64,000 nucleotides of DNA from Streptomyces sp. TBY4 (GTDB lineage: Bacteria > Actinomycetota > Actinomycetes > Streptomycetales > Streptomycetaceae), in assembly GCF_024213195.1 (NCBI RefSeq), contig NZ_JANAVF010000002.1, positions 186,001 through 250,000 of the forward strand, in the 5' to 3' direction. Positions 1 through 64,000 of the stretch are shown piece by piece. Numbering within the stretch: position 1 is the stretch's first letter; the number at the start of each line of letters is the position of its first letter. The notes under the pieces are model-generated. The model made no database searches and had not been told where the DNA came from. It saw nothing but the letters and a program-made list of their open reading frames with translations. The position numbers and the translations under genes are program-made.

Positions 1-44
1 TCCTCCAGCCGCGCCGTGTACAGCACCAGAAGCGAGACGCTCAT
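1..44 (-). CDS. VOC (glyoxalase-like) family protein, N-terminal fragment
   Basis: An ATG on the minus strand at 44 opens a frame that runs off the left edge. Only 14-15 residues are visible, beginning MSVSLLVLYTARLEE. That pattern (short beta strand, then a helix starting after LYTARLEE) is typical of the first strand of VOC/glyoxalase-like proteins in Streptomyces. The start lies 3 bp downstream of the stop of the 48-1532 gene, so the two are probably co-transcribed. Too little is visible to name a substrate. The call is inference from the N-terminal pattern alone. Confidence 0.5.
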   Translation of the reverse strand, partial: MSVSLLVLYTARLE

Positions 45-47
45 CCG

Positions 48-1532
48 TCAGTTCCTGTTCAGGGTGCGGGAGATGCCGGCGACGACTGCTGTGGTGAGGA
101 GCCAGCCGATGGTGATCAGGAGGTACGCCAGCCACTGTGTGGTGCCTGTCCAGTGCCAGGCGGTGCGCTGGCCGAAGTCGCCGATGGGGAAGAGCAGGTC
201 GAGGGTGTAGACGAAGGGGTTGAACGGGGCGCCTTCGCCGGACTTCGTCCGGACCGGTGAGCGGGTGCTGAAGGTCAGGCTGCCGAGGAGCCAGAGCGTG
301 GCCATCCAGAGGGCGGCCAGCCAGGGGCGGTAGCCGTACCCGACGGCAGCGTCGAGGAGGTATCCCCACACCCGTCCGGGCGGGTTCAGGGTGCGGCGGC
401 GGTGGCGCTGCTTCGCCAGCAGCACCGTACGGGCGTCGTCGTCGTGGCCGGCCTGGCGGTAGCAGGCGGCCAGCTGTTCGTAGGGCTGCGGGGCGTAGCC
501 GGGGTTGCGGCGGATCCACGCCAGGCGGTGGGTCACGTCCCGGTGCAGGAGGGTCCCGTCGGAGCGGAGGGAGTCGTAGACGAAGCCGTCCAGGCGCACT
601 TCCCTCGGCCAGCTCTGCCTGCGGTCCTGCAGGACGGCCGCCCGGGCGCCCTGGAGGTCCACCGCTCCCGCGGGCGGCGCGGCCAGGCCGAAGTTGAAGG
701 TTCCCACCTGCATCCCGACGCCGAACAGCGCCGTGCCGCTGCCGCCGAGGACGGCTCCCTCGAGGGTCAGCAGGTCCGATATGCGGGCGCCCCGCAGCCG
801 GAGGGTTCCCGTCGCACTGAACCCCTCGGACAGGTCCACCACCGAAGCCTCCACGTTGTCCGCGATCAGCGCCGTACCACCGGGGTTCTCCAGGCGCGCA
901 CCCCGCATGAACAGGCCGCCGGGCAATTGCGCGCCCAGCAGCCGCACTCCGCCCCGTGCGGTGAACCCCTGCTGGCAGAAGACGCCGCCCCCCATGACCA
1001 GGCCCCCGGCGAACACCGCCCACTCCCCGGACGCCGTGATCCGCGCCCCGTCGAGGATCAGCTCCCCGGCCACGTGGGCGTTGATCAGGGAGAGGCGGCC
1101 CGTTTCCATCACGGAGCCGTTCAGGTCGAGATGGCCCTCGATGCGGGCCAGCCCTGCGTCCACGCCGGGCACCAGGCTGCCCGTGATCCGGATCGTCCGC
1201 GTCGAGGCCGCGTACAGGCTGACCGTCTCCTCCAGCCGGCACTCCCTCAGCCAGAGCATGTGGCCGATCTCCGCGCCGGCCAGGTCGAGGCGGCCGGTGA
1301 TCAGCGCTCCGGTGAGGCGCAGGGAAGGGACGCCGGAGGCCGGCTCCGTGGCGCCGCCCAGCAGCAGGGCGGCCACGACCTCGGCGCGGACCGTGCGCTC
1401 GGCCCCCCAGTGCTCTCCTCGGGCGGGATCGTCGTCCGCGGGCACCCCGGTGCGCAGGTCCACCCACCGCCCCTCGCGGTAGGAGTCCCACAACGCACGC
1501 TCGGGCGAAGTCAGTTCGTCGTAGCTCAGCAC
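48..1532 (-). CDS. Membrane-anchored protein with hydrophobic-ladder repeats
   Basis: This 494-residue protein has three visible parts. Residues about 60-300 form an irregular repeat alternating short hydrophobic strands with charged turns (LDLAGAEI, LSLINAHVAGELILDGARI), as in pentapeptide-like or beta-helical folds. Residues about 345-385 look like one TPR-like helical hairpin (YEQLAACYRQAGHDDDARTV). The C-terminus holds two hydrophobic segments (about 405-425 and 465-488), which would anchor it in the membrane. Similar Streptomyces proteins are often labelled membrane-associated oxidoreductase, but I see no dinucleotide-binding or redox motif to support that. The ATG at 1532 gives full coverage of the conserved N-terminus. 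It is the upstream partner of the partial VOC gene at the left edge. Function unknown. Confidence 0.8.
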   Translation of the reverse strand: MLSYDELTSPERALWDSYREGRWVDLRTGVPADDDPARGEHWGAERTVRAEVVAALLLGGATEPASGVPSLRLTGALITGRLDLAGAEIGHMLWLRECRLEETVSLYAASTRTIRITGSLVPGVDAGLARIEGHLDLNGSVMETGRLSLINAHVAGELILDGARITASGEWAVFAGGLVMGGGVFCQQGFTARGGVRLLGAQLPGGLFMRGARLENPGGTALIADNVEASVVDLSEGFSATGTLRLRGARISDLLTLEGAVLGGSGTALFGVGMQVGTFNFGLAAPPAGAVDLQGARAAVLQDRRQSWPREVRLDGFVYDSLRSDGTLLHRDVTHRLAWIRRNPGYAPQPYEQLAACYRQAGHDDDARTVLLAKQRHRRRTLNPPGRVWGYLLDAAVGYGYRPWLAALWMATLWLLGSLTFSTRSPVRTKSGEGAPFNPFVYTLDLLFPIGDFGQRTAWHWTGTTQWLAYLLITIGWLLTTAVVAGISRTLNRN

Positions 1533-1594
1533 CGCTACAGGCTACGAGGGGTGCACCGGGAAGCCGCCCCCCCGGACGCCCCCCGACCCTCAAT

Positions 1595-1846
1595 TCAGTC
1601 GCCGTCGTTCTCCGGGCGGCGGGCGAAGCGCCACAGGACGTGGGTGATCCGGAGCAGGAACACCGCCGCGGCCAGGACGCCGCCCACCGTCGCCAGGACG
1701 CGCCCGGCGGCGGGGGAGAGGCCGAAGGCCAGGACGGGGGCGTAGAGCGCCGCGAAGACGAGTCCGGCCGCGAAGGCCCCGCTCACGAAGGCGTACCCGA
1801 TCTCGATGGTGATCGCGTCCCGGTCGGCCTGACTACGTCGCTCCAT
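1595..1846 (-). CDS. Small DUF6332-like two-helix membrane protein
   Basis: The ATG at 1846 opens an 83-residue protein. It has a short charged N-terminus (MERRSQADRDAITIEIGYAF), two hydrophobic segments (about residues 17-40 and 48-68), and a charged Arg-rich C-terminal tail. This matches small Streptomyces membrane proteins I recall as DUF6332; the family name is from memory. A GAGACT hexamer lies 6 nt before the ATG on the minus strand and no Shine-Dalgarno is evident, so a leaderless transcript is possible. A longer open frame to 2620 exists, but its N-terminal part is the antisense shadow of the gene at 1978-2724. No function can be assigned. Confidence 0.75.
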   Translation of the reverse strand: MERRSQADRDAITIEIGYAFVSGAFAAGLVFAALYAPVLAFGLSPAAGRVLATVGGVLAAAVFLLRITHVLWRFARRPENDGD

Positions 1847-1977
1847 GCGCGCAGTCTCGCCGCCCGGGCCGCACCACGGCAAGGGCGAACCGCTCCCGGT
1901 GCGCCGGCCCGGCTGTTCGCGGGCCGAGGGGGCAGATTCCAAGGGGCATTTCCCGAGGGTCAGATCCCGAGGGGTCG

Positions 1978-2724
1978 TCAGATCCCGGCCGTGTCCACCC
2001 AGAGCCGGGCCAGTTCCGCGTCGCCGGTCACGCCCGGACCGGCGAGCGGCTGCCGGTTCCACAGCGCCGAGTAGAGCCAGGCGGCCTCGCCCGTCAGCGT
2101 GCAGTCGGCCTCGCCGCCGACCGCGTCCCCGCGTACCGTGCGGGCCGGCTCCTGGGACAGGTGTACGGTCCACACCGCGCCCGTGTCGGAGGCCCGTACG
2201 CGCATCACCCGCGGCTCCGCCGTCCGGACCCGGCTCTGCGGCCGCGCGTGGAACCCTGCCAGCAGCTCGTCCACCCCGTCCTCCGCGAAGCCGGGGTCCA
2301 CCGGCCCGAAGGGCACGCCCAGCGCGGCTTCCGCGTCCATCCGGTGCACGGTGGTCTCGTGCGCCTGGCGCCTCGCCCAGAAGGCCAGCGGCGAAGGCGG
2401 CGCGGTCGGCAGGAAGGTCCAGCACTGTGCGTCGGCCGAGGTCCCGGTCAGGGCCCGCACCAGCGCCGCGTGGCCCTCGCGGAACCAGGCCAGCAGCTCC
2501 GCGCCCACCAGCTCCGGGGCGTCCGGGAACGGAGCCCTCTCGGTCAGCCCCTCGGTCAGGTACCCGGTGGCCCAGCGGTGCACGGAGCCCGTGTGGCGCA
2601 GCAGATCGGCGACCCGCCACTGCGGACAGGTGGGCACCAGGGCCTCCGTACCGGCCCGTTCGGCGGCTTCGGCGAGCTGCTCGCCCTCGCGGGCGACGGT
2701 CTTCACATAGCTGATGATCTCCAT
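1978..2724 (-). CDS. Maleylpyruvate isomerase family mycothiol-dependent enzyme
   Basis: A 248-residue protein starting MEIISYVKTVAREGEQLAEA. Its architecture matches the DinB-like mycothiol-dependent maleylpyruvate isomerase family: an N-terminal four-helix bundle with CPQWRVADLLRHTGSVHRW (the conserved W..DLL.H.G..H.W pattern) and a later HETTVHRMDAE helix, then a smaller C-terminal domain. In the family, histidines of the bundle bind a divalent metal and mycothiol serves as thiol cofactor. These points are family knowledge; only the motifs are seen here. The substrate is unknown. The frame stays open to 3114, but upstream of 2724 it only shadows the next gene. A 17-bp tandem duplication lies immediately upstream of the start. 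Confidence 0.85.
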   Translation of the reverse strand: MEIISYVKTVAREGEQLAEAAERAGTEALVPTCPQWRVADLLRHTGSVHRWATGYLTEGLTERAPFPDAPELVGAELLAWFREGHAALVRALTGTSADAQCWTFLPTAPPSPLAFWARRQAHETTVHRMDAEAALGVPFGPVDPGFAEDGVDELLAGFHARPQSRVRTAEPRVMRVRASDTGAVWTVHLSQEPARTVRGDAVGGEADCTLTGEAAWLYSALWNRQPLAGPGVTGDAELARLWVDTAGI

Positions 2725-2758
2725 GCCAGGAGTCTCGCAGAGCCAGGAGTCCCGCAGA
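2725..2758 (-). repeat. 17-bp tandem duplication at the start of the 1978-2724 gene
   Basis: Two copies of a 17-bp unit (plus-strand core GCCAGGAGTC, then YCGCAGA) lie side by side at 2725-2741 and 2742-2758 with one mismatch. On the coding (minus) strand the unit places GAGACT six bases before the ATG at 2724, so the duplication may carry or duplicate the -10 region. Confidence 0.6.
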
Positions 2759-2791
2759 GTTCCGCGGCCACCCTCGGGGACCACCGGGCGG

Positions 2792-3457
2792 TCAGCCGCC
2801 GTGGAGGCCCCACTCGTCGAGGCCGCCGTAGAGGTGGGCTTCAAGGCATCGAGGGGCGTCGAGGCAGACGGCCTCGCCCCGGTACAGGGCGATGAGCGAG
2901 TCCGTGCCCCGCCACCAGGTGTCCGTGATGCCCTGCACTTCGGGCACTTGCTCGTATCCGTCGAGATCGAGGGAGTCGACGGCCTCGCCGGTGATCCTCG
3001 TGACAGTTCGGGCCCAGCGCCTCGCGTGGGCGGCCAGTGCCAGCGATTCCACCCAGCCCTCCGTACTGGCATGCAGCGGTGCCCAACGGGACGCGTGGAT
3101 CCCGAACTCGCCACCGGGGCCGATCATGAATCCGTAGGCCATGGACACGCGACAGTGCCCGGCCGGAATCCACCAGCCCTCCGCGGCCGAGCCCTCGGGA
3201 AGATCCGCGTCCAAGATGCGCGGGCCGCTCTCGTAGAACGGGGCCGGCGGCAGCGCGAGACCGCCCCAGCGGTCCTGGAAGGCCACGGCACGGTCGATCT
3301 CCGCGGCCGGGATCCCGTGCGTGATCCACGCATCGCGGTGGCGCTCGATTCCCTGCTGAGGAACGCGAATGCCCTCCACCTCCACGAACCACTTGGCTCT
3401 CCGGGTCAAACCGTCAGGTGCGACGGGGATCGGAGACGGGGGAGTGGCGGCGGTCAT
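2792..3457 (-). CDS. Conserved hypothetical protein
   Basis: A 221-residue soluble protein starting MTAATPPSPIPVAPDGLTRR. It is rich in Trp and aromatic residues, with a central segment (WWIPAGHCRVSMAYGFMIG), a Gly-rich turn and an acidic C-terminus ending YGGLDEWGLHGG. I do not recognise a catalytic motif. The WGG/FY spacing and the mixed alpha/beta character slightly recall SUKH/SMI1-type proteins, but that is weak. The ATG at 3457 lies 8 nt after a TAGGAT hexamer on the minus strand, so the transcript may be nearly leaderless. It is divergent from the AlkB-type gene with only about 66 bp between them, so the two promoters must overlap or adjoin. Confidence 0.7.
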   Translation of the reverse strand: MTAATPPSPIPVAPDGLTRRAKWFVEVEGIRVPQQGIERHRDAWITHGIPAAEIDRAVAFQDRWGGLALPPAPFYESGPRILDADLPEGSAAEGWWIPAGHCRVSMAYGFMIGPGGEFGIHASRWAPLHASTEGWVESLALAAHARRWARTVTRITGEAVDSLDLDGYEQVPEVQGITDTWWRGTDSLIALYRGEAVCLDAPRCLEAHLYGGLDEWGLHGG

Positions 3458-3523
3458 GGTGCCGGATCCTAGTGGTGGGATCTGGAGGCTGAGGCTGAGG
3501 CTGTGGAGGAAGGGGCGGAGGGC

Positions 3524-4186
3524 ATGGAGGATCCGGGTGGTGAGCTGTTCCCGCGGGAGCGGACCGAGATCGTGCCCGGCGCCGTGCACGTGCCCGACTG
3601 GCTGGGGCCCGGGCGGCAGCGGGAGTTGCTGGAGGCCTGCCGGGGATGGGCCCGGCCGCCCGCCGGGCTGCGCACGGTGCGCACGCAGGGCGGGGGAACC
3701 ATGAGCGCCCGGCAGGTGTGCCTGGGGCTGCACTGGTACCCGTACGGATACGCGACCACCGCCGTCGACGGGGACGGGGCGCCGGTCAAGGCGATGCCGG
3801 ACTGGCTGGCGCTGCTGGGGCGCGCCGCCGTGGCCGCCGCCTACGGGCAGGAGCCGGATCCGGGGCTCGCGTACGACATCGCCCTGGTGAACTTCTACGA
3901 GGGCGACTCCCGCATGGGCATGCACCGGGACGCGGAGGAGCGCTCGGAAGCCCCGGTGGTCTCGCTGAGCCTGGGTGATTCCTGCCTCTTCCGCTTCGGC
4001 AACAACGCCTCGCGCGGGCGTCCGTATCGGGACGTTGAGCTGCGCAGCGGGGATCTGTTCGTCTTCGGCGGGCCCGTCCGACGGGCCTTTCACGGGGTGC
4101 CGAAAGTCCTGCCCGGCACCGCTCCGCCGGGCCTCGGGCTGACCGGGCGGCTGAACATCACGCTGCGGGTCGGCGGGCTCGGCTAG
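3524..4186 (+). CDS. alkB: AlkB-type 2-oxoglutarate/Fe(II) dioxygenase
   Basis: A 220-residue protein of the AlkB family, which repairs N-alkylated bases in DNA or RNA by oxidative demethylation. The iron ligands are visible: H134 and D136 in MGMHRDAEE and the distal His in RRAFHGV. They are followed by the 2-oxoglutarate-binding signature RLNITLR (RxNxTxR) near the C-terminus. The aromatic-rich substrate-lid region (LHWYPYGYATT) precedes them. The start could be GTG at 3503, seven codons upstream. ATG 3524 is preferred because a purine-rich GGAG lies just upstream. It is divergent from the 2792-3457 gene and 43 bp upstream of the ROK gene. Whether it acts on nucleic acid or, like some homologues, on protein cannot be told from sequence. 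Confidence 0.88.
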   Translation: MEDPGGELFPRERTEIVPGAVHVPDWLGPGRQRELLEACRGWARPPAGLRTVRTQGGGTMSARQVCLGLHWYPYGYATTAVDGDGAPVKAMPDWLALLGRAAVAAAYGQEPDPGLAYDIALVNFYEGDSRMGMHRDAEERSEAPVVSLSLGDSCLFRFGNNASRGRPYRDVELRSGDLFVFGGPVRRAFHGVPKVLPGTAPPGLGLTGRLNITLRVGGLG

Positions 4187-4229
4187 CGGGCGGCGTCCTC
4201 GACGCTCCGATCATGCGAGGATCGCTGTC

Positions 4230-5618
4230 ATGAACGGCAACGGGGCCCCGCGGCGGGTGGGGGATGTGACCACGGTGTCCGCTGGGACGGACGGGACAGC
4301 AGGGACCGCAGGGGCCAGTACGGCCGGGGGAACCGAGGGATCCGACGGGGCCGGCGCGTCCGGCGCCGGCGTCGCACCGACGGCGTCCGCGTCCGCGGCA
4401 GCGGCGGCCGGCTCCGCGCGGACCAAGCTGGAGCGGGGCCGCGGCGCGCTGGGCCCGGCCCTGGAGCTCGTCCACACCGGCCGGGCCCCGACCCGCGCCG
4501 TCCTGACGGCCGAGCTCGGCGTCACCCGCGCCACCGCCGGCGCCGTCGCCGCCGAGCTGGAGGCGCTCGGCCTGATCCGCGTGGACTCCCGCCCGGGCGG
4601 GGCCGGCGGAACCCAGGGCCGGCCCTCGCACCGGCTCTCCGTGGACGAGAACGGCCCGGTGGCCCTGGCCGCGCAGGTGCACTCGGACGGGTTCCGGGCC
4701 GCCCTGGTCGGCCTCGGCGGCCGGATCGTCGCCACGGCTCCCGGAAGGGTCCCCGTGTCGGCCGACCCCGCGCAGGTGCTCGGAGCCGTCGTCGAAGCCG
4801 GGGCGGCGCTGCTCGCCCGGACCGGCCGGCGCTGCATCGGCGCGGGCCTCGCGGTGCCCTCGGCGGTCGCGGAGCCGGAGGGTACGGCGCTGAACCCGCT
4901 GCACCTGGCCTGGCCCGCCGGTTCCCCCGTCCGGGCCATCTTCGCCGACTGCGTGAAGGAGGCCGGCATCGACGGCCCCGCGCTGACCGGCAACGACGTG
5001 AACCTCGCCGCGCTCGCCGAGCACCGGCACGGCGCCGGCCGCAGCGCTCAGCACCTGCTCTGTGTGGCCACCGGGCACCGCGGGGTCGGCGGGGCGCTGG
5101 TCCTGGACGGCCGTCTGCACAGCGGGAGTTCGGGCCTGGCCCTGGAGGTCGGCCACCTCACCGTGAACCCGGAGGGGCGCGCCTGCCACTGCGGCAGCCG
5201 CGGCTGCCTCGACGTGGAGGCCGACCCGCTGGCCTTCCTCACCGCCGCCGGGCGCACCCCGGGCCCCGAGGTGTCCCTGCTCCAGCAGGCCCGCGACCTG
5301 CTGCGCGAGGAGTCCGCGGACCCGGGCGTACGGGCCGCCACCGAGGAGCTCATCGACCGGCTCGGCCTGGGCCTCGCGGGCCTGGTCAACATCCTGAATC
5401 CGGACCGGATCATCCTGGGCGGACTCCACCGGGAGCTGCTCTACGCCGACCCCGAGCGGCTGCGCGCGGTGGTCGCGGACCGCAGCCTGTGGGGCCGCAG
5501 CGGCGGCGTGCCCATCCTGCCGTGCACGCTCGACCACAACAGCCTGGTCGGAGCCGCCGAGCTGGCCTGGCAGCCGGTGCTGGACGACCCCCTCGGGACC
5601 CTGGGCACGGCGGCCTGA
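4230..5618 (+). CDS. ROK family transcriptional regulator
   Basis: A 462-residue ROK-family protein. Residues about 65-120 form a MarR/Crp-like winged helix (LTAELGVTRATAGAVAAELE), and residues about 130-455 carry the sugar-kinase-like ROK fold. The zinc-binding signature is visible as ACHCGSRGCLDVEAD, with three cysteines in C-x-C-x4-C. The usual catalytic-site element appears as TGNDVNLAALAE. Such proteins normally repress carbohydrate genes and respond to a sugar or phosphosugar. The first 60 residues are an unusual Gly/Ala/Ser/Thr-rich extension before the DNA-binding domain. A later start is possible, but no better ribosome site is seen. A GAGGAT hexamer 7 nt before the ATG suggests a leaderless start. 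The target operon is not evident nearby. Confidence 0.85.
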   Translation: MNGNGAPRRVGDVTTVSAGTDGTAGTAGASTAGGTEGSDGAGASGAGVAPTASASAAAAAGSARTKLERGRGALGPALELVHTGRAPTRAVLTAELGVTRATAGAVAAELEALGLIRVDSRPGGAGGTQGRPSHRLSVDENGPVALAAQVHSDGFRAALVGLGGRIVATAPGRVPVSADPAQVLGAVVEAGAALLARTGRRCIGAGLAVPSAVAEPEGTALNPLHLAWPAGSPVRAIFADCVKEAGIDGPALTGNDVNLAALAEHRHGAGRSAQHLLCVATGHRGVGGALVLDGRLHSGSSGLALEVGHLTVNPEGRACHCGSRGCLDVEADPLAFLTAAGRTPGPEVSLLQQARDLLREESADPGVRAATEELIDRLGLGLAGLVNILNPDRIILGGLHRELLYADPERLRAVVADRSLWGRSGGVPILPCTLDHNSLVGAAELAWQPVLDDPLGTLGTAA

Positions 5619-5621
5619 ACC

Positions 5622-5639
5622 CCCGGAGCCCGCTCCGGG
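5622..5639. terminator. Short GC hairpin between convergent genes
   Basis: CCCGGAG and CTCCGGG form a perfect 7-bp stem with a 4-nt loop just after the ROK stop at 5618 and before the end of the anti-sigma-type gene at 5659. There is no U-tract, as is common for actinomycete terminators. Position rather than stability supports the call. Confidence 0.4.
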
Positions 5640-5658
5640 CGGGCACGGCGGCCGGAGG

Positions 5659-6303
5659 CTACCCGGGCCGGGCGCCGACCGGGTCGGTCGCCGACAGGCG
5701 GGCGGAGACCGGCTCGGAGGGTGCGGCGACGGGCGGGGCCGGCGCGGGCTCCCGTACGGACTTCTTGCCGGGTTCCTTCCCGGGCGGCGGCGCCGGCTTC
5801 TCGGCGAGGAGCACCGGGTGGCGTTCCGGTGCGGCAGGGCCGGGCGCGGCGCGCAGCGAGAACCACACCACCTTTCCCGGGCAGTCGTCCTGCTGCCGGG
5901 CCCCCCACGCCTCGCTCAGCGCCTCCACGAGCGCGAGCCCGCGCCCGGAGGTCTCCAGGGCGTCGACTACGGAGGTGCACGTGCCCGCGGCAGTGCTCGC
6001 GGAGGGGTTCTCGGCCCGGGCGGCCCCGGAGTCGTGGAGCATCGGCAGGCGGGGGTCGCTGTCGTAGACGGAGACGGTCAGCCGGCCGAGGCGGAGCTCG
6101 ATCTCGACCGTGCAGGTCTTGTCGGGCTGCGCATGGCGGTGGACGTTGCTGAGCAGCTCCGTCACGCCGAGCGCAGCCCGGTCTATGAGCGGATCCAGCT
6201 GCCAGTGGCGCAGTTGCGCCGAAACGATTCGGCGGATCTGGCCGATCCGCAAGGGCAGGGCCTGCAGTTCGACGACGCAGTGCCTGCGGGAATGACTGAT
6301 CAC
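5659..6303 (-). CDS. Anti-sigma-type ATP-binding protein (HATPase_c_2)
   Basis: A 214-residue protein with a GHKL ATPase fold over residues about 20-160. The N-box is GVTELLSNVHRHAQ, the G1-like element is VYDSDPRLPM and the G2-like element is SGRGLALVEALSEAWG. These are the hallmarks of Streptomyces RsbW/SpoIIAB-like ATPases, which bind sigma factors or anti-anti-sigma partners. No histidine phosphotransfer domain is present. The C-terminal ~50 residues are a disordered Pro/Ala/Glu stretch. The GTG at 6303 has a GGGGAG ribosome site 8 nt upstream. It is transcribed divergently from the PLP-enzyme gene across a 280-bp regulatory region, an arrangement I recall as recurrent in Streptomyces. 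Its partner is unknown. Confidence 0.87.
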   Translation of the reverse strand: MISHSRRHCVVELQALPLRIGQIRRIVSAQLRHWQLDPLIDRAALGVTELLSNVHRHAQPDKTCTVEIELRLGRLTVSVYDSDPRLPMLHDSGAARAENPSASTAAGTCTSVVDALETSGRGLALVEALSEAWGARQQDDCPGKVVWFSLRAAPGPAAPERHPVLLAEKPAPPPGKEPGKKSVREPAPAPPVAAPSEPVSARLSATDPVGARPG

Positions 6304-6346
6304 GGCTGCGACTCCCCGACATCAGTGTTACGGGTGCTGCACCCTC

Positions 6347-6465
6347 GGTGACGCCTCCCCAGGGTCACCCACTGTGGGCCGGTGTGCAACCGAACGCGAT
6401 CGAAAGCATTTCGCATAGGTACCCAAAGTGACCGTTTGTGCAGGTGGGCGGGGTACATTTCGAAA
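6347..6465. promoter_or_regulatory. Palindrome cluster between divergent ATPase and PLP-enzyme genes
   Basis: Three inverted repeats lie in this divergent intergenic region. GGTGAC (6347-6352) pairs with GTCACC (6364-6369) across 11 bp. CGAAAGCATTTCG (6401-6413) is a perfect 5+3+5 inverted repeat. TTTCGAAA (6458-6465) is a perfect 8-bp palindrome. The TTTCG element shared by the last two, about 50 bp apart, could be a half-site. No regulator can be named. Confidence 0.4.
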
Positions 6466-6496
6466 GCGGGCGGTGCGGGGAGACCCGGCGCGCACC

Positions 6497-6565
6497 AGGA
6501 CATCAGGACATCGGGGCACAGGACACCGGATACCGGGACACCGGACACCAAGCAGTACCAAGCAG
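6497..6565 (+). repeat. Short direct repeats in the leader of the PLP-enzyme gene
   Basis: The leader just upstream of the AAGGAG ribosome site is a run of degenerate repeats: AGGACATC twice in tandem (6497-6512), GGACACCGG twice (6521-6529 and 6536-6544), and CCAAGCAG twice at 10-bp spacing (6548-6555 and 6558-6565). The strand is A/C-rich on the sense side and would be poorly structured in the transcript. Confidence 0.55.
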
Positions 6566-6583
6566 CACGAAGGAGCACGGCGC

Positions 6584-7714
6584 ATGAGCACCACCACCGG
6601 TACGACCGCCACGACCATCGACGTCGACCGCAGCGACGCGGACTACCGAGCCTGGCTGAAAGAGGCCGTCCGCAAGGTGCAGGCGGACGCGAACCGCTCC
6701 GCCGACACCCACCTCCTGCGCTTCCCGCTCCCCGAGGCCTGGGGCATCGACCTCTACCTCAAGGACGAGTCCACCCACCCGACGGGCTCCCTCAAGCACC
6801 GCCTCGCCCGCTCCCTGTTCCTCTACGCCCTCTGCAACGGCTGGATCCGCCCCGGACGCCCCGTCATCGAGGCCTCGTCCGGCTCCACCGCCGTCTCGGA
6901 GGCCTACTTCGCCAAGCTGATCGGCGTCCCGTTCATCGCCGTCATGCCGCGCACGACGAGCCCCGAGAAGTGCCGGCTCATCGAGTTCCACGGCGGCGAG
7001 TGCCACTTCGTCGACGACTCGATGAAGATGTACGAGGAGTCGGCCGAGCTCGCCGCCCGCACCGGCGGCCACTACATGGACCAGTTCACGTACGCGGAGC
7101 GGGCGACGGACTGGCGCGGCAACAACAACATCGCCGAATCCATGTACCAGCAGCTGCGGTTGGAGCGCTACCCGGAGCCCACCTGGATCGTGGCCACGGC
7201 CGGTACGGGCGGCACCTCCGCGACCATCGCGCGCTACGTGCACTACATGCAGCACGACACCCGCATCTGCGTGCCGGACCCGGAGAACTCCTGCTTCTTC
7301 GACGGCTGGACGCAGGGTGACCCGCACGCGACCAGCGATTGCGGCTCGCGCATCGAGGGCATCGGGCGGCCCCGGATGGAGCCGAGCTTCGTCCCCGGGG
7401 CCATCGACCGGATGATGCGGGTCCCCGACGCGGCGAGCGTCGCCGCGTGCCGGGCGCTGGAGCGGGTGATCGGCCGCAAGGCGGGCGGGTCCACGGGGAC
7501 CGGGGTGTGGAGCGCGCTGAAGATCATCTCGGAGATGGTGGCGGAGGGCCGCACGGGCAGCGTCGTGACCCTGCTCTGCGACGGGGGCGAGCGCTACCTC
7601 GACAAGTACTACTCCGACGCCTGGCTGGCTGAGCAGGGGCTCGACATCGCCCCGTACGCGCGGACCCTCGACACGATGCTGGCGACCGGCGTGTGGAGCG
7701 AGCCCGTCGGCTGA
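6584..7714 (+). CDS. PLP-dependent cysteine synthase family protein
   Basis: A 376-residue fold-type II PLP enzyme. The Schiff-base lysine is in [12 protein letters not shown], the phosphate or substrate loop is [16 protein letters not shown], and the PLP-phosphate Gly loop is [14 protein letters not shown]. This matches the cysteine synthase/cystathionine beta-synthase group, which performs beta-replacement on O-acetylserine-like substrates. An extra C-terminal region with many Cys/Gly and [13 protein letters not shown] is kept. The start at 6584 is chosen because AAGGAG lies 8 nt upstream; a GTG at 6428 would translate the repeat leader. It is divergent from an anti-sigma-type ATPase, hinting at sigma-linked control. 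True substrate unknown. Confidence 0.88.
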
Positions 7715-7784
7715 AACGATTCCCCTGGCCGGTGCGGGGTCCGCTGGCTACGCTGTGCGGACTTCGGGCGCGGGGCGGGGAGCG

Positions 7785-8447
7785 ATGGTGGAGACCAAGG
7801 ACGGCGGCACCGGCGGTAGCGGCGTGGGCGGGGCAGGGCCGTTGACCTGCCCCCGGTGCGGCCGGGAGGACCAAGTGCTCGGCGTCTCCGCGTCGTTCCT
7901 GCGAGCCAAGTCCAAGGTGAGCACGGAGCACAAGGGCGGCGAGGGCGACCACGTCACCACCCGTGAGGAGAACTCGGCGCTGGCCAAGGCCCTCGCGGTC
8001 GCCCCGGACGAGCCGGACGAGAGCACCACGGGCTGCCTCGGCGCGCTGCTCGTCGCGGTGTCGATCGGTGCGTTCGTCTGGGGCGGGATCGCGGGCAAGT
8101 GGTTCGAGGGCGGCGGCGCGGCCCCGTGGCTCTACGAGGGTGACGGCGACGACCTCCCCTTCGGAGTCGAGGACGCCACCACCTACCTGGGCTGGATCTC
8201 GGCGGCCTCGCTGCTCGTGGGCGCCCTCCTGATCGCCCTGTCGGGCCGGGCCGTACGGGTCTGGCGCCGCCGGACCGCACCGGGACGGGCCGCCGCCGAC
8301 CGCGTCTGGACGGAGGGCTGGTACTGCGGCCGCTGCGGCACGGTCCACATCGCCGGCGAACGGGCCATGAGCCTGCAGGAGTTCCGCGTCCGGGTCTGGT
8401 CGGCGGGCGGCTACGGGGACCTGGCCGTGCGGCATCCCGCGGTCTGA
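7785..8447 (+). CDS. Two-TM membrane protein with zinc-ribbon motifs
   Basis: About 220 residues. An N-terminal CPRCGRED motif resembles half a zinc ribbon. Two transmembrane segments follow (about residues 80-103 and 130-150) and a C-terminal WYCGRCGTVHI motif supplies a second CxxC, so the two CxxC pairs could form one split zinc ribbon on the cytoplasmic face. The C-terminal pair comes directly after an Arg-rich stretch. The GTG at 7755 is an alternative start, but it sits right on a TACGCT -10-like hexamer (7749-7754), so ATG 7785 is preferred. No enzyme motif is visible. It stands alone between the PLP enzyme and a convergent SRPBCC gene. Confidence 0.75.
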   Translation: MVETKDGGTGGSGVGGAGPLTCPRCGREDQVLGVSASFLRAKSKVSTEHKGGEGDHVTTREENSALAKALAVAPDEPDESTTGCLGALLVAVSIGAFVWGGIAGKWFEGGGAAPWLYEGDGDDLPFGVEDATTYLGWISAASLLVGALLIALSGRAVRVWRRRTAPGRAAADRVWTEGWYCGRCGTVHIAGERAMSLQEFRVRVWSAGGYGDLAVRHPAV

Positions 8448-8474
8448 ACCGTGACGGTCCCGGCCGGACGGCTC

Positions 8475-8966
8475 CTACTGACCCGCCCCCTGCCCCCGCG
8501 CCGCCAGCCGCAGGTCCAGCGCGCGCACCGCCGTGCGGAACGAGTGGCCGAGGGCCGGCCGGGCCGCGGCGAGGGCGAGGCGGACGGTGGGCGGGCCGTC
8601 GGCGGCGAAGGTCCACTGGACGTGGGTGCCGGAGCCGGAGGGGGTCAGGCGCCACTCCTCCAGCAGGGCCCGCAGTCCGGGGGCGTTGGTCTTGTCGACC
8701 CGGTAGGCGTAGCGCCGCTCAGGATCCGCGGCCATGATCGTCTCCTCGAACCGGACCCCGCCCGCCAACCTGATCGCGCGCCCGGCGCCGCCGTCCGTGG
8801 GACGTGCCCCGGTGACGGCCCGGAACCAGCTCGGCCAGCCCTCGACCTCCTCGGCCAGCGCCCGGTACACGTGCTCGGGAGCCGCCGTGGTCCGGCCGGA
8901 GAAGACCAGGCGGGTGGGGGCGACCTCGATGAAGTCCAGTCCTACGGGCCGGAGCAGGCGGAACAT
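8475..8966 (-). CDS. SRPBCC family protein
   Basis: A 163-residue START/Bet v1-like protein of the polyketide cyclase/SRPBCC superfamily, a hydrophobic-ligand-binding helix-grip fold. The N-terminal strand and helix (VFSGRTTAAPEHVYRALAEE) and the motif WPSWFRAVTGARP are typical, followed by the beta-sheet and a long C-terminal helix (RTAVRALDLRLAARG). Catalytic function is usually not deducible in this family. The GAGGGAG just upstream supports the ATG at 8966. The gene is convergent with the 7785 gene and divergent from the GNAT gene at 9131. Confidence 0.85.
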   Translation of the reverse strand: MFRLLRPVGLDFIEVAPTRLVFSGRTTAAPEHVYRALAEEVEGWPSWFRAVTGARPTDGGAGRAIRLAGGVRFEETIMAADPERRYAYRVDKTNAPGLRALLEEWRLTPSGSGTHVQWTFAADGPPTVRLALAAARPALGHSFRTAVRALDLRLAARGQGAGQ

Positions 8967-9130
8967 GGCGGCACTCCCTCGGTTCGGCGGACGGCCGGTG
9001 GCATCCGGCGGGCTGTCACCATAGCTGTCGGTCCGTCAGTTGTCCGTGGTGGGGTGGGATACGGGCCGCCCGGCCGGCAGGGCTGCGCACCCGTTTCGCG
9101 GACCGGGCCCCGGCCGGGACAATGCCGCAC

Positions 9131-9643
9131 ATGCTGATCAGAGCAGCGCACATCGACGAGCTGTCCCTCCTCCAGGACATCGAGCGGGCCGCGGGGGAAT
9201 GCTTCCGGACCATCGGCATGCCGGAGATCGCCGACGACGAACCGCTTCCGCTGGAGGAACTCCGCGCCTACCGGCGGGCCGGGCTGGCCTGGGTCGCGGC
9301 CGAGGGCGCCGGTACGGGGACCCCGGTCGGCTACCTCCTCGCCGACCGGGTCGACGGGAACCTCCACGTCGAGCAGGTATCCGTCCACCCGGACCGCGCC
9401 CACCGCCGCATCGGGCGGTCCCTGCTGGACCACCTCGCCGGACGGGCGCGGGCGGAAGGCGCCCCCGCGCTGACCCTCACGACCTTCACCGACGTGCCGT
9501 GGAACGCCCCGTACTACGCCCGGTGCGGCTTCCGGACCCTGGGCGAGAGCGGCCTCGGGCCGGGCCTGCGGGACATCCGCGACCGCGAGGCCGTGCACGG
9601 GCTCGACCGCTGGCCCCGGGAGTGCATGCGCCGGGACCTCTAG
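9131..9643 (+). CDS. GNAT family N-acetyltransferase
   Basis: A 170-residue acetyl-CoA-dependent acyltransferase. Motif A is visible as VSVHPDRAHRRIGRSLLDHL, with the R-x-I-G-R pyrophosphate loop. Motif B follows as NAPYYARCGFRTLGE, containing the usual Tyr and the GF element. The acceptor is unknown. ATG 9131 is preferred over ATG 9122 because a GACAAT -10-like hexamer (9118-9123) lies exactly 7 nt upstream of it, which fits a leaderless transcript, and the first ATG falls within that hexamer. The gene is convergent with the beta-helix/AAA+ gene. Confidence 0.88.
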   Translation: MLIRAAHIDELSLLQDIERAAGECFRTIGMPEIADDEPLPLEELRAYRRAGLAWVAAEGAGTGTPVGYLLADRVDGNLHVEQVSVHPDRAHRRIGRSLLDHLAGRARAEGAPALTLTTFTDVPWNAPYYARCGFRTLGESGLGPGLRDIRDREAVHGLDRWPRECMRRDL

Positions 9644-9659
9644 GCCGTCTCTTCCGGAT

Positions 9660-9683
9660 CCTGCCGGTCAGAGCTCCGGCAGG
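9660..9683. terminator. Small hairpin between convergent GNAT and beta-helix/AAA+ genes
   Basis: CCTGCCGG and CCGGCAGG form an 8-bp stem with an 8-nt loop. The stem includes the last codons and stop of the minus-strand gene (stop at 9668-9670). No U-tract. A weak bidirectional terminator is plausible. Confidence 0.3.
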
Positions 9684-12139
9684 TCGGCCGGATAGAGCAG
9701 GGTGAGGTCCTCCTTGTTCGGCTCCGACAGCTGCGCGACCCGCCCCGCGTGCCGCTCGACCATCGACTCGAAGGTCTGGCGGGCGGTGCGGCCGTTGCCG
9801 AAGGCGGGCCCCTTGGGCAGGTCGGTGAAGTACGTCAGCAGCGCCTCGGAGGTCTTCTCGCCGAGCAGGTACTCGTGCTCCTCGGCCTGCTGCTCCACGA
9901 TCCGCAGCAGCTCCTCGGGCCCGTAGTCCCCGAAGGTGATGGTCCGGGAGAAACGGGAGGCCACACCCGGGTTCACGGTGAGGAAGCGGTCCATCTCCGC
10001 CGTGTACCCGGCGACGATCACCACCACCGCGTCCCGGTGGTCCTCCATCAGCTTCACCAGCGTGTCGATCGCCTCGCGCCCGAAGTCGCGGCCCGAGTCC
10101 TCGGGCGCCAGCGCGTACGCCTCGTCGATGAACAGCACCCCGCCGCGCGCCCGGTCGAAGGCCTCCTGGGTGCGGATCGCGGTGGACCCGATGTGCTCGC
10201 CGACCAGGTCGACCCGGGACACCTCCACGAGGTGGCCGCGCTCCAGCACCCCGAGGGAGGCCAGGATCTCCCCGTACAGCCGGGCCACGGTGGTCTTGCC
10301 GGTGCCGGGGGAGCCGGTGAAGACCAGGTGGCGGCGGACCGAGGCGGCCTTGAGCCCCGCCTGCTGCCGGCGCCGGCCCACCTCGATCATGTCGGTGAGC
10401 GCGCGGACCTCGCGCTTGACGCTGTCCAGCCCCACCAGCGCGTCCAGGTGCCCCAGCACCTCGGCCGAACCGCGGGCCCCGGGCTGTCCGGTGGTGGCCG
10501 GGTCCGCCTCGTCGGCCGGCCGCTGGGCGGGCACCCGCTCGGCCGTCGCCGCCGCTACGGGGCCCTGCGCGGCCGATACCGTACGGATCCCCGTGCGCTC
10601 CCCGGCCGGCAGGGCTCCCGCACCCTGGCCGGCGCCCGCGCCGGAGGCGGACCGGGCCGCGAGGCGGGGGCCGGACTCGTCGCTCGTGCAGTCCTCGGCG
10701 ACCGGGCCGTCCTCCGCGAACTCGTAGCCCCCGCGCGCACAGCGCTCGGTGTGGCAGCGGTGCAGGGAGGTCCGGCAGCCGTCGATGACGTGGAAACCGA
10801 AGCCGGCGCTGCCCGTGACCCGGCACGCCGTGAAGGTGCCGCGCCCGCCCGCGGACACGTAGAAGCCGGCTTCGGCGGGGGAGCTGACCGTGCACCGCTC
10901 CAGCGCGGGATCCGCGCCCTTGGTGACGATCACGCCGGTCTGGACCGAGTCGATGGAGCAGTTGGCGAGGGTGCCGCCGCTGCCGTGGTCGCGGAACCAG
11001 GCGCCCGTGGCGGCCTCCCGGATCCGGCAGTCGTCCAGCTGGGCCGTCGCCCCGTCGCTCACCGAGACGGCGGTGTTGCGCACTTGGGAGATGTCGCTGT
11101 CCACGACGTCCACCCGCGAACCCCGGTCCAGGACGAACAGCGCGTCCGGCACGTCGTGCACCCGGCAGGAGTCCAGCGAGACCCCGGCCCCGTCGCTGAT
11201 CCAGACGGCCGGATAGTCGCCGGTGCTGTCGTGGATCTCGCAGGAGTCGGCGACGACACGGGTGCCCGGATCCCACACCGACAGGCCGTTGCGGCCGAAC
11301 CGGCGGACGGTGGTGCGGCTGAGCGTGAGCACGGACCGGGACCGCAGGTCCACCGCGTTCTCCGGGATGTCGTGGATGTCGCAGCCGGCGAGCGTGAGGA
11401 CGGCGTCCGTGTCGAGGGTGACCCCGTCGGCGGAGGTGCGGTGGACCGCGCAGTCGGTGAGCACGGCCGTGGCCCGGGCGGCGATCTGCACGCCGGCGCC
11501 CTTGATCTCGTAGACCTCGCAGCCCAGCGCCTCCAGCCCCGAGCCGTCGCCGGTCACGGCGATGCCGGCGCCCGTGGCGTGGTGGATCCGGCAGCGCTCC
11601 AGCCGGGGACGGCCGCCGCCGCGCACGGAGACCCCGGTCTGGCCTGCGGCCACCACCTCGCAGTCGGCGAACACCCCGCCGCCGCCGTCCAGTACGGCGA
11701 TCCCGGTCCCGGCGGAGTTCTCCACGGTGCAGCGCCGGACCAGCGGCCGGGCGCCGCTCCCGCGGACCTCGATGCCGGCCGCCGAGCGGGTGCTCACCCG
11801 CAGGTCGGTGAGTTCGGGGGAGCCGTCCTCGATGAGGAGCGCGGGCGCCGTGGGGTCCTGGCCCTCCAGGTGGAGGTCCTGGATGACGGCCGAGGCGCGG
11901 ACGGTCAGCGCGACCCCGTCGGGCGGTGCGATCCGCACCGAACCCAGAGAGCCCTCCGGACCGCGCAGGGTCACGGCGTGGTGCAGCACCAGATTCTCCC
12001 GGTAGGTGCCGGGGGCGATGGACAGGACGTCGCCGTCGCCCGCCGCGGCCAGCGCAGCGGTCAGCGTCGGATAATCACCGGAGCGGCGACGCCACCGCGA
12101 GGAACCGCCGTGCGTCACCTGGACCGTGCCCTGAGCCAT
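9668..12139 (-). CDS. Cytosolic parallel beta-helix protein fused to CbxX/EccA-type AAA+ ATPase
   Basis: An 823-residue fusion. Residues about 20-500 are a right-handed parallel beta-helix: roughly 20 coils of about 23 residues with repeating cores such as AGIEVRGSGARPLVRRCTVE and spaced Cys/His-containing turns (ERCRIHH, CDIHDI). A Pro/Ala linker (about 505-570) follows. The C-terminal domain is a CbxX/CfqX AAA+ module: Walker A GSPGTGKTT at about 609, Walker B LFIDEAYAL at about 669, sensor AGYTAEMDRF and arginine-finger region NPGVASRFSRTI. Its closest known relatives by architecture are rubisco activase CbxX and the EccA ATPase of type VII secretion. There is no signal peptide, so the beta-helix is expected in the cytoplasm, which is unusual. 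ATG 12139 excludes a shadow extension over the next gene. The client is unknown. Confidence 0.88.
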   Translation of the reverse strand: MAQGTVQVTHGGSSRWRRRSGDYPTLTAALAAAGDGDVLSIAPGTYRENLVLHHAVTLRGPEGSLGSVRIAPPDGVALTVRASAVIQDLHLEGQDPTAPALLIEDGSPELTDLRVSTRSAAGIEVRGSGARPLVRRCTVENSAGTGIAVLDGGGGVFADCEVVAAGQTGVSVRGGGRPRLERCRIHHATGAGIAVTGDGSGLEALGCEVYEIKGAGVQIAARATAVLTDCAVHRTSADGVTLDTDAVLTLAGCDIHDIPENAVDLRSRSVLTLSRTTVRRFGRNGLSVWDPGTRVVADSCEIHDSTGDYPAVWISDGAGVSLDSCRVHDVPDALFVLDRGSRVDVVDSDISQVRNTAVSVSDGATAQLDDCRIREAATGAWFRDHGSGGTLANCSIDSVQTGVIVTKGADPALERCTVSSPAEAGFYVSAGGRGTFTACRVTGSAGFGFHVIDGCRTSLHRCHTERCARGGYEFAEDGPVAEDCTSDESGPRLAARSASGAGAGQGAGALPAGERTGIRTVSAAQGPVAAATAERVPAQRPADEADPATTGQPGARGSAEVLGHLDALVGLDSVKREVRALTDMIEVGRRRQQAGLKAASVRRHLVFTGSPGTGKTTVARLYGEILASLGVLERGHLVEVSRVDLVGEHIGSTAIRTQEAFDRARGGVLFIDEAYALAPEDSGRDFGREAIDTLVKLMEDHRDAVVVIVAGYTAEMDRFLTVNPGVASRFSRTITFGDYGPEELLRIVEQQAEEHEYLLGEKTSEALLTYFTDLPKGPAFGNGRTARQTFESMVERHAGRVAQLSEPNKEDLTLLYPADLPEL

Positions 12140-12255
12140 GGTGCTGTCGTGCCCCCACCCTCGTGTTCCGTGTGTCCGACTGCTGGTCGGAGCAGCCGCT
12201 CCGGCGACCCGGACGCGCTCCACCGTAGCGCGCGCGGGGCCGGTGAGTTGCCAGG

Positions 12256-12867
12256 TCAGCTGCCCGCGTCCGCCCGGCCCCAGTCCGGTCCCGCCGCGGC
12301 CCACGCGCGGTCCAGCCGGATGTACCGCCGATGCATGAGCCTTCGTACGACCAGGCGGCGGAGCGTCTCCACGAGCACGGCGATGCCCAGGGCCGCCGCG
12401 AGGCCCGCCACGCCCGCGTGGAAGCTGGCGGAGGAGGGGTCCAGGGGCTGTCCGACGAGGCGGCCGTGCGTATCGGTCCATATCCTGAACCGGTCGCCGG
12501 GATGCGGGGGTTCCTCCGCGGCCGGCACGGTGCCCTGGTGGTTGCTGCCGTCGGGCGCCGTCCACGACGCGACGATCTGCGTACGCTGCGGGGCCTGGCG
12601 CTGCGCCGCCGGCTCGGTGGCCGCGCCGAGCAGGGCCTCCGGTGTCGGCCGGACCACCACCGCCGGTACGAGATGCCGCTCCTGCCGCTGTTCGCGTGCG
12701 GCCCGCTGTAGCGTGCCGTCCACCCGCAGTCCGGCGGCCCAGCCGACGGCCGGAGCCACCAGCAGGACGCAGACCAGCGCCGCGAAGGCCACCCAGGCCT
12801 CGAATAGATCCGTCGGGCGGCGCAGCGGATTGCGCCGCCACCGCCACACTCCCATTGCTGTCCGCAC
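12256..12867 (-). CDS. Rv1733c-like transmembrane protein
   Basis: A 203-residue protein with two membrane segments (about residues 24-46 and 150-168) around a Pro/Gln-rich exported domain. The N-terminus WRWRRNPLRRPTDLFEAW matches the Rv1733c family of actinobacterial membrane proteins. The exported part contains VASWTAPDGSNHQGTVPA and PGDRFRIWTDTHGRLV, both characteristic of that family. Function is unknown; the mycobacterial founder is a dormancy-regulon antigen (family knowledge). A GGGGGAG ribosome site 7 nt upstream supports the GTG at 12867. It lies directly upstream of the beta-helix/AAA+ gene on the same strand, 116 bp away, and may share its transcript. Confidence 0.85.
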   Translation of the reverse strand: MRTAMGVWRWRRNPLRRPTDLFEAWVAFAALVCVLLVAPAVGWAAGLRVDGTLQRAAREQRQERHLVPAVVVRPTPEALLGAATEPAAQRQAPQRTQIVASWTAPDGSNHQGTVPAAEEPPHPGDRFRIWTDTHGRLVGQPLDPSSASFHAGVAGLAAALGIAVLVETLRRLVVRRLMHRRYIRLDRAWAAAGPDWGRADAGS

Positions 12868-13113
12868 GGTCCGGCTCCCCCTACTTCTGCCAGTCTGCGC
12901 CTACCTGCCGTCCCAGCCTCCCGCATGCCCCGGCCACCCGCATTCCGGGACGCGCGAGACGTGTGTCACCCGATCCGGTGTCATGAGTCGGTGCTCACGT
13001 CCCGAACGTTCCAACGGGCAGACGGTGGCGGTTGGTTCCAGGGTGACGCGAGAGCCCCTCGAAGGTGTCGGTCCGGGTGGTCTGCCCGGCCCCCTCCGGC
13101 CCCCGGCACGCGC

Positions 13114-13938
13114 TCACGCCAGGACGTGCACCTCGTCGCCGACCCGCAGCGTCCCCAGCCGCACGGGCACCAGCAGCCGCCCGAAGGCCAGCGACTTCCC
13201 GATCCTCCGGTGCCGGGCCAGGGTCGGGAGCGGCTCCTTGCCGCGCAGCGCCGTCGTCTGGTCGGTGGTCGTCACGACGCAGCGCCCGCACTCGCGCGCC
13301 CCGCGGAAGACGGCATCGCCGATCGCGACGCGCTCCCAGCCGTCCTCGGCCCAGGGCTCGGCTCCGGAGACCACCACGTTCGGGCGGAACCGGTTCATCG
13401 GGAGGGGACCCTCGTCGGGATGGCTGCCCTCGGCGATCAGCGCGTTGAGCGCATCCAGCGAGGCGAGGGTGGTGACCAGCAGCGGATAGCCGTCGGCGAG
13501 GCTCACGGTCTCGCCGGGCAGTGCGTACTGGGGATCGACCGGCCGGCGTACGGCCGGGTCGTCCAGGTGCACCAGGTGGGCCGGTACGCCCAGGTACGCG
13601 GTGAACCAGTCGGCGGCGGCCTGCGCCGCGGCCACCGTCTCGATCTTCTTGCCGAAGAGCACCACCGGCTCCAGCGGACCCCGCTCCGGGACCTCCACCG
13701 TCAGATCCGCCATGCCCGGCGCCGAGACCTCGAACCCGCCGCCCCCCAGCGGACGGGCCCGCGCCAAGGCCAGCCTCGGCTGCTGGCGTTGGGTGATGAC
13801 CGTGCCCTCCCCGTCCACCACAGCCCACCGGCGGTCACCGGACAGACCCCAGGGCTCCACGGCCACCTCGTCGGGTGCCGTCCCCGCCACCGACTTGACG
13901 GGATGGACGTGGAGCGCCTGGACACGCAGTTTCACCAT
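13114..13938 (-). CDS. MOSC domain-containing protein (YcbX/mARC-like)
   Basis: A 274-residue protein with an N-terminal MOSC_N beta-barrel (LHVHPVKSVAGTAPDEVAVE, GDRRWAVVD) and a C-terminal MOSC domain carrying the conserved cysteine that binds molybdenum cofactor (ECGRCVVTTTDQ). Family members reduce N-hydroxylated compounds or deliver sulfur to the cofactor. RFRPNVVVSG is the typical molybdopterin-binding stretch. The 2Fe-2S domain found in some homologues is absent. The ATG at 13938 is preceded by CAGTAT at 6 nt, so a leaderless message is possible. The molybdate transporter at the far right edge is too distant to be functionally linked by position. Confidence 0.88.
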   Translation of the reverse strand: MVKLRVQALHVHPVKSVAGTAPDEVAVEPWGLSGDRRWAVVDGEGTVITQRQQPRLALARARPLGGGGFEVSAPGMADLTVEVPERGPLEPVVLFGKKIETVAAAQAAADWFTAYLGVPAHLVHLDDPAVRRPVDPQYALPGETVSLADGYPLLVTTLASLDALNALIAEGSHPDEGPLPMNRFRPNVVVSGAEPWAEDGWERVAIGDAVFRGARECGRCVVTTTDQTTALRGKEPLPTLARHRRIGKSLAFGRLLVPVRLGTLRVGDEVHVLA

Positions 13939-14010
13939 GGAGGAATACTGCCAGCCGCCCTCACGGACTCCACCTCGACCTCGTCGCGGGCGGCCGGCGG
14001 GAACCGCCGG

Positions 14011-14613
14011 TCAGTAACCGCGCCCCTGCGGCTGGTACGGACGCCCGTACGGATCCTCGAACGAGGCGGCCGGGACGGGCGCGGGCTGCGCCTGCATCGG
14101 ACGCGGCGCGGCCGGGCGCATCGCCTCGTACCCGGTGCCCGTGGCGACCGGGCGGGGCTGCTGCGGCTGGGGCTGCGGAACGTAGCCCGTGCGGGCCGCG
14201 AACGGCTGCGGCTGCGGCTGCTGCGGAACGTACGGCACCGGCGCCTGCTGGAGCGGCATCGGCATCGACATGGGCTGCGGCATCGGCGGCATCTGCTGCA
14301 TGTGCGGCATCTGCTGCGGCGCGGCCTGCTGCTGGTACGGGTACCCGTACGCCGGGGCCTGCTGCTGTTGCGGGCGGGCGGGCGGCAGGGCCGCCGGGAG
14401 CGCCGCCGGCAGGGCGGGGAGCGAGGACGCGAGGGCCGGGAGGTACCCACCGCTCGAGTAGCCGGCGCTCGGGGAGTCGTAGGCGGCGGGGACGCGGATC
14501 GGGGCGATCTGCGGAGTGCCGCGTTCGGCGACGAGGGAGTCGTAGATAGGGGTGTCCGGGAAGGAGGGCGCGGAGTAGTAACCGCCGCCATAAGTGGAGC
14601 GGGGGGAGGTCAT
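14011..14613 (-). CDS. Gln/Pro/Met-rich DUF6643-like protein
   Basis: A 200-residue low-complexity protein. The first 45 residues (TSPRSTYGGGYYSAPSFPDTPIYDSLVAERG) are the most conserved-looking part, followed by a long Pro/Gln/Ala/Met-rich tail with runs such as QQQQ and PMPQPMSMPMP. No signal peptide, membrane segment or catalytic motif is visible. It resembles Streptomyces proteins I recall as DUF6643 (name from memory, function unknown). The start is well defined: TAACTT lies 6 nt upstream, and a TGGACC -35-like element 17 bp further, so the message is probably leaderless. A perfect 12-bp inverted repeat stands upstream. Confidence 0.8.
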   Translation of the reverse strand: MTSPRSTYGGGYYSAPSFPDTPIYDSLVAERGTPQIAPIRVPAAYDSPSAGYSSGGYLPALASSLPALPAALPAALPPARPQQQQAPAYGYPYQQQAAPQQMPHMQQMPPMPQPMSMPMPLQQAPVPYVPQQPQPQPFAARTGYVPQPQPQQPRPVATGTGYEAMRPAAPRPMQAQPAPVPAASFEDPYGRPYQPQGRGY

Positions 14614-14619
14614 GGACCT

Positions 14620-14625
14620 AAGTTA
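14620..14625 (-). promoter_or_regulatory. -10 element of a leaderless promoter for the DUF6643-like gene
   Basis: On the minus strand TAACTT fits TANNNT and lies 6 nt before the ATG at 14613. A TGGACC hexamer (4 of 6 matches to TTGACA) is placed 17 bp upstream of it. This spacing predicts transcription starting at the initiation codon. Confidence 0.55.
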
Positions 14626-14669
14626 AGCCCACGACTTCACCGGGTCCATAGCAAGGTCCCGTCAAGACC

Positions 14670-14699
14670 GCTCTGACCTGCATATTCGCAGGTCAGAGC
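14670..14699. promoter_or_regulatory. Perfect 12-bp inverted repeat
   Basis: GCTCTGACCTGC (14670-14681) and GCAGGTCAGAGC (14688-14699) are perfect reverse complements with a 6-nt AT-rich loop. It lies about 60 bp upstream of the DUF6643-like gene and about 170 bp downstream of the glycosyltransferase stop. No U-tract follows on either strand. It may be a terminator for the glycosyltransferase or a large palindromic operator. Confidence 0.6.
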
Positions 14700-14870
14700 C
14701 ACAGCTTTCACTTCCTGTTCACGTGCACGATTTGGCCACTTCCGCCCCGTCTTGCTCCTACTCGTACTCACCGGTTGGGTGTTGCACGGATGACGCGCCG
14801 GCCACGCGCTGACGAGGCGTCACAACCCTGTGACCTCGGACGACGTGAAGTTGAAGGGCGCGGTCCGGTT

Positions 14871-16130
14871 TCAGGCGTCACTGGGCCGGGCATAGGTACG
14901 GCCCTTCCACGCCGCCCCGCGTCCGCGGTAGTGCTGCACGGCCGAGTCGACGGTCATCAGGAGGTAGAGCAGCGCGGTGAGCGGGAGCAGCGGCGCGAGG
15001 ACCGCGGGCTGGCGGTAGTAGCGCAGCATCGGCAGATAGGTGCCGGCCATCAGCAGCCAGGCCAGGCCGCCCGCCCAGGCGGTGGCGGGCCGGCCGGCGG
15101 CGAGACCGGCGAGGAGCGCGGCCGGCGGCACGAGGTAGACCAGGACCAGCCCGGCCACGGTCCCCGCCAGCAGCAGGGGCTGGTGGCGCAGTTGCGCGTA
15201 GGCGCTGCGCGAGACCATCCGCCACAGATCGGTGAGGGAGCTGTACGGGCGCACGCTGTCCACCCGCTCCGCGAGGCCGAGCCAGATCCGCCCGCCGGCG
15301 CGCTGTACCGCCCGGGCGAGGGAGACGTCGTCGATGACGGCCTGCCGGATCGACTCCGGGATCCCGGCCCGCACGGCGGCCCCGGTGCGCAGCAGGACGC
15401 ACCCGCCGGCGGCGGCCGCGGTGCGGGTGCCGGGGCGGTTGATCCAGCGGAAGGGGTAGAGCTGCGCGAAGAAGTACACGAAGGCGGGAACGATCAGCCG
15501 CTCCCAGACGCTGACGGCACGCAGCCGGGCCATCTGGGACACCAGGTCGAGATCGGCCGAGGTCGCGGCGGAGACCAGCTCGCGCAGGCTGTCGGGAGCG
15601 TGGGCGATGTCGGCGTCGGTGAGGAGGAGGTAGTCCGGGGCGGGGCCCGGGCTGGAACCCGGGCTCGGAGCTGGGGATGCTCCCGGGCTTGCGCCCGGGA
15701 CTGCGGCCGGGCTGGAGCCCGGGGCGGGGCGGGGGGTGCCGGAGCGGGCGTGCGCGATGCCGTGCCGGAGTGCCCAGAGCTTGCCGGTCCAGCCGGCGCC
15801 GGGTTCGCCGGGGGAGAGGACCGTCAGGGGCAGTCCGGGGTGCGCTCCGGCGAGCCGCCGGGCGAGGTCGGCCGTGCCGTCCGTACTGCCGTCGTCGACC
15901 AGGATGACCTCGGCCTCGCCCGGATAGTCCTGCGCGAGGAGCGAGGGCAGGCTGCGCGGCAGCACTTCGGCCTCGTCCCTGGCCGGGACCACGATCGCCA
16001 CCGACGGCCAATGGTCGGGGGCGTGCCGCGGAGGCAGGCGCGTGTCGGTCCGCCAGAACATGCCTTGGCCGAGGGTGAGCCAGAGCCAGACGGCGAGCGA
16101 GGCGCACGCGGCGACGAGGAGGAAACCCAT
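14871..16130 (-). CDS. HpnB-like family 2 glycosyltransferase, membrane-anchored
   Basis: A 419-residue GT-A glycosyltransferase. A membrane segment at residues 2-22 precedes the catalytic domain. SVAIVVPARDEAEVL and VILVDDGSTDGT are the nucleotide-sugar-binding strands, TDADIAHAP holds the metal-binding DxD, and a Q..R..W-type acceptor region and three C-terminal membrane helices (about 320-400) follow. This layout is that of hopene-associated (HpnB) and related glycosyltransferases. Oddly, residues about 130-166 form a Pro/Ala/Ser/Gly-rich insert of simple repeats directly before the DxD strand. The ATG at 16130 is followed at once by the membrane segment. An open frame continues upstream to 17336, but it crosses repeats and the racemase gene and is rejected. 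Confidence 0.85.
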   Translation of the reverse strand: MGFLLVAACASLAVWLWLTLGQGMFWRTDTRLPPRHAPDHWPSVAIVVPARDEAEVLPRSLPSLLAQDYPGEAEVILVDDGSTDGTADLARRLAGAHPGLPLTVLSPGEPGAGWTGKLWALRHGIAHARSGTPRPAPGSSPAAVPGASPGASPAPSPGSSPGPAPDYLLLTDADIAHAPDSLRELVSAATSADLDLVSQMARLRAVSVWERLIVPAFVYFFAQLYPFRWINRPGTRTAAAAGGCVLLRTGAAVRAGIPESIRQAVIDDVSLARAVQRAGGRIWLGLAERVDSVRPYSSLTDLWRMVSRSAYAQLRHQPLLLAGTVAGLVLVYLVPPAALLAGLAAGRPATAWAGGLAWLLMAGTYLPMLRYYRQPAVLAPLLPLTALLYLLMTVDSAVQHYRGRGAAWKGRTYARPSDA

Positions 16131-16727
16131 CCCGGCAGTGTGCCGCGGGCGACACCGCGAAGAGTGGCGGGACACCGGGCTTCGGTGGCCCGGCTTGGGC
16201 GGGGCCGTGGCGGGGCGCACGGCAGGAGCGGCTCCGGGGTGCGTGGTGCTGCCGCCGCCGGCGGGGTGGGGGCCGGGCTGCGCCGTGGCGCACCGGGGGG
16301 AACGAGGGCCGGCTGGCCCCGGGCCGCCCCGGGTCCGGGCCGCTCCGGTCCGGGCCGCTCCGGTCCGGGGCCCCTCCGGTCCCGGGCCCCTCCGGGTCCG
16401 GGGGCGCCGCTCCGGATCCGGGTCCGGAGCCAGATCGGGGACCGGGGCCCTCCCGGGTGCCCCCGGGTCCGGGTCCTGGGGCGCCGCTCCGGGTCCGGGT
16501 CCGGAGCCAGATCGGGGACCGGGGCCCTCCCGGGTCCCCCCGGGTCCGGGTCTGGGTCCCCCTCCGGGTCCGGGTCCGGGTTCGGGTCTGGGTCCTCCCT
16601 CTGGGTCCGGGTCCGGGAGTAGGGCCGGGGCCGGGGCCGGATCGGGGCTGGGTGTGGGGTGGCTTCGTAGGGGGTGTGGCGGGCCCGTTGCCCCGGGTGG
16701 GGTGGGGGGATCGTTTAAGGTGACCAG
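16131..16727. repeat. 597-bp GC-repeat region between divergent genes, with a 77-bp tandem duplication
   Basis: This stretch has no convincing gene. From about 16320 to 16640 it is a run of variants of GGGTCCGGG. Inside it a 77-bp unit starting GGGCGCCGCTCCGG (16402-16478) is repeated in tandem at 16479-16555 with few mismatches. Long open frames on both strands here translate to Pro/Gly/Arg simple repeats and have no initiation signals. The promoters of the glycosyltransferase and of the racemase must lie at its two ends. Confidence 0.75.
16716..16721 (+). promoter_or_regulatory. -10 element of a leaderless promoter for the racemase gene
   Basis: TAAGGT fits TANNNT and lies 6 nt before the GTG at 16728. 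It also explains why no ribosome site is properly spaced upstream of this start. Confidence 0.5.
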
Positions 16728-17546
16728 GTGAAGATCGCCCTCATGGACTCCGGTATCGGCCTCCTCGCCGCGGCCGCCGCGATGCGGAGGCTGCGGCCGG
16801 ACGCGGAGCTGGTGCTGTCCTGCGACCCCGACGGGATGCCCTGGGGTCCGAGGACCCCGGAGGACCTCACCGGGCGGGCCCTCGCCGTCGCGCGGGCCGC
16901 CGCCACGCACCGGCCGGATGCGCTGATCGTCGCCTGCAACACCGCTTCCGTGCACGCCCTGCCCGCGCTGCGCGCCGCGCTGGAGCCCGCGATCCCGGTC
17001 ATCGGGACCGTGCCGGCGATCAAGCCCGCCGCGGCTGCCGGAGGCCGCGTCGCCATCTGGGCCACCCCCGCCACCACCGGCAGCCCCTACCAGCGCGGCC
17101 TGATCCGCGACTTCGCCGACGGGGCGCGCGTCACCGAGGTGCCGTGCCCCGGGCTGGCCGATGCCGTCGAGGCCGGTGACGAGGCCGCCGTCGTACGGGC
17201 CGTCGCCGCGGCCGCCGCGCTGACCCCGGCCGACGTCACCGACGTGGTGCTCGGCTGCACGCACTACGAGCTGGTCGAGGCCCCCATCCGGGCCGCGCTC
17301 GACCGGCGCACCGGCGGCGGCGCGTACGTCTTCCACGGCTCCGCCGAGCCCGTCGCCGTCCAGGCCCTGCGCCGGCTCGGCGCCCGCCCGGAGCCCGGCC
17401 TGCCGCCCACCGGCAGCCTGACCGTCCTGCTCAGCGGCCGCCCCGGCCCCCTCCCGGAGCCCGCCCTCGGCTACGCCGAGGGGCGTCTGCTCGCGGGTCG
17501 GAGCGCGGTGGTCGGGGAACCCGTGGGGGGACCCCTCACGGGCTGA
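16728..17546 (+). CDS. Aspartate/glutamate racemase family protein (MurI-like)
   Basis: A 272-residue protein of the cofactor-independent Asp/Glu racemase superfamily. Both catalytic cysteines are present in standard motifs: ACNTASVHALP and LGCTHYELVE. The N-terminal MDSGIGLL corresponds to the DSGxGG substrate loop of MurI. MurI makes D-glutamate for peptidoglycan, but Streptomyces usually carry a canonical MurI elsewhere, so this may be a paralogue. The GxGG loop is degenerate here (GIGLL), which supports altered specificity. It is isolated between two repeat-rich intergenic regions. Confidence 0.82.
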   Translation: MKIALMDSGIGLLAAAAAMRRLRPDAELVLSCDPDGMPWGPRTPEDLTGRALAVARAAATHRPDALIVACNTASVHALPALRAALEPAIPVIGTVPAIKPAAAAGGRVAIWATPATTGSPYQRGLIRDFADGARVTEVPCPGLADAVEAGDEAAVVRAVAAAAALTPADVTDVVLGCTHYELVEAPIRAALDRRTGGGAYVFHGSAEPVAVQALRRLGARPEPGLPPTGSLTVLLSGRPGPLPEPALGYAEGRLLAGRSAVVGEPVGGPLTG

Positions 17547-18235
17547 CGGCCGACCGAGAACGTGACGCCCGGCCGTGGGCGTGACGCCCGGCCGAGGACA
17601 CGGAGCTCGTCGCGGCCCCGCCGTATCCCGCCCGCACGCGGTGCCGCGGCGCGCCGATGGCCGCAGCGCGGCGGCACCGGTCCGCAGGCATCGACCACGT
17701 CACCGGCGGGCCGCGCGACGGCCGCCTCCGCGGGAGAGGCCGGGTCCGCCCAGCTGGGCATCCGGGGGGCCGTCCCCCGGGTGGGGAGTCGCCGTACGCA
17801 CCGCGCGACGGCCGCTTCCGCCGGAGGCGCGGGGTGGTGGTCGTCCCGGGTGAGGAGCCGCCGCACGCACTGCGTGGCGGCCGCTTCTGCGGGAGATGCC
17901 GGGGCCGCCCGCCTGGGGATCCGGGTGGTCCCATGGGTGAGGAGCCGCGGCACGCACCGCGAGACGGCCGCCTCTGCGTGGGGAGCCGCCGTACGTACAG
18001 CGCGGCCGCCGCTTCCGCGGGAGGTGGCGGGCATCCCCACCTGGAGATCCCGGCGGTCGTCCAGCGGGTGCGAACCGCCGCGCGCGCCGCGCCCGTCCCC
18101 GGTCGCTCCTCGGGAGCCGTCCCGGCATCGCACCCCGTCGCCGGGCGGGCCGGGCGGGGCGTGCACTGGGGACGCCGCCGCGGATGTGCGTCGCCGTGCG
18201 TGGGGCAGAGGTGCGGTGCGGGCCGGCCGGGGGCG
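17547..18235. repeat. 689-bp convergent intergenic region with five degenerate repeats
   Basis: Between the convergent stops of the racemase and the ADP-ribosylglycohydrolase I see no gene. It contains five related copies of a GC-rich module whose core reads CGCGACGGCCGCYTCCGCGG, starting near 17711, 17801, 17870, 17957 and 17998. The spacing runs from about 41 to 90 bp. Between cores, GTGAGGAGCCGCC and TGGGGATCCGGGTGGTCCC variants recur. On the minus strand the unit would translate to a repeated PAEAAVARCVRRLPTRG-like peptide, but no start signal exists. It may be a decayed repeat gene or a non-coding repeat. Confidence 0.65.
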
Positions 18236-19213
18236 TCAGTCGTCCGGCTCGCCCCGGCCCGGGGCCGCCGCCGCGGCTCCGGCCTCGGTGAGGCGGAGGG
18301 CGAGGGCCCGTAGGTCGGTCGCGTTCAGGATGCGGTCTCCGAAGCCCGGGAGGGGGACGTGCAGGGGGGCCGTCCAGGGTTCGGGGACCGCCGCCGCGCC
18401 GTAGCGGGCGCCGGCCAGGGTTCCGGTGACCGCCGCCACCGTGTCGGTGTCGCCGCCCAGGTCCACGGCGGCCCGTACGGCGTCCGCGAAGCCGGTCGTG
18501 GTGCGCAGCGCCCACACCGCCGAACCCAGGCAGGGCCATACCGCCCCGTTGAACTCGGTGGCCAGGTCCGGATGCCAGTCGGGGGCCAGGACCCGCGCGT
18601 ACCGCTCCCGGTGGTCCGGATGGACCCCGGCCAGCGTCGCGGGGAGCGCGGTGAGGGGGTCGGCGCCGTCCAGGGCCACGCGTACCAGCTCGTGCAGGAC
18701 GGCCGTGCCCTCCCATGCGGCCCGGTCCCCGTGGGTGAGCGCGGCGATCCGCCGGGCGGCGGCCATCGTCGCGGTGCGGCCGGCCGGGGCGAAGTAGACC
18801 GCCGAGGTCGAGGCGCGCATCAGGGAGCCGTTGCCGGCCGCCCGCGCGTTGGTCTGGAAGTGCAGCGCGGCGGCCAGGTCCCACGGGTCGCCGCCGGTCA
18901 GCACGATCTCCGTCTGCAGCCCGATGTCCTTGGGGTCCCCGGCCGCCCAGCGCCGGAACCGGTCGAAGACGTCGGGGAGTTCCAGACCTCCGCACTCCAG
19001 CAGGGATTCGCCGACCAGGACCGCCATCTGCGTGTCGTCCGTGGCTTCGCCCGGGTCCCAGCCGCCGCCCCCGCGCATCTCCTCGGCGCGGACGCTGAAC
19101 TGTCCGGCGGGGCCGAACTCGTAGGGCGCGCCGAGCGCGTCCCCGGCCGCCGAGCCGAGCACGGCTCCGACGGCGCGGTCGAGCCGGGTGGGCGCGGGGT
19201 CTCCGGTGGTCAC
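18236..19213 (-). CDS. ADP-ribosylglycohydrolase family protein
   Basis: A 325-residue protein of the DraG/ARH fold, which hydrolyses ADP-ribose from proteins or nucleotides using a dinuclear metal centre. Metal-binding motifs are visible: GDALGAPYEFG near the N-terminus, ATDDTQMAVL (the TDDT element) and LGGDTDTVAAVTGTLAGA (GGDTDT) in the C-terminal half. The GTG at 19213 overlaps the TetR stop in a GTGA arrangement, so translation is coupled to the regulator. The frame continues upstream through the TetR gene only as a shadow. The substrate (protein, nucleic acid or free ADP-ribose conjugate) is not deducible. Confidence 0.9.
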   Translation of the reverse strand: MTTGDPAPTRLDRAVGAVLGSAAGDALGAPYEFGPAGQFSVRAEEMRGGGGWDPGEATDDTQMAVLVGESLLECGGLELPDVFDRFRRWAAGDPKDIGLQTEIVLTGGDPWDLAAALHFQTNARAAGNGSLMRASTSAVYFAPAGRTATMAAARRIAALTHGDRAAWEGTAVLHELVRVALDGADPLTALPATLAGVHPDHRERYARVLAPDWHPDLATEFNGAVWPCLGSAVWALRTTTGFADAVRAAVDLGGDTDTVAAVTGTLAGARYGAAAVPEPWTAPLHVPLPGFGDRILNATDLRALALRLTEAGAAAAAPGRGEPDD

Positions 19214-19809
19214 ACCGCCTCCGCGGGCGGTCCGGGGCATACGCGGTCCAGCAGACCGCGGGTGAAGGAGTCCAGGTCGTCCAGCCCGGCTGCGGCCAGG
19301 GTGTCCGGGGCGCCCGCCAGGAGGTGGGGGACGGCTCCGTGCAGCGCGAGGGTGAGGGCGCGGGCGTGCTCCGGACCGGCCGGGAGCCCGGCGGCGGCCA
19401 GCAGCTGCCCGAACGCCGCGAAGTCCGCCGCCGCGATCGGGTCGAGCAGTGCGGCCAGCCAGGGCCGCCGGATCGCCTCGGTCTGGAGTTCCAGGTACGC
19501 CACGACGCGCGGCCGTCCGGCCCCGGCCGTATCGCGCAGCAGCCCGGCGAGCAGTGCGGCGAGCCCGGCCCGGTCGGCGGGTCCGGGGCCGGCCCCGGTG
19601 AGCCGGGCGGCGAGCGCCCGGTACTGCTCCAGGCAGCGCTCGGCGACCGCGCGCAGCAGTTCCTCCCGGGTCGGGAAGTAGTTCTTGGCGGTGCCGAGCG
19701 GCACGCCTGCCGCCGCGTCGACGGCCCGGTGCGTCAGGCCGCGCCCGCCCGCCTCGGAGAGCACCGCGATGGCCGCGTCGCGCAGCCGGTCCCTTCGGTC
19801 CTGGTTCAC
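19210..19809 (-). CDS. TetR family transcriptional regulator
   Basis: A 199-residue repressor. Residues about 5-55 are the TetR helix-turn-helix (RDAAIAVLSEAGGRGLTHRAVDAAAGVPLGTAKNYFPTREELLRAV pattern, with the recognition helix ending in YF). The remainder is the helical ligand-binding domain. GTG 19809 sits 6 nt after TAAGCT on the minus strand, so it is probably leaderless. The palindromic array at 19823-19862 covers the region just upstream of that -10 and lies between this gene and the FAD monooxygenase, the classic arrangement for autoregulation and control of a divergent enzyme. It is translationally coupled to the ADP-ribosylglycohydrolase. Confidence 0.92.
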   Translation of the reverse strand: MNQDRRDRLRDAAIAVLSEAGGRGLTHRAVDAAAGVPLGTAKNYFPTREELLRAVAERCLEQYRALAARLTGAGPGPADRAGLAALLAGLLRDTAGAGRPRVVAYLELQTEAIRRPWLAALLDPIAAADFAAFGQLLAAAGLPAGPEHARALTLALHGAVPHLLAGAPDTLAAAGLDDLDSFTRGLLDRVCPGPPAEAV

Positions 19810-19815
19810 CTTGCC

Positions 19816-19821
19816 AGCTTA
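19816..19821 (-). promoter_or_regulatory. -10 element of the tetR-type gene, leaderless
   Basis: TAAGCT on the minus strand lies 6 nt before the GTG at 19809. The operator array starts 2 bp upstream, so a bound repressor would cover the spacer and -35. Confidence 0.55.
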
Positions 19822-19822
19822 A

Positions 19823-19862
19823 CCACAACCGTGGTACCACAAGTGTGGCACCACAGGTGTGG
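19823..19862. promoter_or_regulatory. Triple palindrome operator for the TetR regulator
   Basis: Three 12-bp inverted repeats occur at exact 14-bp intervals: CCACAACCGTGG (19823-19834), CCACAAGTGTGG (19837-19848) and CCACAGGTGTGG (19851-19862). The last two are perfect 5+2+5 palindromes. The junctions form further palindromes such as GTGGTACCAC (19831-19840). The site abuts the regulator's -10 and lies upstream of the divergent FAD monooxygenase. Confidence 0.75.
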
Positions 19863-19909
19863 TGGTGGCCATGAATGGGCCGGGGAGCGACTCGAACGAG
19901 GGGTGTGCC

Positions 19910-20992
19910 ATGGGTGTGAGCGCCACGGGCAGGAGTGCCGGGACGACGGGCTCGGCGGTGGTCGTCGGCGCCGGGGTGGGCGGTCTGGCCACCGCGATCG
20001 GCCTGCGCCGGGCCGGATGGGAGGTGGCCGTACTGGAGCGCCGTGCCGAACCGGAGCGGTACGGCACGGCCTTCGGCATCCACCCCACGGCCCAGGCGGC
20101 CCTCGACCGGCTCGGCCTGGGCGACGTGGTCCGGGCGCGCGCGGTCCCGTACCGCGACGCGCAGATCCGGCGCCCCGACGGCCGGGTGCTGGCCGCGCTC
20201 CCCCTGGAGCGGATCGAACGCAAGGCGGGCCGCCCCGAACTCCTCATCTCACGGCCCTACTTGATGGACGCGATGCACGCCGAACTGATGCGGCTCGGCG
20301 GCACGGAGATCGCGTACGGCCGGGCCTACGAGCCTTCGGCCGCGCGGGGCAGCGCCGACCTCCTCGTCGGTGCCGACGGGATCAACAGCGCCGTCCGGGC
20401 CGACCGCTTCGGGGGCGGGAGCCGGCCGTGCGAGCTCGGCTCCACGGCCTGGATCGGCACCGCCGGGTTCGAGACCGGCGTCTACGGCGAGACCTGGGGC
20501 CGGGGCCGCTTCTTCGGGATGACCCCGGTCGAGCCCGGCCGCACCAACTGGTACGCCACCGTTCCCGGGGCCACCACGGCCGGGGAACTGCGGGCCGCCT
20601 TCGCCGACTGGCACGACCCGATCCCGCGCGTGCTCGCCGAGACCGACCCGCGGAGCTGGATCCGCTACCGGATGCGCCACCTCCACCCCGCGCTGCCCTC
20701 CTTCACCCGCACGGACGGGCCCGGGCCCGTCGCCCTGGTCGGCGACGCGGCGCACGCCATGACCCCGAACCTGGGCCAGGGCGCCTGCACCGCCCTGCTC
20801 GACGCCGAGGCCCTCGCCCGGGCCGTCGCCGCCCACGGGCCCGGCGGCCTGCCCGCCGCCCTGCGCGCGTACGAGGGCGAACGCCGCCGCAGCGCCCAGC
20901 GGACGGCCTTCGGCTCCCGGACCCTGCACCGCTTCATGACCGTCCGCCGCCCGGCCCTGCGGGACGCGCTCGTCGGCCTGCTGCCCGGCTGA
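19910..20992 (+). CDS. FAD-dependent aromatic-type monooxygenase
   Basis: A 360-residue flavoprotein hydroxylase of the PHBH class. The N-terminal ADP-binding loop is VVGAGVGGLATAIGLRRAG, the internal DG motif is LLVGADGINSAVRAD, and the FAD-ribityl GD motif is GDAAHAMTPNLGQGACTA. These proteins use NAD(P)H and oxygen to hydroxylate or epoxidise small molecules, tetracyclines among them. Open frame extends to a GTG at 19859, but that would place the N-terminus inside the operator and has no ribosome site. ATG 19910 has GAGGGG 6 nt upstream. Divergence from the TetR gene suggests induction by its substrate or a related toxic compound. Confidence 0.88.
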   Translation: MGVSATGRSAGTTGSAVVVGAGVGGLATAIGLRRAGWEVAVLERRAEPERYGTAFGIHPTAQAALDRLGLGDVVRARAVPYRDAQIRRPDGRVLAALPLERIERKAGRPELLISRPYLMDAMHAELMRLGGTEIAYGRAYEPSAARGSADLLVGADGINSAVRADRFGGGSRPCELGSTAWIGTAGFETGVYGETWGRGRFFGMTPVEPGRTNWYATVPGATTAGELRAAFADWHDPIPRVLAETDPRSWIRYRMRHLHPALPSFTRTDGPGPVALVGDAAHAMTPNLGQGACTALLDAEALARAVAAHGPGGLPAALRAYEGERRRSAQRTAFGSRTLHRFMTVRRPALRDALVGLLPG

Positions 20993-21053
20993 CGCCTCCG
21001 GTCGCCCCGGCGGCCCCGGTCACGAGGCCGGTGGCGTCCATGCGGAACGTGAG

Positions 21054-21059
21054 TACGCT
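21054..21059 (+). promoter_or_regulatory. -10 element of a leaderless promoter for the PH-like membrane protein
   Basis: TACGCT lies exactly 7 nt before ATG 21067. No Shine-Dalgarno is present, so initiation at the 5' end is predicted. It also decides against the upstream in-frame ATG at 21040. Confidence 0.6.
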
Positions 21060-21066
21060 GCTACAC

Positions 21067-21582
21067 ATGACGGGTCACCCTCCGGGACCGCTCTGGGCGG
21101 GCCGGGCCTCCAACCGTGTGCAGTGGCTGCTCGCCGGAGCCGGTGCGGCCTTCCTGGCGCTCGGGATCGAGATCGCCGTCGACCACGCCTGGGACGCCGG
21201 GATCGTCGCCATGCTCATGGCGGTGGTCGGCTGTCTCGCCGCGGGGCTCCTCATCCTCTTCGGCACCCTCGCCTTCGTGCACGCCTCCGTCACCGTCGAC
21301 GCCGAGGCCGTCGAGGTGCGCTGCGGGCACATCGGACTGCCGCGCCGCCGGATCCGGCTCACGGAGGTGGAGACCGCCGAGTACGTGCCCCGGATCACCC
21401 CGCAGCAGTGGGGCGGCTGGGGCTACCGCTGGCGCCCCGAGCGCGGCACCGCCGTCATCGTGCGGCGCGGCGAGGGCCTGCAGCTGCGGCTCGGCGACGG
21501 CAAGCTCTTCACCGTCACGGTCGACGACGCGGAGAACGCGGTCCGTGTGATCCGCACCCATCTGCGCACCCTGGCCCACTGA
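21067..21582 (+). CDS. Two-TM membrane protein with bacterial PH-like domain
   Basis: A 171-residue protein. Two membrane helices (about residues 20-38 and 44-68) are followed by a beta-rich cytosolic domain. That domain has the alternating pattern of actinobacterial PH-like/DUF3093-like proteins (VTVDAEAVEVRCGHIGLP, RIRLTEVETAEYVPRI, AVIVRRGEGLQLRLGDGK) and a final helix (ENAVRVIRTHLRTLAH). The conserved WGGWGYRW in the middle of the domain is typical of these proteins. Function unknown; such domains often scaffold membrane proteins. The gene is likely monocistronic from its own leaderless promoter and lies 40 bp upstream of lnt, which has its own. Confidence 0.8.
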   Translation: MTGHPPGPLWAGRASNRVQWLLAGAGAAFLALGIEIAVDHAWDAGIVAMLMAVVGCLAAGLLILFGTLAFVHASVTVDAEAVEVRCGHIGLPRRRIRLTEVETAEYVPRITPQQWGGWGYRWRPERGTAVIVRRGEGLQLRLGDGKLFTVTVDDAENAVRVIRTHLRTLAH

Positions 21583-21609
21583 CTCCGCCACCGGCACAGC
21601 GAGGGGACG

Positions 21610-21615
21610 TACACT
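21610..21615 (+). promoter_or_regulatory. -10 element of a leaderless promoter for lnt
   Basis: TACACT lies 7 nt before ATG 21623, with no ribosome site between. Confidence 0.6.
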
Positions 21616-21622
21616 CCGCCAG

Positions 21623-23257
21623 ATGAGCAGCAGTGCGACCCGCGCGGCCGGGAACGAAGCCGGGAACGAAGCCGTGAACGAGCCGCAGGGTCCCGGGCAG
21701 GGACGGGCGACCGGTGCCGCGGCCGTGACGGGGTCTCCCGCGCGCCGCTGGGCCGGCCGGTTCGCGCGGCCCGCGCTCGCCGTCCTCGCCGGAGTGCTCC
21801 TCTACCTCAGCTTCCCGCCCCGCCCCCTGTGGTGGCTGGCCCCCCTCGCCCTCGCGCTGCTCGGCGGGTGCCTGTACGGGCGCCGCGCGCGGGCCGGCTT
21901 CGGCCTCGGCGTCCTGCACGGCCTGGGCTTCCTGCTGCCGCTGCTCGTCTGGACCGGCGAGGGCGTCGGCCCCGTCCCCTGGCTGGCCCTGGTCACCCTC
22001 GAATCCCTGCTGATCGGCCTCACCGCCCTCGGCATCGCCCTCGTCAGCCGGCTCCCCGGCTGGCCGCTGTGGGGCGCCGCCGTCTGGATCGCCGGCGAGG
22101 CGCTGCGCGCCCGGGCCCCCTTCGGCGGCTTCTCCTGGGGCAAGCTCGCCTTCGGGCAGCCCGAGGGGGTCTTCCTGCCGCTCGCCGCGCTCGGCGGCAC
22201 CCCGCTGCTCTCCTTCGCCGTGGCCCTGTGTGGATTCGGGCTGTACGAGGTGGTGCGCGTCGGCGCCGACACCCGCCGGGCCACCGCCGCCCTGCTCGCC
22301 GCCACCGCCGTGGCCGCCCCGCTCGCCGGGGCGCTGGCGGCCCGGCCGCTGGTCTCCGACGCCGCCGAGGACGGAACCGTGACGGCCGCCGTCATCCAGG
22401 GCAACGTCCCGCGCGCCGGCTTCGACTTCAACGCCCAGCGCCGCCAGGTCCTGGACAACCACGCCAACCGCACCATCCAGCTCGCCGAGGACATCAAGCT
22501 CGGCAAGGTGGCGAAGCCGGACTTCGTCGTCTGGCCGGAGAACTCCTCCGACATCGACCCGTACGCCGAGCCCGACGCCTACGCCGTCATCGACAACGCG
22601 GTCAAGACCATCGGGGTGCCCGTGGCCATCGGCTCCGTACTGGCCCCGGAGACCGGCCCGCTGCGCAACACGATGATCCTGTGGGACCCGGTCAAGGGGC
22701 CCGTGGACACCTACGACAAGCGCAAGATCCAGCCCTTCGGCGAGCGCATCCCGATGCGCTCCTTCGTCCGGCTCTTCAGCTCCGACGTGGACCGGGTGCG
22801 GCGCGACTTCGGCCCCGGCAAGGAGCCCGGGGTCTTCGACATGGCGGGCAGCGGGGTCGGCATGGTCACCTGCTACGAGGCCGCCTTCGACGACGCCGTC
22901 CGCTCCACCGTGCGGGCCGGCGCCCAGGTCATCGCGGTGCCCAGCAACAACGCCACCTTCGGCCGCACCGAGATGACCTACCAGCAGCTCGCCATGGACC
23001 GGGTGCGGGCCGTGGAGCACAGCCGGACCGTCCTGGTGCCCGTCACCAGCGGGGTCAGCGCCGTGATCCGCCCCGACGGCAGGATCGTGCAGCAGACCAG
23101 GATGTTCACCCCGGACGCCCTGGTCGCGGAGATCCCGCTGCGCTCCACGCAGACCCCCGCCACCCGCTTCGGCCCGCTCGCCGAGTACCTCCTGCTCGGG
23201 GTGGCCCTCGCCGGACTCGGCTGGTCGTTCGCCCGCCGCACCGCCCGGTCCTCGTAG
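21623..23257 (+). CDS. lnt: Apolipoprotein N-acyltransferase
   Basis: A 544-residue membrane enzyme that transfers a fatty acid from phospholipid to the amino group of the lipid-modified cysteine of lipoproteins. Eight or so hydrophobic segments occupy residues about 50-240. The nitrilase-fold domain follows with the full catalytic triad: E306 in VVWPENSSD, K366 in YDKRKIQPFGE and C417 in GMVTCYEAAF. A final membrane helix ends the protein. The first 40 residues are a disordered cytoplasmic tail. Streptomyces often carry two Lnt copies (established for S. coelicolor and S. scabies); which copy this is cannot be decided. It starts from a leaderless promoter, and its stop codon overlaps the promoter of the Nudix gene. 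Confidence 0.93.
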   Translation: MSSSATRAAGNEAGNEAVNEPQGPGQGRATGAAAVTGSPARRWAGRFARPALAVLAGVLLYLSFPPRPLWWLAPLALALLGGCLYGRRARAGFGLGVLHGLGFLLPLLVWTGEGVGPVPWLALVTLESLLIGLTALGIALVSRLPGWPLWGAAVWIAGEALRARAPFGGFSWGKLAFGQPEGVFLPLAALGGTPLLSFAVALCGFGLYEVVRVGADTRRATAALLAATAVAAPLAGALAARPLVSDAAEDGTVTAAVIQGNVPRAGFDFNAQRRQVLDNHANRTIQLAEDIKLGKVAKPDFVVWPENSSDIDPYAEPDAYAVIDNAVKTIGVPVAIGSVLAPETGPLRNTMILWDPVKGPVDTYDKRKIQPFGERIPMRSFVRLFSSDVDRVRRDFGPGKEPGVFDMAGSGVGMVTCYEAAFDDAVRSTVRAGAQVIAVPSNNATFGRTEMTYQQLAMDRVRAVEHSRTVLVPVTSGVSAVIRPDGRIVQQTRMFTPDALVAEIPLRSTQTPATRFGPLAEYLLLGVALAGLGWSFARRTARSS

Positions 23258-23260
23258 GCT
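23255..23260 (+). promoter_or_regulatory. -10 element for the Nudix gene, overlapping the lnt stop
   Basis: TAGGCT lies 6 nt before ATG 23267. Its first three bases are the TAG stop codon of lnt. Confidence 0.5.
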
Positions 23261-23266
23261 CGGGGA

Positions 23267-23758
23267 ATGACCACACCCGAGTTCATCCGCACGCTCCGCG
23301 CCACCGCCGGTCACCAGTTGCTGCTGCTGCCCGGGGTGACCGCCGTCGTCGTCGACGACCTGGGGCGGGTCCTGCTGGGCCGGCGCGCCGACACCGGACG
23401 CTGGTCGGTCGTCGGCGGGATCGCGGAGCCGGGGGAGCAGCCGGCCGACACGGCGGTGCGCGAGGTGTACGAGGAGACGGCCGTGCGGTGCGTACCGGAC
23501 CGGGTGGTGCTGGTGCAGATGCTCCCGCCGATCACCTACCCCAACGGGGACGTCTGTCAGTTCCAGGACATCACCTTCCGCTGCCGGGCCACGGGCGGGG
23601 AGGCCCGGGTCAACGACAACGAGTCGCTGGAGGTGGCCTGGTTCGCACCCGACGCGCTGCCGGAGCCGCTGGAGTCCTTCGCGGTGGACCGGATCCGCCA
23701 GGCCCTGCGCGACGAGCCGACCTGGTTCGAGGCCTCCGCGGAGGTGGGAGAGGCGTGA
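23267..23758 (+). CDS. Nudix hydrolase
   Basis: A 163-residue pyrophosphohydrolase. The Nudix box starts at GGIAEPGE and continues ADTAVREVYEETAVR, retaining the REVYEE metal-binding core; the usual final Gly is Ala. The flanking PGVTAVVVDDLGRVLLGRR and QFQDITFRCRATGG are typical of ADP-ribose or NTP-cleaning members. The substrate is not deducible. It follows lnt by 9 bp and has its own leaderless -10. It is convergent with the large secreted gene across a strong hairpin. Confidence 0.9.
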   Translation: MTTPEFIRTLRATAGHQLLLLPGVTAVVVDDLGRVLLGRRADTGRWSVVGGIAEPGEQPADTAVREVYEETAVRCVPDRVVLVQMLPPITYPNGDVCQFQDITFRCRATGGEARVNDNESLEVAWFAPDALPEPLESFAVDRIRQALRDEPTWFEASAEVGEA

Positions 23759-23777
23759 CGGGCGGCGTGTGACGGGC

Positions 23778-23811
23778 GGACCCCGGCGGCACGGTGCTGC
23801 CGCCGGGGTCC
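23778..23811. terminator. Strong bidirectional terminator hairpin
   Basis: GGACCCCGGCGGCA and TGCCGCCGGGGTCC form a perfect 14-bp stem with a 6-nt loop, followed by CTTTC on the plus strand. It lies between the convergent stops at 23758 and 23845, exactly where a shared terminator is expected. Confidence 0.8.
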
Positions 23812-23844
23812 TTTCGGTTCACCGGGTCGCGTCACCCTCCCCGC

Positions 23845-26800
23845 TCAGTCGGTGCGGGTACTGCTGTACCGGGTCTGCGTGTCGCAGTACATCCCGCTGG
23901 ACGGCGTCGGATCACCGCCCTCGACCGCGTCGATCTGCCACGGGTTGCCGCTGTTGCCGCGCTCGCCGATGTCGCAGAAGCCGTAGGGGTGGGGGTCGCT
24001 GAGGGGCAGCTCCGAGAAGTTGCGGAAGTTGCCCCGGGACGCGGGGCCGGTGGTCGGGCGGCCGGCGTTGTCGATGGCCTTGCCGTTGAGGTAGAGGTAC
24101 AGGTCGGGCATCCAGCTCTGCGTGACGATGCCGAGGTGGGGGTCCGTCGACGGGGTGTCGGCCCGCGCGGTGGGGACGACCGACCCGTCGGCGCAGAACG
24201 CCACGCTCACGTTCTGCCAGATCGGGGGTGCGGCGTTGAACAGGGTCCCGAAGGTGCCGCCCGGCCCCCAGACCTTGAAGAACGTGGAGTAGATGTCGCC
24301 CACGGTCTTGCGCACCGATTCGGGCAGGTAGCCGGTGGCCGCGAGCCTTTCGGTCCGCTCCACCCACTGCACCGTCTCGTTCTTGACCGAGTCGTTGGCC
24401 ACCATCGGGCGGTAGCCGATGGTGCCCCCGCTCACCGACCGGCTCTCCACGCACCGGCCGTCGGCCACGATGCGCGGCGCGGTCACGTTGGGGAGGTACT
24501 CCCGCCCCGGGGTCTTGCCCGTCTCGTTGGGCGTGACCAGGACGGAGGCTCCGTCCTTCCAGGAATTGGCGTCGATGGACGCGTGCGCGAGGTTCGGCGC
24601 CGGGACGCCGTAGTCCTCCTCGATGGCGTTCATCATCTTCAGGACGAAGGGGGCGATGTGCGTGTCCCCCGTCCGTGTGGTCACGTCCGCCTGTTCCGTG
24701 CCCGGGATGATCTTCCCGGTGGGGTCGACGATGTAGCGCGCCTCGATATGGGTCTTGATCTTGTAGGAGCCGTCGCTCATGAACGAGCTGTGCGGGTCGA
24801 TCTCGGCGGGCGGCCGGGCGTTCGCGTACCCCATCCAGATCGCCTGCGTCATGTCCGGAGCGCTGTCACCGTGTCCGGTGCCGCCGCGCCGCGCGTCCTC
24901 GTACCACTCCATCGCCGCCGCGTGGGTGGCCGGACCGACGCAGTCCGGGCCCCGGTTCGCCCCCTGGCAGACGGGCATCATCCCCATACCCACCGTCGGG
25001 GAGTCACCGGTCCAGCTCTTGCCCCCGTAACTGCGCTCCACGGCCCAGTCCCGCAGCGTGGTCATGGTCCGGAAGGGGGTCTTGAGCAGCCACGGGGTGT
25101 CCGTGTCCATGTTCTGGTCCTGGTCGAAGATCGCCACCGCGTCGAAGCTCTGCTCGGCCCACGTGCCGTCGACGGGCAGGAAGGCGACCGCGTCGTAGGC
25201 GATGTCCGCGTCCCCGGTGCCGTCGGTGGTGATGTTGGTCAGGGTCACGGACGGCCGTTCGGTGAAGACGAAGTACCCCAGGGGCACCCAGCGGTTCTTG
25301 CCGCTCGGCTGGGAGACCGTCACGGACTTCTTCTTGCCCCGCCCGAGGTTCACCTCGTAGACGGCGCGGCCCGTGTGGGCGCCGTGGTCGGGCAGGTGCA
25401 CCCATACCTGTACCGGCTTGGCCACGGGATCCCGCAGGGCCCAGGTGGCGGACACCTTGAGGAGCTGCCCCTTGAGGTCGTTCTTGCGGGTGTGGGTGAA
25501 GTAGAAGTGCCCGCCGAATCCGGCGCCGATCTGATGGGTGTCGACCTTCGCGGGGAACGTCGTGGCGCCCGGATCACTTCCGAACGACATCGTGAACGTA
25601 CCGGCGTTGGCCCACGGACGCCCACAGTTCGGGCGTACGGACGGCACGTTGTCCGGCTGGTCGTCGACGATCAGGGCGCCCGCCGGCAGCCCGGTCAGGG
25701 TGCAGGCCGGCGGGTAGGCGGTGCCGTCGGGCTCCTCCCTGTACGTGGAGTTGAAACGGACGATCTCGTTGCCGCAGGTGGCCTGGCAGTCGGCCTTCCA
25801 GGTGACGGGCGTGTGCCACCAGCAGTGCAGGTTCGACAGGCGGCAGGGGCCGTTGTCGTTGGTGGAGTCGTCGCTGATGCGGCTGGAGTCGCAGTTGTTG
25901 GCGGGGTCGTCGGCGAGGACCTGGCAGAAGGTGTCCTCGGCGGGCTTGGCCTGCGCGCGGTTGTACTTGGCGCTGCCGGGCACGGTGGCATCTGCCGTGG
26001 TGCCGCTCCACCAGGCGTTGCGGTAGCCGGCCACGGTTTTGCCCGGGGACTCCAGGGCCTCGAGCGCGTGCCCCGCGAAGCCGATGACCTTCTCCTGGTA
26101 GGGCCAGTCCTGCGGGTGGGAGGCATCGCGGTAGTCGTCGTTGCCGAGCCAGTCCTCCATGAACGGGGTGCGGCCGGTGTCCCATTCCGGGTTGGCGGGG
26201 TTGTTGGCCCAGCCGACGCCCCAGGTGCTGCCGTCGCCCAGGTCCGGGTGGAAGCCCGAGTTGTAGGCCCAGAGCGCGAAGAACCAGTTCTCGATCCTCG
26301 ACGCGTCGCCGTTGTTGACGATCAGACCGGCGTCGCGGGTCTGGTTCCACTTCTCGCTGACGATCCGGAGCCCCGCGGCGATGTTGGTGACGTAGTCCAG
26401 CGCCACGGCGCGCTGGGTGTCGTACGGTAACGGGTTGCTGCCGCGCCCGGCGAGACGCATGCCGTCGGTGATCTGGGCGACACCGTAACCGCAGTCGGCC
26501 TTCTCCCAGTTGACGCTCCAGTCGTCGGAGCTGTCCCCGTCGTAATAGTCGATCCCGTAGTAGTTGCCGATCAGCGGGTTCCCCGTGACGCCGGGGACCA
26601 CGTACCGGCCGGCCTGCCACATGTTGGACTCCTGCGCGGTGATCCCGAGCATGATCTGCGCCGGCACCCGGCCTTGGCCGGACAGGGCCAGCCGGGGGAA
26701 CAGCGTCTGCGGCGCATAGGCCGGCATGCCCAGGTTCTTCCAGTTCGCGGGACGGCTGGTGTTCTGGTTCAGCGTCCCCTGGATCGCCTGGTCCACGGCC

Positions 26801-28227
26801 CATTCGACCTGCCGGGGCTTGGGCTGCATGGCCTGGTTGCGCGGGTCGTTGCGCGGGACGGAGCAGTACCGCTCCGACTCCACGATCTCCGTCGGGCCGG
26901 ACGCGGCGGCGCTCGCGGCGCGCGGCGCCGCGTCCCCGTCCGTGCCGCCCGCCCCGGAGCTCCCCGCCGCACGCGGCGAAGCCTCCTTGCCGCGGCCGAG
27001 GCCAGCGCCGCCCCCGGCGGCGGGATCGATCACGGAGGTGGAGCTCTTCCCGGACGCCGTGCGCAGCAGATCGACGGTGACCGGCCGGGCGTCCCTCGCC
27101 TCGTCCGGGGAGATCCGGGAGTCCTTGCCGTCCGCCCAGCCGGCGGCGGTCACCACGGATTCGCCGTGGGTGCTGACCGTAGCGCCCTTGGGGGCCTTCG
27201 GCAGCAGCCTGGCCGCCTTGGGCAGCTTGACCTTGCCCTTGGTCACCGGCCCGGTCAGGTAGACGGTCCCCGCCGCGTCCCGGGCCAGCCCCGTCGCGGC
27301 CAGCGGCCCCGACGCGAGCTCGGCGGGCTTCACGGGCCGGGTGGGCTCACCGGTCGTGGAGGGCTTGCCCTTCTTCGGGGCCGGCGCGGCGATCTGGGCC
27401 CCGGCGATCCGCTTCACCTTCGCGGTGGGGACGGCGGCCGGGGCGCCGGCCGCCTTCGGTCCGGCGGTGGACTTGTCGAGGAAGACGACACCGCCGTCCT
27501 TGTCCGCCGTGAGCCGGAACGGCACGCCGTCGGTGACCGCGACGGCCGTCGTGGCACCGTCGCTCCCGACCCTGACGACGGCGCCGGCATCGGCGGCCAC
27601 GATGCTCCCGTCCCGGACCGGAACGGCCGACGTGACCTGCCCCGCCGACTCCACCGGCGCCGCGAGCAGACCGGTGGCGGCGTCCAGGCGGACGAGCCGG
27701 GTGGAGGTCTTGTCCTCCCCGGGCGACTGGGTGAGGACCGCGGTCTCGTCCACGCCGCAGCCGGGGTTGTAGTAGGAGAGCGAGGCCCGCAGGGCGAGTT
27801 TGGTCACCGCGCCCGTGCCCAGATCGACCACGGCGGTGAACCCGCCCCGGGCCATGAGCCGCGGCTCGTTGGTGAACGTACGCGGGGCGAACACGACGAC
27901 GGCCCGCCGCCCGGACCCCGTCACACAGGCGTTGCCGATCCACATGTCGGTGTCGAAGCCCGGTTCGGACAGCGACGCGGCGGTGCGCCAGCGGTAGCCG
28001 TCCTTCGCGTCGGCCACCATCAGGTGGAAGCCCTCCGCGTCCCCGGTCGTCGTCCACGCCCGGTCCTCGGAGACCTTGGGCGGCGGCGCCGCGCTCGCCG
28101 TCCCGGAATTGCCGGCCAGCGCGGTGAACACCATCACCGCGGCCGCGCCCAGTGCCGTGCCAGCACGCACCGCTCCCGGCCGGCCGCGCGTCCGGGCCGG
28201 CCTGGCCGTCTGTCCTGGTGGTCGCAT
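23845..28227 (-). CDS. Large secreted protein with transglycosylase-like and golvesin-like domains; contains a TTA codon
   Basis: A 1460-residue exported protein. Signal peptide: residues 1-46 (Arg-rich start, ALGAAAVMVFTALAG, TASA cleavage). Residues about 50-300 look like a propeller-like or WD-type sheet. A Lys/Ala/Pro-rich linker follows (300-480). Residues about 510-700 carry a lysozyme/SLT-like region, with AQIMLGITAQESNMWQ giving the catalytic-type Glu, then CGYGVAQITDGM. About 875-1020 is a golvesin C-terminal-like beta-sandwich ending GTGDADIAYDAVAFLPV. A further ~400-residue secreted region completes it. There are many cysteines. The ATG 28227 has AAGGAG just upstream. One Leu codon (26428-26430) is TTA, so translation should depend on the bldA tRNA. 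The neighbour upstream is an AraC regulator. Probably a cell-wall-acting or spore-wall factor; function inferred. Confidence 0.85.
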   Translation of the reverse strand: MRPPGQTARPARTRGRPGAVRAGTALGAAAVMVFTALAGNSGTASAAPPPKVSEDRAWTTTGDAEGFHLMVADAKDGYRWRTAASLSEPGFDTDMWIGNACVTGSGRRAVVVFAPRTFTNEPRLMARGGFTAVVDLGTGAVTKLALRASLSYYNPGCGVDETAVLTQSPGEDKTSTRLVRLDAATGLLAAPVESAGQVTSAVPVRDGSIVAADAGAVVRVGSDGATTAVAVTDGVPFRLTADKDGGVVFLDKSTAGPKAAGAPAAVPTAKVKRIAGAQIAAPAPKKGKPSTTGEPTRPVKPAELASGPLAATGLARDAAGTVYLTGPVTKGKVKLPKAARLLPKAPKGATVSTHGESVVTAAGWADGKDSRISPDEARDARPVTVDLLRTASGKSSTSVIDPAAGGGAGLGRGKEASPRAAGSSGAGGTDGDAAPRAASAAASGPTEIVESERYCSVPRNDPRNQAMQPKPRQVEWAVDQAIQGTLNQNTSRPANWKNLGMPAYAPQTLFPRLALSGQGRVPAQIMLGITAQESNMWQAGRYVVPGVTGNPLIGNYYGIDYYDGDSSDDWSVNWEKADCGYGVAQITDGMRLAGRGSNPLPYDTQRAVALDYVTNIAAGLRIVSEKWNQTRDAGLIVNNGDASRIENWFFALWAYNSGFHPDLGDGSTWGVGWANNPANPEWDTGRTPFMEDWLGNDDYRDASHPQDWPYQEKVIGFAGHALEALESPGKTVAGYRNAWWSGTTADATVPGSAKYNRAQAKPAEDTFCQVLADDPANNCDSSRISDDSTNDNGPCRLSNLHCWWHTPVTWKADCQATCGNEIVRFNSTYREEPDGTAYPPACTLTGLPAGALIVDDQPDNVPSVRPNCGRPWANAGTFTMSFGSDPGATTFPAKVDTHQIGAGFGGHFYFTHTRKNDLKGQLLKVSATWALRDPVAKPVQVWVHLPDHGAHTGRAVYEVNLGRGKKKSVTVSQPSGKNRWVPLGYFVFTERPSVTLTNITTDGTGDADIAYDAVAFLPVDGTWAEQSFDAVAIFDQDQNMDTDTPWLLKTPFRTMTTLRDWAVERSYGGKSWTGDSPTVGMGMMPVCQGANRGPDCVGPATHAAAMEWYEDARRGGTGHGDSAPDMTQAIWMGYANARPPAEIDPHSSFMSDGSYKIKTHIEARYIVDPTGKIIPGTEQADVTTRTGDTHIAPFVLKMMNAIEEDYGVPAPNLAHASIDANSWKDGASVLVTPNETGKTPGREYLPNVTAPRIVADGRCVESRSVSGGTIGYRPMVANDSVKNETVQWVERTERLAATGYLPESVRKTVGDIYSTFFKVWGPGGTFGTLFNAAPPIWQNVSVAFCADGSVVPTARADTPSTDPHLGIVTQSWMPDLYLYLNGKAIDNAGRPTTGPASRGNFRNFSELPLSDPHPYGFCDIGERGNSGNPWQIDAVEGGDPTPSSGMYCDTQTRYSSTRTD
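26428..26430 (-). other. In-frame TTA (bldA-dependent) leucine codon
   Basis: In the 23845-28227 gene the minus-strand codon between CCG (Pro) and CCG (Pro) is TTA, confirmed in frame by codon register with the stop. In Streptomyces only bldA reads TTA, so expression is expected to be limited to later growth or development. Confidence 0.85.
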
Positions 28228-28245
28228 GCTTCTCCTTCTGATTCC

Positions 28246-28261
28246 GGGCACGCGGGTGCCC
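28246..28261. promoter_or_regulatory. Inverted repeat just upstream of the large secreted gene
   Basis: GGGCAC and GTGCCC pair across GCGG, about 19 bp upstream of the ATG at 28227 and just before its ribosome site. It may be an operator or a leader hairpin. Confidence 0.35.
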
Positions 28262-28353
28262 GCCACCGCGCGGGGTTGCGGACGCAACGGCCACGGAACG
28301 CGGCGGAGTCTCTGGACGCGCGGAGCGGACCCCGGACCGACAGGGGCAGGTCC

Positions 28354-29172
28354 TCAGGCGGACTGGGGCGTCCAGTCGAGCCGGTCGGCGGACAGCTGCG
28401 TGGGCGTCAGCCCGATGGCGGCCTTGAAGGCGTGGTTGTAGTGGGCCTGGTCGTGATAGCCGGCCAACTGCGCGACCTTGGCCAGCGGGACCCCCCGGTC
28501 CTGCAGCCGCATGGCGTGGTTCAGCCGCAGGACCGCGGCGATGGCGGCGGGGGACCGCCCGACGTGCTCCCGGAAACGCCGCTCGAGGTGCCGGACGCTC
28601 CAATGGGTCCCGGCGGCCAGTTCCTTGACGCGGATCCGCCCGCGCGTCCGGTGGAGTTCACTCCAGGCCCACACGATCTCGGGAGCGACGAACGGGCCCC
28701 GCCCCAGCAGGCGCGGCAGCGTCTCGTTCAGGATCCGGGCCTGCGCCGCCCCGTCCGCCGCTTCCAACTGCTCGGGCAGGTGGCGGAACTGGTGGGGCAG
28801 AAGATCGGCGGGGCTCAGGTGCGACCGGTCCCACTCGTGCATGGGCACCCCGAAGAGCCGGTAGGCGCCCAGCGGGTTCATGACGAGCGTGATGCCCCGG
28901 ACCCGACCGCAGTGCCGTCCCGTGACCGCGGTGGTCGCCGGCAGGTCGGCCCGGGACAGGCAGGTCCGCGAAAGGGCCGGATCCACCAGGCTGTCGGTCG
29001 AGATGGGTGAGCCGAAGCCGAAGCTGACCGTGGCCACGGTGTTGGGCGTGATGAGCCGCCGTACGGGCTTCGTCCGCCTGTACGAGAAGCTCGAGTAGTG
29101 GTGGACGAGGCCACGCAGGACGGGTGACCGGGACACGAGGCGGCTGTTCGGGGCGGCGGCTGGTGCGGGCAC
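28354..29172 (-). CDS. AraC family transcriptional regulator
   Basis: A 272-residue activator. The N-terminal ~150 residues are a sensor domain of the DUF6597-like type (VRGITLVMNPLGAYRLFGVP). The C-terminal ~90 residues hold two helix-turn-helix units: VKELAAGTHWSVRHLERRFR and LAKVAQLAGYHDQAHYNHAF, ending with the conserved IGLTPTQL. GTG 29172 is preceded by AAGGAG. It is 126 bp upstream of the large secreted gene on the same strand and divergent (279 bp) from the small secreted protein gene, so it may control either. The ligand is unknown. Confidence 0.9.
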   Translation of the reverse strand: MPAPAAAPNSRLVSRSPVLRGLVHHYSSFSYRRTKPVRRLITPNTVATVSFGFGSPISTDSLVDPALSRTCLSRADLPATTAVTGRHCGRVRGITLVMNPLGAYRLFGVPMHEWDRSHLSPADLLPHQFRHLPEQLEAADGAAQARILNETLPRLLGRGPFVAPEIVWAWSELHRTRGRIRVKELAAGTHWSVRHLERRFREHVGRSPAAIAAVLRLNHAMRLQDRGVPLAKVAQLAGYHDQAHYNHAFKAAIGLTPTQLSADRLDWTPQSA

Positions 29173-29451
29173 GGGTGCTTACTCCTTGCGGAGGAGGAGC
29201 GGGAGTCCGGCGACGGGACCGGGAACGGGGATTCCCCGCGCCCCGGCAGCGATCCTTTCCCCGCCGGAGGGCCGCGGCCTAGTGATCTTCGGGCCAACCG
29301 GGGCCCGGTCCGTGGCCGGATCACGAGGAGCCGCAGAAGTGGGAAGCACACCTCCGGAACCTGTCGCATTCCAACAAGACGGGCGCTCTCAAGGCCCGCG
29401 AACCTGTGCACGGTTCAGCTCCCCTCCCCGTCCCACCCGAGGAGATCTCCC

Positions 29452-29907
29452 ATGCGCGTACGCACGTTGACCGGCGCGGCGGTCGCCGGCCTCATCGCCG
29501 CCCTGGCCCTGCCGTCGACCCCGGCCGGCGCCGACATCCGCAACTCCCACATGTACGCCCAGAACAAGGCCTGCGACGGCACGGGCGGTTTCACCTTCGG
29601 CCTCTACTACAACTCCGGCTTCAACGGAGCCGTGCGGTACTTCCGCTACGACGAGTACGACTTCGGCTACCTCGGCCGGGAGACGGGCGTGGACTACTAC
29701 ACGGCCAGCTTCTGCGAGTGGGGCAACGGCGCCGGAACCGAGGTGAAGAACAACGCCGCGAGCGCCTGGAACGCCAGGACGGACCTGGCCGCGCAGGTGT
29801 ACTTCAACAAGGGTTACCAGGGGATAGCCGACTACATCGGCCGCGGCAACGGACGCAACCTGTCGGCGACCTACAACGACAACGCCTCGTTCAAGCACGT
29901 GTCCTGA
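29452..29907 (+). CDS. Secreted peptidase inhibitor I36-like small protein
   Basis: A 151-residue exported protein. Signal peptide: MRVRTLTGAAVAGLIAALAL then a PAGA cleavage site near residue 26. The mature part is Tyr/Gly/Asn-rich with two cysteines, and its latter half (EVKNNAASAWNARTD, AAQVYFNKGYQG, LSATYNDNASF) follows the pattern of I36 (SMPI) inhibitors, which block metalloproteases. The first half lacks the usual CPxGxFC start, so the match is partial and the target uncertain. GAGGAG 6 nt upstream supports the ATG. It is followed by a lipoprotein gene 50 bp on. The divergent neighbour is an AraC regulator. Confidence 0.82.
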   Translation: MRVRTLTGAAVAGLIAALALPSTPAGADIRNSHMYAQNKACDGTGGFTFGLYYNSGFNGAVRYFRYDEYDFGYLGRETGVDYYTASFCEWGNGAGTEVKNNAASAWNARTDLAAQVYFNKGYQGIADYIGRGNGRNLSATYNDNASFKHVS

Positions 29908-29957
29908 CGACGGACGCCGATCGCCCCGCCCACCGGCCCACGCGAAGGGAACGACGC

Positions 29958-30908
29958 ATGCACGCTCTCGGACGACTGCTCGCCCTGGCCTGCGCGGTGG
30001 GCGCGGCGATGACCGCCACCGCGTGCGCCGGCCCGTCGGAGCCGGCCGCCACCGCGCGCACCGACGTCACCGTCGCCCCGCAGCGCGCGACCCCGCCGGT
30101 CCCGGACCCCGTCACCCTGAGCCTCCCGCTCGACGCCTACCGCCCCTCCAAGGCGGAGCTGGCGCAGATCGACAAGGCGCTGGACCTGGTCACCGACCAG
30201 TGCATGCGGCGCTACGGGTTCCAGTACACCCCCGCCCCGCCCCTGCCGGCCTACGGCCCGGCCTCCGACACCGACCTGCGCTACGGGATCCACGACGCGG
30301 GTCTCGCCGCCGCGCGCGGCTACCGCCCCGCGGGCGACGAGGCCGCCTCCTCGGCCGCCAGGGAGGCGGCGGACCGCACGCAGGCCGCGATGAGCGAAGC
30401 CGAGCGGACCGTCCTGGTCGGCCCGGGCGGCGGCGGCCCCCGGCCCACCGCCGCCCCGACCGCGACGGTGGCGGGCCGGCAGGTGCCGGAGCGGGGCTGC
30501 TTCGGCGAGGCCACCGCCCGCGTCACGGGCGGCGCCTCACCGGTCAGCGACTTCGTGCAGGACCTCGGCCACACCGGCTACGCCAAGGCGCAGGAGGACC
30601 CGCAGGTGGTCGCGGCCTTCGGCGCGTGGTCGCGGTGCATGAAGGAGAAGGGCTTCGGCTACGCGAAACCCATGGACGCCCCCAACGACCCGCGCTTCTC
30701 CTCCCCGCAGCCGGCGCCCGCCGAGACGGCGACGGCGACCGCGGACGTGGAGTGCCGTACGCGGACCAACGTGATCGGCGTCTGGTACGCGACCGAGGTG
30801 GCCTTCCAGAAGGCCCTCATCGAGAGGAACGCGCCCTCCCTCACCGCCGCCAAGCAGGCCAAGGAGGAGGCCGTCCGGCACGCGGCGGAGGTCCTCGCGG
30901 CCTCCTGA
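29958..30908 (+). CDS. Putative lipoprotein
   Basis: A 316-residue exported protein. The N-terminus MHALGRLLALACAVGAAMTA leads to a candidate lipobox ending ATAC at Cys 23, followed by a flexible acidic/Pro-rich stretch. The mature part has paired cysteine motifs (TDQCMRRYGFQ, GAWSRCMKEKGFGY, VPERGCFGEA, DVECRTRTNV), typical of Streptomyces lipoproteins with a repeated CM.(K/R).(K/R)GF module. Function unknown. The ATG 29958 has GAAGGG upstream. It probably shares a transcript with the I36-like gene and is convergent with the protease gene. Confidence 0.8.
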   Translation: MHALGRLLALACAVGAAMTATACAGPSEPAATARTDVTVAPQRATPPVPDPVTLSLPLDAYRPSKAELAQIDKALDLVTDQCMRRYGFQYTPAPPLPAYGPASDTDLRYGIHDAGLAAARGYRPAGDEAASSAAREAADRTQAAMSEAERTVLVGPGGGGPRPTAAPTATVAGRQVPERGCFGEATARVTGGASPVSDFVQDLGHTGYAKAQEDPQVVAAFGAWSRCMKEKGFGYAKPMDAPNDPRFSSPQPAPAETATATADVECRTRTNVIGVWYATEVAFQKALIERNAPSLTAAKQAKEEAVRHAAEVLAAS

Positions 30909-30948
30909 CGCGCGCTTCCCGGCGGTCCCCTCCGAGGGCCCGGCGGGT

Positions 30949-31734
30949 TCAGCCGCCGGTGGCCGCCTCGCGGTACAGCTCCACCGCCTGCTCGCCCATG
31001 ACCGCGCTGTACGAGACCTCCGGGACGGTCCCGCCGCCCTCGTACCCTCCGAGGACCCCGGCCAGGGCGCCGTCGACGAGCCAGGGGCTGCCGCTGGTGC
31101 CGCCGCTGAGGTCCGGGCACTCGATGCGCCTCTGGGTCCCGGAGATCAGCGTCGTGGTGTTCGCGCAGTACAGCGGGGACTCCTCGCGGCTCGGGTAGCC
31201 CACGACGGACACGGTGACGCCGGCCGGCTGCCGCGCCGCGACGGGGAAGCCCCCGACCACGTCCTCGATCTGCCGGCCGTCCACCGGCGCGACGGTCGCG
31301 AAGGCGATGTCCTCGTCGGGGTCCTCGCCGTCCGTCCAGCCCGGGGCCTCGTACACGCCGGTCAGCTTCCACAGGCCGTACGGGGCCTTGCCCGCGCGGT
31401 AGCCCGGGGCGAAGTAGGTGGTGTCCGGGCTGGCCAGGCAGTGCGCGGCGGTGACGATCACGTCGCGGCCCTCGCTGCGCACCACGGACGCGGTGCAGAA
31501 GTGGCCGCCGTCGAGCCCGCCCGCGAAGAGCGCGCCGACCCGCGCGGCCGTCCCGTCGGCCGGGGCCGGGACCGTGACACCGGGCGGCGGTCCGGCCGGC
31601 GGGCCGGGGACGCCGGCGCCGAGCAGGGCCGCCGTGGCGCCCAGGGCGAGCAGGATCCGCGCACCGCGCCGGCCGCGGGCGCGGGCACGGGCGCGTGCCC
31701 GTCGGTCCGGTCGGGAGGAGAGGTACTGGATCAT
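30949..31734 (-). CDS. Secreted trypsin-like serine protease
   Basis: A 261-residue exported protease of the chymotrypsin fold. An Arg-rich N-terminus ([20 protein letters not shown]) and hydrophobic stretch form the signal peptide to about residue 45. The catalytic triad is visible: His in VIVTAAHCLAS, Asp in DPDEDIAFATV and Ser in SGGTSGSPWLVDG. Two pairs of cysteines fit the fold. The propeptide appears very short, unlike alpha-lytic-type Streptomyces proteases. A GAGGCT hexamer 6 nt before the ATG suggests a leaderless transcript. The nearby I36-like inhibitor could be functionally related, but that is only proximity. Confidence 0.9.
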   Translation of the reverse strand: MIQYLSSRPDRRARARARARGRRGARILLALGATAALLGAGVPGPPAGPPPGVTVPAPADGTAARVGALFAGGLDGGHFCTASVVRSEGRDVIVTAAHCLASPDTTYFAPGYRAGKAPYGLWKLTGVYEAPGWTDGEDPDEDIAFATVAPVDGRQIEDVVGGFPVAARQPAGVTVSVVGYPSREESPLYCANTTTLISGTQRRIECPDLSGGTSGSPWLVDGALAGVLGGYEGGGTVPEVSYSAVMGEQAVELYREAATGG

Positions 31735-31895
31735 GCTCCGAGCCTCGCCGGGGAACCTGTGACCGGGGTCGGGGAATCCTTGTGAATCCCCTGTGAATCA
31801 CTCGAATCATGCGCATCACGTGAACCGGCGGCCGCGGACCTTCGGCGCGCGCCCGCGCCGACCGGATGGGCGCCGCCCGTTGGCCGCGGACGCGG

Positions 31896-31959
31896 GGATA
31901 TGAGGTAGTCGGGGTGAGAGGTGGCCGGGATTTGAGGTGGCCGGGACGTGAGGTGGCAG
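31896..31959 (+). repeat. Four 16-bp tandem repeats
   Basis: Four near-identical 16-bp units (consensus GGATNTGAGGTGGCCG) run in tandem from 31896 to 31959. They lie in the leader region of the 32014 gene and differ at a few positions each. Confidence 0.7.
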
Positions 31960-31966
31960 GGCGAAG

Positions 31967-32003
31967 CCGGTGACCCCGAGGAGGCCCGGTGACCCCGAGG
32001 AGG
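31967..32003 (+). repeat. Duplicated 18-bp element carrying the ribosome site
   Basis: CCGGTGACCCCGAGGAGG occurs at 31967-31984 and again at 31986-32003, so the GAGGAGG ribosome site is present twice. The downstream copy is about 10 nt before the GTG at 32014. Confidence 0.6.
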
Positions 32004-32013
32004 AGGGCGCAGC

Positions 32014-33102
32014 GTGCGGGTGCTCAGCGCGGTCGCCGGGTTCCTCGTGGTCCTCGGGACCTTCGTGTCGGTCACCCAGGCCCTGGTGACGCCCCGGGCC
32101 ATGCGTTCGAAGCTGCCGCGGATCGTGCGCGTCCTGCTCCGCGCCCCGTACCAGTTCGTCGCCGACCGGATGCCCACCGAACAGCTCAAGGACCGCGTCC
32201 TGGCCCCGGCCGCCCCGGTCGCGATGCTGTTCCTGCTGGTGATCTGGCTGCTGCTGTTCCTCCTCGGCTACGGGCTCCTCGAACACGGCGTGTCCGGCAT
32301 GCCGCTCACCGTCGCCCTGCGCGAAGCGGGCTCCTCCGTCCTCACCCTCGGCTTCGCCAGCGTCGACCGCGGCCAGCTGACGGCCGTGGACTTCTGCGCT
32401 GCGGCCACCGGCCCCATCGTCATCGGCCTCCAGATCGGATACCTCCCGACCCTCTACGCCGCCTACGCCCGCCGGGAGACCGAGGTCAGCCTGCTGCGCA
32501 TCCGCGGCGGCGTACCGTCCTGGGGACCGCAGCTGCTGGCCCGCCACGCCCAGGTCGACCTGGTGGACACCCTGCCCGACCTGTTCCGCGACTGGGAGCG
32601 CTGGGCCGCGGAAGTCAGCGAGAGCCACACCAACCACCCCGGGCTGATCCACTTCCGCTCGCCGAGCTGGGAGCGGAACTGGCTGATCAGCCTGCTCGCC
32701 GTGCTGGACGCCGCCGCGCTCTACCTGGCCTTCAACCCCATGGCCCCGCAGACCCAGATGCGCGTGACCCTGCGCGCGGGCTTCAACTGCCTGCGCGACC
32801 TGGCCCACGAGGAGGGCATCGCCCACGACCCGGACCCGCTGCCGGAGGACCCGATCGAGCTGACCTACGAGGAGTTCCTCGACGGGGTCGCCCGGATGCG
32901 CGAGCGCGGGGTGACCATGGAGCGCGCGCCGGAGCAGGCTTGGCCGCACTTCCGCGGCTGGCGCGTCAACTACGAGTCGGTCGCCTACGCCCTGGCCTAC
33001 CGCATCGACGCGGTCCCCGCCCCCTGGTCCGGACCCCGCCGCCGCCGCGGCGGCCCCGTCGAGGTCCCGACCCCCGTCGACCGCAAGCCCGCGGCCGGCT
33101 AG
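32014..33102 (+). CDS. Membrane protein with ion-channel-like pore segment
   Basis: A 362-residue protein. Hydrophobic helices lie at residues about 4-25, 65-90 and 130-150. Between the last two sits EAGSSVLTLGFASVDRG, which resembles the pore helix and a degenerate selectivity filter (T-L-G-F-A in place of TVGYG) of two-TM potassium channels, followed by a helix ending in a YARRE-type basic turn. The C-terminal half is soluble and acidic, ending with Arg/Pro stretches. The channel idea is inference; the filter is not canonical. GTG start is supported by GAGGAGG. It ends 4 bp from the convergent glycosyltransferase gene. Tandem repeats precede it. Confidence 0.72.
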   Translation: MRVLSAVAGFLVVLGTFVSVTQALVTPRAMRSKLPRIVRVLLRAPYQFVADRMPTEQLKDRVLAPAAPVAMLFLLVIWLLLFLLGYGLLEHGVSGMPLTVALREAGSSVLTLGFASVDRGQLTAVDFCAAATGPIVIGLQIGYLPTLYAAYARRETEVSLLRIRGGVPSWGPQLLARHAQVDLVDTLPDLFRDWERWAAEVSESHTNHPGLIHFRSPSWERNWLISLLAVLDAAALYLAFNPMAPQTQMRVTLRAGFNCLRDLAHEEGIAHDPDPLPEDPIELTYEEFLDGVARMRERGVTMERAPEQAWPHFRGWRVNYESVAYALAYRIDAVPAPWSGPRRRRGGPVEVPTPVDRKPAAG

Positions 33103-33106
33103 GGGG

Positions 33107-34600
33107 TCAGCCGCGCCGCTCGTACACCGTCAGCCGGCGGCCGCGGACCTCGATGTCCTCCACCACGGTGAAGTCCGCCCGCAGGACGGCCGCCTTCGCC
33201 CGGTCCGCCGGGGAGCCCGAGGGTCTGGCCGCCTGCCGCGCGTCCGTGACCAGCAGGACCCGCCGCTGCTCCCGCAGCGCCGCCGAGATCCGGGCCGGGT
33301 CGGCCTCCTCGCCCTTCAGGGTCCCCGACTCCACGGGGCCGCGGGCCAGCGCGATGTCCCGCAGGCCGGCGAAGGCCCCGGGGGAGACCAGCGCGGTGTC
33401 CCGCCGGGCCGCCGGGACGAAGAGCACCGCGTCCCCGTCCCGCTTCAGCGCCGACACCTCCCCGGCCACCGCGAGGACATCGTCGACCCGGCTGGCCGGT
33501 GACCGGTCGGCCAGCGCCACCGGCAGCAGGGCCACCGCCGCGACCGCGACCACGGCCGGCACGAGCGCGCCCGACGCCCGCGGACACCGGGGCGCGAGGG
33601 CCCGTACGGCCACGCCCAGCGCCGCACCGATCAGCAGGGCCAGCCCCAGCATGGAGAACAGCACGTACCGGTCCAGGAACAGCGGCTGGACCAGCGAGGC
33701 GGCCGCCAGCCCCAGCAGGGGCACCGCCAGCAGCGGCAGGCCGACCGAGGCCGCCGTCAGCCGGGCCGGGAGACCGGCGCGCGGCCCGTTCCGGCGGTCG
33801 GCGAGCGCACACAGCGCACCGATCGCCAGCAGGACGCCCGGGCCGATCATCATGTGCCAGGTCAGCGGCGGTATCCAGGAGACCTGCCCGGACTGGGTCC
33901 GGCTGAACAGGATCAGCGGCAGCGCCCCCGCGACGGCCGCCCCGGAGGCGAGCAGCCAGGGCGCCACGACACGGCGCCCGGCCCGCGTCCACCACAGGGT
34001 GACCGCGTGGGCGGGCAGGATCAGCAGGGAGAACCAGTTCAGCAGGGCGCAGACCAGCACGAGAGCCCCGTACGCTGTCCAGCGCGCCCGGCTCCGCCGC
34101 CCGGGACCGGCTCCGCCGGAGGTGATCAGCGAGACGAGGAGCAGGGTCGACAGTCCGGCGCCGCCCGCGATCAGCGCGTACGACCGGCCCTCCTGGAGCT
34201 GGAACTGCACGGCCGGCAGCAGCCCGAGGGCCAGCCCGCCGCCCAGCCCCGCCCACGGGCCCGCCAGCCGGCGCCCGATCACCGCCACACAGCCGGCGGC
34301 GACCGCCACCGCCAGCACCGAGGGCAGGCGCAGGGTGGCCGTGCTCGCCCCGAACACCTCGAAAAGCACGTGCATGAGCAGGTAGTACAGGCCGTGGACC
34401 GCGTCCACGTTCCCGAGCAGGTGCCAGATCTCGACGGGGGAGCGCTCCGCCACCTGCCAGGTCGCCGCCTCGTCCCGCCACACGCTGTTCTGCCGGGAGA
34501 GCCCCCACACACCGAGCGCCAGGGTCCAGAGGACCGGAACCAGCCACACGGGAGACGGCCGTCGTCGGATGCCGGTGCCGGTGGATATGTGGGAAGTCAT
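33107..34600 (-). CDS. GT39-like polytopic glycosyltransferase
   Basis: A 497-residue membrane protein of the GT-C/ArnT-PMT type. The first extracytoplasmic loop has the catalytic acidic pair (VWRDEAATWQVAERS), then about ten membrane helices, with HGLYYLLMHVL and EGRSYAL as family-typical loop motifs. The C-terminal domain (about residues 400-497) is soluble and extracytoplasmic. Such enzymes use polyprenyl-phosphate sugars to modify lipids, glycans or proteins. The frame continues to a possible start at 34705. Its extra 35 residues (EPSVSSIDWWFPPEPLPEDP) look partly protein-like, so the start is uncertain. It is divergent from the GNAT-AAA+ gene. Confidence 0.85.
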   Translation of the reverse strand: MTSHISTGTGIRRRPSPVWLVPVLWTLALGVWGLSRQNSVWRDEAATWQVAERSPVEIWHLLGNVDAVHGLYYLLMHVLFEVFGASTATLRLPSVLAVAVAAGCVAVIGRRLAGPWAGLGGGLALGLLPAVQFQLQEGRSYALIAGGAGLSTLLLVSLITSGGAGPGRRSRARWTAYGALVLVCALLNWFSLLILPAHAVTLWWTRAGRRVVAPWLLASGAAVAGALPLILFSRTQSGQVSWIPPLTWHMMIGPGVLLAIGALCALADRRNGPRAGLPARLTAASVGLPLLAVPLLGLAAASLVQPLFLDRYVLFSMLGLALLIGAALGVAVRALAPRCPRASGALVPAVVAVAAVALLPVALADRSPASRVDDVLAVAGEVSALKRDGDAVLFVPAARRDTALVSPGAFAGLRDIALARGPVESGTLKGEEADPARISAALREQRRVLLVTDARQAARPSGSPADRAKAAVLRADFTVVEDIEVRGRRLTVYERRG

Positions 34601-34794
34601 GAAGGCGTACGGATCCTCGGGCAGCGGTTCGGGCGGAAACCACCAGTCTATGGACGATACGGAGGGTTCCCGGACCGGCTGTTGTGCACGACGGAGCGTG
34701 ATCAAGGGGCCCGCCCGCCCCTAGCCTCGCCGCAGGAAGGTGCGCAACCGGCACGCGGCAGGCACGCAGCAGCACGAACGAGGGGCGGTACCCG

Positions 34795-36084
34795 GTGAAC
34801 TGGCTGATCCACGACTACCGCGAGAGCGATCTCGCGGCCGTTGTCCATCTGATCGACACCACGGCCGAACTCGGCCAGGAGTCGGTCTTCTCACTCGCCG
34901 AATGCATCAGCGCCCTCACCGACCGGCAGCCCTGCGTGGTCGCCGTCCACCAGGGCGTCCCCATCGGCGCCGCCCTCGCCTGCGTCACCGGCGAACGCGC
35001 CTGGGTCATGCGCATCGCCATCGCCGCCGGCTGGCGCGGCCGGGGCCTGGCCAGCGCGCTCCTCGTGGAGCTGGAGCGCCGGCTCATCGCCGCCCGCGTC
35101 GGGCGCATCGCGTACGTCCTGCCCGAGGAGGACCTGCTCGGCGAGGGCCTGCTCAACGCCGGCTACACCCGGCAGCCCGCCGTCGCCTACTTCGAGAAGA
35201 CCGAGCCGCTGCACGGCCCGGCCGCCGGACTCCTCGACGACCTCGGCGGCCGCTTCCTGCCGAACGACCTGTGGACCAAGGTCGCCGGCATGGAGACGGA
35301 GAAGGACCTCATCGAGCGGCGCGTGGTGCTGCCCCTCGCCGAGCCCGAGCGGGCCGCCGCGCACGGGGTGCGGCCGCCGCGCGCCATCACCCTCTTCGGC
35401 CCGCCCGGCACCGGCAAGACCACCTTCGCCCGCGCCATCGCCTCCCGGCTCGGCTGGCCCTTCGTGGAGCTGCTGCCCTCCCGGCTCGCCGACGAGGGCA
35501 ACCTCGCGGCCGCGCTGCGCGACGCCTTCGCCCGCATCGCCGAACTGGAACGGGTGCTCGTCTTCATCGACGAGGTCGAGGAGATCGCGCCCGTGCGCAC
35601 CGAGCCCGCCCAGCCCGGCGGGATCCACGGGGTGACCAACGAGCTGCTCAAGCTGATACCCGGCTTCCGCGAGGGCGACGAACGGCTGCTGGTCTGCGCG
35701 ACCAACTCCATCCGCTCCCTCGACCCGGCCTTCCTGCGCCCCGGCCGCTTCGACTACCTGATCCCGATCGGCACCCCGGACGCGGGCGCCCGCGCCGCGA
35801 TCTGGGCCCGCTACACGGCCGGCCGCCCCGACGTGGACGTGGCGGCGCTGGTCGGGGCGAGCGAGCTGTTCACCCCGGCCGACATCGAGCACGCGGCGCG
35901 GATCGCGGCGCAGGTGTCCTTCGAGCGGGACCTGGAGGCGGTGGGCGCGCGCGGCGCGGCGGCGGCCCAGCTGGGCGCGAGCACGGAGGACTACCTGGCG
36001 GCGGTGGCGCAGTGCCGGCCGACGGTGACCCCGGCGATGACGGGGGAGTTCGCGGCGGACATCACCGCGCACGCGCGCTTCTGA
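34795..36084 (+). CDS. GNAT acetyltransferase fused to AAA+ ATPase
   Basis: A 429-residue two-domain protein. Residues about 3-150 are a GNAT domain, with WRGRGLASALLVELE as the acetyl-CoA loop (about 80) and LNAGYTRQP as motif B. Residues about 165-400 are an AAA+ module: Walker A GPPGTGKTTFARAIA at about 202, Walker B LVFIDEVEEIAP at about 257, sensor-1 CATNSIRSLD, and arginine finger DPAFLRPGRFDYLI. The AAA+ resembles FtsH/Cdc48-type ATPases in its second region of homology. The joining of an acetyltransferase to an unfoldase-type ATPase suggests ATP-driven access to, or release of, an acetylated target. GTG with GAGGGGCGG upstream; divergent from the GT39 gene; a hairpin follows. Confidence 0.88.
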   Translation: MNWLIHDYRESDLAAVVHLIDTTAELGQESVFSLAECISALTDRQPCVVAVHQGVPIGAALACVTGERAWVMRIAIAAGWRGRGLASALLVELERRLIAARVGRIAYVLPEEDLLGEGLLNAGYTRQPAVAYFEKTEPLHGPAAGLLDDLGGRFLPNDLWTKVAGMETEKDLIERRVVLPLAEPERAAAHGVRPPRAITLFGPPGTGKTTFARAIASRLGWPFVELLPSRLADEGNLAAALRDAFARIAELERVLVFIDEVEEIAPVRTEPAQPGGIHGVTNELLKLIPGFREGDERLLVCATNSIRSLDPAFLRPGRFDYLIPIGTPDAGARAAIWARYTAGRPDVDVAALVGASELFTPADIEHAARIAAQVSFERDLEAVGARGAAAAQLGASTEDYLAAVAQCRPTVTPAMTGEFAADITAHARF

Positions 36085-36129
36085 AGAAGGGGCGATCCGA
36101 ACGGCCCGCCACGGACGGGCAGGTGAGAT

Positions 36130-36163
36130 GGCCCGCAGCCACTCCCCAAAGCGGCTGCGGGCC
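36130..36163 (+). terminator. Hairpin terminator after the GNAT-AAA+ gene
   Basis: GGCCCGCAGCC and GGCTGCGGGCC form a perfect 11-bp stem with a 12-nt loop, 45 bp after the stop at 36084. No U-tract. Confidence 0.6.
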
Positions 36164-36195
36164 TCCCGCGCGGACTTGGCATCCGTGCGGGACAG

Positions 36196-36366
36196 CCACG
36201 TTCCGTTGGGGTGTATCGCCGGCTGGAACGTGGCAGCAAGGGTGCCGTGAGGGCCATCCCTGATGCCCTCGCCAACACATTCGAGTCAACCAGGGGCGGG
36301 GCGCTGCCGCCTCGGCCGGAAGGCCACGATCGCCCCGGCCGGAAGGACCGGTCGGCAGGGCCGGGG
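36196..36366. other. Non-coding stretch with three further hairpins
   Basis: The 319-bp gap between 36084 and 36404 has no gene I can support. Besides the terminator it holds CCACGTTCC (36196-36204) pairing with GGAACGTGG (36225-36233), GAGGGCCATC pairing with GATGCCCTC (36249-36270, one bulge), and CCCCGGCC (36333-36340) pairing with GGCCGGGG (36359-36366). The composition here is less GC-biased in part (GTGTATCGCC, AACACATTCGAG). It could be a structured RNA, an operator region or a decayed element. Confidence 0.4.
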
Positions 36367-36391
36367 CGTTGGCCGAAAGGAGGACCGGGGT

Positions 36392-36397
36392 TAGGGT
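36392..36397 (+). promoter_or_regulatory. -10 element of a leaderless promoter for the DUF6191-like gene
   Basis: TAGGGT lies 6 nt before ATG 36404. An AAGGAGG (36377-36383) is present, but 20 nt from the ATG, too far to act normally, which supports a leaderless start. Confidence 0.5.
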
Positions 36398-36403
36398 CCT
36401 GCC

Positions 36404-36721
36404 ATGGCCTTCGTCGTCTTCATGACCCTCCCCGGGCTCGCGCTGCTGCTCACGGCCATCGCCTTCCTCGACCTCACGCTGGAGCGCGCGGGCCGGGCCG
36501 GCCTGCTGCCCTGGCGCTGGAACGGCCGCAGGGGACAGATGTCCTCGACCGGCTTCGAGCAACTCCACGCCAGCTTCTCGCCGGGCAAGCAGAACGAACT
36601 CAAGGAGCGGCAGAGCGCGCTGGTCATGCGCGACGACGAGGAGGACGGCGCCCCGCCCCGCTCCCGCGTGGACCTCGACGGAGGCCTCGCGGTGATCCGG
36701 CTCCCGGCGGCCACCCCCTAG
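36404..36721 (+). CDS. DUF6191-like small membrane protein
   Basis: A 105-residue protein with one membrane helix (about residues 3-22) followed by a cytosolic tail: GLLPWRWNGRRGQMSSTGFE, LHASFSPGKQNELKERQS and the acidic DDEEDGAPP. This is the pattern of Streptomyces proteins I recall as DUF6191 (name from memory); no function is known. Its TAG stop overlaps the stop of the convergent 36718-37377 gene in a shared CTAG palindrome, so the two messages overlap at their 3' ends. Confidence 0.8.
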   Translation: MAFVVFMTLPGLALLLTAIAFLDLTLERAGRAGLLPWRWNGRRGQMSSTGFEQLHASFSPGKQNELKERQSALVMRDDEEDGAPPRSRVDLDGGLAVIRLPAATP

Positions 36722-37377
36722 GGGCGGCAGCGGTACGTGAACTCCGCCGCGGCCGTGCGCCGTACGGGGGAGACGAGTTCGAGCTCGGCCTTCGCGGGGT
36801 GGGTGCCCTTGCCCTGGAAGGTCCACAACAGGTGCAGCCGGGCCTCCTTCCGGCCGCTCGGGACGCGCTCGCTGAGCTGCTCCGAGCGCGTGCCGTCACT
36901 GCGCAGCCAGCGGTACGTGAGCACCCCCGGGCGCCCGTTGGTCCGTACGACGGCCACCACGTCGGCGGTCCCGTCGCAGCCGGGCCCCTTCGCATCGGTG
37001 GACACCACCGCGTCCCGGACCTCCAGGGCCGGGCCGAACCGCTGCCAGCCGAGGTAGCAGAGGACCCCGATCAGGACCACGGCGGCCAGGGTGTAGCGCC
37101 GCCACTCGCTCCGCCGGCGGGGGGCCGGAGCGGGGTACAGCGGGAACGGCGCGGGCAGCGCGGCCGTCACCCCCGGTCCGAAGCGCAGCACCGACCCCTC
37201 GACCCGGTCCGGCACGGCCCCGGCCGGTACGTCGAACCGGGCGGTCGGGGCCGTTTGTCCGGTGCGGGCGAGCCGTTCCGTGCGGTCCGTGTCCCCGGGC
37301 GGTCCGGAGATCCAGTGGCTGCCGAGGACGGTGGCGCTGTAGTCGTCGTCGCCCTGCGGGGCGTGGGGACCGCTCAT
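36718..37377 (-). CDS. Single-pass membrane protein coupled to Ser/Thr kinase
   Basis: A 219-residue protein. A cytosolic N-terminus of about 95 residues is followed by one membrane helix ([16 protein letters not shown]), then an extracytoplasmic domain of about 105 residues with an Ig-like strand pattern ([54 protein letters not shown]) and a Cys pair bracketing it. Its ATG overlaps the kinase stop (ATGA), so it is translationally coupled to the kinase. The ectodomain pattern resembles that at the end of the kinase, suggesting a common ligand or partner. The cytosolic part has Thr/Ser sites such as [17 protein letters not shown] that could be kinase targets. Not a known family to me. Confidence 0.8.
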
Positions 37378-38999
37378 GCCGGCTTGCACCCCCGGATGTA
37401 GATGCTCTGGACGGAACTCTGGTTGGCGGCGGCCGGCTTGGTGGTGGCGCGGACGCTCCAGTAGCAGCCGGCGCCCTGCGTGAAGGCGTGCGCGAGGGTC
37501 TTCGTCTGGGTACCGGGGCTTCCGGCTCCGAACTCGATGAGCTCGCGCCCGTCGGGGACGGTCAGGGCGCCCTTGTCGTCACCGGTGAACCACTCCACGA
37601 CCAGCGTGTACGGGCCCGCGCCGTCGCTGTCGACGGAGAGGGCGGCCTCGGCGGTGCCCGGCGCGGTCTGCCGGAAGGAAAGGACGTTCACCGCGGAGAT
37701 CCTGACCGTCGGGGTCGGGGACGGGGTCGGTGTGGGGGTAGCGGTCGGGGTCCGGGTCGGCGGCCTGGTCACCGTCCAGGTCGGCTTGGGCGTCGGCGTC
37801 GGAGGGAGCAGGGTGTGGCTCGGGGCCGGGCTCGCCGAGGGCGACGGGGACGGCGCGGGTGTGGGAGAGGGGGTCGGTGACGCGGACGGGCTCGGTCCGG
37901 GCTTCGGGGTGACCGGGGCCGGGGCCGAGGCGCTCGACGTCGCGAACGCGTTCAGCGCCTTCGCGCCGCCCGGCTCCACGCCCACCGCCTGGTAGCCCAG
38001 TACGGCCACCAGCCCGAGCACGAGCGCCGCGCCCGCAGCGAGCAGCCCGCGCCCGCCCGGGGCCCAGCCCGGCGCCGGCGGCGGCAGGACCGTCGTGGCC
38101 AGCGCGGTGGTGCCGTGCGCCGGGGCGCCCGCGGAGGGGAACAGCAGGGGCAGCAGGGCCGCCAGCGCGGCCAGCTTGCGCTGTCCGCGCTCCTCCCACT
38201 GGGGCCCGTACGCCGCCAGGGCCACCGCCTCCAGTTCGGCGACGAACGCCTCGGCGTTCTCGGGCCGTTGCTCGGGAGCCTTCGCCAGTCCGCGCCGGAT
38301 CAGCGGGCGCACCGGCTCGGGTGCCTCGGTCTCCGGGACCGGGGCCTCGATGTGCTGGACCGCGAGCTCCGCGAAGTTCTGCCCGTCGTAGGGCTTGCGG
38401 CCGGTCAGGCATTCGAAGAAGGTCGCCGTCGCCGCGTACACGTCGGCCTCGGGCGACGCGGGCCGGCCCTGCCACTGCTCCGGGGCCATGTACGCGGGGG
38501 TGCCCGCCGCCCCGGGGGTCGTGCCCAGCGGTGTGGCGATGCCGAAGTCCACCAGTTTGGAGGTCCCGTTGGCGGCGACCAGGACGTTGGCCGGCTTGTA
38601 GTCCCGGTGGACCACACCGGCCCGGTGGGCGTCGGCCAGCCCCAGCAGGGAGCCCTTCAGCAGCACCAGCGCCGCTTCCGGTCCGGTCTGCCCGCACTGC
38701 CGCAGCAGGGCGTTCAGCGGGATGCCGTCCACGAGCTCCATGACGATCGCGGCGCCGCCGGGCGCCTCGACGTACTCGTACAGCCCGACCACGTAGGGGG
38801 AGCGCAGGGCGCCGAGCAGCTGGGCCTCGGCCCGGAACTCCCGTACGAAGGCCGGATTCTCCAGCATCCGGTCGTTCAGGTACTTCACGGCGACGGCCGT
38901 GCCGGTGCCCTCGTGGACCGCGAGCACCACCCGGCCGCTGGCGCCCGAACCGAGCTCGCGGACCTCCGAGTAACCGGGAACCGACCACACGCCGCTCAT
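37374..38999 (-). CDS. Transmembrane Ser/Thr protein kinase
   Basis: A 541-residue Hanks-type kinase. The Gly-rich loop is [17 protein letters not shown], the ATP lysine is in [10 protein letters not shown], the catalytic loop is [12 protein letters not shown], the DFG is VDFGIATPL, and the activation-segment end is [19 protein letters not shown] has Tyr where Val/Leu is usual. After a membrane helix (about residues 345-365), a Pro/Ser/Thr-rich linker of about 70 residues (repeats of TPTPSP) leads to a ~110-residue ectodomain with a Cys pair and strand pattern like that of the next gene's product. There are no PASTA repeats. The ATG has AAGGGGGAAGG upstream. It probably senses an extracytoplasmic signal. 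Confidence 0.92.
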
Positions 39000-39110
39000 G
39001 CCTTCCCCCTTGCCGTGGCGTGACCGCACCCTGGAGCCGGTCCTTCCAGGGACCGGCCACCACCTGGGACACATTTCCGCCACGGCCGGTTCCCGGCCGG
39101 GGAGGCCGTC

Positions 39111-40367
39111 TCAGGCCGCGGCGGCCCGCGCCCCGATCATGGCGTGCAGCCGGTCGGCCGCCGCCCGCCCGAACTCCGGATCGTTGATGTGGGTGTCGTA
39201 GTCGTGGATCCGGGCGGCGCTGCCCCGCAGCCCCTCGCGCAGCGCCGCGAACAGCGCCCCGTCGGCGTCGGGATCGTGGTAGGGCCCGCCGGGGGCGCCG
39301 AGCGTGGACAGTCCGCGCAGGGGCAGGCAGAGGGCCGTGGGGCCGGTGGCCGCACGGAGTTTGGCGGCGACCCTGCGGCCGAGCTCGGCGCATTCGGCGC
39401 CGGTCGTGCGGATCACCGTGATCGAGGGGTTGTGGACGTGGATCCGGCGGTGGCGGACCCGTTCGGGCAGGCTCTCCAGCGGGCCGAACTTCACCATGTC
39501 CAGCGCCCCCAGGCTCACCACCTGCGGGATCCCGGCCCGCCCGGCGGCGCTGAGCCGGTCGGGCCCGGCGGTCAGGATGCCGCCGCACAGGTCGTCGGCG
39601 AGCTCGCTGAGGGTGAGGTCGAGGACGCCGGCGAAGATCCCCTGGCCAGCCAGGGTCTCCAGGGTCCGGCCGCCGGTCCCGCTGACGTGGAAGACCAGTA
39701 CCTCGTAGCCCAGTTCGGTCAGGCGCTCCCGGGCCGCGTCCACGCCGGTCGTGGTCACGCCCGCCATGCTCGCCGCGATCAGCGGCCGGGGCCCCGAGCC
39801 CAGCGGGGCCGGCCGGCGCAGCTCCAGGGCGGAGCGCGCGTAGGCCCCGGCCATCCCGGTCACCGCCGCGACGGCGTTGGCGAGGACCGGCCCGGAGACG
39901 CTGTTGATCCCCGCGATGTCCACGACGCTGTACATCATCGTGATGTCCGCCGATCCGACGTACGGGGCCGTGTCCCCGGACGCCATCGAGGAGACCATCA
40001 CCTTCGGCACGCCGAGCGGCAGGGCGCGCATCGCCCGAGTGGCGATGGAGGTCCCGCCGCTGCCCCCGATCGCGAGGACCCCGTGCAGCCGTCCTTCGGC
40101 GTGCAGGCGTAAGAGGACGGCTTCCGCGCCCCGGGCCATGGCGGTCACGGCCGCGCCCCGGTCGGCGGCCGCGCGCAGTGCGGACAGTTCCGTTCCCGCG
40201 GCCCGCGCCACCGCTTCGCGCGGTACGTCGGCGGGCACGAGGGGCTCGTTCATGATTCCTGTGTCGACCGTGATCACTTCGACGCCGGTGCGCAGCAGCC
40301 TCTCGCGCAGCCAGCCGTACTCCACACCCTTGGTGTCCAGGGTTCCCACCAGCACGACGTTCGTCAT
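39111..40367 (-). CDS. Tm-1-like ATP-binding domain protein (UPF0261); contains a TTA codon
   Basis: A 418-residue protein of the Tm-1/UPF0261 family. The N-terminal domain begins VVLVGTLDTKGVEYGWLRER, and LAIGGSGGTSIATRAMRALP is the nucleotide-binding loop. The C-terminal TIM-barrel-like domain has FHVSGTGGRTLETLA and HNPSITVIRT. Plant Tm-1 binds viral helicase; the bacterial function is unsettled, though a link to small-molecule or stress metabolism has been proposed. The codon at 40110-40112 is TTA, so translation should depend on bldA. ATG 40367 lacks a clear ribosome site; ATG 40382 upstream is an alternative. It follows the Nudix gene by 48 bp on the same strand. Confidence 0.9.
   Translation of the reverse strand: MTNVVLVGTLDTKGVEYGWLRERLLRTGVEVITVDTGIMNEPLVPADVPREAVARAAGTELSALRAAADRGAAVTAMARGAEAVLLRLHAEGRLHGVLAIGGSGGTSIATRAMRALPLGVPKVMVSSMASGDTAPYVGSADITMMYSVVDIAGINSVSGPVLANAVAAVTGMAGAYARSALELRRPAPLGSGPRPLIAASMAGVTTTGVDAARERLTELGYEVLVFHVSGTGGRTLETLAGQGIFAGVLDLTLSELADDLCGGILTAGPDRLSAAGRAGIPQVVSLGALDMVKFGPLESLPERVRHRRIHVHNPSITVIRTTGAECAELGRRVAAKLRAATGPTALCLPLRGLSTLGAPGGPYHDPDADGALFAALREGLRGSAARIHDYDTHINDPEFGRAAADRLHAMIGARAAAA
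40110..40112 (-). other. In-frame TTA (bldA-dependent) leucine codon
   Basis: In the 39111-40367 gene the Leu codon in the AVLLRLHAEG stretch is TTA, in register with the stop codon. It is the second of only two in-frame TTA codons I found in the window. Confidence 0.85.
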
Positions 40368-40415
40368 ATGTGCAATGTCCATGCAGGTGCGGTTTGTTGG
40401 CAAGTAAAGGGCAGG

Positions 40416-40910
40416 TCAACCCTGATCGGGGAGGAGTTCCAACAGCCGTTCCAGGAAAGGGATCTGAGACACCACCAGCTTGGTCCGGGCCGCGTCGGGG
40501 GTGAACCACTCGACCCTGTCCAGCTCGGGGAACTCCTGCGTCCGCCCCGACCTCGGCGGCCACTCCATGGTGAAGGTGCCGGGCACCGCGAGGGCCGGAT
40601 CCAGATCCGCCCGTACCGCCCAGATGGTCACCAGCTTCCCGCCCATCATCCGCACCTCGCCCAGCGGCAGGTACGGACCCTCCGGCGGCGGCAGCCCGAC
40701 CTCCTCCTCGAACTCCCGGCGGGCCGCGTCGCGCGCGGTCTCCCCGGGCTCGTACTCGCCCTTCGGGATCGACCAGGCGCCCGCGTCACGGCGCTCCCAG
40801 AGCGGGCCGCCCATATGGCCGAGCAGGATCTCGACCCCGGCCCCGGCTCCGGCGGCGGGTGCGGGTGCGGGGCGGAACAGGAGCAGTCCGGCACTTCGCT
40901 TCGCTGTCAT
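40416..40910 (-). CDS. Nudix hydrolase
   Basis: A 164-residue Nudix protein. The box is complete: GEYEPGE then ARDAARREFEEEVGL, with the REFEEEVG metal-binding helix and final Gly-Leu. Preceding WSIPKGEYEPGE is typical of bis-nucleoside-polyphosphate (Ap4A/MutT-like) members, as is VILLGHMGGPLW-like N-terminal sequence. An Ala/Gly/Pro-rich stretch (RPAPAPAAGAGAGVE) lies after the first strand, an apparent small insertion. It follows the CDF exporter by 29 bp on the same strand and may share its transcript. Confidence 0.92.
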   Translation of the reverse strand: MTAKRSAGLLLFRPAPAPAAGAGAGVEILLGHMGGPLWERRDAGAWSIPKGEYEPGETARDAARREFEEEVGLPPPEGPYLPLGEVRMMGGKLVTIWAVRADLDPALAVPGTFTMEWPPRSGRTQEFPELDRVEWFTPDAARTKLVVSQIPFLERLLELLPDQG

Positions 40911-40939
40911 GGCGCATCCCTACCCCGCCCGGGCGGCCC

Positions 40940-41977
40940 TCAGTGGTCGTGCGGGCCCTCGCGGTGGACCGGGCCGTGGGCGTCCGCGCAGTGCGCGTCG
41001 GTCCGGTCCTCCTCGCCGGGGCGGCCGACCGACAGGAGGGCGTCCTGCGCGTGGTCCACCTGGAGGGTGGTGTGGGTGATCCCGTACTCCTTCGCCAGCA
41101 GCGCTTCCAGGTCCCGGCGCACGGCGTGGCAGTCGCCCTCCGGGGCCACCAGCACGTGCGCGGACAGCGCCGCCTGCCCCGAGGTGATGGTCCAGATGTG
41201 CAGGTCGTGCACCTCGGTGACCGGCGGGTGCCCGACCAGCCGGTCACCGACCGTGTCCGGGTCCACGTGGGCCGGGGCGGCCTCCAGCAGGATCCGGCCG
41301 GACTCGCGGACCAGTCCGTAGCCCGCCTTGACCATCAGGACGACCACGACGAGCGAGGCGATCGAGTCGGCCTGCCGGAAACCGGTGGTGAGCACGATCA
41401 GACCGGCGACGGCGGTGCCGATGAAGGCGAACAGGTCGTTCAGGATGTGCTGGTAGGCGCCCTCCACGGCCAGGGAGGTGCGGTTCGCCTTCGAGATGCA
41501 CCAGGCCGCCGCGATGTTGACGACGATGCCCGCCAGCGCCGTCACCAGCACCAGCCCGCCCTCCACCGGCGGCGGATCGAGCAGCCGCCGTACGGCCTCG
41601 TACGCCAGCCAGACCGCCAGCAGCAGCAGGGTCAGGCCGTTGGCCTGGGCGGAGAGTATCTCCGCGCGCTTGAGCCCGTACGTGAAACCACCGCGCGCCG
41701 GCCGGGCGGCCAGCCGCATCGCGATCAGCGCGAGGACGATCGAGACGGCGTCCGTCAGCATGTGCGCGGCGTCGGAGATCAGGGCCAGGGAGTGCGCCAG
41801 GATGCCGATGACCACCTCGATGGCCATGAAGCCCGTGATCAGGCCGAGGGCGATGCCGAGCCAGCGGCGGTCCGCGTCGGCGGCGACCCCGTGGCTGTGC
41901 CCCGCGTGGCCGTGGCCTTCGTGAGCGACGGTGCCGACGGTGTCGTGGTCGTGGGGCGCGTGATCGTGCGCGCTCAT
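40940..41977 (-). CDS. Cation diffusion facilitator (CDF) metal exporter
   Basis: A 345-residue zinc/cobalt-type efflux protein. A His-rich N-terminus (HDHAPHDHDTVG, HEGHGHAGHSHG) precedes six membrane helices. The transport-site residues are visible in TM2 (HSLALISDAAHMLTDAVS) and TM5 (YQHILNDLFAF, the HxxxD motif). A cytoplasmic metal-sensing domain (VHDLHIWTITSGQAALSAHV) and a His-rich end follow. It exports zinc or similar ions by proton exchange. The ATG has GGGGGA 5 nt upstream. The upstream region contains a perfect CAACGG/CCGTTG palindrome, a candidate metalloregulator site. Confidence 0.93.
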   Translation of the reverse strand: MSAHDHAPHDHDTVGTVAHEGHGHAGHSHGVAADADRRWLGIALGLITGFMAIEVVIGILAHSLALISDAAHMLTDAVSIVLALIAMRLAARPARGGFTYGLKRAEILSAQANGLTLLLLAVWLAYEAVRRLLDPPPVEGGLVLVTALAGIVVNIAAAWCISKANRTSLAVEGAYQHILNDLFAFIGTAVAGLIVLTTGFRQADSIASLVVVVLMVKAGYGLVRESGRILLEAAPAHVDPDTVGDRLVGHPPVTEVHDLHIWTITSGQAALSAHVLVAPEGDCHAVRRDLEALLAKEYGITHTTLQVDHAQDALLSVGRPGEEDRTDAHCADAHGPVHREGPHDH

Positions 41978-42063
41978 GGTGTCCCCCGTGGGTCGTGGCG
42001 AATCGCTCGCGCGTTCCGCTTCGCCTGAAGTGAAGCGCACCTCGGGAGGATGGGCAAAGGCTG

Positions 42064-42078
42064 CAACGGGGACCGTTG
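42064..42078. promoter_or_regulatory. CAACGG/CCGTTG palindrome between CDF and FHA-ABC genes
   Basis: CAACGG (42064-42069) and CCGTTG (42073-42078) are perfect inverted repeats with a 3-bp centre, followed by an unusually AT-rich stretch (TCATTACCCATAACG). It lies about 90 bp upstream of the CDF start and 69 bp upstream of the FHA-ABC start. Confidence 0.45.
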
Positions 42079-42146
42079 TCATTACCCATAACGCCACCCT
42101 GACCTGCGGTTATGCCGAGCGCTGCGGATCGTGGGAAAATCGCCCC

Positions 42147-44495
42147 ATGGTCCAGCGCCCCGGTGTGCCGACCGCGCCAGAGCTCCTCCTGGAAACGGAC
42201 AGGGGTTCCACCGCGTTGAGCCCGCGCCGGACGTACCACGTCGGCCGGGACCCCCTCTGCGAGATCTGCCTCGACGACGCCCGCGTCTCCTGGCACCACG
42301 CGGTGCTGCGCCCCGAAGGCGACCACTGGACGCTGGAGGACGAGGACAGCACCAACGGCACGTTCGTCGACGGCCACCGCGTCCGCGAGTGGGCGGTCGG
42401 CGTCGGGAGCGAGCTGCGCTTCGGCAGCGCCGCCGACGGACCGCGCGTCCGCTTCGCCGAACCCGCCGTCCTTTCCCGCCCCTCCTCGGTCTCCCGCCCG
42501 GACATGACCACCACCTTCCGGCGGCCGACCTCGGTGCGCCCGCTCGCCGACCGGGCCGCCGTCCGCATCGGCCGCGCCCCCGACAACGACCTCGTCATCG
42601 ACGACCTCGTCGTCTCCCGCCACCACGCCGAACTCCGGTCCCGCCCCGGCGGCGGATACGAGATCGCCGACCTCGGCAGCCACAACGGCACCTACCTCAA
42701 CGGCGCCCGCCTCACGGGGGCCGCCGCCATCGCCGACGGGGACATCGTCGGCATCGGCCACTCCGCCTTCTGCCTGGTCGGCGACCAGCTGCAGGAGTAC
42801 GTGGACACCGGCGAGGTCTCCCTCGACGTGCAGGACCTCGGCGTGGCCGTCGACCACGGCCGCAAGACCCTCCTCGACCAGGTCTCCTTCCCCGTCGGAG
42901 CCACCACCCTGCTCGCCGTCGTGGGCCCCAGCGGCGCCGGCAAGTCCACCCTGCTCGGCGCGCTGACCGGCCTGCGCCCCGCCGACCGCGGCACCGTCCT
43001 CTACGACGGCCGCGACCTCTACCGGGACTACGCCGAACTGCGCAGCCGCATCGGCCTCGTCCCGCAGGACGACATCCTGCACTCCCAGCTGACCGTGCGC
43101 CGCGCCCTCGTCTACGCCGCCGAGCTGCGCTTCCCGCAGGACACCGCCAAGTCCGAACGCGAGGCCCGGGTCGACGAGGTGATCGGCGAACTCGGCCTCC
43201 AGCAGCGGGCCGACCAGCCCATCCACAGCCTCTCCGGCGGCCAGCGCAAACGGGTCTCCGTCGCCCTGGAACTGCTGACCAAGCCCTCCCTCCTCTTCCT
43301 GGACGAGCCCACCTCCGGGCTCGACCCGGGCATGGACCGCTCGGTGATGAACATGCTGCGCGGCCTCGCCGACGACGGCCGCACGGTCATCGTCGTCACC
43401 CACAGCGTCCTCAACCTGAGCGTCTGCGACCGCCTCCTGGTCCTCGCGCCCGGCGGCCGCATCGCCTACTACGGACCCCCGGACGAGGCGCTCGGCTTCT
43501 TCGGCTTCGACCAGTGGCCCGAGGCCTTCGAAGCCTTCGAGAACGAGCGCGAGCGCGACTGGGCCGGGCAGCACCGGGCCTCGCCGCTGTACCGCCGCTA
43601 CGTCGACGTGGCCGGCCGGGTCCCGCTCGCGGGCCAGGGCGACCGGGCCGCGGGCGTCCCGCCCAAGCCGCCGCCCAAGGCGCAGAGCTGGGGTTCGCAG
43701 CTCTCCACCCTGATCCGCCGGTACGCCGCCGTGCTCAGCGCCGACCGCACCTTCCTGATCATCATGGTCGCCCTGCCGTTCGTCATGGGTGCCATGGCCC
43801 GCGCGCTGGCCGGCAGCGAGCTCACCGCGGAGACGGCCCTCAACGCCCTGTTCATCCTGTGCGTGGGCGGGGTCCTGACCGGAGCCGCCAACGCCGTCCG
43901 CGAACTGGTCAAGGAACGCGTCATCTACCAGCGCGAACGCGCCGTGGGGCTCTCCCGGTCGGCCTACCTGATGTCCAAGGTGGTGGTCCTCGGCGCCGTC
44001 ACCATCGCCCAGGCCGTGGTCCTCACCCTGGTCGGCCTCGCCGGGGTCAAGACCAACGCCCCCGGCGGCAAGGGCCTCTTCCTGCCCCCGCTGATCGAGA
44101 TCACCCTCGTCGTCGCCCTGCTGTCCGTCACCGCCATGGTGCTCGGACTGCTGATCTCCGCCCTGGTGACCAAGGAAGAGGTCACGATGCCGCTGCTGGT
44201 CCTGCTCACCATCGTGCAGGTCGTCTTCTGCGGCTCCCTGCTCAAGCTCACCGGCGTCCCCGTCATCGAACAGTTCGCCTGGTTCGTGCCGGCCCGCTGG
44301 GCCATGGGCGCCATGTCGGCCACCATCGACCTCGGAGCCATCGTCCCCGGCAAGATCACCCAGGACCCGCTCTTCGACCACGAGCCCCGTCTGTGGCTGC
44401 TGGAGGTGGGGCTGCTGGCCGCCCTGTCCGTGCTGTTCGGCGTGCTGGTGGGCCGGGTGCTGCGCCGCCACGAGCCCACCATCATGCGGAAGTAG
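42147..44495 (+). CDS. FHA-FHA-ABC transporter fusion
   Basis: A 782-residue protein. Two FHA phosphothreonine-binding domains occupy residues about 15-105 (HVGRDPLCEICLDD, VSWHHAVL, STNGTFVDG) and 130-220 (RIGRAPDNDLVID, VSRHHAELRS, SHNGTYLNG). An ABC ATPase follows: Walker A GPSGAGKSTLL at about 260, signature HSLSGGQRKRVS at about 361, Walker B LLFLDEPTSGLD. About 540-780 is an ABC-2-type permease with six helices. This resembles mycobacterial Rv1747, an FHA-ABC exporter controlled by the kinase PknF. The kinase two genes downstream is the obvious candidate regulator. The substrate is probably a lipid or surface polymer, by analogy. Confidence 0.93.
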   Translation: MVQRPGVPTAPELLLETDRGSTALSPRRTYHVGRDPLCEICLDDARVSWHHAVLRPEGDHWTLEDEDSTNGTFVDGHRVREWAVGVGSELRFGSAADGPRVRFAEPAVLSRPSSVSRPDMTTTFRRPTSVRPLADRAAVRIGRAPDNDLVIDDLVVSRHHAELRSRPGGGYEIADLGSHNGTYLNGARLTGAAAIADGDIVGIGHSAFCLVGDQLQEYVDTGEVSLDVQDLGVAVDHGRKTLLDQVSFPVGATTLLAVVGPSGAGKSTLLGALTGLRPADRGTVLYDGRDLYRDYAELRSRIGLVPQDDILHSQLTVRRALVYAAELRFPQDTAKSEREARVDEVIGELGLQQRADQPIHSLSGGQRKRVSVALELLTKPSLLFLDEPTSGLDPGMDRSVMNMLRGLADDGRTVIVVTHSVLNLSVCDRLLVLAPGGRIAYYGPPDEALGFFGFDQWPEAFEAFENERERDWAGQHRASPLYRRYVDVAGRVPLAGQGDRAAGVPPKPPPKAQSWGSQLSTLIRRYAAVLSADRTFLIIMVALPFVMGAMARALAGSELTAETALNALFILCVGGVLTGAANAVRELVKERVIYQRERAVGLSRSAYLMSKVVVLGAVTIAQAVVLTLVGLAGVKTNAPGGKGLFLPPLIEITLVVALLSVTAMVLGLLISALVTKEEVTMPLLVLLTIVQVVFCGSLLKLTGVPVIEQFAWFVPARWAMGAMSATIDLGAIVPGKITQDPLFDHEPRLWLLEVGLLAALSVLFGVLVGRVLRRHEPTIMRK

Positions 44496-44500
44496 CCGCG

Positions 44501-45118
44501 ATGACCAGCCCCGGCCCGGCCGCGGACTTCCGGCCCACCCACATCGTCCCGCAGGACGGGCTCCCCGCCTGGGAGACCCCGGACCTGTCCCGCCCGACCG
44601 TTCCGCTCGACGCCTTCCTCCCCGTACGCCTGCTGTCCCGGCGCGGGGAATGGGGGGAGATCCTGTGCGCCAACGGCTGGTCCGCCTGGGTGGACGGACG
44701 CCTGCTGCTCGCGGTGCCGCAGCCCCCGCCGACCGGCGGGCGCCCGCTGACCCGCGTCGAGGACCCGCAGCCGCTGCTCGCCCGGTGCACGGAGGAGCTG
44801 GAACGCTACCGGCGGGCCGTCACCGACCTCGCGGCCGGGCGGACCGATCCCGAGTCCTTCCGGCGGTCCCTGCGGGGCGTGCGGGTCGGCGTCGTCGTCG
44901 ACGGGGAGTCCGTGTGGCTCTACGACGAGACGGCGGGACGGTGGATGTACGGGGACGGGAGCCGCCTGGCCACCTACGCGGTCGTCGCGGGACCCGGTGC
45001 CCAGCCCGCGGCGCAGGCACCGCCGGAGGAGGCGGACACCGAGGGCGGGGGCGACGTACGAGAAGTTCCGCACGAACCCACGAAGATCGTGGAGCTGCCC
45101 GGGCCCGAGGCGGGCTGA
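44501..45118 (+). CDS. SH3-like hypothetical protein between FHA-ABC and kinase
   Basis: A 205-residue soluble protein starting 5 bp after the FHA-ABC stop. Residues about 40-70 (LPVRLLSRRGEWGEILCANG, then WSAWVDGRLL) follow an SH3-like strand pattern. A Trp/Tyr-rich central region (VGVVVDGESVWLYDETAGRW) and an acidic disordered tail (PPEEADTEGGGD) follow. Its tail includes PTKIVEL, a Thr that could be a kinase site and so an FHA ligand. The stop overlaps the start of the kinase (TGATG), so it is translationally coupled to the kinase. I do not recognise a family. The position suggests an adaptor between kinase and transporter. Confidence 0.75.
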   Translation: MTSPGPAADFRPTHIVPQDGLPAWETPDLSRPTVPLDAFLPVRLLSRRGEWGEILCANGWSAWVDGRLLLAVPQPPPTGGRPLTRVEDPQPLLARCTEELERYRRAVTDLAAGRTDPESFRRSLRGVRVGVVVDGESVWLYDETAGRWMYGDGSRLATYAVVAGPGAQPAAQAPPEEADTEGGGDVREVPHEPTKIVELPGPEAG

Positions 45119-46116
45119 TGGGCTCCGATCCGGCCGTGGAGCCCTTCCGCGGGCGGGAGTCCGACCTGCGGGGGCGGCGGATCGCCGGGTACGTGGTGGA
45201 GGCCGAGATCGGGCGCGGCGGGATGGCGGTGGTCTACCGCGCGCACGACGTACGGCTGGACCGCACGGTCGCGCTGAAGCTGCTCGCGCCCGAACTGGCG
45301 CGCAACGACGTCTTCCGGAAGCGGTTCGCGCACGAGTCGAAGGTGGCGGCGGCCATCGACCACCCGCACATCGTGCCCGTCTTCGAGGCGGGGGAGACCG
45401 ACGGGATGCTGTACATCGCCATGCGGTACGTGCCCGGTCAGGACCTGCGGGCCATGCTGGACCGGACGGGCCCGCTGCCGGTGGAGGCGGCGGCCCGGAT
45501 CGCCGGCCAGGTGGCCTCGGCGCTGGACGCGGCGCACGCCCACGACCTGGTGCACCGCGACGTGAAGCCCGGCAACATCCTGGTCGCGGGCGGCACCGAC
45601 AGCGAACACCCCGAGCACGTCTACCTCACGGACTTCGGGCTGACGAAGAAGTCGCTGTCGCTGACCGGGTTCACCAGCGTCGGGCAGTTCGTCGGGACCC
45701 TGGACTACGTGGCGCCCGAGCAGATCGCCGGGAAGCCGGTCGACGGCCGGTGCGACGTCTACAGCCTGGGGTGCGTGGTCTACGAAACCCTGGCAGGCAG
45801 CCCGCCGTTCGAGCGCGACGACGACATGGCACTGCTCTGGGCCCATCAGTACGATCCGCCGCCGGCGGTGTCCTCGCGGCGGGAAGGGCTCTCGCCGGGG
45901 GTGGACGAGGTGCTGGCACGGGCCCTGGCGAAGGCGCCCGAGGACCGGTGGGGGAGCTGCCTGGAGTTCACGGGGGCGCTGCGGCGGGCGGGCGAGGGTG
46001 CGGGCGGGGGTGCGGGAGCTCCCTCCGGCGTGGCCGCCTTCGTCCGGGCGCCCGCCCGGGCGGCCTCGGACGGGCCGCCGCCACCGCCGCCGCGGTGGGC
46101 GCTGCCGGTGTTCTAG
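45118..46116 (+). CDS. Cytosolic Ser/Thr protein kinase
   Basis: A 332-residue Hanks-type kinase. The Gly-rich loop is EIGRGGMAVVYRAHDVRLDR, the catalytic loop is LVHRDVKPGNILVAG at about 148, the DFG is LTDFGLTKKS at about 172, and GTLDYVAPEQIAG ends the activation segment, which contains Thr/Ser residues (TGFTSVGQFVGT) suited to autophosphorylation. There is no membrane helix or ectodomain; the C-terminus is a Pro-rich tail (PPPPPPRWALPVF), so it is shorter than PknB-type kinases. It is coupled to the SH3-like gene and lies behind the FHA-ABC gene, which is probably its target. Confidence 0.92.
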   Translation: MGSDPAVEPFRGRESDLRGRRIAGYVVEAEIGRGGMAVVYRAHDVRLDRTVALKLLAPELARNDVFRKRFAHESKVAAAIDHPHIVPVFEAGETDGMLYIAMRYVPGQDLRAMLDRTGPLPVEAAARIAGQVASALDAAHAHDLVHRDVKPGNILVAGGTDSEHPEHVYLTDFGLTKKSLSLTGFTSVGQFVGTLDYVAPEQIAGKPVDGRCDVYSLGCVVYETLAGSPPFERDDDMALLWAHQYDPPPAVSSRREGLSPGVDEVLARALAKAPEDRWGSCLEFTGALRRAGEGAGGGAGAPSGVAAFVRAPARAASDGPPPPPPRWALPVF

Positions 46117-46135
46117 CCCGGATCCCTACGGTGTT

Positions 46136-46522
46136 CTAGCCCTGGTCGGGAGAAGGGGCGCACACGACGTGGGCCGTGACCTCGGCGTGTGCGGCCGCGG
46201 CGTACCAGCCCCGGCGGCCGTCCGCGCCGACGACGGGGTGGGAGGCCAGGACGGTGTGCCGGAGCGTGCCGTCGCGGCCGCGGTCCCAGCGGGTGGTGGA
46301 GTACCCGCCGGACTGCACGGCCGTGCCGCGCGGACAGAAGACCCTGCTGACGGACACCGCCTGGGCGGAGGCGTCCTTGCGGCCGGTGTCGCCGGAGAGG
46401 TGGCGGGTGCCCGGGCCGGTCGCCTGGGTGGGGAGGGCGGTGGAGAGGGTCAGGGCGAGCGCGGAGAGGGCGATCAGGCCGGCGGCGTGAAGGGGCCGGA
46501 ACAGGCCTTTGGTCATGTTCAC
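46136..46522 (-). CDS. Small secreted protein
   Basis: A 128-residue exported protein. A signal peptide (GLIALSALALTLSTALPTQA) spans residues about 14-34. The mature part has two cysteines (VFCPRGTAVQSG and AHVVCAPSPD) and a strand-rich pattern (YSTTRWDRGRDGTLRHTVLA). I do not recognise the family. The GTG at 46522 or ATG at 46516 may be the start; no ribosome site separates them. It is convergent with the kinase gene, with 19 bp between stops. Confidence 0.7.
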   Translation of the reverse strand: MNMTKGLFRPLHAAGLIALSALALTLSTALPTQATGPGTRHLSGDTGRKDASAQAVSVSRVFCPRGTAVQSGGYSTTRWDRGRDGTLRHTVLASHPVVGADGRRGWYAAAAHAEVTAHVVCAPSPDQG

Positions 46523-46589
46523 GGAGACGAGCGTGTCATGCGGAAACGATCCCCCGATGAGACGATGTGCGACTGTTCACTCGAACGGC

Positions 46590-47891
46590 TCAAGGGGTGG
46601 GCGGGACGGGAGGGGCGGGCTCGGCGGGGGCCCGCCGGGCCGGTTCGCTGCGGCGGCGGGTCAGCAGGGCTCCGAGGAAGCCCGTCACCGCGCCCGCGAG
46701 GAACGCGAGCCCGACCGTGCGCCAGAGCAGCGGGCGCAGCAGCACCTCGCCGCCGAGCTCGCCGGAGTCGCCGATGCCCAGCAGGGACAGGCCGAACTGG
46801 GCCTGGATCCGGGCCAGCAGGCACACCACCAGGGTCCCCAGGGCCAGGGCGACGGCCAGGTGGAGGGCGTGCTGCCAGGGGCGGACGTGCGCGGGCGACC
46901 GGGCGGCGGCCAGCGCGCCGGCCCCGAGCAGCAGGACGACGGCGAGCACGACGAGCCACCACGCCCGGGCGTCCCGTTCCGCGAGCGAGGCCACGTCGAT
47001 GGTGGACAGGTCCGGGGCGGAGTCCCGGCCGGTGGCGCGCAGCACCTCGTCCAGGACCTGCGGTACGGGCAGTCCGAACGGCCCCTCGGCCTTGCCCTCC
47101 CAGGCCCCGCCGAAGCCGAGGGTGAGGGCGGGCCAGACCAGGTTCGGCAGGCCCAGCAGGATCACCGCGAGGGTGCGGTCCGCGTGCCCCCCGGTCGCGG
47201 CCACCACCAGGCCGACGCCGATCCCGATGGCGACGTACGCGAGGAGCAGCGCGACCACGGCGAACGCCGCCGGGCGCACCGCCGCGTGGAAGCGGACCAG
47301 CCCCGCCGGGAGCGGTGCGCGCCGGGACACCAGCAGGGCGACCAGCAACAGGCCCAGGATCCACAGCAGTCCGAAGCCGAGGGTGGCCGGGATCGCGGCC
47401 TCGAAGCCCACCGTGGGGGAGGCGTCGAGGATCTCGCCGATGTCGCCGAGGATCGAATCGCCCGTGGAGACCGCGAAGTTCTGGCGGGACAGCAGGGCGA
47501 CGCCGGTCAGCGCCACCAGCCACAGGACCACCAAGGGCGCGGCGCGGGCGAGGAGTTCGCGGGCCCCGGCCACGGCCCGGTTGTGCAGGGGGCGCAGGAA
47601 GAGCCAGCCGGTGGTCAGTGCGCCGGCCAGGCTGACGGAGAGGGGGAGCAGGGACAGGCTCGCGTCGGCCCCGGCCAGGAAGCCGGCTCCGCCGGTCACC
47701 TCCACCGAGCCGCCCGCGGCCATCAGCACGACGGCTGCCACCACGTGCGGGAACGCACCCCCGGGCAGCTCACCGGCGCCGGCGAGGGCGAGCCCCGCGG
47801 CAGCCGTGACGGCCATCACCGCGAAGCCCGCGAGGACCGCGACGAGGGCGTCCCGCCAGGCTCGCGCGGACGGTGCCGTTGCAGGGGTCAC
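46590..47891 (-). CDS. Streptophobe-like polytopic membrane protein
   Basis: A 433-residue integral membrane protein with about ten hydrophobic helices, an Ala/Leu/Val/Gly composition throughout and a Pro-rich cytoplasmic C-terminus. It matches in type the large Streptomyces family I recall as streptophobe, whose function is unknown. A middle loop (FGGAWEGKAEGPFGLP, PDLSTIDVASLAERDAR) is its only polar part. GTG 47891 lies 6 nt after TACGGT, a leaderless arrangement. A longer start at 48005 or 48080 would add 38 or more residues including a further hydrophobic stretch and cannot be excluded. It is divergent from the DUF6777-like gene. Confidence 0.78.
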   Translation of the reverse strand: MTPATAPSARAWRDALVAVLAGFAVMAVTAAAGLALAGAGELPGGAFPHVVAAVVLMAAGGSVEVTGGAGFLAGADASLSLLPLSVSLAGALTTGWLFLRPLHNRAVAGARELLARAAPLVVLWLVALTGVALLSRQNFAVSTGDSILGDIGEILDASPTVGFEAAIPATLGFGLLWILGLLLVALLVSRRAPLPAGLVRFHAAVRPAAFAVVALLLAYVAIGIGVGLVVAATGGHADRTLAVILLGLPNLVWPALTLGFGGAWEGKAEGPFGLPVPQVLDEVLRATGRDSAPDLSTIDVASLAERDARAWWLVVLAVVLLLGAGALAAARSPAHVRPWQHALHLAVALALGTLVVCLLARIQAQFGLSLLGIGDSGELGGEVLLRPLLWRTVGLAFLAGAVTGFLGALLTRRRSEPARRAPAEPAPPVPPTP

Positions 47892-47897
47892 CCTGCC

Positions 47898-47903
47898 ACC
47901 GTA
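47898..47903 (-). promoter_or_regulatory. -10 element of a leaderless promoter for the streptophobe-like gene
   Basis: TACGGT on the minus strand lies 6 nt before the GTG at 47891. Confidence 0.45.
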
Positions 47904-48068
47904 GGCAGCTCCGCTTGCGGCCACCACCCGGACGGCGCACACAATGGTCGCCAGGAGTGCACCACGTCCGGAGATGTCCGCTGACGACCCGAGCAACGTC
48001 CGCATCGCAACGTCCGCAGCGGAACGTCCACAGGGGACCGGAACCCCTCCGCCTGGGAAGAAGAGCCC

Positions 48069-49847
48069 GTGACCACTCAACCCTCCGGCCAGCAGCCGCC
48101 GTGGCCCACACAGCCGTCACAGCCGCCCTCGCAGCCGCCGTCGTCCTCGTCCGGGCGCCCCACGGGCCCCCCGTCCGGGCCCCTCTCCGGGGGCCGTGAG
48201 GGGCCCCCGCCACCCCCGCCGCCGGCCCCTCCCGGAGGATCCGGGAGCGGGGTGCCCCCCGGACCCCCCGAGCCCCCGCACAAGCCCTGGTGGCGTTCCG
48301 TTCCCCGGCTCGCCACCACGATCGTCGCCCTCGCCGCCGCCGTGACCCTGGCCGTCGTACTGACCAGGCCCAGCGGCGGCGGTGGCACCACCACCGCCGC
48401 GGGCAACGAGGTCTTCCTGCAGCCCGTGGCGGCGTCCGGGCCGGACCCCTTCACGGAGTCCACCGCGGCCAAGGACGCCACGGCGGCGCCCGAGAGCCCG
48501 CCGCCCCCGACGGCGGAGACGAAGCCCGGGCCGAAGACCCCGCCGGCCACCGGAACCGCGGCCACCACACCCAGCGTCAGCGGCGCCTCGCCCGAGCTGT
48601 ACGGGGGCACGAGGGACGTGGCCGCCTGTGACGTCGAGAAGCAGATCAGGGTGCTGTCGGCGCAGCCCTCCAAGAACGCCGCGTTCGCCTCGGCGCTCGG
48701 CATCCAGCCGACGGCCGTGCCCGCCTACCTCCGCTCCCTCACCCCGGTCCAGCTCCGGGTGGACACCCGGGTCACCAACCACGGCTACCGGAACGGCAGC
48801 GCCACCAGCTACCAGGCCGTGCTCCAGGCCGGGACCGCCGTGCTCGTGGACGACCGCGGGGTGCCGCGGGTCCGCTGCGCCTGCGGGAACCCGCTCGGGC
48901 CGCCGGTGGCGCTGAAGGCCAACCCGAAGCGGTTCGGACAGCCCTGGACCTCGTACCAGCCCTCGCGGGTGGTGGTCATCGCCCCGTCCGTGACCATCGT
49001 GAACAAGTTCGTGATCTACGACTACCGCGACAGCCGGTGGTTCGAGCGCGACCGGGGCGACCACCGCGGCCGCCACGACAGGCCGATCCCGCCGCCGGTC
49101 ATCCCGACCCCGATCTTCACCACCCCGCCGCCCTCGCCGACGCCGACGCACACGGGGCCGACCCCGACGGTCACTTCCCCGTCCCCGACGGTCACCTCGC
49201 CGTCCCCGTCGGTGTCGCCGTCGGAATCCCCGTCGGTGTCGCCTTCCGAGTCGCCGTCGCAGTCCCCGTCCGAGTCGCCGTCCGAGTCGCCTTCCGAGTC
49301 CCCTTCGGTCTCGCCTTCGGAGTCGGCCTCGGAGTCGCCGTTGGAGTCCGCGTCCCCGTCGGAGTCGCCTTCGGAGTCCGTGTCGGCCTCGGTGACCGGG
49401 TCGGAGTCCCCGTCCGAGTCGGCGTCCCCGTCCGAGTCCGCCTCGGAGGCACGGTCCGTTTCGCCGTCCGTTTCGCCTTCCGCGACTCCCTCGAAGAGCG
49501 CGGTCGCGCCGTCGCCCTCCCGGAGCTCGGCGGAACCACGGCCTCCGGCCCCGCCGAAGATCTCCTCGGTGGCGCCGGAGCCCGAGCCCCCGGTGGTCTC
49601 GGAGCGGCCTGAGCCGCCGAAGCCGAAGCCGACGCCCCCGCCGCTGGTCTCGCCGCAGCCCGAGCTGCCGCCGGCCCCGCCGCCCCCGCCCCCGCCGCCG
49701 CCCGCGCCGGTTCCGGCGAGCTCGCTGATCGCGCCTCCGCCGCCGCCCTCCCCGGTGGGGCCCGGAGCCGGCACCGACCAGAATTCGGACGGAGGACCGG
49801 TCGGTAACGGCAACGGCAACGGCAACGACAACGGCAACAACCAGTAG
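48069..49847 (+). CDS. DUF6777-like anchored surface protein with Ser-Pro repeats
   Basis: A 592-residue protein. A Pro-rich cytosolic N-terminus of about 75 residues precedes one membrane helix (LATTIVALAAAVTLAVVL). The folded exported domain (about 110-320) has the pattern EVFLQPVAASGPDPFTEST, YGGTRDVAACDVEKQI, AYLRSLTPVQLRVDTRVTNH, TAVLVDDRGVPRVRCACGNP, which I recall as DUF6777 (name from memory). From about 345 it becomes wall-spanning low-complexity sequence: roughly 100 residues of SPSES-type repeats (49195-49470), then Pro-rich and Asn/Gly-rich ends. No sortase motif is seen. A strong terminator follows. The N- and C-terminal tails suggest a stalked surface protein. Confidence 0.82.
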   Translation: MTTQPSGQQPPWPTQPSQPPSQPPSSSSGRPTGPPSGPLSGGREGPPPPPPPAPPGGSGSGVPPGPPEPPHKPWWRSVPRLATTIVALAAAVTLAVVLTRPSGGGGTTTAAGNEVFLQPVAASGPDPFTESTAAKDATAAPESPPPPTAETKPGPKTPPATGTAATTPSVSGASPELYGGTRDVAACDVEKQIRVLSAQPSKNAAFASALGIQPTAVPAYLRSLTPVQLRVDTRVTNHGYRNGSATSYQAVLQAGTAVLVDDRGVPRVRCACGNPLGPPVALKANPKRFGQPWTSYQPSRVVVIAPSVTIVNKFVIYDYRDSRWFERDRGDHRGRHDRPIPPPVIPTPIFTTPPPSPTPTHTGPTPTVTSPSPTVTSPSPSVSPSESPSVSPSESPSQSPSESPSESPSESPSVSPSESASESPLESASPSESPSESVSASVTGSESPSESASPSESASEARSVSPSVSPSATPSKSAVAPSPSRSSAEPRPPAPPKISSVAPEPEPPVVSERPEPPKPKPTPPPLVSPQPELPPAPPPPPPPPPAPVPASSLIAPPPPPSPVGPGAGTDQNSDGGPVGNGNGNGNDNGNNQ

Positions 49848-49864
49848 TTTCCCGTCCGACACGA

Positions 49865-49901
49865 AGACCTCCCCGAGGGCCGGTGGCCCTCGGGGAGGTC
49901 T
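49865..49901. terminator. 17-bp stem bidirectional terminator
   Basis: A perfect 17-bp inverted repeat (AGACCTCCCCGAGGGCC and its complement) with a 3-nt loop spans 49865-49901. It lies between the convergent stops at 49847 and 49935. Confidence 0.88.
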
Positions 49902-49934
49902 CGTACCGCCGTCGTGCGGAGGCTGCCGCGACTG

Positions 49935-50885
49935 CTAGCGGACGCGCCCGTACATGTTCGGGTTGTACGCGCTGAAGCTGGAGACGCGGACCTGCTTGCC
50001 CGGGCGCGGGGCCTCGATGTACTTGCCGCCGCCGAGGTAGATGGCTACGTGGTGGATGCCCGAGGCGCTGCCGTTCGAGGTCCAGAAGACCAGGTCTCCG
50101 CGGCGCAGATCGGAGCGGGAGATCGGAGTGGTGGCCCGGTACTGGTCGGAGGCCACGCGGGGGAGGGTGATCCCGGCGGAGCGGTACGCGGCCTGGACCA
50201 GGCCCGAGCAGTCCCAGGCGCGGGGGCCGTTGCCGCCCCAGGCGTACGGGTCGCCCAGGTGGCCGTTGGCGAAGGAGATGGCGCCCTCGGTGCCCTGGCG
50301 GATGGGGGTGCCGGAGGAGCCCGAGGAGCCGGATCCGCCGGAGGAGCCCGAGGAAGAGCCGGAGCCCGAACCGGATCCCGAGCCCGAGCCGCCGGCGAAG
50401 CGCTCGTACTTGTCCTTGTGCTGGGTCCAGCGCCACCAGCCCGTGCCGTCCTTGTACCAGTACACGCGGTCCGTCGCGTCCCAGCCCGCGCGGCCGCGGA
50501 ACGTCGGCTCGGAGGTGCGGATGGAGGAGGACGAAGAGGAGGAAGAAGAGGAGGAAGAAGAGGAGGAGGACGGGGCGCCGGCCGAGGAGCCGCGGCTGTT
50601 CGCCACGTACTTGCTGTAGTGCTGGGTCCAGCGCCACCAGCCGGTCGCGTCCTTGTACCAGTACTTCGAGCCGTCCCAGCCCGCGTGCGCCGGCGCCGGC
50701 TCGGCGGAGGCGGTGCCCACCCCGGTGCCCATCAGCAGCGTGGCGCCGACGGCCGCGACCACGGCGCCGCGCAGGGTGCAACGACGGCGGCGGGCCGCGG
50801 CGGCCGTCATGGCCGTCGTGCCGCGCGCGCAGCCGGTGCAGTCACAGCTGTCGGGTATTTCTTCGGTGAACTCGGGCGTGCGCAT
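49935..50885 (-). CDS. Secreted NlpC/P60 hydrolase with duplicated aromatic module and poly-Ser linker
   Basis: A 316-residue exported peptidoglycan hydrolase. The N-terminus is unusual: about 45 residues with three cysteines (IPDSCDCTGCARG) before a hydrophobic signal (AVVAAVGATLLMGTGVGTAS). Two copies of a ~28-residue aromatic module follow (KYWYKDATGWWRWTQHYSKY and VYWYKDGTGWWRWTQHKDKY), separated by a run of some 18 serines (about 50523-50578) and followed by a Gly/Ser linker. The catalytic NlpC/P60 domain is at the C-terminus: Cys in AWDCSGLVQAAYRSAG, His in IHHVAIYLGGG. It would cleave D-Glu-mDAP-type bonds. The aromatic modules are probably wall-binding. ATG 50885 has AAGGA 8 nt upstream. 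Confidence 0.88.
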   Translation of the reverse strand: MRTPEFTEEIPDSCDCTGCARGTTAMTAAAARRRRCTLRGAVVAAVGATLLMGTGVGTASAEPAPAHAGWDGSKYWYKDATGWWRWTQHYSKYVANSRGSSAGAPSSSSSSSSSSSSSSSSIRTSEPTFRGRAGWDATDRVYWYKDGTGWWRWTQHKDKYERFAGGSGSGSGSGSGSSSGSSGGSGSSGSSGTPIRQGTEGAISFANGHLGDPYAWGGNGPRAWDCSGLVQAAYRSAGITLPRVASDQYRATTPISRSDLRRGDLVFWTSNGSASGIHHVAIYLGGGKYIEAPRPGKQVRVSSFSAYNPNMYGRVR

Positions 50886-50914
50886 GCATGATTCCTTATC
50901 CATCGGGGGTGTTT

Positions 50915-52495
<1,581 letters not shown>

Positions 52496-52718
52496 AGATG
52501 ATCATGAACGGATCGATCTTCGCGAAATCGTACAAGTCGTCCATTAGGCGAAAGTCCCGACAGGCCGGTACTTAGGTACTTTTTCATCCCGATCTTCAGG
52601 ACCCCGGAAGGCCGCTAGCGCACGCGGGCAGCGCAGCTCCCTCGACGCGCCGGTCCGCCCTCCGCGCTCAGCGAACCGCGGACCGGCGTGGACCCGTGAA
52701 GAGTGAGACCCTGAAGGT

Positions 52719-54851
52719 GTGGCCGAAAGGGGCGTGAACCCCCAGGTCGAGTGGCCCGCCCGGACGGACACGAGCCTCGCGCTCAACCACATGGGCACCT
52801 TCGACTGGGACCTCGACAGCGGGCAGATGTTTCTGGACACCACCGCCCTCGAGGTCCTCGACCTGCGCCCCGAGGAGTTCACGGGCACGCCCGCCGGGCT
52901 GGGCGACCGCCTAGCGCCCGGCGAGCAGGCCCGGCTCGACGCGAGGGTCGCGCAGGCGCTGAAGGCCGGTCGCAGCCACTACGGGGCCTACGTGCGCAGC
53001 CGCGACCGGGAGGGAGCGCCGGGCTGGACCCATGTCCAGGGCCGCATCCTGCGGGACCCGCGCGGGCGCCCGTACCGCGTGATCGGGATTCTCCGCGACG
53101 CCGTCCACGACCCCGGAGAGCCCGGCGCCGCCGGTGAGCGCGACGAGGGCCGGCGCCGCATGACGGGGGTCGTCGAGCGCACCACGGCGATCCTGGCGCA
53201 CGCCCGCACCGTCAACGACGTCACCGACGTCCTCAAGGACCCCGAGGCCCTCGCCCACCTCGGCGCGGTCAGCGTCATGCTCGGCGTGGTCGACGGCGGC
53301 CGGATCCACCTGGTCGCGGAGGGGCAGCTCGGGGCGTACGTACCGGAGACCGAGTACACCCGGGTCGACGCACCGCTGCCGATGAGCGAGGCGGTACGGA
53401 CGCTGCGGCCGGTGTACCTGGGATCCCGCGAGGAGTTCCAGCGGCGCTACCCGGACCTGTGGCCGTACATCGAGCCGCTGGCCGTCCGCAGCGGGGTCTA
53501 CATGCCGCTCATCGCCCAGGGCCGGCCCATCGGCGCGCTCGGACTGCTCTACACGCGCGACGGCGACTTCAACGCCGAGGAGCGCAACGTGCTGATGGCC
53601 CTCGGCAGCGGCATCGCGCAGAGCCTCCAGCGGGCCATCCTCTTCGAGCAGGAGCACGACCTCGCCGAAGGCCTCCAGCAGGCCATGCTGCCGCGCCGCA
53701 TCCCGGAGGTGGCGGGTGCACTGATCGCCGTGCGGTACCGGGCCGCCCGGATGGGGCGGGACATCGGCGGCGACTGGTACGACGTGGTCCCGCTCGGCGA
53801 GGGCCGTGTCGGCGTGATGATCGGCGACGTGGAGGGCCACGACACGGACGCCGCCGCCGTCATGGGCCAGCTGCGCATCGCCCTGCGCGCATACGTCGCG
53901 GAGGGCCACACCCCCGGCGCGGCCATGGCGCGGGCCTCGGCCTTCCTGCGCGACCTGGAGACCGAACGCTTCGCCACCTGCACCTACGCCGACATCGACC
54001 TCACCAGCGGCAAGGCCCGGCTGGTGCGCGCCGGACACATCGACCCCGTGGTGCGGCGCGGCGACGGCAGCTGCCACCGGGTGCAGGTGGCGGGCGGGCT
54101 GCCGCTGGGCCTGCCGGCGGGCGGGCCGGGTGCCTCCGGTGGCCCGGGTGCTTTCGGCGCCACCGGTACGGGCGCCTCCGGTACGGGATACCCCGTCACC
54201 AGCCTCGAACTGCACCCCGGTGACACCCTGTTGCTGTGCACGGACGGGCTGACCGAACGGCCCGGCGGGGATCCGGAGACGGGTGTGCGCGAGCTCATGG
54301 AGGCGGTCCGGGACGGGCCGGCAGACGTGGAGGAACTCGCCGACGTGCTGTGCGACTTGGTCGGGGACTCGGGTGGCGGCGACGACATGGCCCTCCTCCT
54401 GCTGCGCCGGCGCGGCACCCCGCTCCCGTCCGGCGGCGGCCCGCTGCGCCACCGCCTCACCCCCGGGGACCCCGACGCCCCGGCGATGGCCCGCCACCTG
54501 ATCCGGGCGGCCGCCGCGGCGTGGGGGGCGTGGGACCAGGCCGACGAGATCGAGCTGGCGGCGGACGAGCTGATGACCAACGCGCTGGTCCACACGGACG
54601 GCGTCTCCGGGGTCAGCATGCGGCTGACCCCGGAGGGCCGGATCCGCATCGAGGTGGAGGACACCAGCAGCGCCCTGCCGAGGCGCCGGGAGGCCGACGA
54701 CTGGGCGGTGTCGGGGCGCGGCCTGATGCTGGTGGACCGACTCGCGGACGCCTGGGGCGTGGAGCCGCGGGGCAGCGGGAAGTGCGTGTGGTGCGAGTTC
54801 GCCGTCCAGGGGAACGACCCGCCGGCCACCGGGCCCGGCGCAGCAGGGTAG
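52719..54851 (+). CDS. PAS-GAF-SpoIIE phosphatase with HATPase domain
   Basis: A 710-residue soluble signalling protein. Residues about 15-130 are a PAS domain (MGTFDWDLDSGQMFLDTTAL). About 155-315 is a GAF domain (PLAVRSGVYMPLIAQGRPIG). About 330-565 is a SpoIIE-type PP2C phosphatase with metal-binding GRDIGGDWYDVVPL and IGDVEGHDTDAAAVMG. The C-terminal ~120 residues are an anti-sigma-type HATPase (IELAADELMTNALVHTD, SGRGLMLVDRLADAWG). Such proteins dephosphorylate anti-anti-sigma factors. Housing both the phosphatase and the ATPase in one protein is common in Streptomyces. The GTG 52719 is preceded by a GACCCT hexamer at 6 nt. Confidence 0.93.
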   Translation: MAERGVNPQVEWPARTDTSLALNHMGTFDWDLDSGQMFLDTTALEVLDLRPEEFTGTPAGLGDRLAPGEQARLDARVAQALKAGRSHYGAYVRSRDREGAPGWTHVQGRILRDPRGRPYRVIGILRDAVHDPGEPGAAGERDEGRRRMTGVVERTTAILAHARTVNDVTDVLKDPEALAHLGAVSVMLGVVDGGRIHLVAEGQLGAYVPETEYTRVDAPLPMSEAVRTLRPVYLGSREEFQRRYPDLWPYIEPLAVRSGVYMPLIAQGRPIGALGLLYTRDGDFNAEERNVLMALGSGIAQSLQRAILFEQEHDLAEGLQQAMLPRRIPEVAGALIAVRYRAARMGRDIGGDWYDVVPLGEGRVGVMIGDVEGHDTDAAAVMGQLRIALRAYVAEGHTPGAAMARASAFLRDLETERFATCTYADIDLTSGKARLVRAGHIDPVVRRGDGSCHRVQVAGGLPLGLPAGGPGASGGPGAFGATGTGASGTGYPVTSLELHPGDTLLLCTDGLTERPGGDPETGVRELMEAVRDGPADVEELADVLCDLVGDSGGGDDMALLLLRRRGTPLPSGGGPLRHRLTPGDPDAPAMARHLIRAAAAAWGAWDQADEIELAADELMTNALVHTDGVSGVSMRLTPEGRIRIEVEDTSSALPRRREADDWAVSGRGLMLVDRLADAWGVEPRGSGKCVWCEFAVQGNDPPATGPGAAG

Positions 54852-54903
54852 GCACGGGTCGGAGAGCCGGGGCAAGGGAGGCTGCCGGCAGGGGTTTCGC
54901 GGG

Positions 54904-55665
54904 CTACCGGGCCGCGTAGGGGCCCTGCGCGGCCTTGGCGAACTGCATCGCCGTCAGCGCGCGGACGAAGCGGATCGCGAGGACGGAGGCCGCGAGCAGC
55001 AGCACGCCGTACGCGGATGCGGCGGTGGCGGCGACGGCGAGCCCGTCCGCGTCGTCGGCGCGGTCGCGGAGGGTGCCGAAGACACGGCCGGCGAACAGCG
55101 CGGTGATCCACACCAGCCACCACGTGGTGACGGGCGCCGTCGAGACGGGCCGGAGGGCTCAGTCCGGTCCGCGCAGCAGGCTGGCGGCCCAGATCTCCTT
55201 CGCCGACCTGTACGGGATGCGGAGGAAGGCGAAGGGGACGAGCCAGCCGCCGATGGCCCAGGCCGTGGACCGGGTGACCGCGTCCCGGCCGAGGAACAGG
55301 GCGTTGTGGTGGACGCGGTGGAACCAGGCGATGAACAGGGCCGCCGTGACGACCAGCAGCGGTGTCTCGACGAACCCCACCAGGGCCAGCAGGGTGCCGC
55401 CGTCCTCGGTCCCCGCGTCCGGGTGGCTTCCGGTGCGCAGGGCCGAGCCGAGGTACAGGCCGGTTCCGGTCAGGAGCAGGGCGTACAGGCCGGAGAGTGC
55501 GAGCAGGACGGTCGTGGCCGTCGCGAGTCCCCCGGGCGGGCGCGGCACGGCGAGGGGTTCCGCGGCGAACTCCGGCAACGGCCCACCGGGAACCGCCGGC
55601 GGCGGTGGCTGCGGGTCGGGGTCGGGGTCGACGGGCTGTGGTGAGCCGGTCGCGCTGATGGACAT
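54904..55665 (-). pseudogene. DUF4328 membrane protein interrupted by an in-frame TGA
   Basis: ATG 55665 opens a DUF4328-type protein: a Pro-rich start (MSISATGSPQPVDP), membrane helices at about residues 48-72 and 90-115, and RVHHNALFLG then ... IGGWLVPFAFLRIPYRSAKE. It stops at TGA (55159-55161) after 168 residues. The same frame continues without interruption to 54904 and reads as the missing last third of the family: TTWWLVWITALFAGRVFGTL, then GVLLLAASVLAIRFVRALTAMQ, ending YAAR. The two parts are in identical register, so this is one point change to a stop and not a frameshift. A separate downstream gene is unlikely: no ribosome site is seen at the GTG (55113). Confidence 0.8.
55159..55161 (-). 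other. In-frame TGA interrupting the DUF4328 gene
   Basis: TGA between GAC (Asp) and GCC (Ala) on the minus strand. One base change would make it GGA (Gly), CGA (Arg) or TGG (Trp). No SECIS-like element or SelC context is evident. Confidence 0.75.
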
Positions 55666-55896
55666 GGAGAGGTACCCCCGGAAACAGGACGTCACGGTCG
55701 AAGGCATGGCGCGGGCCAAGATTTCAGACCGCACCTTTGATCGGCTTGGTGGTTTGGTAGCCGGGTCGGCGGGGTCGGCCGGGATGGCGGGGCGGCCGGG
55801 CTGGCGGGCCGACCGGGAGGCCCGGGGCCGAAATCCCGGGCCGGTGCGGGCGAATGGCTGATCGTCACCGGACTCGCGCCGCGTTCGTATGCTCAT

Positions 55897-58800
55897 ATGC
55901 ACGGACTGGCCGATCCTGCCTGGATGTCGCCCCTGCGCCCGCCGTGGCCCGTCCTGCTGCCGGCCCTGCTCACCGTGTTGCTCGTGGCCCCGGTGCCCCC
56001 GCCGGCCCACGCCTCGGGAAGCGGCGCCGGCGAGGGGATCGAGACGGCCCGCACCTCCCGGCAGATCGCCCCCGGGGTACGGCTGGAGTCGTACGACCGG
56101 CTCGAAGCCGACCGCTGGCTCCGCATCGACGAACTCGACGTCCAGCTGGCGGGTGCCGCCTCCGGGCCGGGCTCCGCGGCGGGCCCCGGCTCCGGCCCCG
56201 GGGTGCGCGTGGAGTACCTCGGCGGCCGGGGCGTCGCCACCGTCTCCGACTCCGCCGCACGCCACCCCGCCGGTCCCGGCCGCCGCGTGGTCGCCGCCGT
56301 GAACGGGGACTTCTTCGACATCCGGGGTACGGGCGCCCCGCTCGGCCCCGGCATCGGCGCCGGACGGCTGCTGCACGCCGCCTCGGCCGGCGCCGGACAG
56401 GCCGTCGGCTTCGGTGCCGACGGGGTGGGCCGGGTGCTCCGCCTGGCCCTGGACGGGAGCGTCACCCTGCCCGGCGGTGCGGTCCGCCCGCTCGCCGGTT
56501 TCAACACCGCACGGCCGCCCGCCGAGGGCTTCGCCGTCTACACCGCCGACTGGCCGGCGGACGGACTCCCCGCCACCGGACCGGCGGTGGAGCTGCGCGG
56601 GGGCCGGGTCACGGCCGTACGCGCGGCCGTACGAGGGCCCGCGCGCCGGGAGCGCCCCGCACCCGGAACCACCCTGCTGGTCGCGGCGGGCGCGGCGGCG
56701 CCGGAACTCGCCGCCCTGCGCCCCGGGGACGCGGTCGCCGTCGCGGCCCGGCCGGGGGCGGCCGGGGGCGGGCCGCTCCCGGTGAGCGCGGTCGGCGGCC
56801 GGGAGGCGCTCGTGGTGGCCGGGGTCCCGCAGAACCACGACGGCTTGCCGAACAACGCGGCCGCCCCGCGCACCGCCGTCGGCTTCTCCCGCGACGGCCG
56901 CCGGGCCCGCCTGGTCACCGTCGACGGCCGCCAGCGCGACAGCGGAGGCATGACCCTGACCGCGCTCGGCCGCCTGATGCACCGGCTCGGCGCCCACGAG
57001 GCCCTCAACCTGGACGGCGGCGGCTCCTCGACCCTGCTCGCGGCGCTCACCGGCGAGGCGGCGCCGACCGTGCGGAACTCCCCGTCCGACGGCCGCCAGC
57101 GCCCGGTCCCCAACGGCCTGGTGCTGACCGCCCCGGCGGGTGACGGCCGCGCCGCCGGCTACCGAATCGAGCCCGTCGGCGGAGCCGCGCGCGCCTTCCC
57201 CGGCCTGACCCGGACCCTCAGGGCCACCCCCTACGACCGGCACCTCGGCCCGGTCCCCGGGGCGGCGGCTCCGGGGTGGTCCCTCACGCGGGGCAGCGGC
57301 GGCCGGATCGACCCGAGCGGGGCCCTGCGCGCGTCGGGCCCCGGCCCGGTGGAGGTGCGGGCGGGCCTCGGCGCGGCGAGCGGGGCGCTCCGCCTCGACG
57401 TGCTCGGGGCCCCGACCCGGATCCGGGCCGTGCCGGACCGGATCGGGCTCGCGGAGGAGGGCGAGAGCGCGGGCTTCGTCCTGACCGGGTACGACGCGCA
57501 GGGCGCCGCCGCCGTGATCGAACCCCGGGACGTGGAGCTCGACTTCGACCGTTCCCGGTGGAAGGTGGCCGAGGACGGGCACGGCGGATTCAAGGTCACC
57601 GCCCTGGTACCGAACGCGACGGGCCGCCTGCGCGCCACGCTGCGGCCGCCTGCGCCCGCCTCCGCGGGCCCAACTGCCGCAGCAGCCGCGACGGCCACCC
57701 CGACCGCCTCCCCGACTCGAGCCCTGGCCCCGGCTCGAGCCCTGACCCCGACTCCGGCCCCGACCGCGGCTTCGCCTCCGGCCGCGGCTCCGACTCTGGC
57801 CCCGACCGCGGCTTCGCCTCCGGCCGCGGCTCCGACTCTGGCCCCGGCCGTCTCCTCGGCGCGGGCCCCGGCCCCGACTCTGGCTCTGGCTCTGGCTCTG
57901 GCTCGGGCCCCGGCCGCCTCCCCGGTTCGGGCCCCGGCCTCGGCTCCGGCTCCGGCTCCGGCTCCGGCCCTGGCCCCGGCTCGGGCCCTGGTCCCGGCCG
58001 AGGCTCGGGCCCTGGCTCCGGCTCCGGCCTTGGCTCCGGCCCTGGCTCTCGCTCCGGCCCCGGCTCCTGCCCAGGCTGAGGCCCTGGCCCCGGCTCGGGC
58101 CCCGGCTCCGGCCCCGGCTCGGGCCCTGGCTCCGGCTCGGGCCCCGGCTCCGGCCCTGGCCCTGGCTCCGGCTCCGGCCTTGGCTCCGGCTCCGGTCCTG
58201 GCTCCGGCCCCGGCCCCGGCTCCGGCTCGGGCCTTGGCTCCGGCCCCGGCTCGGGCCCTGGCTCCGGCTTCGGCCCTGGCCCCGGCCCCGGCCGAACTGG
58301 CCCTCGGGGTGGGGCTGGCGGACCGGCCGCTCGCGGATCTGGAGGACGCTGCCCGCTGGACCGGATCCGGCGCCGCGCCTGGGCAGGGCCGTCCCGGCCG
58401 GGGGCTCGCGCTCGTGCCGCCCGCCGGGGGCGGGACCGCCGCGGCGACCCCGCCGCGCCCCCTACGGGTCCCCGAACTGGCCCGGTCGCTCTCCCTCTGG
58501 GTGCACGGAGACGGCTCCGGCGCCCGGCCCGCGGTGGAGCTCGCCGGCGGGGACGGTGCCGCCGCCGTCCTGCGCGGGCCCGCCGCGGACTGGACCGGCT
58601 GGCGGCAGATCAGCCTCCCGCTCCCGGCGATGGCGGAGCCCCCCTTCACGGTGACCCGCCTCTCGGCCACCACCCCGACGCCCACCCGGGCCAAGACCCG
58701 CACCGGGCCTCTGGCCACGCCCCCGGCCAAGGCCCAAGCCGGGGCCCGGTCCAAGGCCCCGGTCAGAGCCCCGGGCGGTGCCTCGGCGAAGGTGCCGGCC

Positions 58801-59484
58801 GGGGCGTCGGGCGGTGCCCCGGCGAGGGGTCCGGTCGGGGCGCCGGGCCGTGCCCCGGCCGCAGCCCCCGCCGCCCCGCGGCTCGTGCTCGACACCCTGG
58901 TGGCGCGGACGCCGCCGACCGGGGTCGTGCGTAGGGACGACGTTCCCGATCCGATCGTGGCCCCGGCGGCCCGGGTGGACTCCCGGCCCTGGCGGTTCGC
59001 GGTCGCTCCCGCCGGGGTCGGGGCGGGAGCGGCCGCCGCCGTCGACTTCGCGCTGACCGGGACCGGCAAGGGCACCGGCCGCCCGGCCTTCGTGCACCGG
59101 GGCGTACGGTTCCTGCCGCTCGGCTCCACGCGCCCGACCCTCGCCGGAGGCGGCCTGGAGCGGATCACCGCCCTGCGCGCGGCCCTCGCGACGGCCGCCC
59201 GGGAGCCGGGCACGGGCGCGCTGGCCGTCGTAGAGCCGTACGCGCCGCGGGCCGTCGACCGCAAGGAGGCCGCCCTGCGCCTGCGGCTCCTCGCGGAGTT
59301 CCGCCGGACCACCGGCAAACGGGCCGCGGTCCTCACCGTCGCCGCACCCCGCTTCGCGGCCGGCCGCACCGAGGGCGTGCTCACGGTCGCGGCCCCGCGC
59401 ACCGGCCGCACCGTGATCGGCGCCGACGCCTTCGCGAAGGGCGACTGGCTCTCCGTACTGCCGCCGGCGGGCGGGCGCCGGTGA
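55897..59484 (+). CDS. Secreted phosphodiester glycosidase-like protein with a large Ala/Pro insert
   Basis: A 1195-residue exported protein. A signal peptide lies at about residues 12-40 ([20 protein letters not shown]). Residues about 60-420 are the NAGPA-type domain: [15 protein letters not shown] at about 135 and [20 protein letters not shown] at about 370, the signature acidic residues, ending with an immunoglobulin-like domain (about 420-585). Residues about 588-798 (57660-58290) are an extreme low-complexity stretch of APAPA, ALALA and PARA blocks. Another beta-sandwich carbohydrate-binding-like region follows (about 800-900), then an Ala/Pro/Gly linker and a final calcineurin-phosphodiesterase-like tail ([21 protein letters not shown]). 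The start is uncertain between ATG 55897 and 55924. Function on wall or glycolipid phosphodiesters is inferred. Confidence 0.82.
57757..57840 (+). repeat. Exact 42-bp tandem duplication inside the low-complexity coding region
   Basis: The 42-bp unit starting GCCCCGACCGCGGCTTCGCC (57757-57798) is repeated without a mismatch at 57799-57840 and encodes 14 residues per copy. Perfect identity implies recent duplication or gene-conversion-like slippage. Confidence 0.85.
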
Positions 59485-59526
59485 ATCCGGTCAGGATCGG
59501 AGAAGCGCCGGCCGCCCACCCGCACC

Positions 59527-59532
59527 TAGCGT
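59527..59532 (+). promoter_or_regulatory. -10 element of a leaderless promoter for the VOC gene
   Basis: TAGCGT lies exactly 7 nt before ATG 59540, fixing this as the start among GTG 59531, ATG 59540 and ATG 59546. Confidence 0.55.
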
Positions 59533-59539
59533 GGAAGGC

Positions 59540-59962
59540 ATGAACATGGACATCAGCCTTTCGCAGTGCTTCATCGCCGTCGACGACCACGACAAGGCGA
59601 TCCCCTTCTACCGCGACGTGCTCGGCCTGGAGGTCCGGAACGACGTAGGCGCCGGGGGAATGCGCTGGGTGACCCTCGGTTCGCCCGCGCAGCCCGACGT
59701 GGACATCGTCCTCGAACCGCCCGTCGCGAGCCCGAACGCCTCGCCCGCCGACCGGGAGGCCATGGCCGAGCTGCTGGCCAAGGGCCTGCTGCGCGGGGTC
59801 ATCTTCCGCACGGACGACTGCGACGCCACCTTCGAACGCATCCGGGCCGCCGGCGGCGAGGTCCTCCAGGAGCCGATCGACCAGCCGTACGGGGTCCGGG
59901 ACTGCGCCTTCCGCGACCCGGCGGGCAACATGCTCCGCTTCCACCAGCCCCGCACGCGCTGA
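59540..59962 (+). CDS. VOC family protein
   Basis: A 140-residue protein of the vicinal oxygen chelate fold. Two beta-alpha-beta-beta-beta modules are visible: SLSQCFIAVDDHDKAIPFYR, GLEVRNDVGAGGMRWVTLGS, then RGVIFRTDDCDATFERIRAA and DCAFRDPAGNMLRFHQP, ending with the usual RDPxGN..RF turn. Metal ligands (H/E) are only partly visible. Members include bleomycin-binding proteins, glyoxalases and dioxygenases. The next gene, 174 bp on, is a UvrA-like ABC protein; the pair is an arrangement I recall from other Streptomyces, though the functional link is unproven. Confidence 0.88.
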   Translation: MNMDISLSQCFIAVDDHDKAIPFYRDVLGLEVRNDVGAGGMRWVTLGSPAQPDVDIVLEPPVASPNASPADREAMAELLAKGLLRGVIFRTDDCDATFERIRAAGGEVLQEPIDQPYGVRDCAFRDPAGNMLRFHQPRTR

Positions 59963-60024
59963 GATCCGCCGCCCCTCTTACGGAATCCACCGCCCCTCTT
60001 ACCGATCCGCCGCCCCTCCTACCG
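59963..60024 (+). repeat. Three 20-bp tandem repeats
   Basis: Three copies of a 20-21-bp unit (consensus GAATCCRCCGCCCCTCTTAC) run in tandem right after the VOC stop codon, upstream of the UvrA-like gene. Confidence 0.65.
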
Positions 60025-60136
60025 GGCGCCGCTCCCGGATGACACCGCCGATCGGGTAGACAGGAGGGCGTTGCCGCGACAGAGAAGGCGGCGCCGCCCC
60101 GCCAGAGCGGCGCCGGCCCAACAGTATGGAGACACG

Positions 60137-62527
<2,391 letters not shown>

Positions 62528-62534
62528 ACGCTCC

Positions 62535-64000
62535 CTAGAGCCGTACGAGGGTGACCTCGGTCGCCTTCACGCTGGTCCACACCGGGGCGCCGTCGACGAT
62601 GCCGAGTTCGGCGGCGGCCTCGGGGGTGATCTCGGCGACGAGGTCGGGCGCCTCGTCCGAGGCGATCAGCACGCGCAGGCGGCTGCCGACCGAGGTGATC
62701 TCCCGTACCGTGCCGGGCCATACGTTACGAGGACTGCCGCCCGGGCGGTCCCGGTGCACGGACACCGCCTCCGGGGCGATGATCGCGAGCGCCTGAGTTC
62801 CCTCGGGCAGCGCCTCGGCCACCACCAGGCGGCCCCCGGCGGCCAGTGCCAGCCCGTCCGCCGAGGCCGTTCCGGGCCAGGCATTGCGCCCCAGCATCCG
62901 GGCCACCCACGGGGAGCGCGGGTGCCGGGTCACCTCGGAGGGCGGGGCGTCCTGCAGGGCCCGCCCGTCGGAGAGTACGAGGACCCGGTCGGCCAGGGAC
63001 ACCGCCTCGACGGGGTCGTGCGTGACGATCAGGCAGACCCCGCCGAAGCCGGCCAGATGGGTGCGCAGGGTGTGCCGGACCCGGGCGCGGGTGGTCTGGT
63101 CGAGGGCGGCGAGCGGCTCGTCGAGCAGCAGCAGCCGGGGCCGGGCGGCCAGCGCGCGGGCCAGCGCCACCCGCTGGGCCTGCCCGCCGGAGAGCTGGGC
63201 GGGTTTGCGGTGGGCGAGGTGCCCGACCCCGAGCCGGTCCAGCCAGGCCTGCGCCTCGGCCCGGGCCGCGGCCCTGGGCACCCGGCGGGCGCGCAGCCCG
63301 TACGCGGTGTTGGCGAGCGCGCTCAGGTGCGGGAACAGCGCGCCGTCCTGGGGGACCCAGGCGACCTGGCGCCGGTGCGGGGGCAGTTCGGTGACGTCGG
63401 TGTCGCCGAGGCGCAGCTCGGCGTGGGCGCGGGGGGTCAGGCCGAGCAGGGCGCGCAGCAGGGTGGTCTTGCCGGCGCCGTTCTCGCCGACGACGGCGAT
63501 GGTGGTGCCGGGTTCGGCGTCGAGGGTGAGCTCGTTGAAACCGGTGACGGTGGCGTGCAGCGGCCAGTGCCCGGCGTCGGTCCGAGCCACGCCCTCAGCC
63601 GGAGCCCCACCCTTGTCCGGAGCTCCGCCGTCGGCCTGAGCCCCGGCCGCTACGGGGCCCTCGGGATCCGGGCCGGCCGGCTCCTCGGCGACCACCGGCG
63701 CACCGGAGTCCTTGCGGGCGGCGGGCGTTCCCGTCCACCGGCCGCGCAGGGCGACGAGTACGGCCATGGCGATCACGAGCAGCAGCAGGGACACGGAGGT
63801 GGCGGCCTCGGGCTGGTCCTGGAGCAGCAGGTAGACCTGGAGCGGCAGGGTCTGGGTGGTGCCCGGAAGGTTGCCCGCGAAGGTGATGGTGGCGCCGAAC
63901 TCGCCGAGCGCCCGCGCCCAGGTCAGCGCTGCCCCGGCGATCAGACCCGGGGCCACCATCGGCAGCGTCACGGTGAAGAACACGCGCAGCGGCGTGGAAC
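62535..64000 (-). CDS. Fused ModB-ModC-type molybdate transporter, N-terminus beyond the edge
   Basis: The visible 488 residues run in from the right edge. The start shows the end of a ModB-type permease: VFFTVTLPMVAPGLIAG, the EAA-like ATP-contact loop ALTWARALGEFGATITFAG, and a last membrane helix (SVSLLLLVIAMAVLVAL). A ~75-residue Ala/Gly/Pro-rich linker joins it to a ModC-type ATPase: Walker A VVGENGAGKTTLLRAL, Q-loop WVPQDGALFPHLS, signature PAQLSGGQAQRVALA, Walker B LLLLDEPLAALD, H-loop VTHDPVE. A C-terminal TOBE-like molybdate-binding domain follows (about 400-488). Genes are fused here that are separate in E. coli (modB, modC). A ModA-type binding protein should lie beyond the edge. 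The stop is 7 bp from the end of the UvrA-like gene. Confidence 0.9.
   Translation of the reverse strand, partial: STPLRVFFTVTLPMVAPGLIAGAALTWARALGEFGATITFAGNLPGTTQTLPLQVYLLLQDQPEAATSVSLLLLVIAMAVLVALRGRWTGTPAARKDSGAPVVAEEPAGPDPEGPVAAGAQADGGAPDKGGAPAEGVARTDAGHWPLHATVTGFNELTLDAEPGTTIAVVGENGAGKTTLLRALLGLTPRAHAELRLGDTDVTELPPHRRQVAWVPQDGALFPHLSALANTAYGLRARRVPRAAARAEAQAWLDRLGVGHLAHRKPAQLSGGQAQRVALARALAARPRLLLLDEPLAALDQTTRARVRHTLRTHLAGFGGVCLIVTHDPVEAVSLADRVLVLSDGRALQDAPPSEVTRHPRSPWVARMLGRNAWPGTASADGLALAAGGRLVVAEALPEGTQALAIIAPEAVSVHRDRPGGSPRNVWPGTVREITSVGSRLRVLIASDEAPDLVAEITPEAAAELGIVDGAPVWTSVKATEVTLVRL

Follow-up and report, generated by a model that had tools for sequence, protein, structure and literature searches.

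A beta-helix ATPase gene in Streptomyces

The 64,000-nucleotide stretch of Streptomyces sp. TBY4 DNA analysed here (the window) contains, on its minus strand, a reading frame that starts with an ATG at 12139, runs down to 9668 and specifies a product of 823 aa. An in-frame GTG is present upstream at 12847; MAQG, the first residues of the product, are also the first residues in 20 orthologues, matching the window's ATG start. (Note that all genes were called with our own script.) The features of the gene are listed below, where core copies are the orthologues that share its syntenic locus.

9668..12139, minus strand: coding sequence of the beta-helix AAA+ protein, 823 aa, ATG at 12139
10676..12082, minus strand: right-handed parallel beta-helix, residues ~20-488 (Pfam PF13229, AlphaFold, VIA Z 35.9 for residues 14-488)
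10772..11353, minus strand: part of the helix holding the invariant strip, residues 263-456 (conservation)
10481..10675, minus strand: disordered linker, residues 489-553 (poorly conserved, 37% mean pairwise identity)
9671..10474, minus strand: AAA+ ATPase module with AAA_lid_6, residues 556-823 (Pfam and structure alignment)
10289..10315, minus strand: Walker A, GSPGTGKTT, residues 609-617 (in 21/21 core copies as G[SN]PGTGKTT)
10169..10210, minus strand: pore-loop-1-like stretch DLVGEHIGSTAIRT, residues 644-657, which includes His649
10109..10141, minus strand: Walker B, GVLFIDEAYAL, residues 667-677 (motif check, core copies)
9938..9973, minus strand: arginine-finger stretch NPGVASRFSRTI, residues 723-734 (motif check, core copies)
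9767..9805, minus strand: sensor-2 stretch AFGNGRTARQTFE, residues 779-791 (motif check, core copies)

The product matches the Pfam families Beta_helix (E-value 5e-46), AAA (3e-17) and AAA_lid_6 (2e-15). In particular, the PF13229 Beta_helix score of 156.6 bits, against a gathering threshold of 25.9, together with an agreeing fold prediction identifies a right-handed parallel beta-helix. The AlphaFold model, based on an alignment of 30 sequences, has a mean pLDDT of 86.8, with values mostly >90 in the beta-helix, <50 in residues 489-553 and mostly 80-95 in the AAA+ module (from ~556); its pTM of 0.61 leaves open how helix and motor are placed relative to each other. Because a first fold search returned largely AAA+ chains, we used VIA-align for the helix. 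Residues 14-488 aligned with a phage tail beta-helix (Z 35.9, 459 residues aligned), residues 225-488 with the AlgG alginate epimerase (Z 26.3) and residues 556-823 with CbbX (Z 27.0). AlgG and PL6 alginate lyases were among the best structural matches for roughly residues 176-490; the phage tail protein ranked above AlgG, and pertactin matched nearly as well.

A preliminary description of the window, made from its sequence, had proposed about 20 coils of right-handed beta-helix, lacking a signal peptide and joined to a complete AAA+ module. Both AlphaFold and VIA-align bear out the beta-helix, and the strand spacing of ~23 residues, counted on the predicted model, corresponds to roughly 19-20 coils. 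Inspection of the first 40 residues by eye revealed no hydrophobic stretch of the signal-peptide kind, and Walker A, Walker B and the SRF arginine finger are intact in all 21 core copies examined. These findings confirm that the protein is real and consists of a right-handed beta-helix, a linker and a complete AAA+ module of the CbbX/EccA/SpoVK type.

Core and accessory copies

We searched a panel of 61 genomes (the window's own and 60 relatives), 37 of which belong to the same genus. Full-length copies were found in 36 of these 37, the window's own included, at 72-100% identity (72-94% in the 35 others), which is why we take the observation to exceed chance. Among the matches listed, none from the 24 remaining genomes was at this full-length, 72%+ level. 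A separate scan of named genomes gave 517 confirmed stretches, the best 80 of which were examined as loci: 43 hold core orthologues, from Streptomyces, Kitasatospora, Actinacidiphila and one record named 'Actinobacteria bacterium', and 37 hold other beta-helix ATPases from a range of Actinomycetes (accessory relatives), all 37 with Beta_helix, AAA and AAA_lid_6. A second set comprised 21 core loci and 29 accessory loci, the latter picked from the matches listed in the genome-panel search. The 43 named and 21 second-set core loci make up the 64 used below, which encode 64 distinct proteins; note that the named and second sets as a whole share at least one protein (L042 is the same as L132, and type VII secretion families are found at neither).

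Many accessory proteins carry two AAA modules, and a model of one of them (L125; mean pLDDT 85.2) shows a beta-helix with two AAA+ modules. Some variants were noted. Beside type VII genes in L057 (7485-10795), a two-AAA beta-helix gene is split into frames of 441 and 670 aa, which reflects either a real break or a sequencing error. In four type VII loci (L130, L131, L138 and L142) the second AAA+ module is degenerate, scoring 38-70 bits against at least 353 in most two-AAA proteins, and judging from these scores likely forms a dead second ring. A Nocardiopsis locus (L156:2-5100) holds a tandem pair of two-AAA genes, and the modules of the second gene are unusually diverged (260 and 150 bits, long branches).

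The motor belongs to the SpoVK-CbbX-EccA clade

Walker A, Walker B, sensor 1, the SRF arginine finger and the sensor-2 arginines are present in all 21 core copies, the window's included, as are the motifs VAGYT, NPGVASRF and GNGR. According to PMC10659427, the higher-order SpoVK-CbbX-EccA clade is marked, besides Walker A and B, by a sensor-1 GY, an Asn a few residues before the arginine finger and a sensor-2 arginine. The window protein carries these marks, with the SRF arginine 6 residues after the Asn and Ala at position +4, where that paper places the clade-defining Asn 4 residues upstream of the arginine finger. It also has the CbbX-type fold and the AAA_lid_6 of the clade. One position stands out: residue 649 in pore loop 1 is His in all 21 core copies and Tyr in CbbX and in 15/15 one-AAA relatives. 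The same His occurs in a mycobacterial-type EccA (L067). Its presence in place of the Tyr may weaken substrate pulling, and is a point against the model that we propose below.

The best NCBIfam profiles for the window protein were SpoVK (272 bits), EccA (248) and CbbX (235), and none reaches its cut-off (422.95 for TIGR02881, 466.65 for the equivalog TIGR03922 and 459.25 for TIGR02880). (An accessory two-AAA protein in L060 scores 481 bits, above the EccA cut-off of 466.65 and also above that of SpoVK; here two modules sum.) The solved relatives closest by sequence are CbbX and EccA1. CbbX (3syk, 3syl, 3zuh), an activase of red-type RuBisCO and the closest solved motor (phmmer 2e-55, Z 27.0), differs in having no large N-domain, in the pore-loop-1 Tyr and in adjoining RuBisCO genes in L064-L066 (labels assigned by eye); no RuBisCO large subunit was recognised by eye among the genes called at 3503-17546 of the window. 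The SpoVK of B. subtilis, of the same higher-order clade, has a short N-domain and is restricted to sporulating Firmicutes according to section 7 of PMC10659427. EccA, the cytosolic ATPase of type VII (ESX) secretion, is likewise a CbxX-type AAA+ protein with AAA_lid_6, and accessory beta-helix relatives occupy type VII loci, often adjoining the mycosin gene. However, where EccA has a TPR N-domain the window protein carries the beta-helix: the EccA TPR family PF21545 gave no match in the window protein and does match the TPR EccA encoded in the same genome. A further difference from EccA is that the core copy lies outside type VII loci (0/64 core loci, 43 of them from the best 80 of 517).

Conserved gene neighbourhood of the core copies

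Neighbouring genes were counted over the 64 core loci, 43 of which come from the best 80 of 517 stretches, and misses include loci cut by contig ends:

12256..12792, minus strand: small membrane-protein gene, upstream, in 57/64 core loci
13114..13938, minus strand: MOSC-domain protein gene, in 58/64 core loci
14011..14613, minus strand: DUF6643 protein gene, in 57/64 core loci
6584..7714, plus strand: cysteine-synthase-like gene, in 54/64 core loci

The label of the last gene is presumptive. A DeoR regulator gene occurs in 56, and a glycosyltransferase-2 gene in 46, of the same 64 loci. Thus, the core locus is syntenic across core copies. In three Kitasatospora-type loci (L114, L115 and L117) the gene order is DUF6643, MOSC, core gene, and the membrane-protein gene was not found. 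This gene, which the preliminary description called Rv1733c-like and took as a hint of envelope or secretion links, has no Pfam match at E 0.01 and, given its absence there, is not upheld as the key hint. For the same reason, and as it is not the deepest-kept neighbour, we rejected an operon with the core gene. In one genome (G032) the core gene, the MOSC gene and the orthologue of the cysteine-synthase-like gene are all missing (best match to the last, 31%); we do not read the joint loss of MOSC and core genes as a functional link because the whole region appears absent.

Other genes were noted in passing. A TerD-domain gene (PF02342; for example L031:13478-14629) is found close to the core gene at 44 of the 64 core loci (the best-80-of-517 set included); in the window none was seen up to eight genes away. 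An ADP-ribosylglycohydrolase gene (PF03747) at 18236-19213 of the window, minus strand, belongs to a family found in the window and in one other of 21 core loci compared. The window also encodes a 1441-aa protein (23845-28170, minus strand) that matches a single Pfam family at E 1e-4, the Golvesin C-terminal domain, and a fusion protein that combines FHA domains, an ABC ATPase and a membrane domain of the ABC-2 kind (42147-44495, plus strand).

The conserved cysteine-synthase-like gene ties the core locus to Streptomyces orphan Cluster 1451, published in PMC13118837, and by synteny the core gene is very probably a member of that cluster. The available part of PMC13118837 mentions no AAA+ motor, type VII relatives or function for Cluster 1451. 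Text searches of an open-access collection listed no other paper that we recognised as dealing with the core protein, and plasmid and literature searches gave no function.

Accessory relatives and type VII secretion

Type VII families were found in the flanks of 21 of the 37 named accessory loci (from the best 80 of 517), 20 of them at E <1e-20, and of 20 of the 29 second-set accessory loci; the 20/29 figure is partly circular, since the profiles were built from clusters with members among such loci, and the 21/37 figure is not. (The profiles came from clusters with members in L047, L050, L054, L055 and L057-L061 and also drew on WXG100 proteins of L056, L067, L070 and L074-L076. Flanks extended up to 8 kb in the named set and roughly 8-10 kb in the second, and were shorter at contig ends.) EccB, EccD and EccC of L060 and EccD and EccB of L056 exceed their NCBIfam cut-offs; a mycosin and two WXG100 proteins from the accessory loci tested matched below theirs. 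In six type VII loci (L054, L057-L061) a mycosin (S8 protease) gene commonly adjoins the beta-helix ATPase gene; the anti-phage pair IetA/IetS likewise consists of an AAA+ ATPase and a subtilisin. Within the flanks of core loci, type VII families were detected in 0/43 of the named set (from the best 80 of 517) and 0/21 of the second set.

Called proteins of >2000 residues occur in 12 of the 66 accessory loci, 37 of which are from the best 80 of 517. Four such giant neighbours were scanned, giving one T7SS_signal domain (L133), one sub-threshold beta-barrel match and two proteins with no match, and with the signal in L133 only, we did not assign them as effectors. Beta-helix ATPases therefore include accessory copies, often linked to type VII genes or lying by giant putative effectors, and an orphan core copy. 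The search for the domain architecture and its neighbourhoods thus upholds the secretion link suggested in the preliminary description at the level of the family, in which accessory relatives are often in type VII loci, and not at the core locus (0/64, the best-80-of-517 set included).

EccB was not found in 5 of the 37 same-genus genomes (G009, G010, G011, G024 and G027), and the core gene is kept in all five. An argument for independence from type VII secretion based on this absence is weakened by EccC in the same genomes, over the cut-off in G009 and as EccC-like proteins below it in G010, G011, G024 and G027. At most, the persistence of the core gene in these five genomes suggests that the core copy is independent of type VII secretion. 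In the window's own genome, EccB and EccC lie on contig C8 and a TPR-type EccA lies apart from them on contig C17.

A tree of 83 AAA modules, built with the 'quick' method and including the window and 12 of the 43 named core rows (from the best 80 of 517), placed the core rows in one clade (SH-aLRT 100) and the one-AAA rows in another (98). A third clade (98) held 17 of 20 first modules of two-AAA proteins together with the four proteins with a degenerate second module. The core clade lies near second AAA modules and short-helix proteins with moderate support (82), and no supported split sets the beta-helix rows, taken together, apart from the TPR and CbbX controls. The core copy is best regarded as one branch of a family that is largely associated with type VII genes.

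An invariant strip on the C-terminal half of the helix

Mean identity among the 64 core copies (43 from the best 80 of 517) is 80.8% in the helix, 87.1% in the motor and 37.0% in the linker. When pairs with 70-75% motor identity are compared, helix identity is 55.9% in core copies (107 pairs), 34.2% in one-AAA proteins (20) and 46.4% in two-AAA proteins (12), the latter groups being represented by 14 and 13 hand-picked rows, respectively. Conservation in the C-terminal half of the helix follows the rungs. In the 20 of the 64 core rows used here, no two of which reach 86% helix identity, mean entropy over the rungs between 263 and 471 is 0.28 at the first ten positions of a rung (a strand and the following turn) and 0.79 at the remaining positions. 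In the N-terminal half the order is inverted (0.91 at the first ten, 0.64 elsewhere). Note that the phase was picked after viewing the conservation string; when all 23 phases were scanned afterwards, phase 0 was the best and was reached by 2 of 20000 random phasings. Residues of the strip include D264, R266, W289, D290, W313, D316, D338, R339, W381, R383, H385, K407, D410, Y427 and H450, of which W313, W381, Y427 and H450 would point outward, by strand alternation.

In two sets of 7 accessory copies, agreement with the residues invariant in the core is 22% and 25% for the 53 in the strip, 39% and 34% for the 25 others in the C-terminal half, and 77% and 76% for those in the motor. The 25 others are also poorly shared, a point against the model proposed below. 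The other groups prefer similar phases in this half (21 and 1 of 23), with contrasts of 0.45 and 0.20 against 0.51 in the core. Since they too prefer nearby phases, if less strongly, the fold itself may account for part of the pattern, and a structural share is likely. As judged from these sequence comparisons, the data suit a face that serves as a recognition surface throughout the family with residues specific to each group.

Proposed function of the core protein

We favour, with some reservation, a model in which the core protein works in the cytosol as a remodelling AAA+ ATPase, probably a hexamer, serves one dedicated client as a housekeeping chaperone and bears a beta-helix in place of EccA's TPR recognition domain. 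SpoVK, of the same clade, is reported to serve MurG as a dedicated chaperone (PMC10659427), which speaks for such a role. By analogy with CbbX and SpoVK, six motor modules would form a ring, from which flexible linkers, as predicted, would carry six beta-helix arms. Each arm would use the aromatic and charged residues of the invariant strip, on one of its faces, to bind one dedicated client, or a ligand that the client carries, and ATP turnover would pull the client through the pore or rearrange it. In the simplest version the arms recruit and the ring remodels, and accessory relatives probably do likewise for the type VII substrates encoded beside them. Thus we infer, for the core protein, a hexamer, ATPase activity, pore pulling and client binding. 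A housekeeping role with one client is most likely because the core copy lies outside type VII loci, is kept in almost every same-genus genome searched and has a fixed recognition face. The earlier suggestion of a beta-helix joined to a motor of the CbbX/EccA type is supported by the domains, fold and motifs, and the role in binding a client or polymer proposed there is plausible.

The core copy might instead be a type VII secretion chaperone that works in trans on substrates encoded elsewhere in the genome. This we consider unlikely. Its accessory relatives do occupy type VII loci, and EccB and EccC are encoded in the window's own genome, on C8, with the TPR EccA likewise apart from them on C17; however, no type VII family was detected in the flanks of any of the 64 core loci (the best-80-of-517 set included), and the core gene persists in the five genomes where EccB was not found, though EccC-like proteins remain there. 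(The role of EccA itself in type VII secretion is still called unknown in a 2024 paper, PMC11217815.)

It is more doubtful still that the helix binds or modifies a glycan while the motor works on glycan-linked or glycan-making partners. In this reading the helix would be of the CASH type, as in AlgG or polysaccharide lyases, and AlgG and PL6 alginate lyases are indeed among the best matches of roughly residues 176-490, but with a phage tail protein matching better and pertactin nearly as well the fold is not diagnostic of a glycan ligand. Trp, Tyr, His, Arg and Asp abound in the strip, and the reported client of SpoVK, MurG, is a glycosyltransferase (PMC10659427). The glycosyltransferase-2 gene found in 46/64 core loci (the best-80-of-517 set included) is, however, not adjacent to the core gene, and at L114 and L115, two of the three loci of the Kitasatospora type, it was not seen within seven genes. 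Finally, the AAA+ module has weak matches to IetA (PADLOC 31 bits, NCBIfam 25 bits). The NCBIfam score of 25 bits compares with a cut-off of 510, the syntenic presence of the gene in 36/37 genomes is unlike an anti-phage island, and no S8 protease was recognised by eye among the called neighbour genes. With the IetA matches so weak we rejected an anti-phage ATPase of this kind, which would be very improbable.

Returning to the dedicated chaperone, we can sketch a more specific history, speculative and itself rather unlikely, in which, at the base of the Streptomycetaceae, a chaperone of secretion was recruited as a general cell machine: a ring with six beta-helix arms, each bearing a roughly nine-rung aromatic and charged groove by which one fixed envelope-related client or polymer is recognised and then remodelled. 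If true, this would be the first known housekeeping AAA+ machine with a beta-helix reading head, and the groove would reveal the ligand.

The preliminary description went too far in regarding the combination as not a described machine: the architecture of beta-helix and ATPase is already in print (Delerue et al.), and section 7 of PMC10659427 mentions a beta-helix in EccA. The architecture is thus not new; what makes this long-ignored gene testable is the fixed strip, together with the shift out of a family associated with secretion and into a housekeeping locus. A widely kept Streptomyces gene gains a hypothesis (a dedicated AAA+ chaperone), a likely type VII-associated origin and residues to mutate. 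Its client, if found, would show how EccA-like motors choose substrates via exchangeable N-domains.
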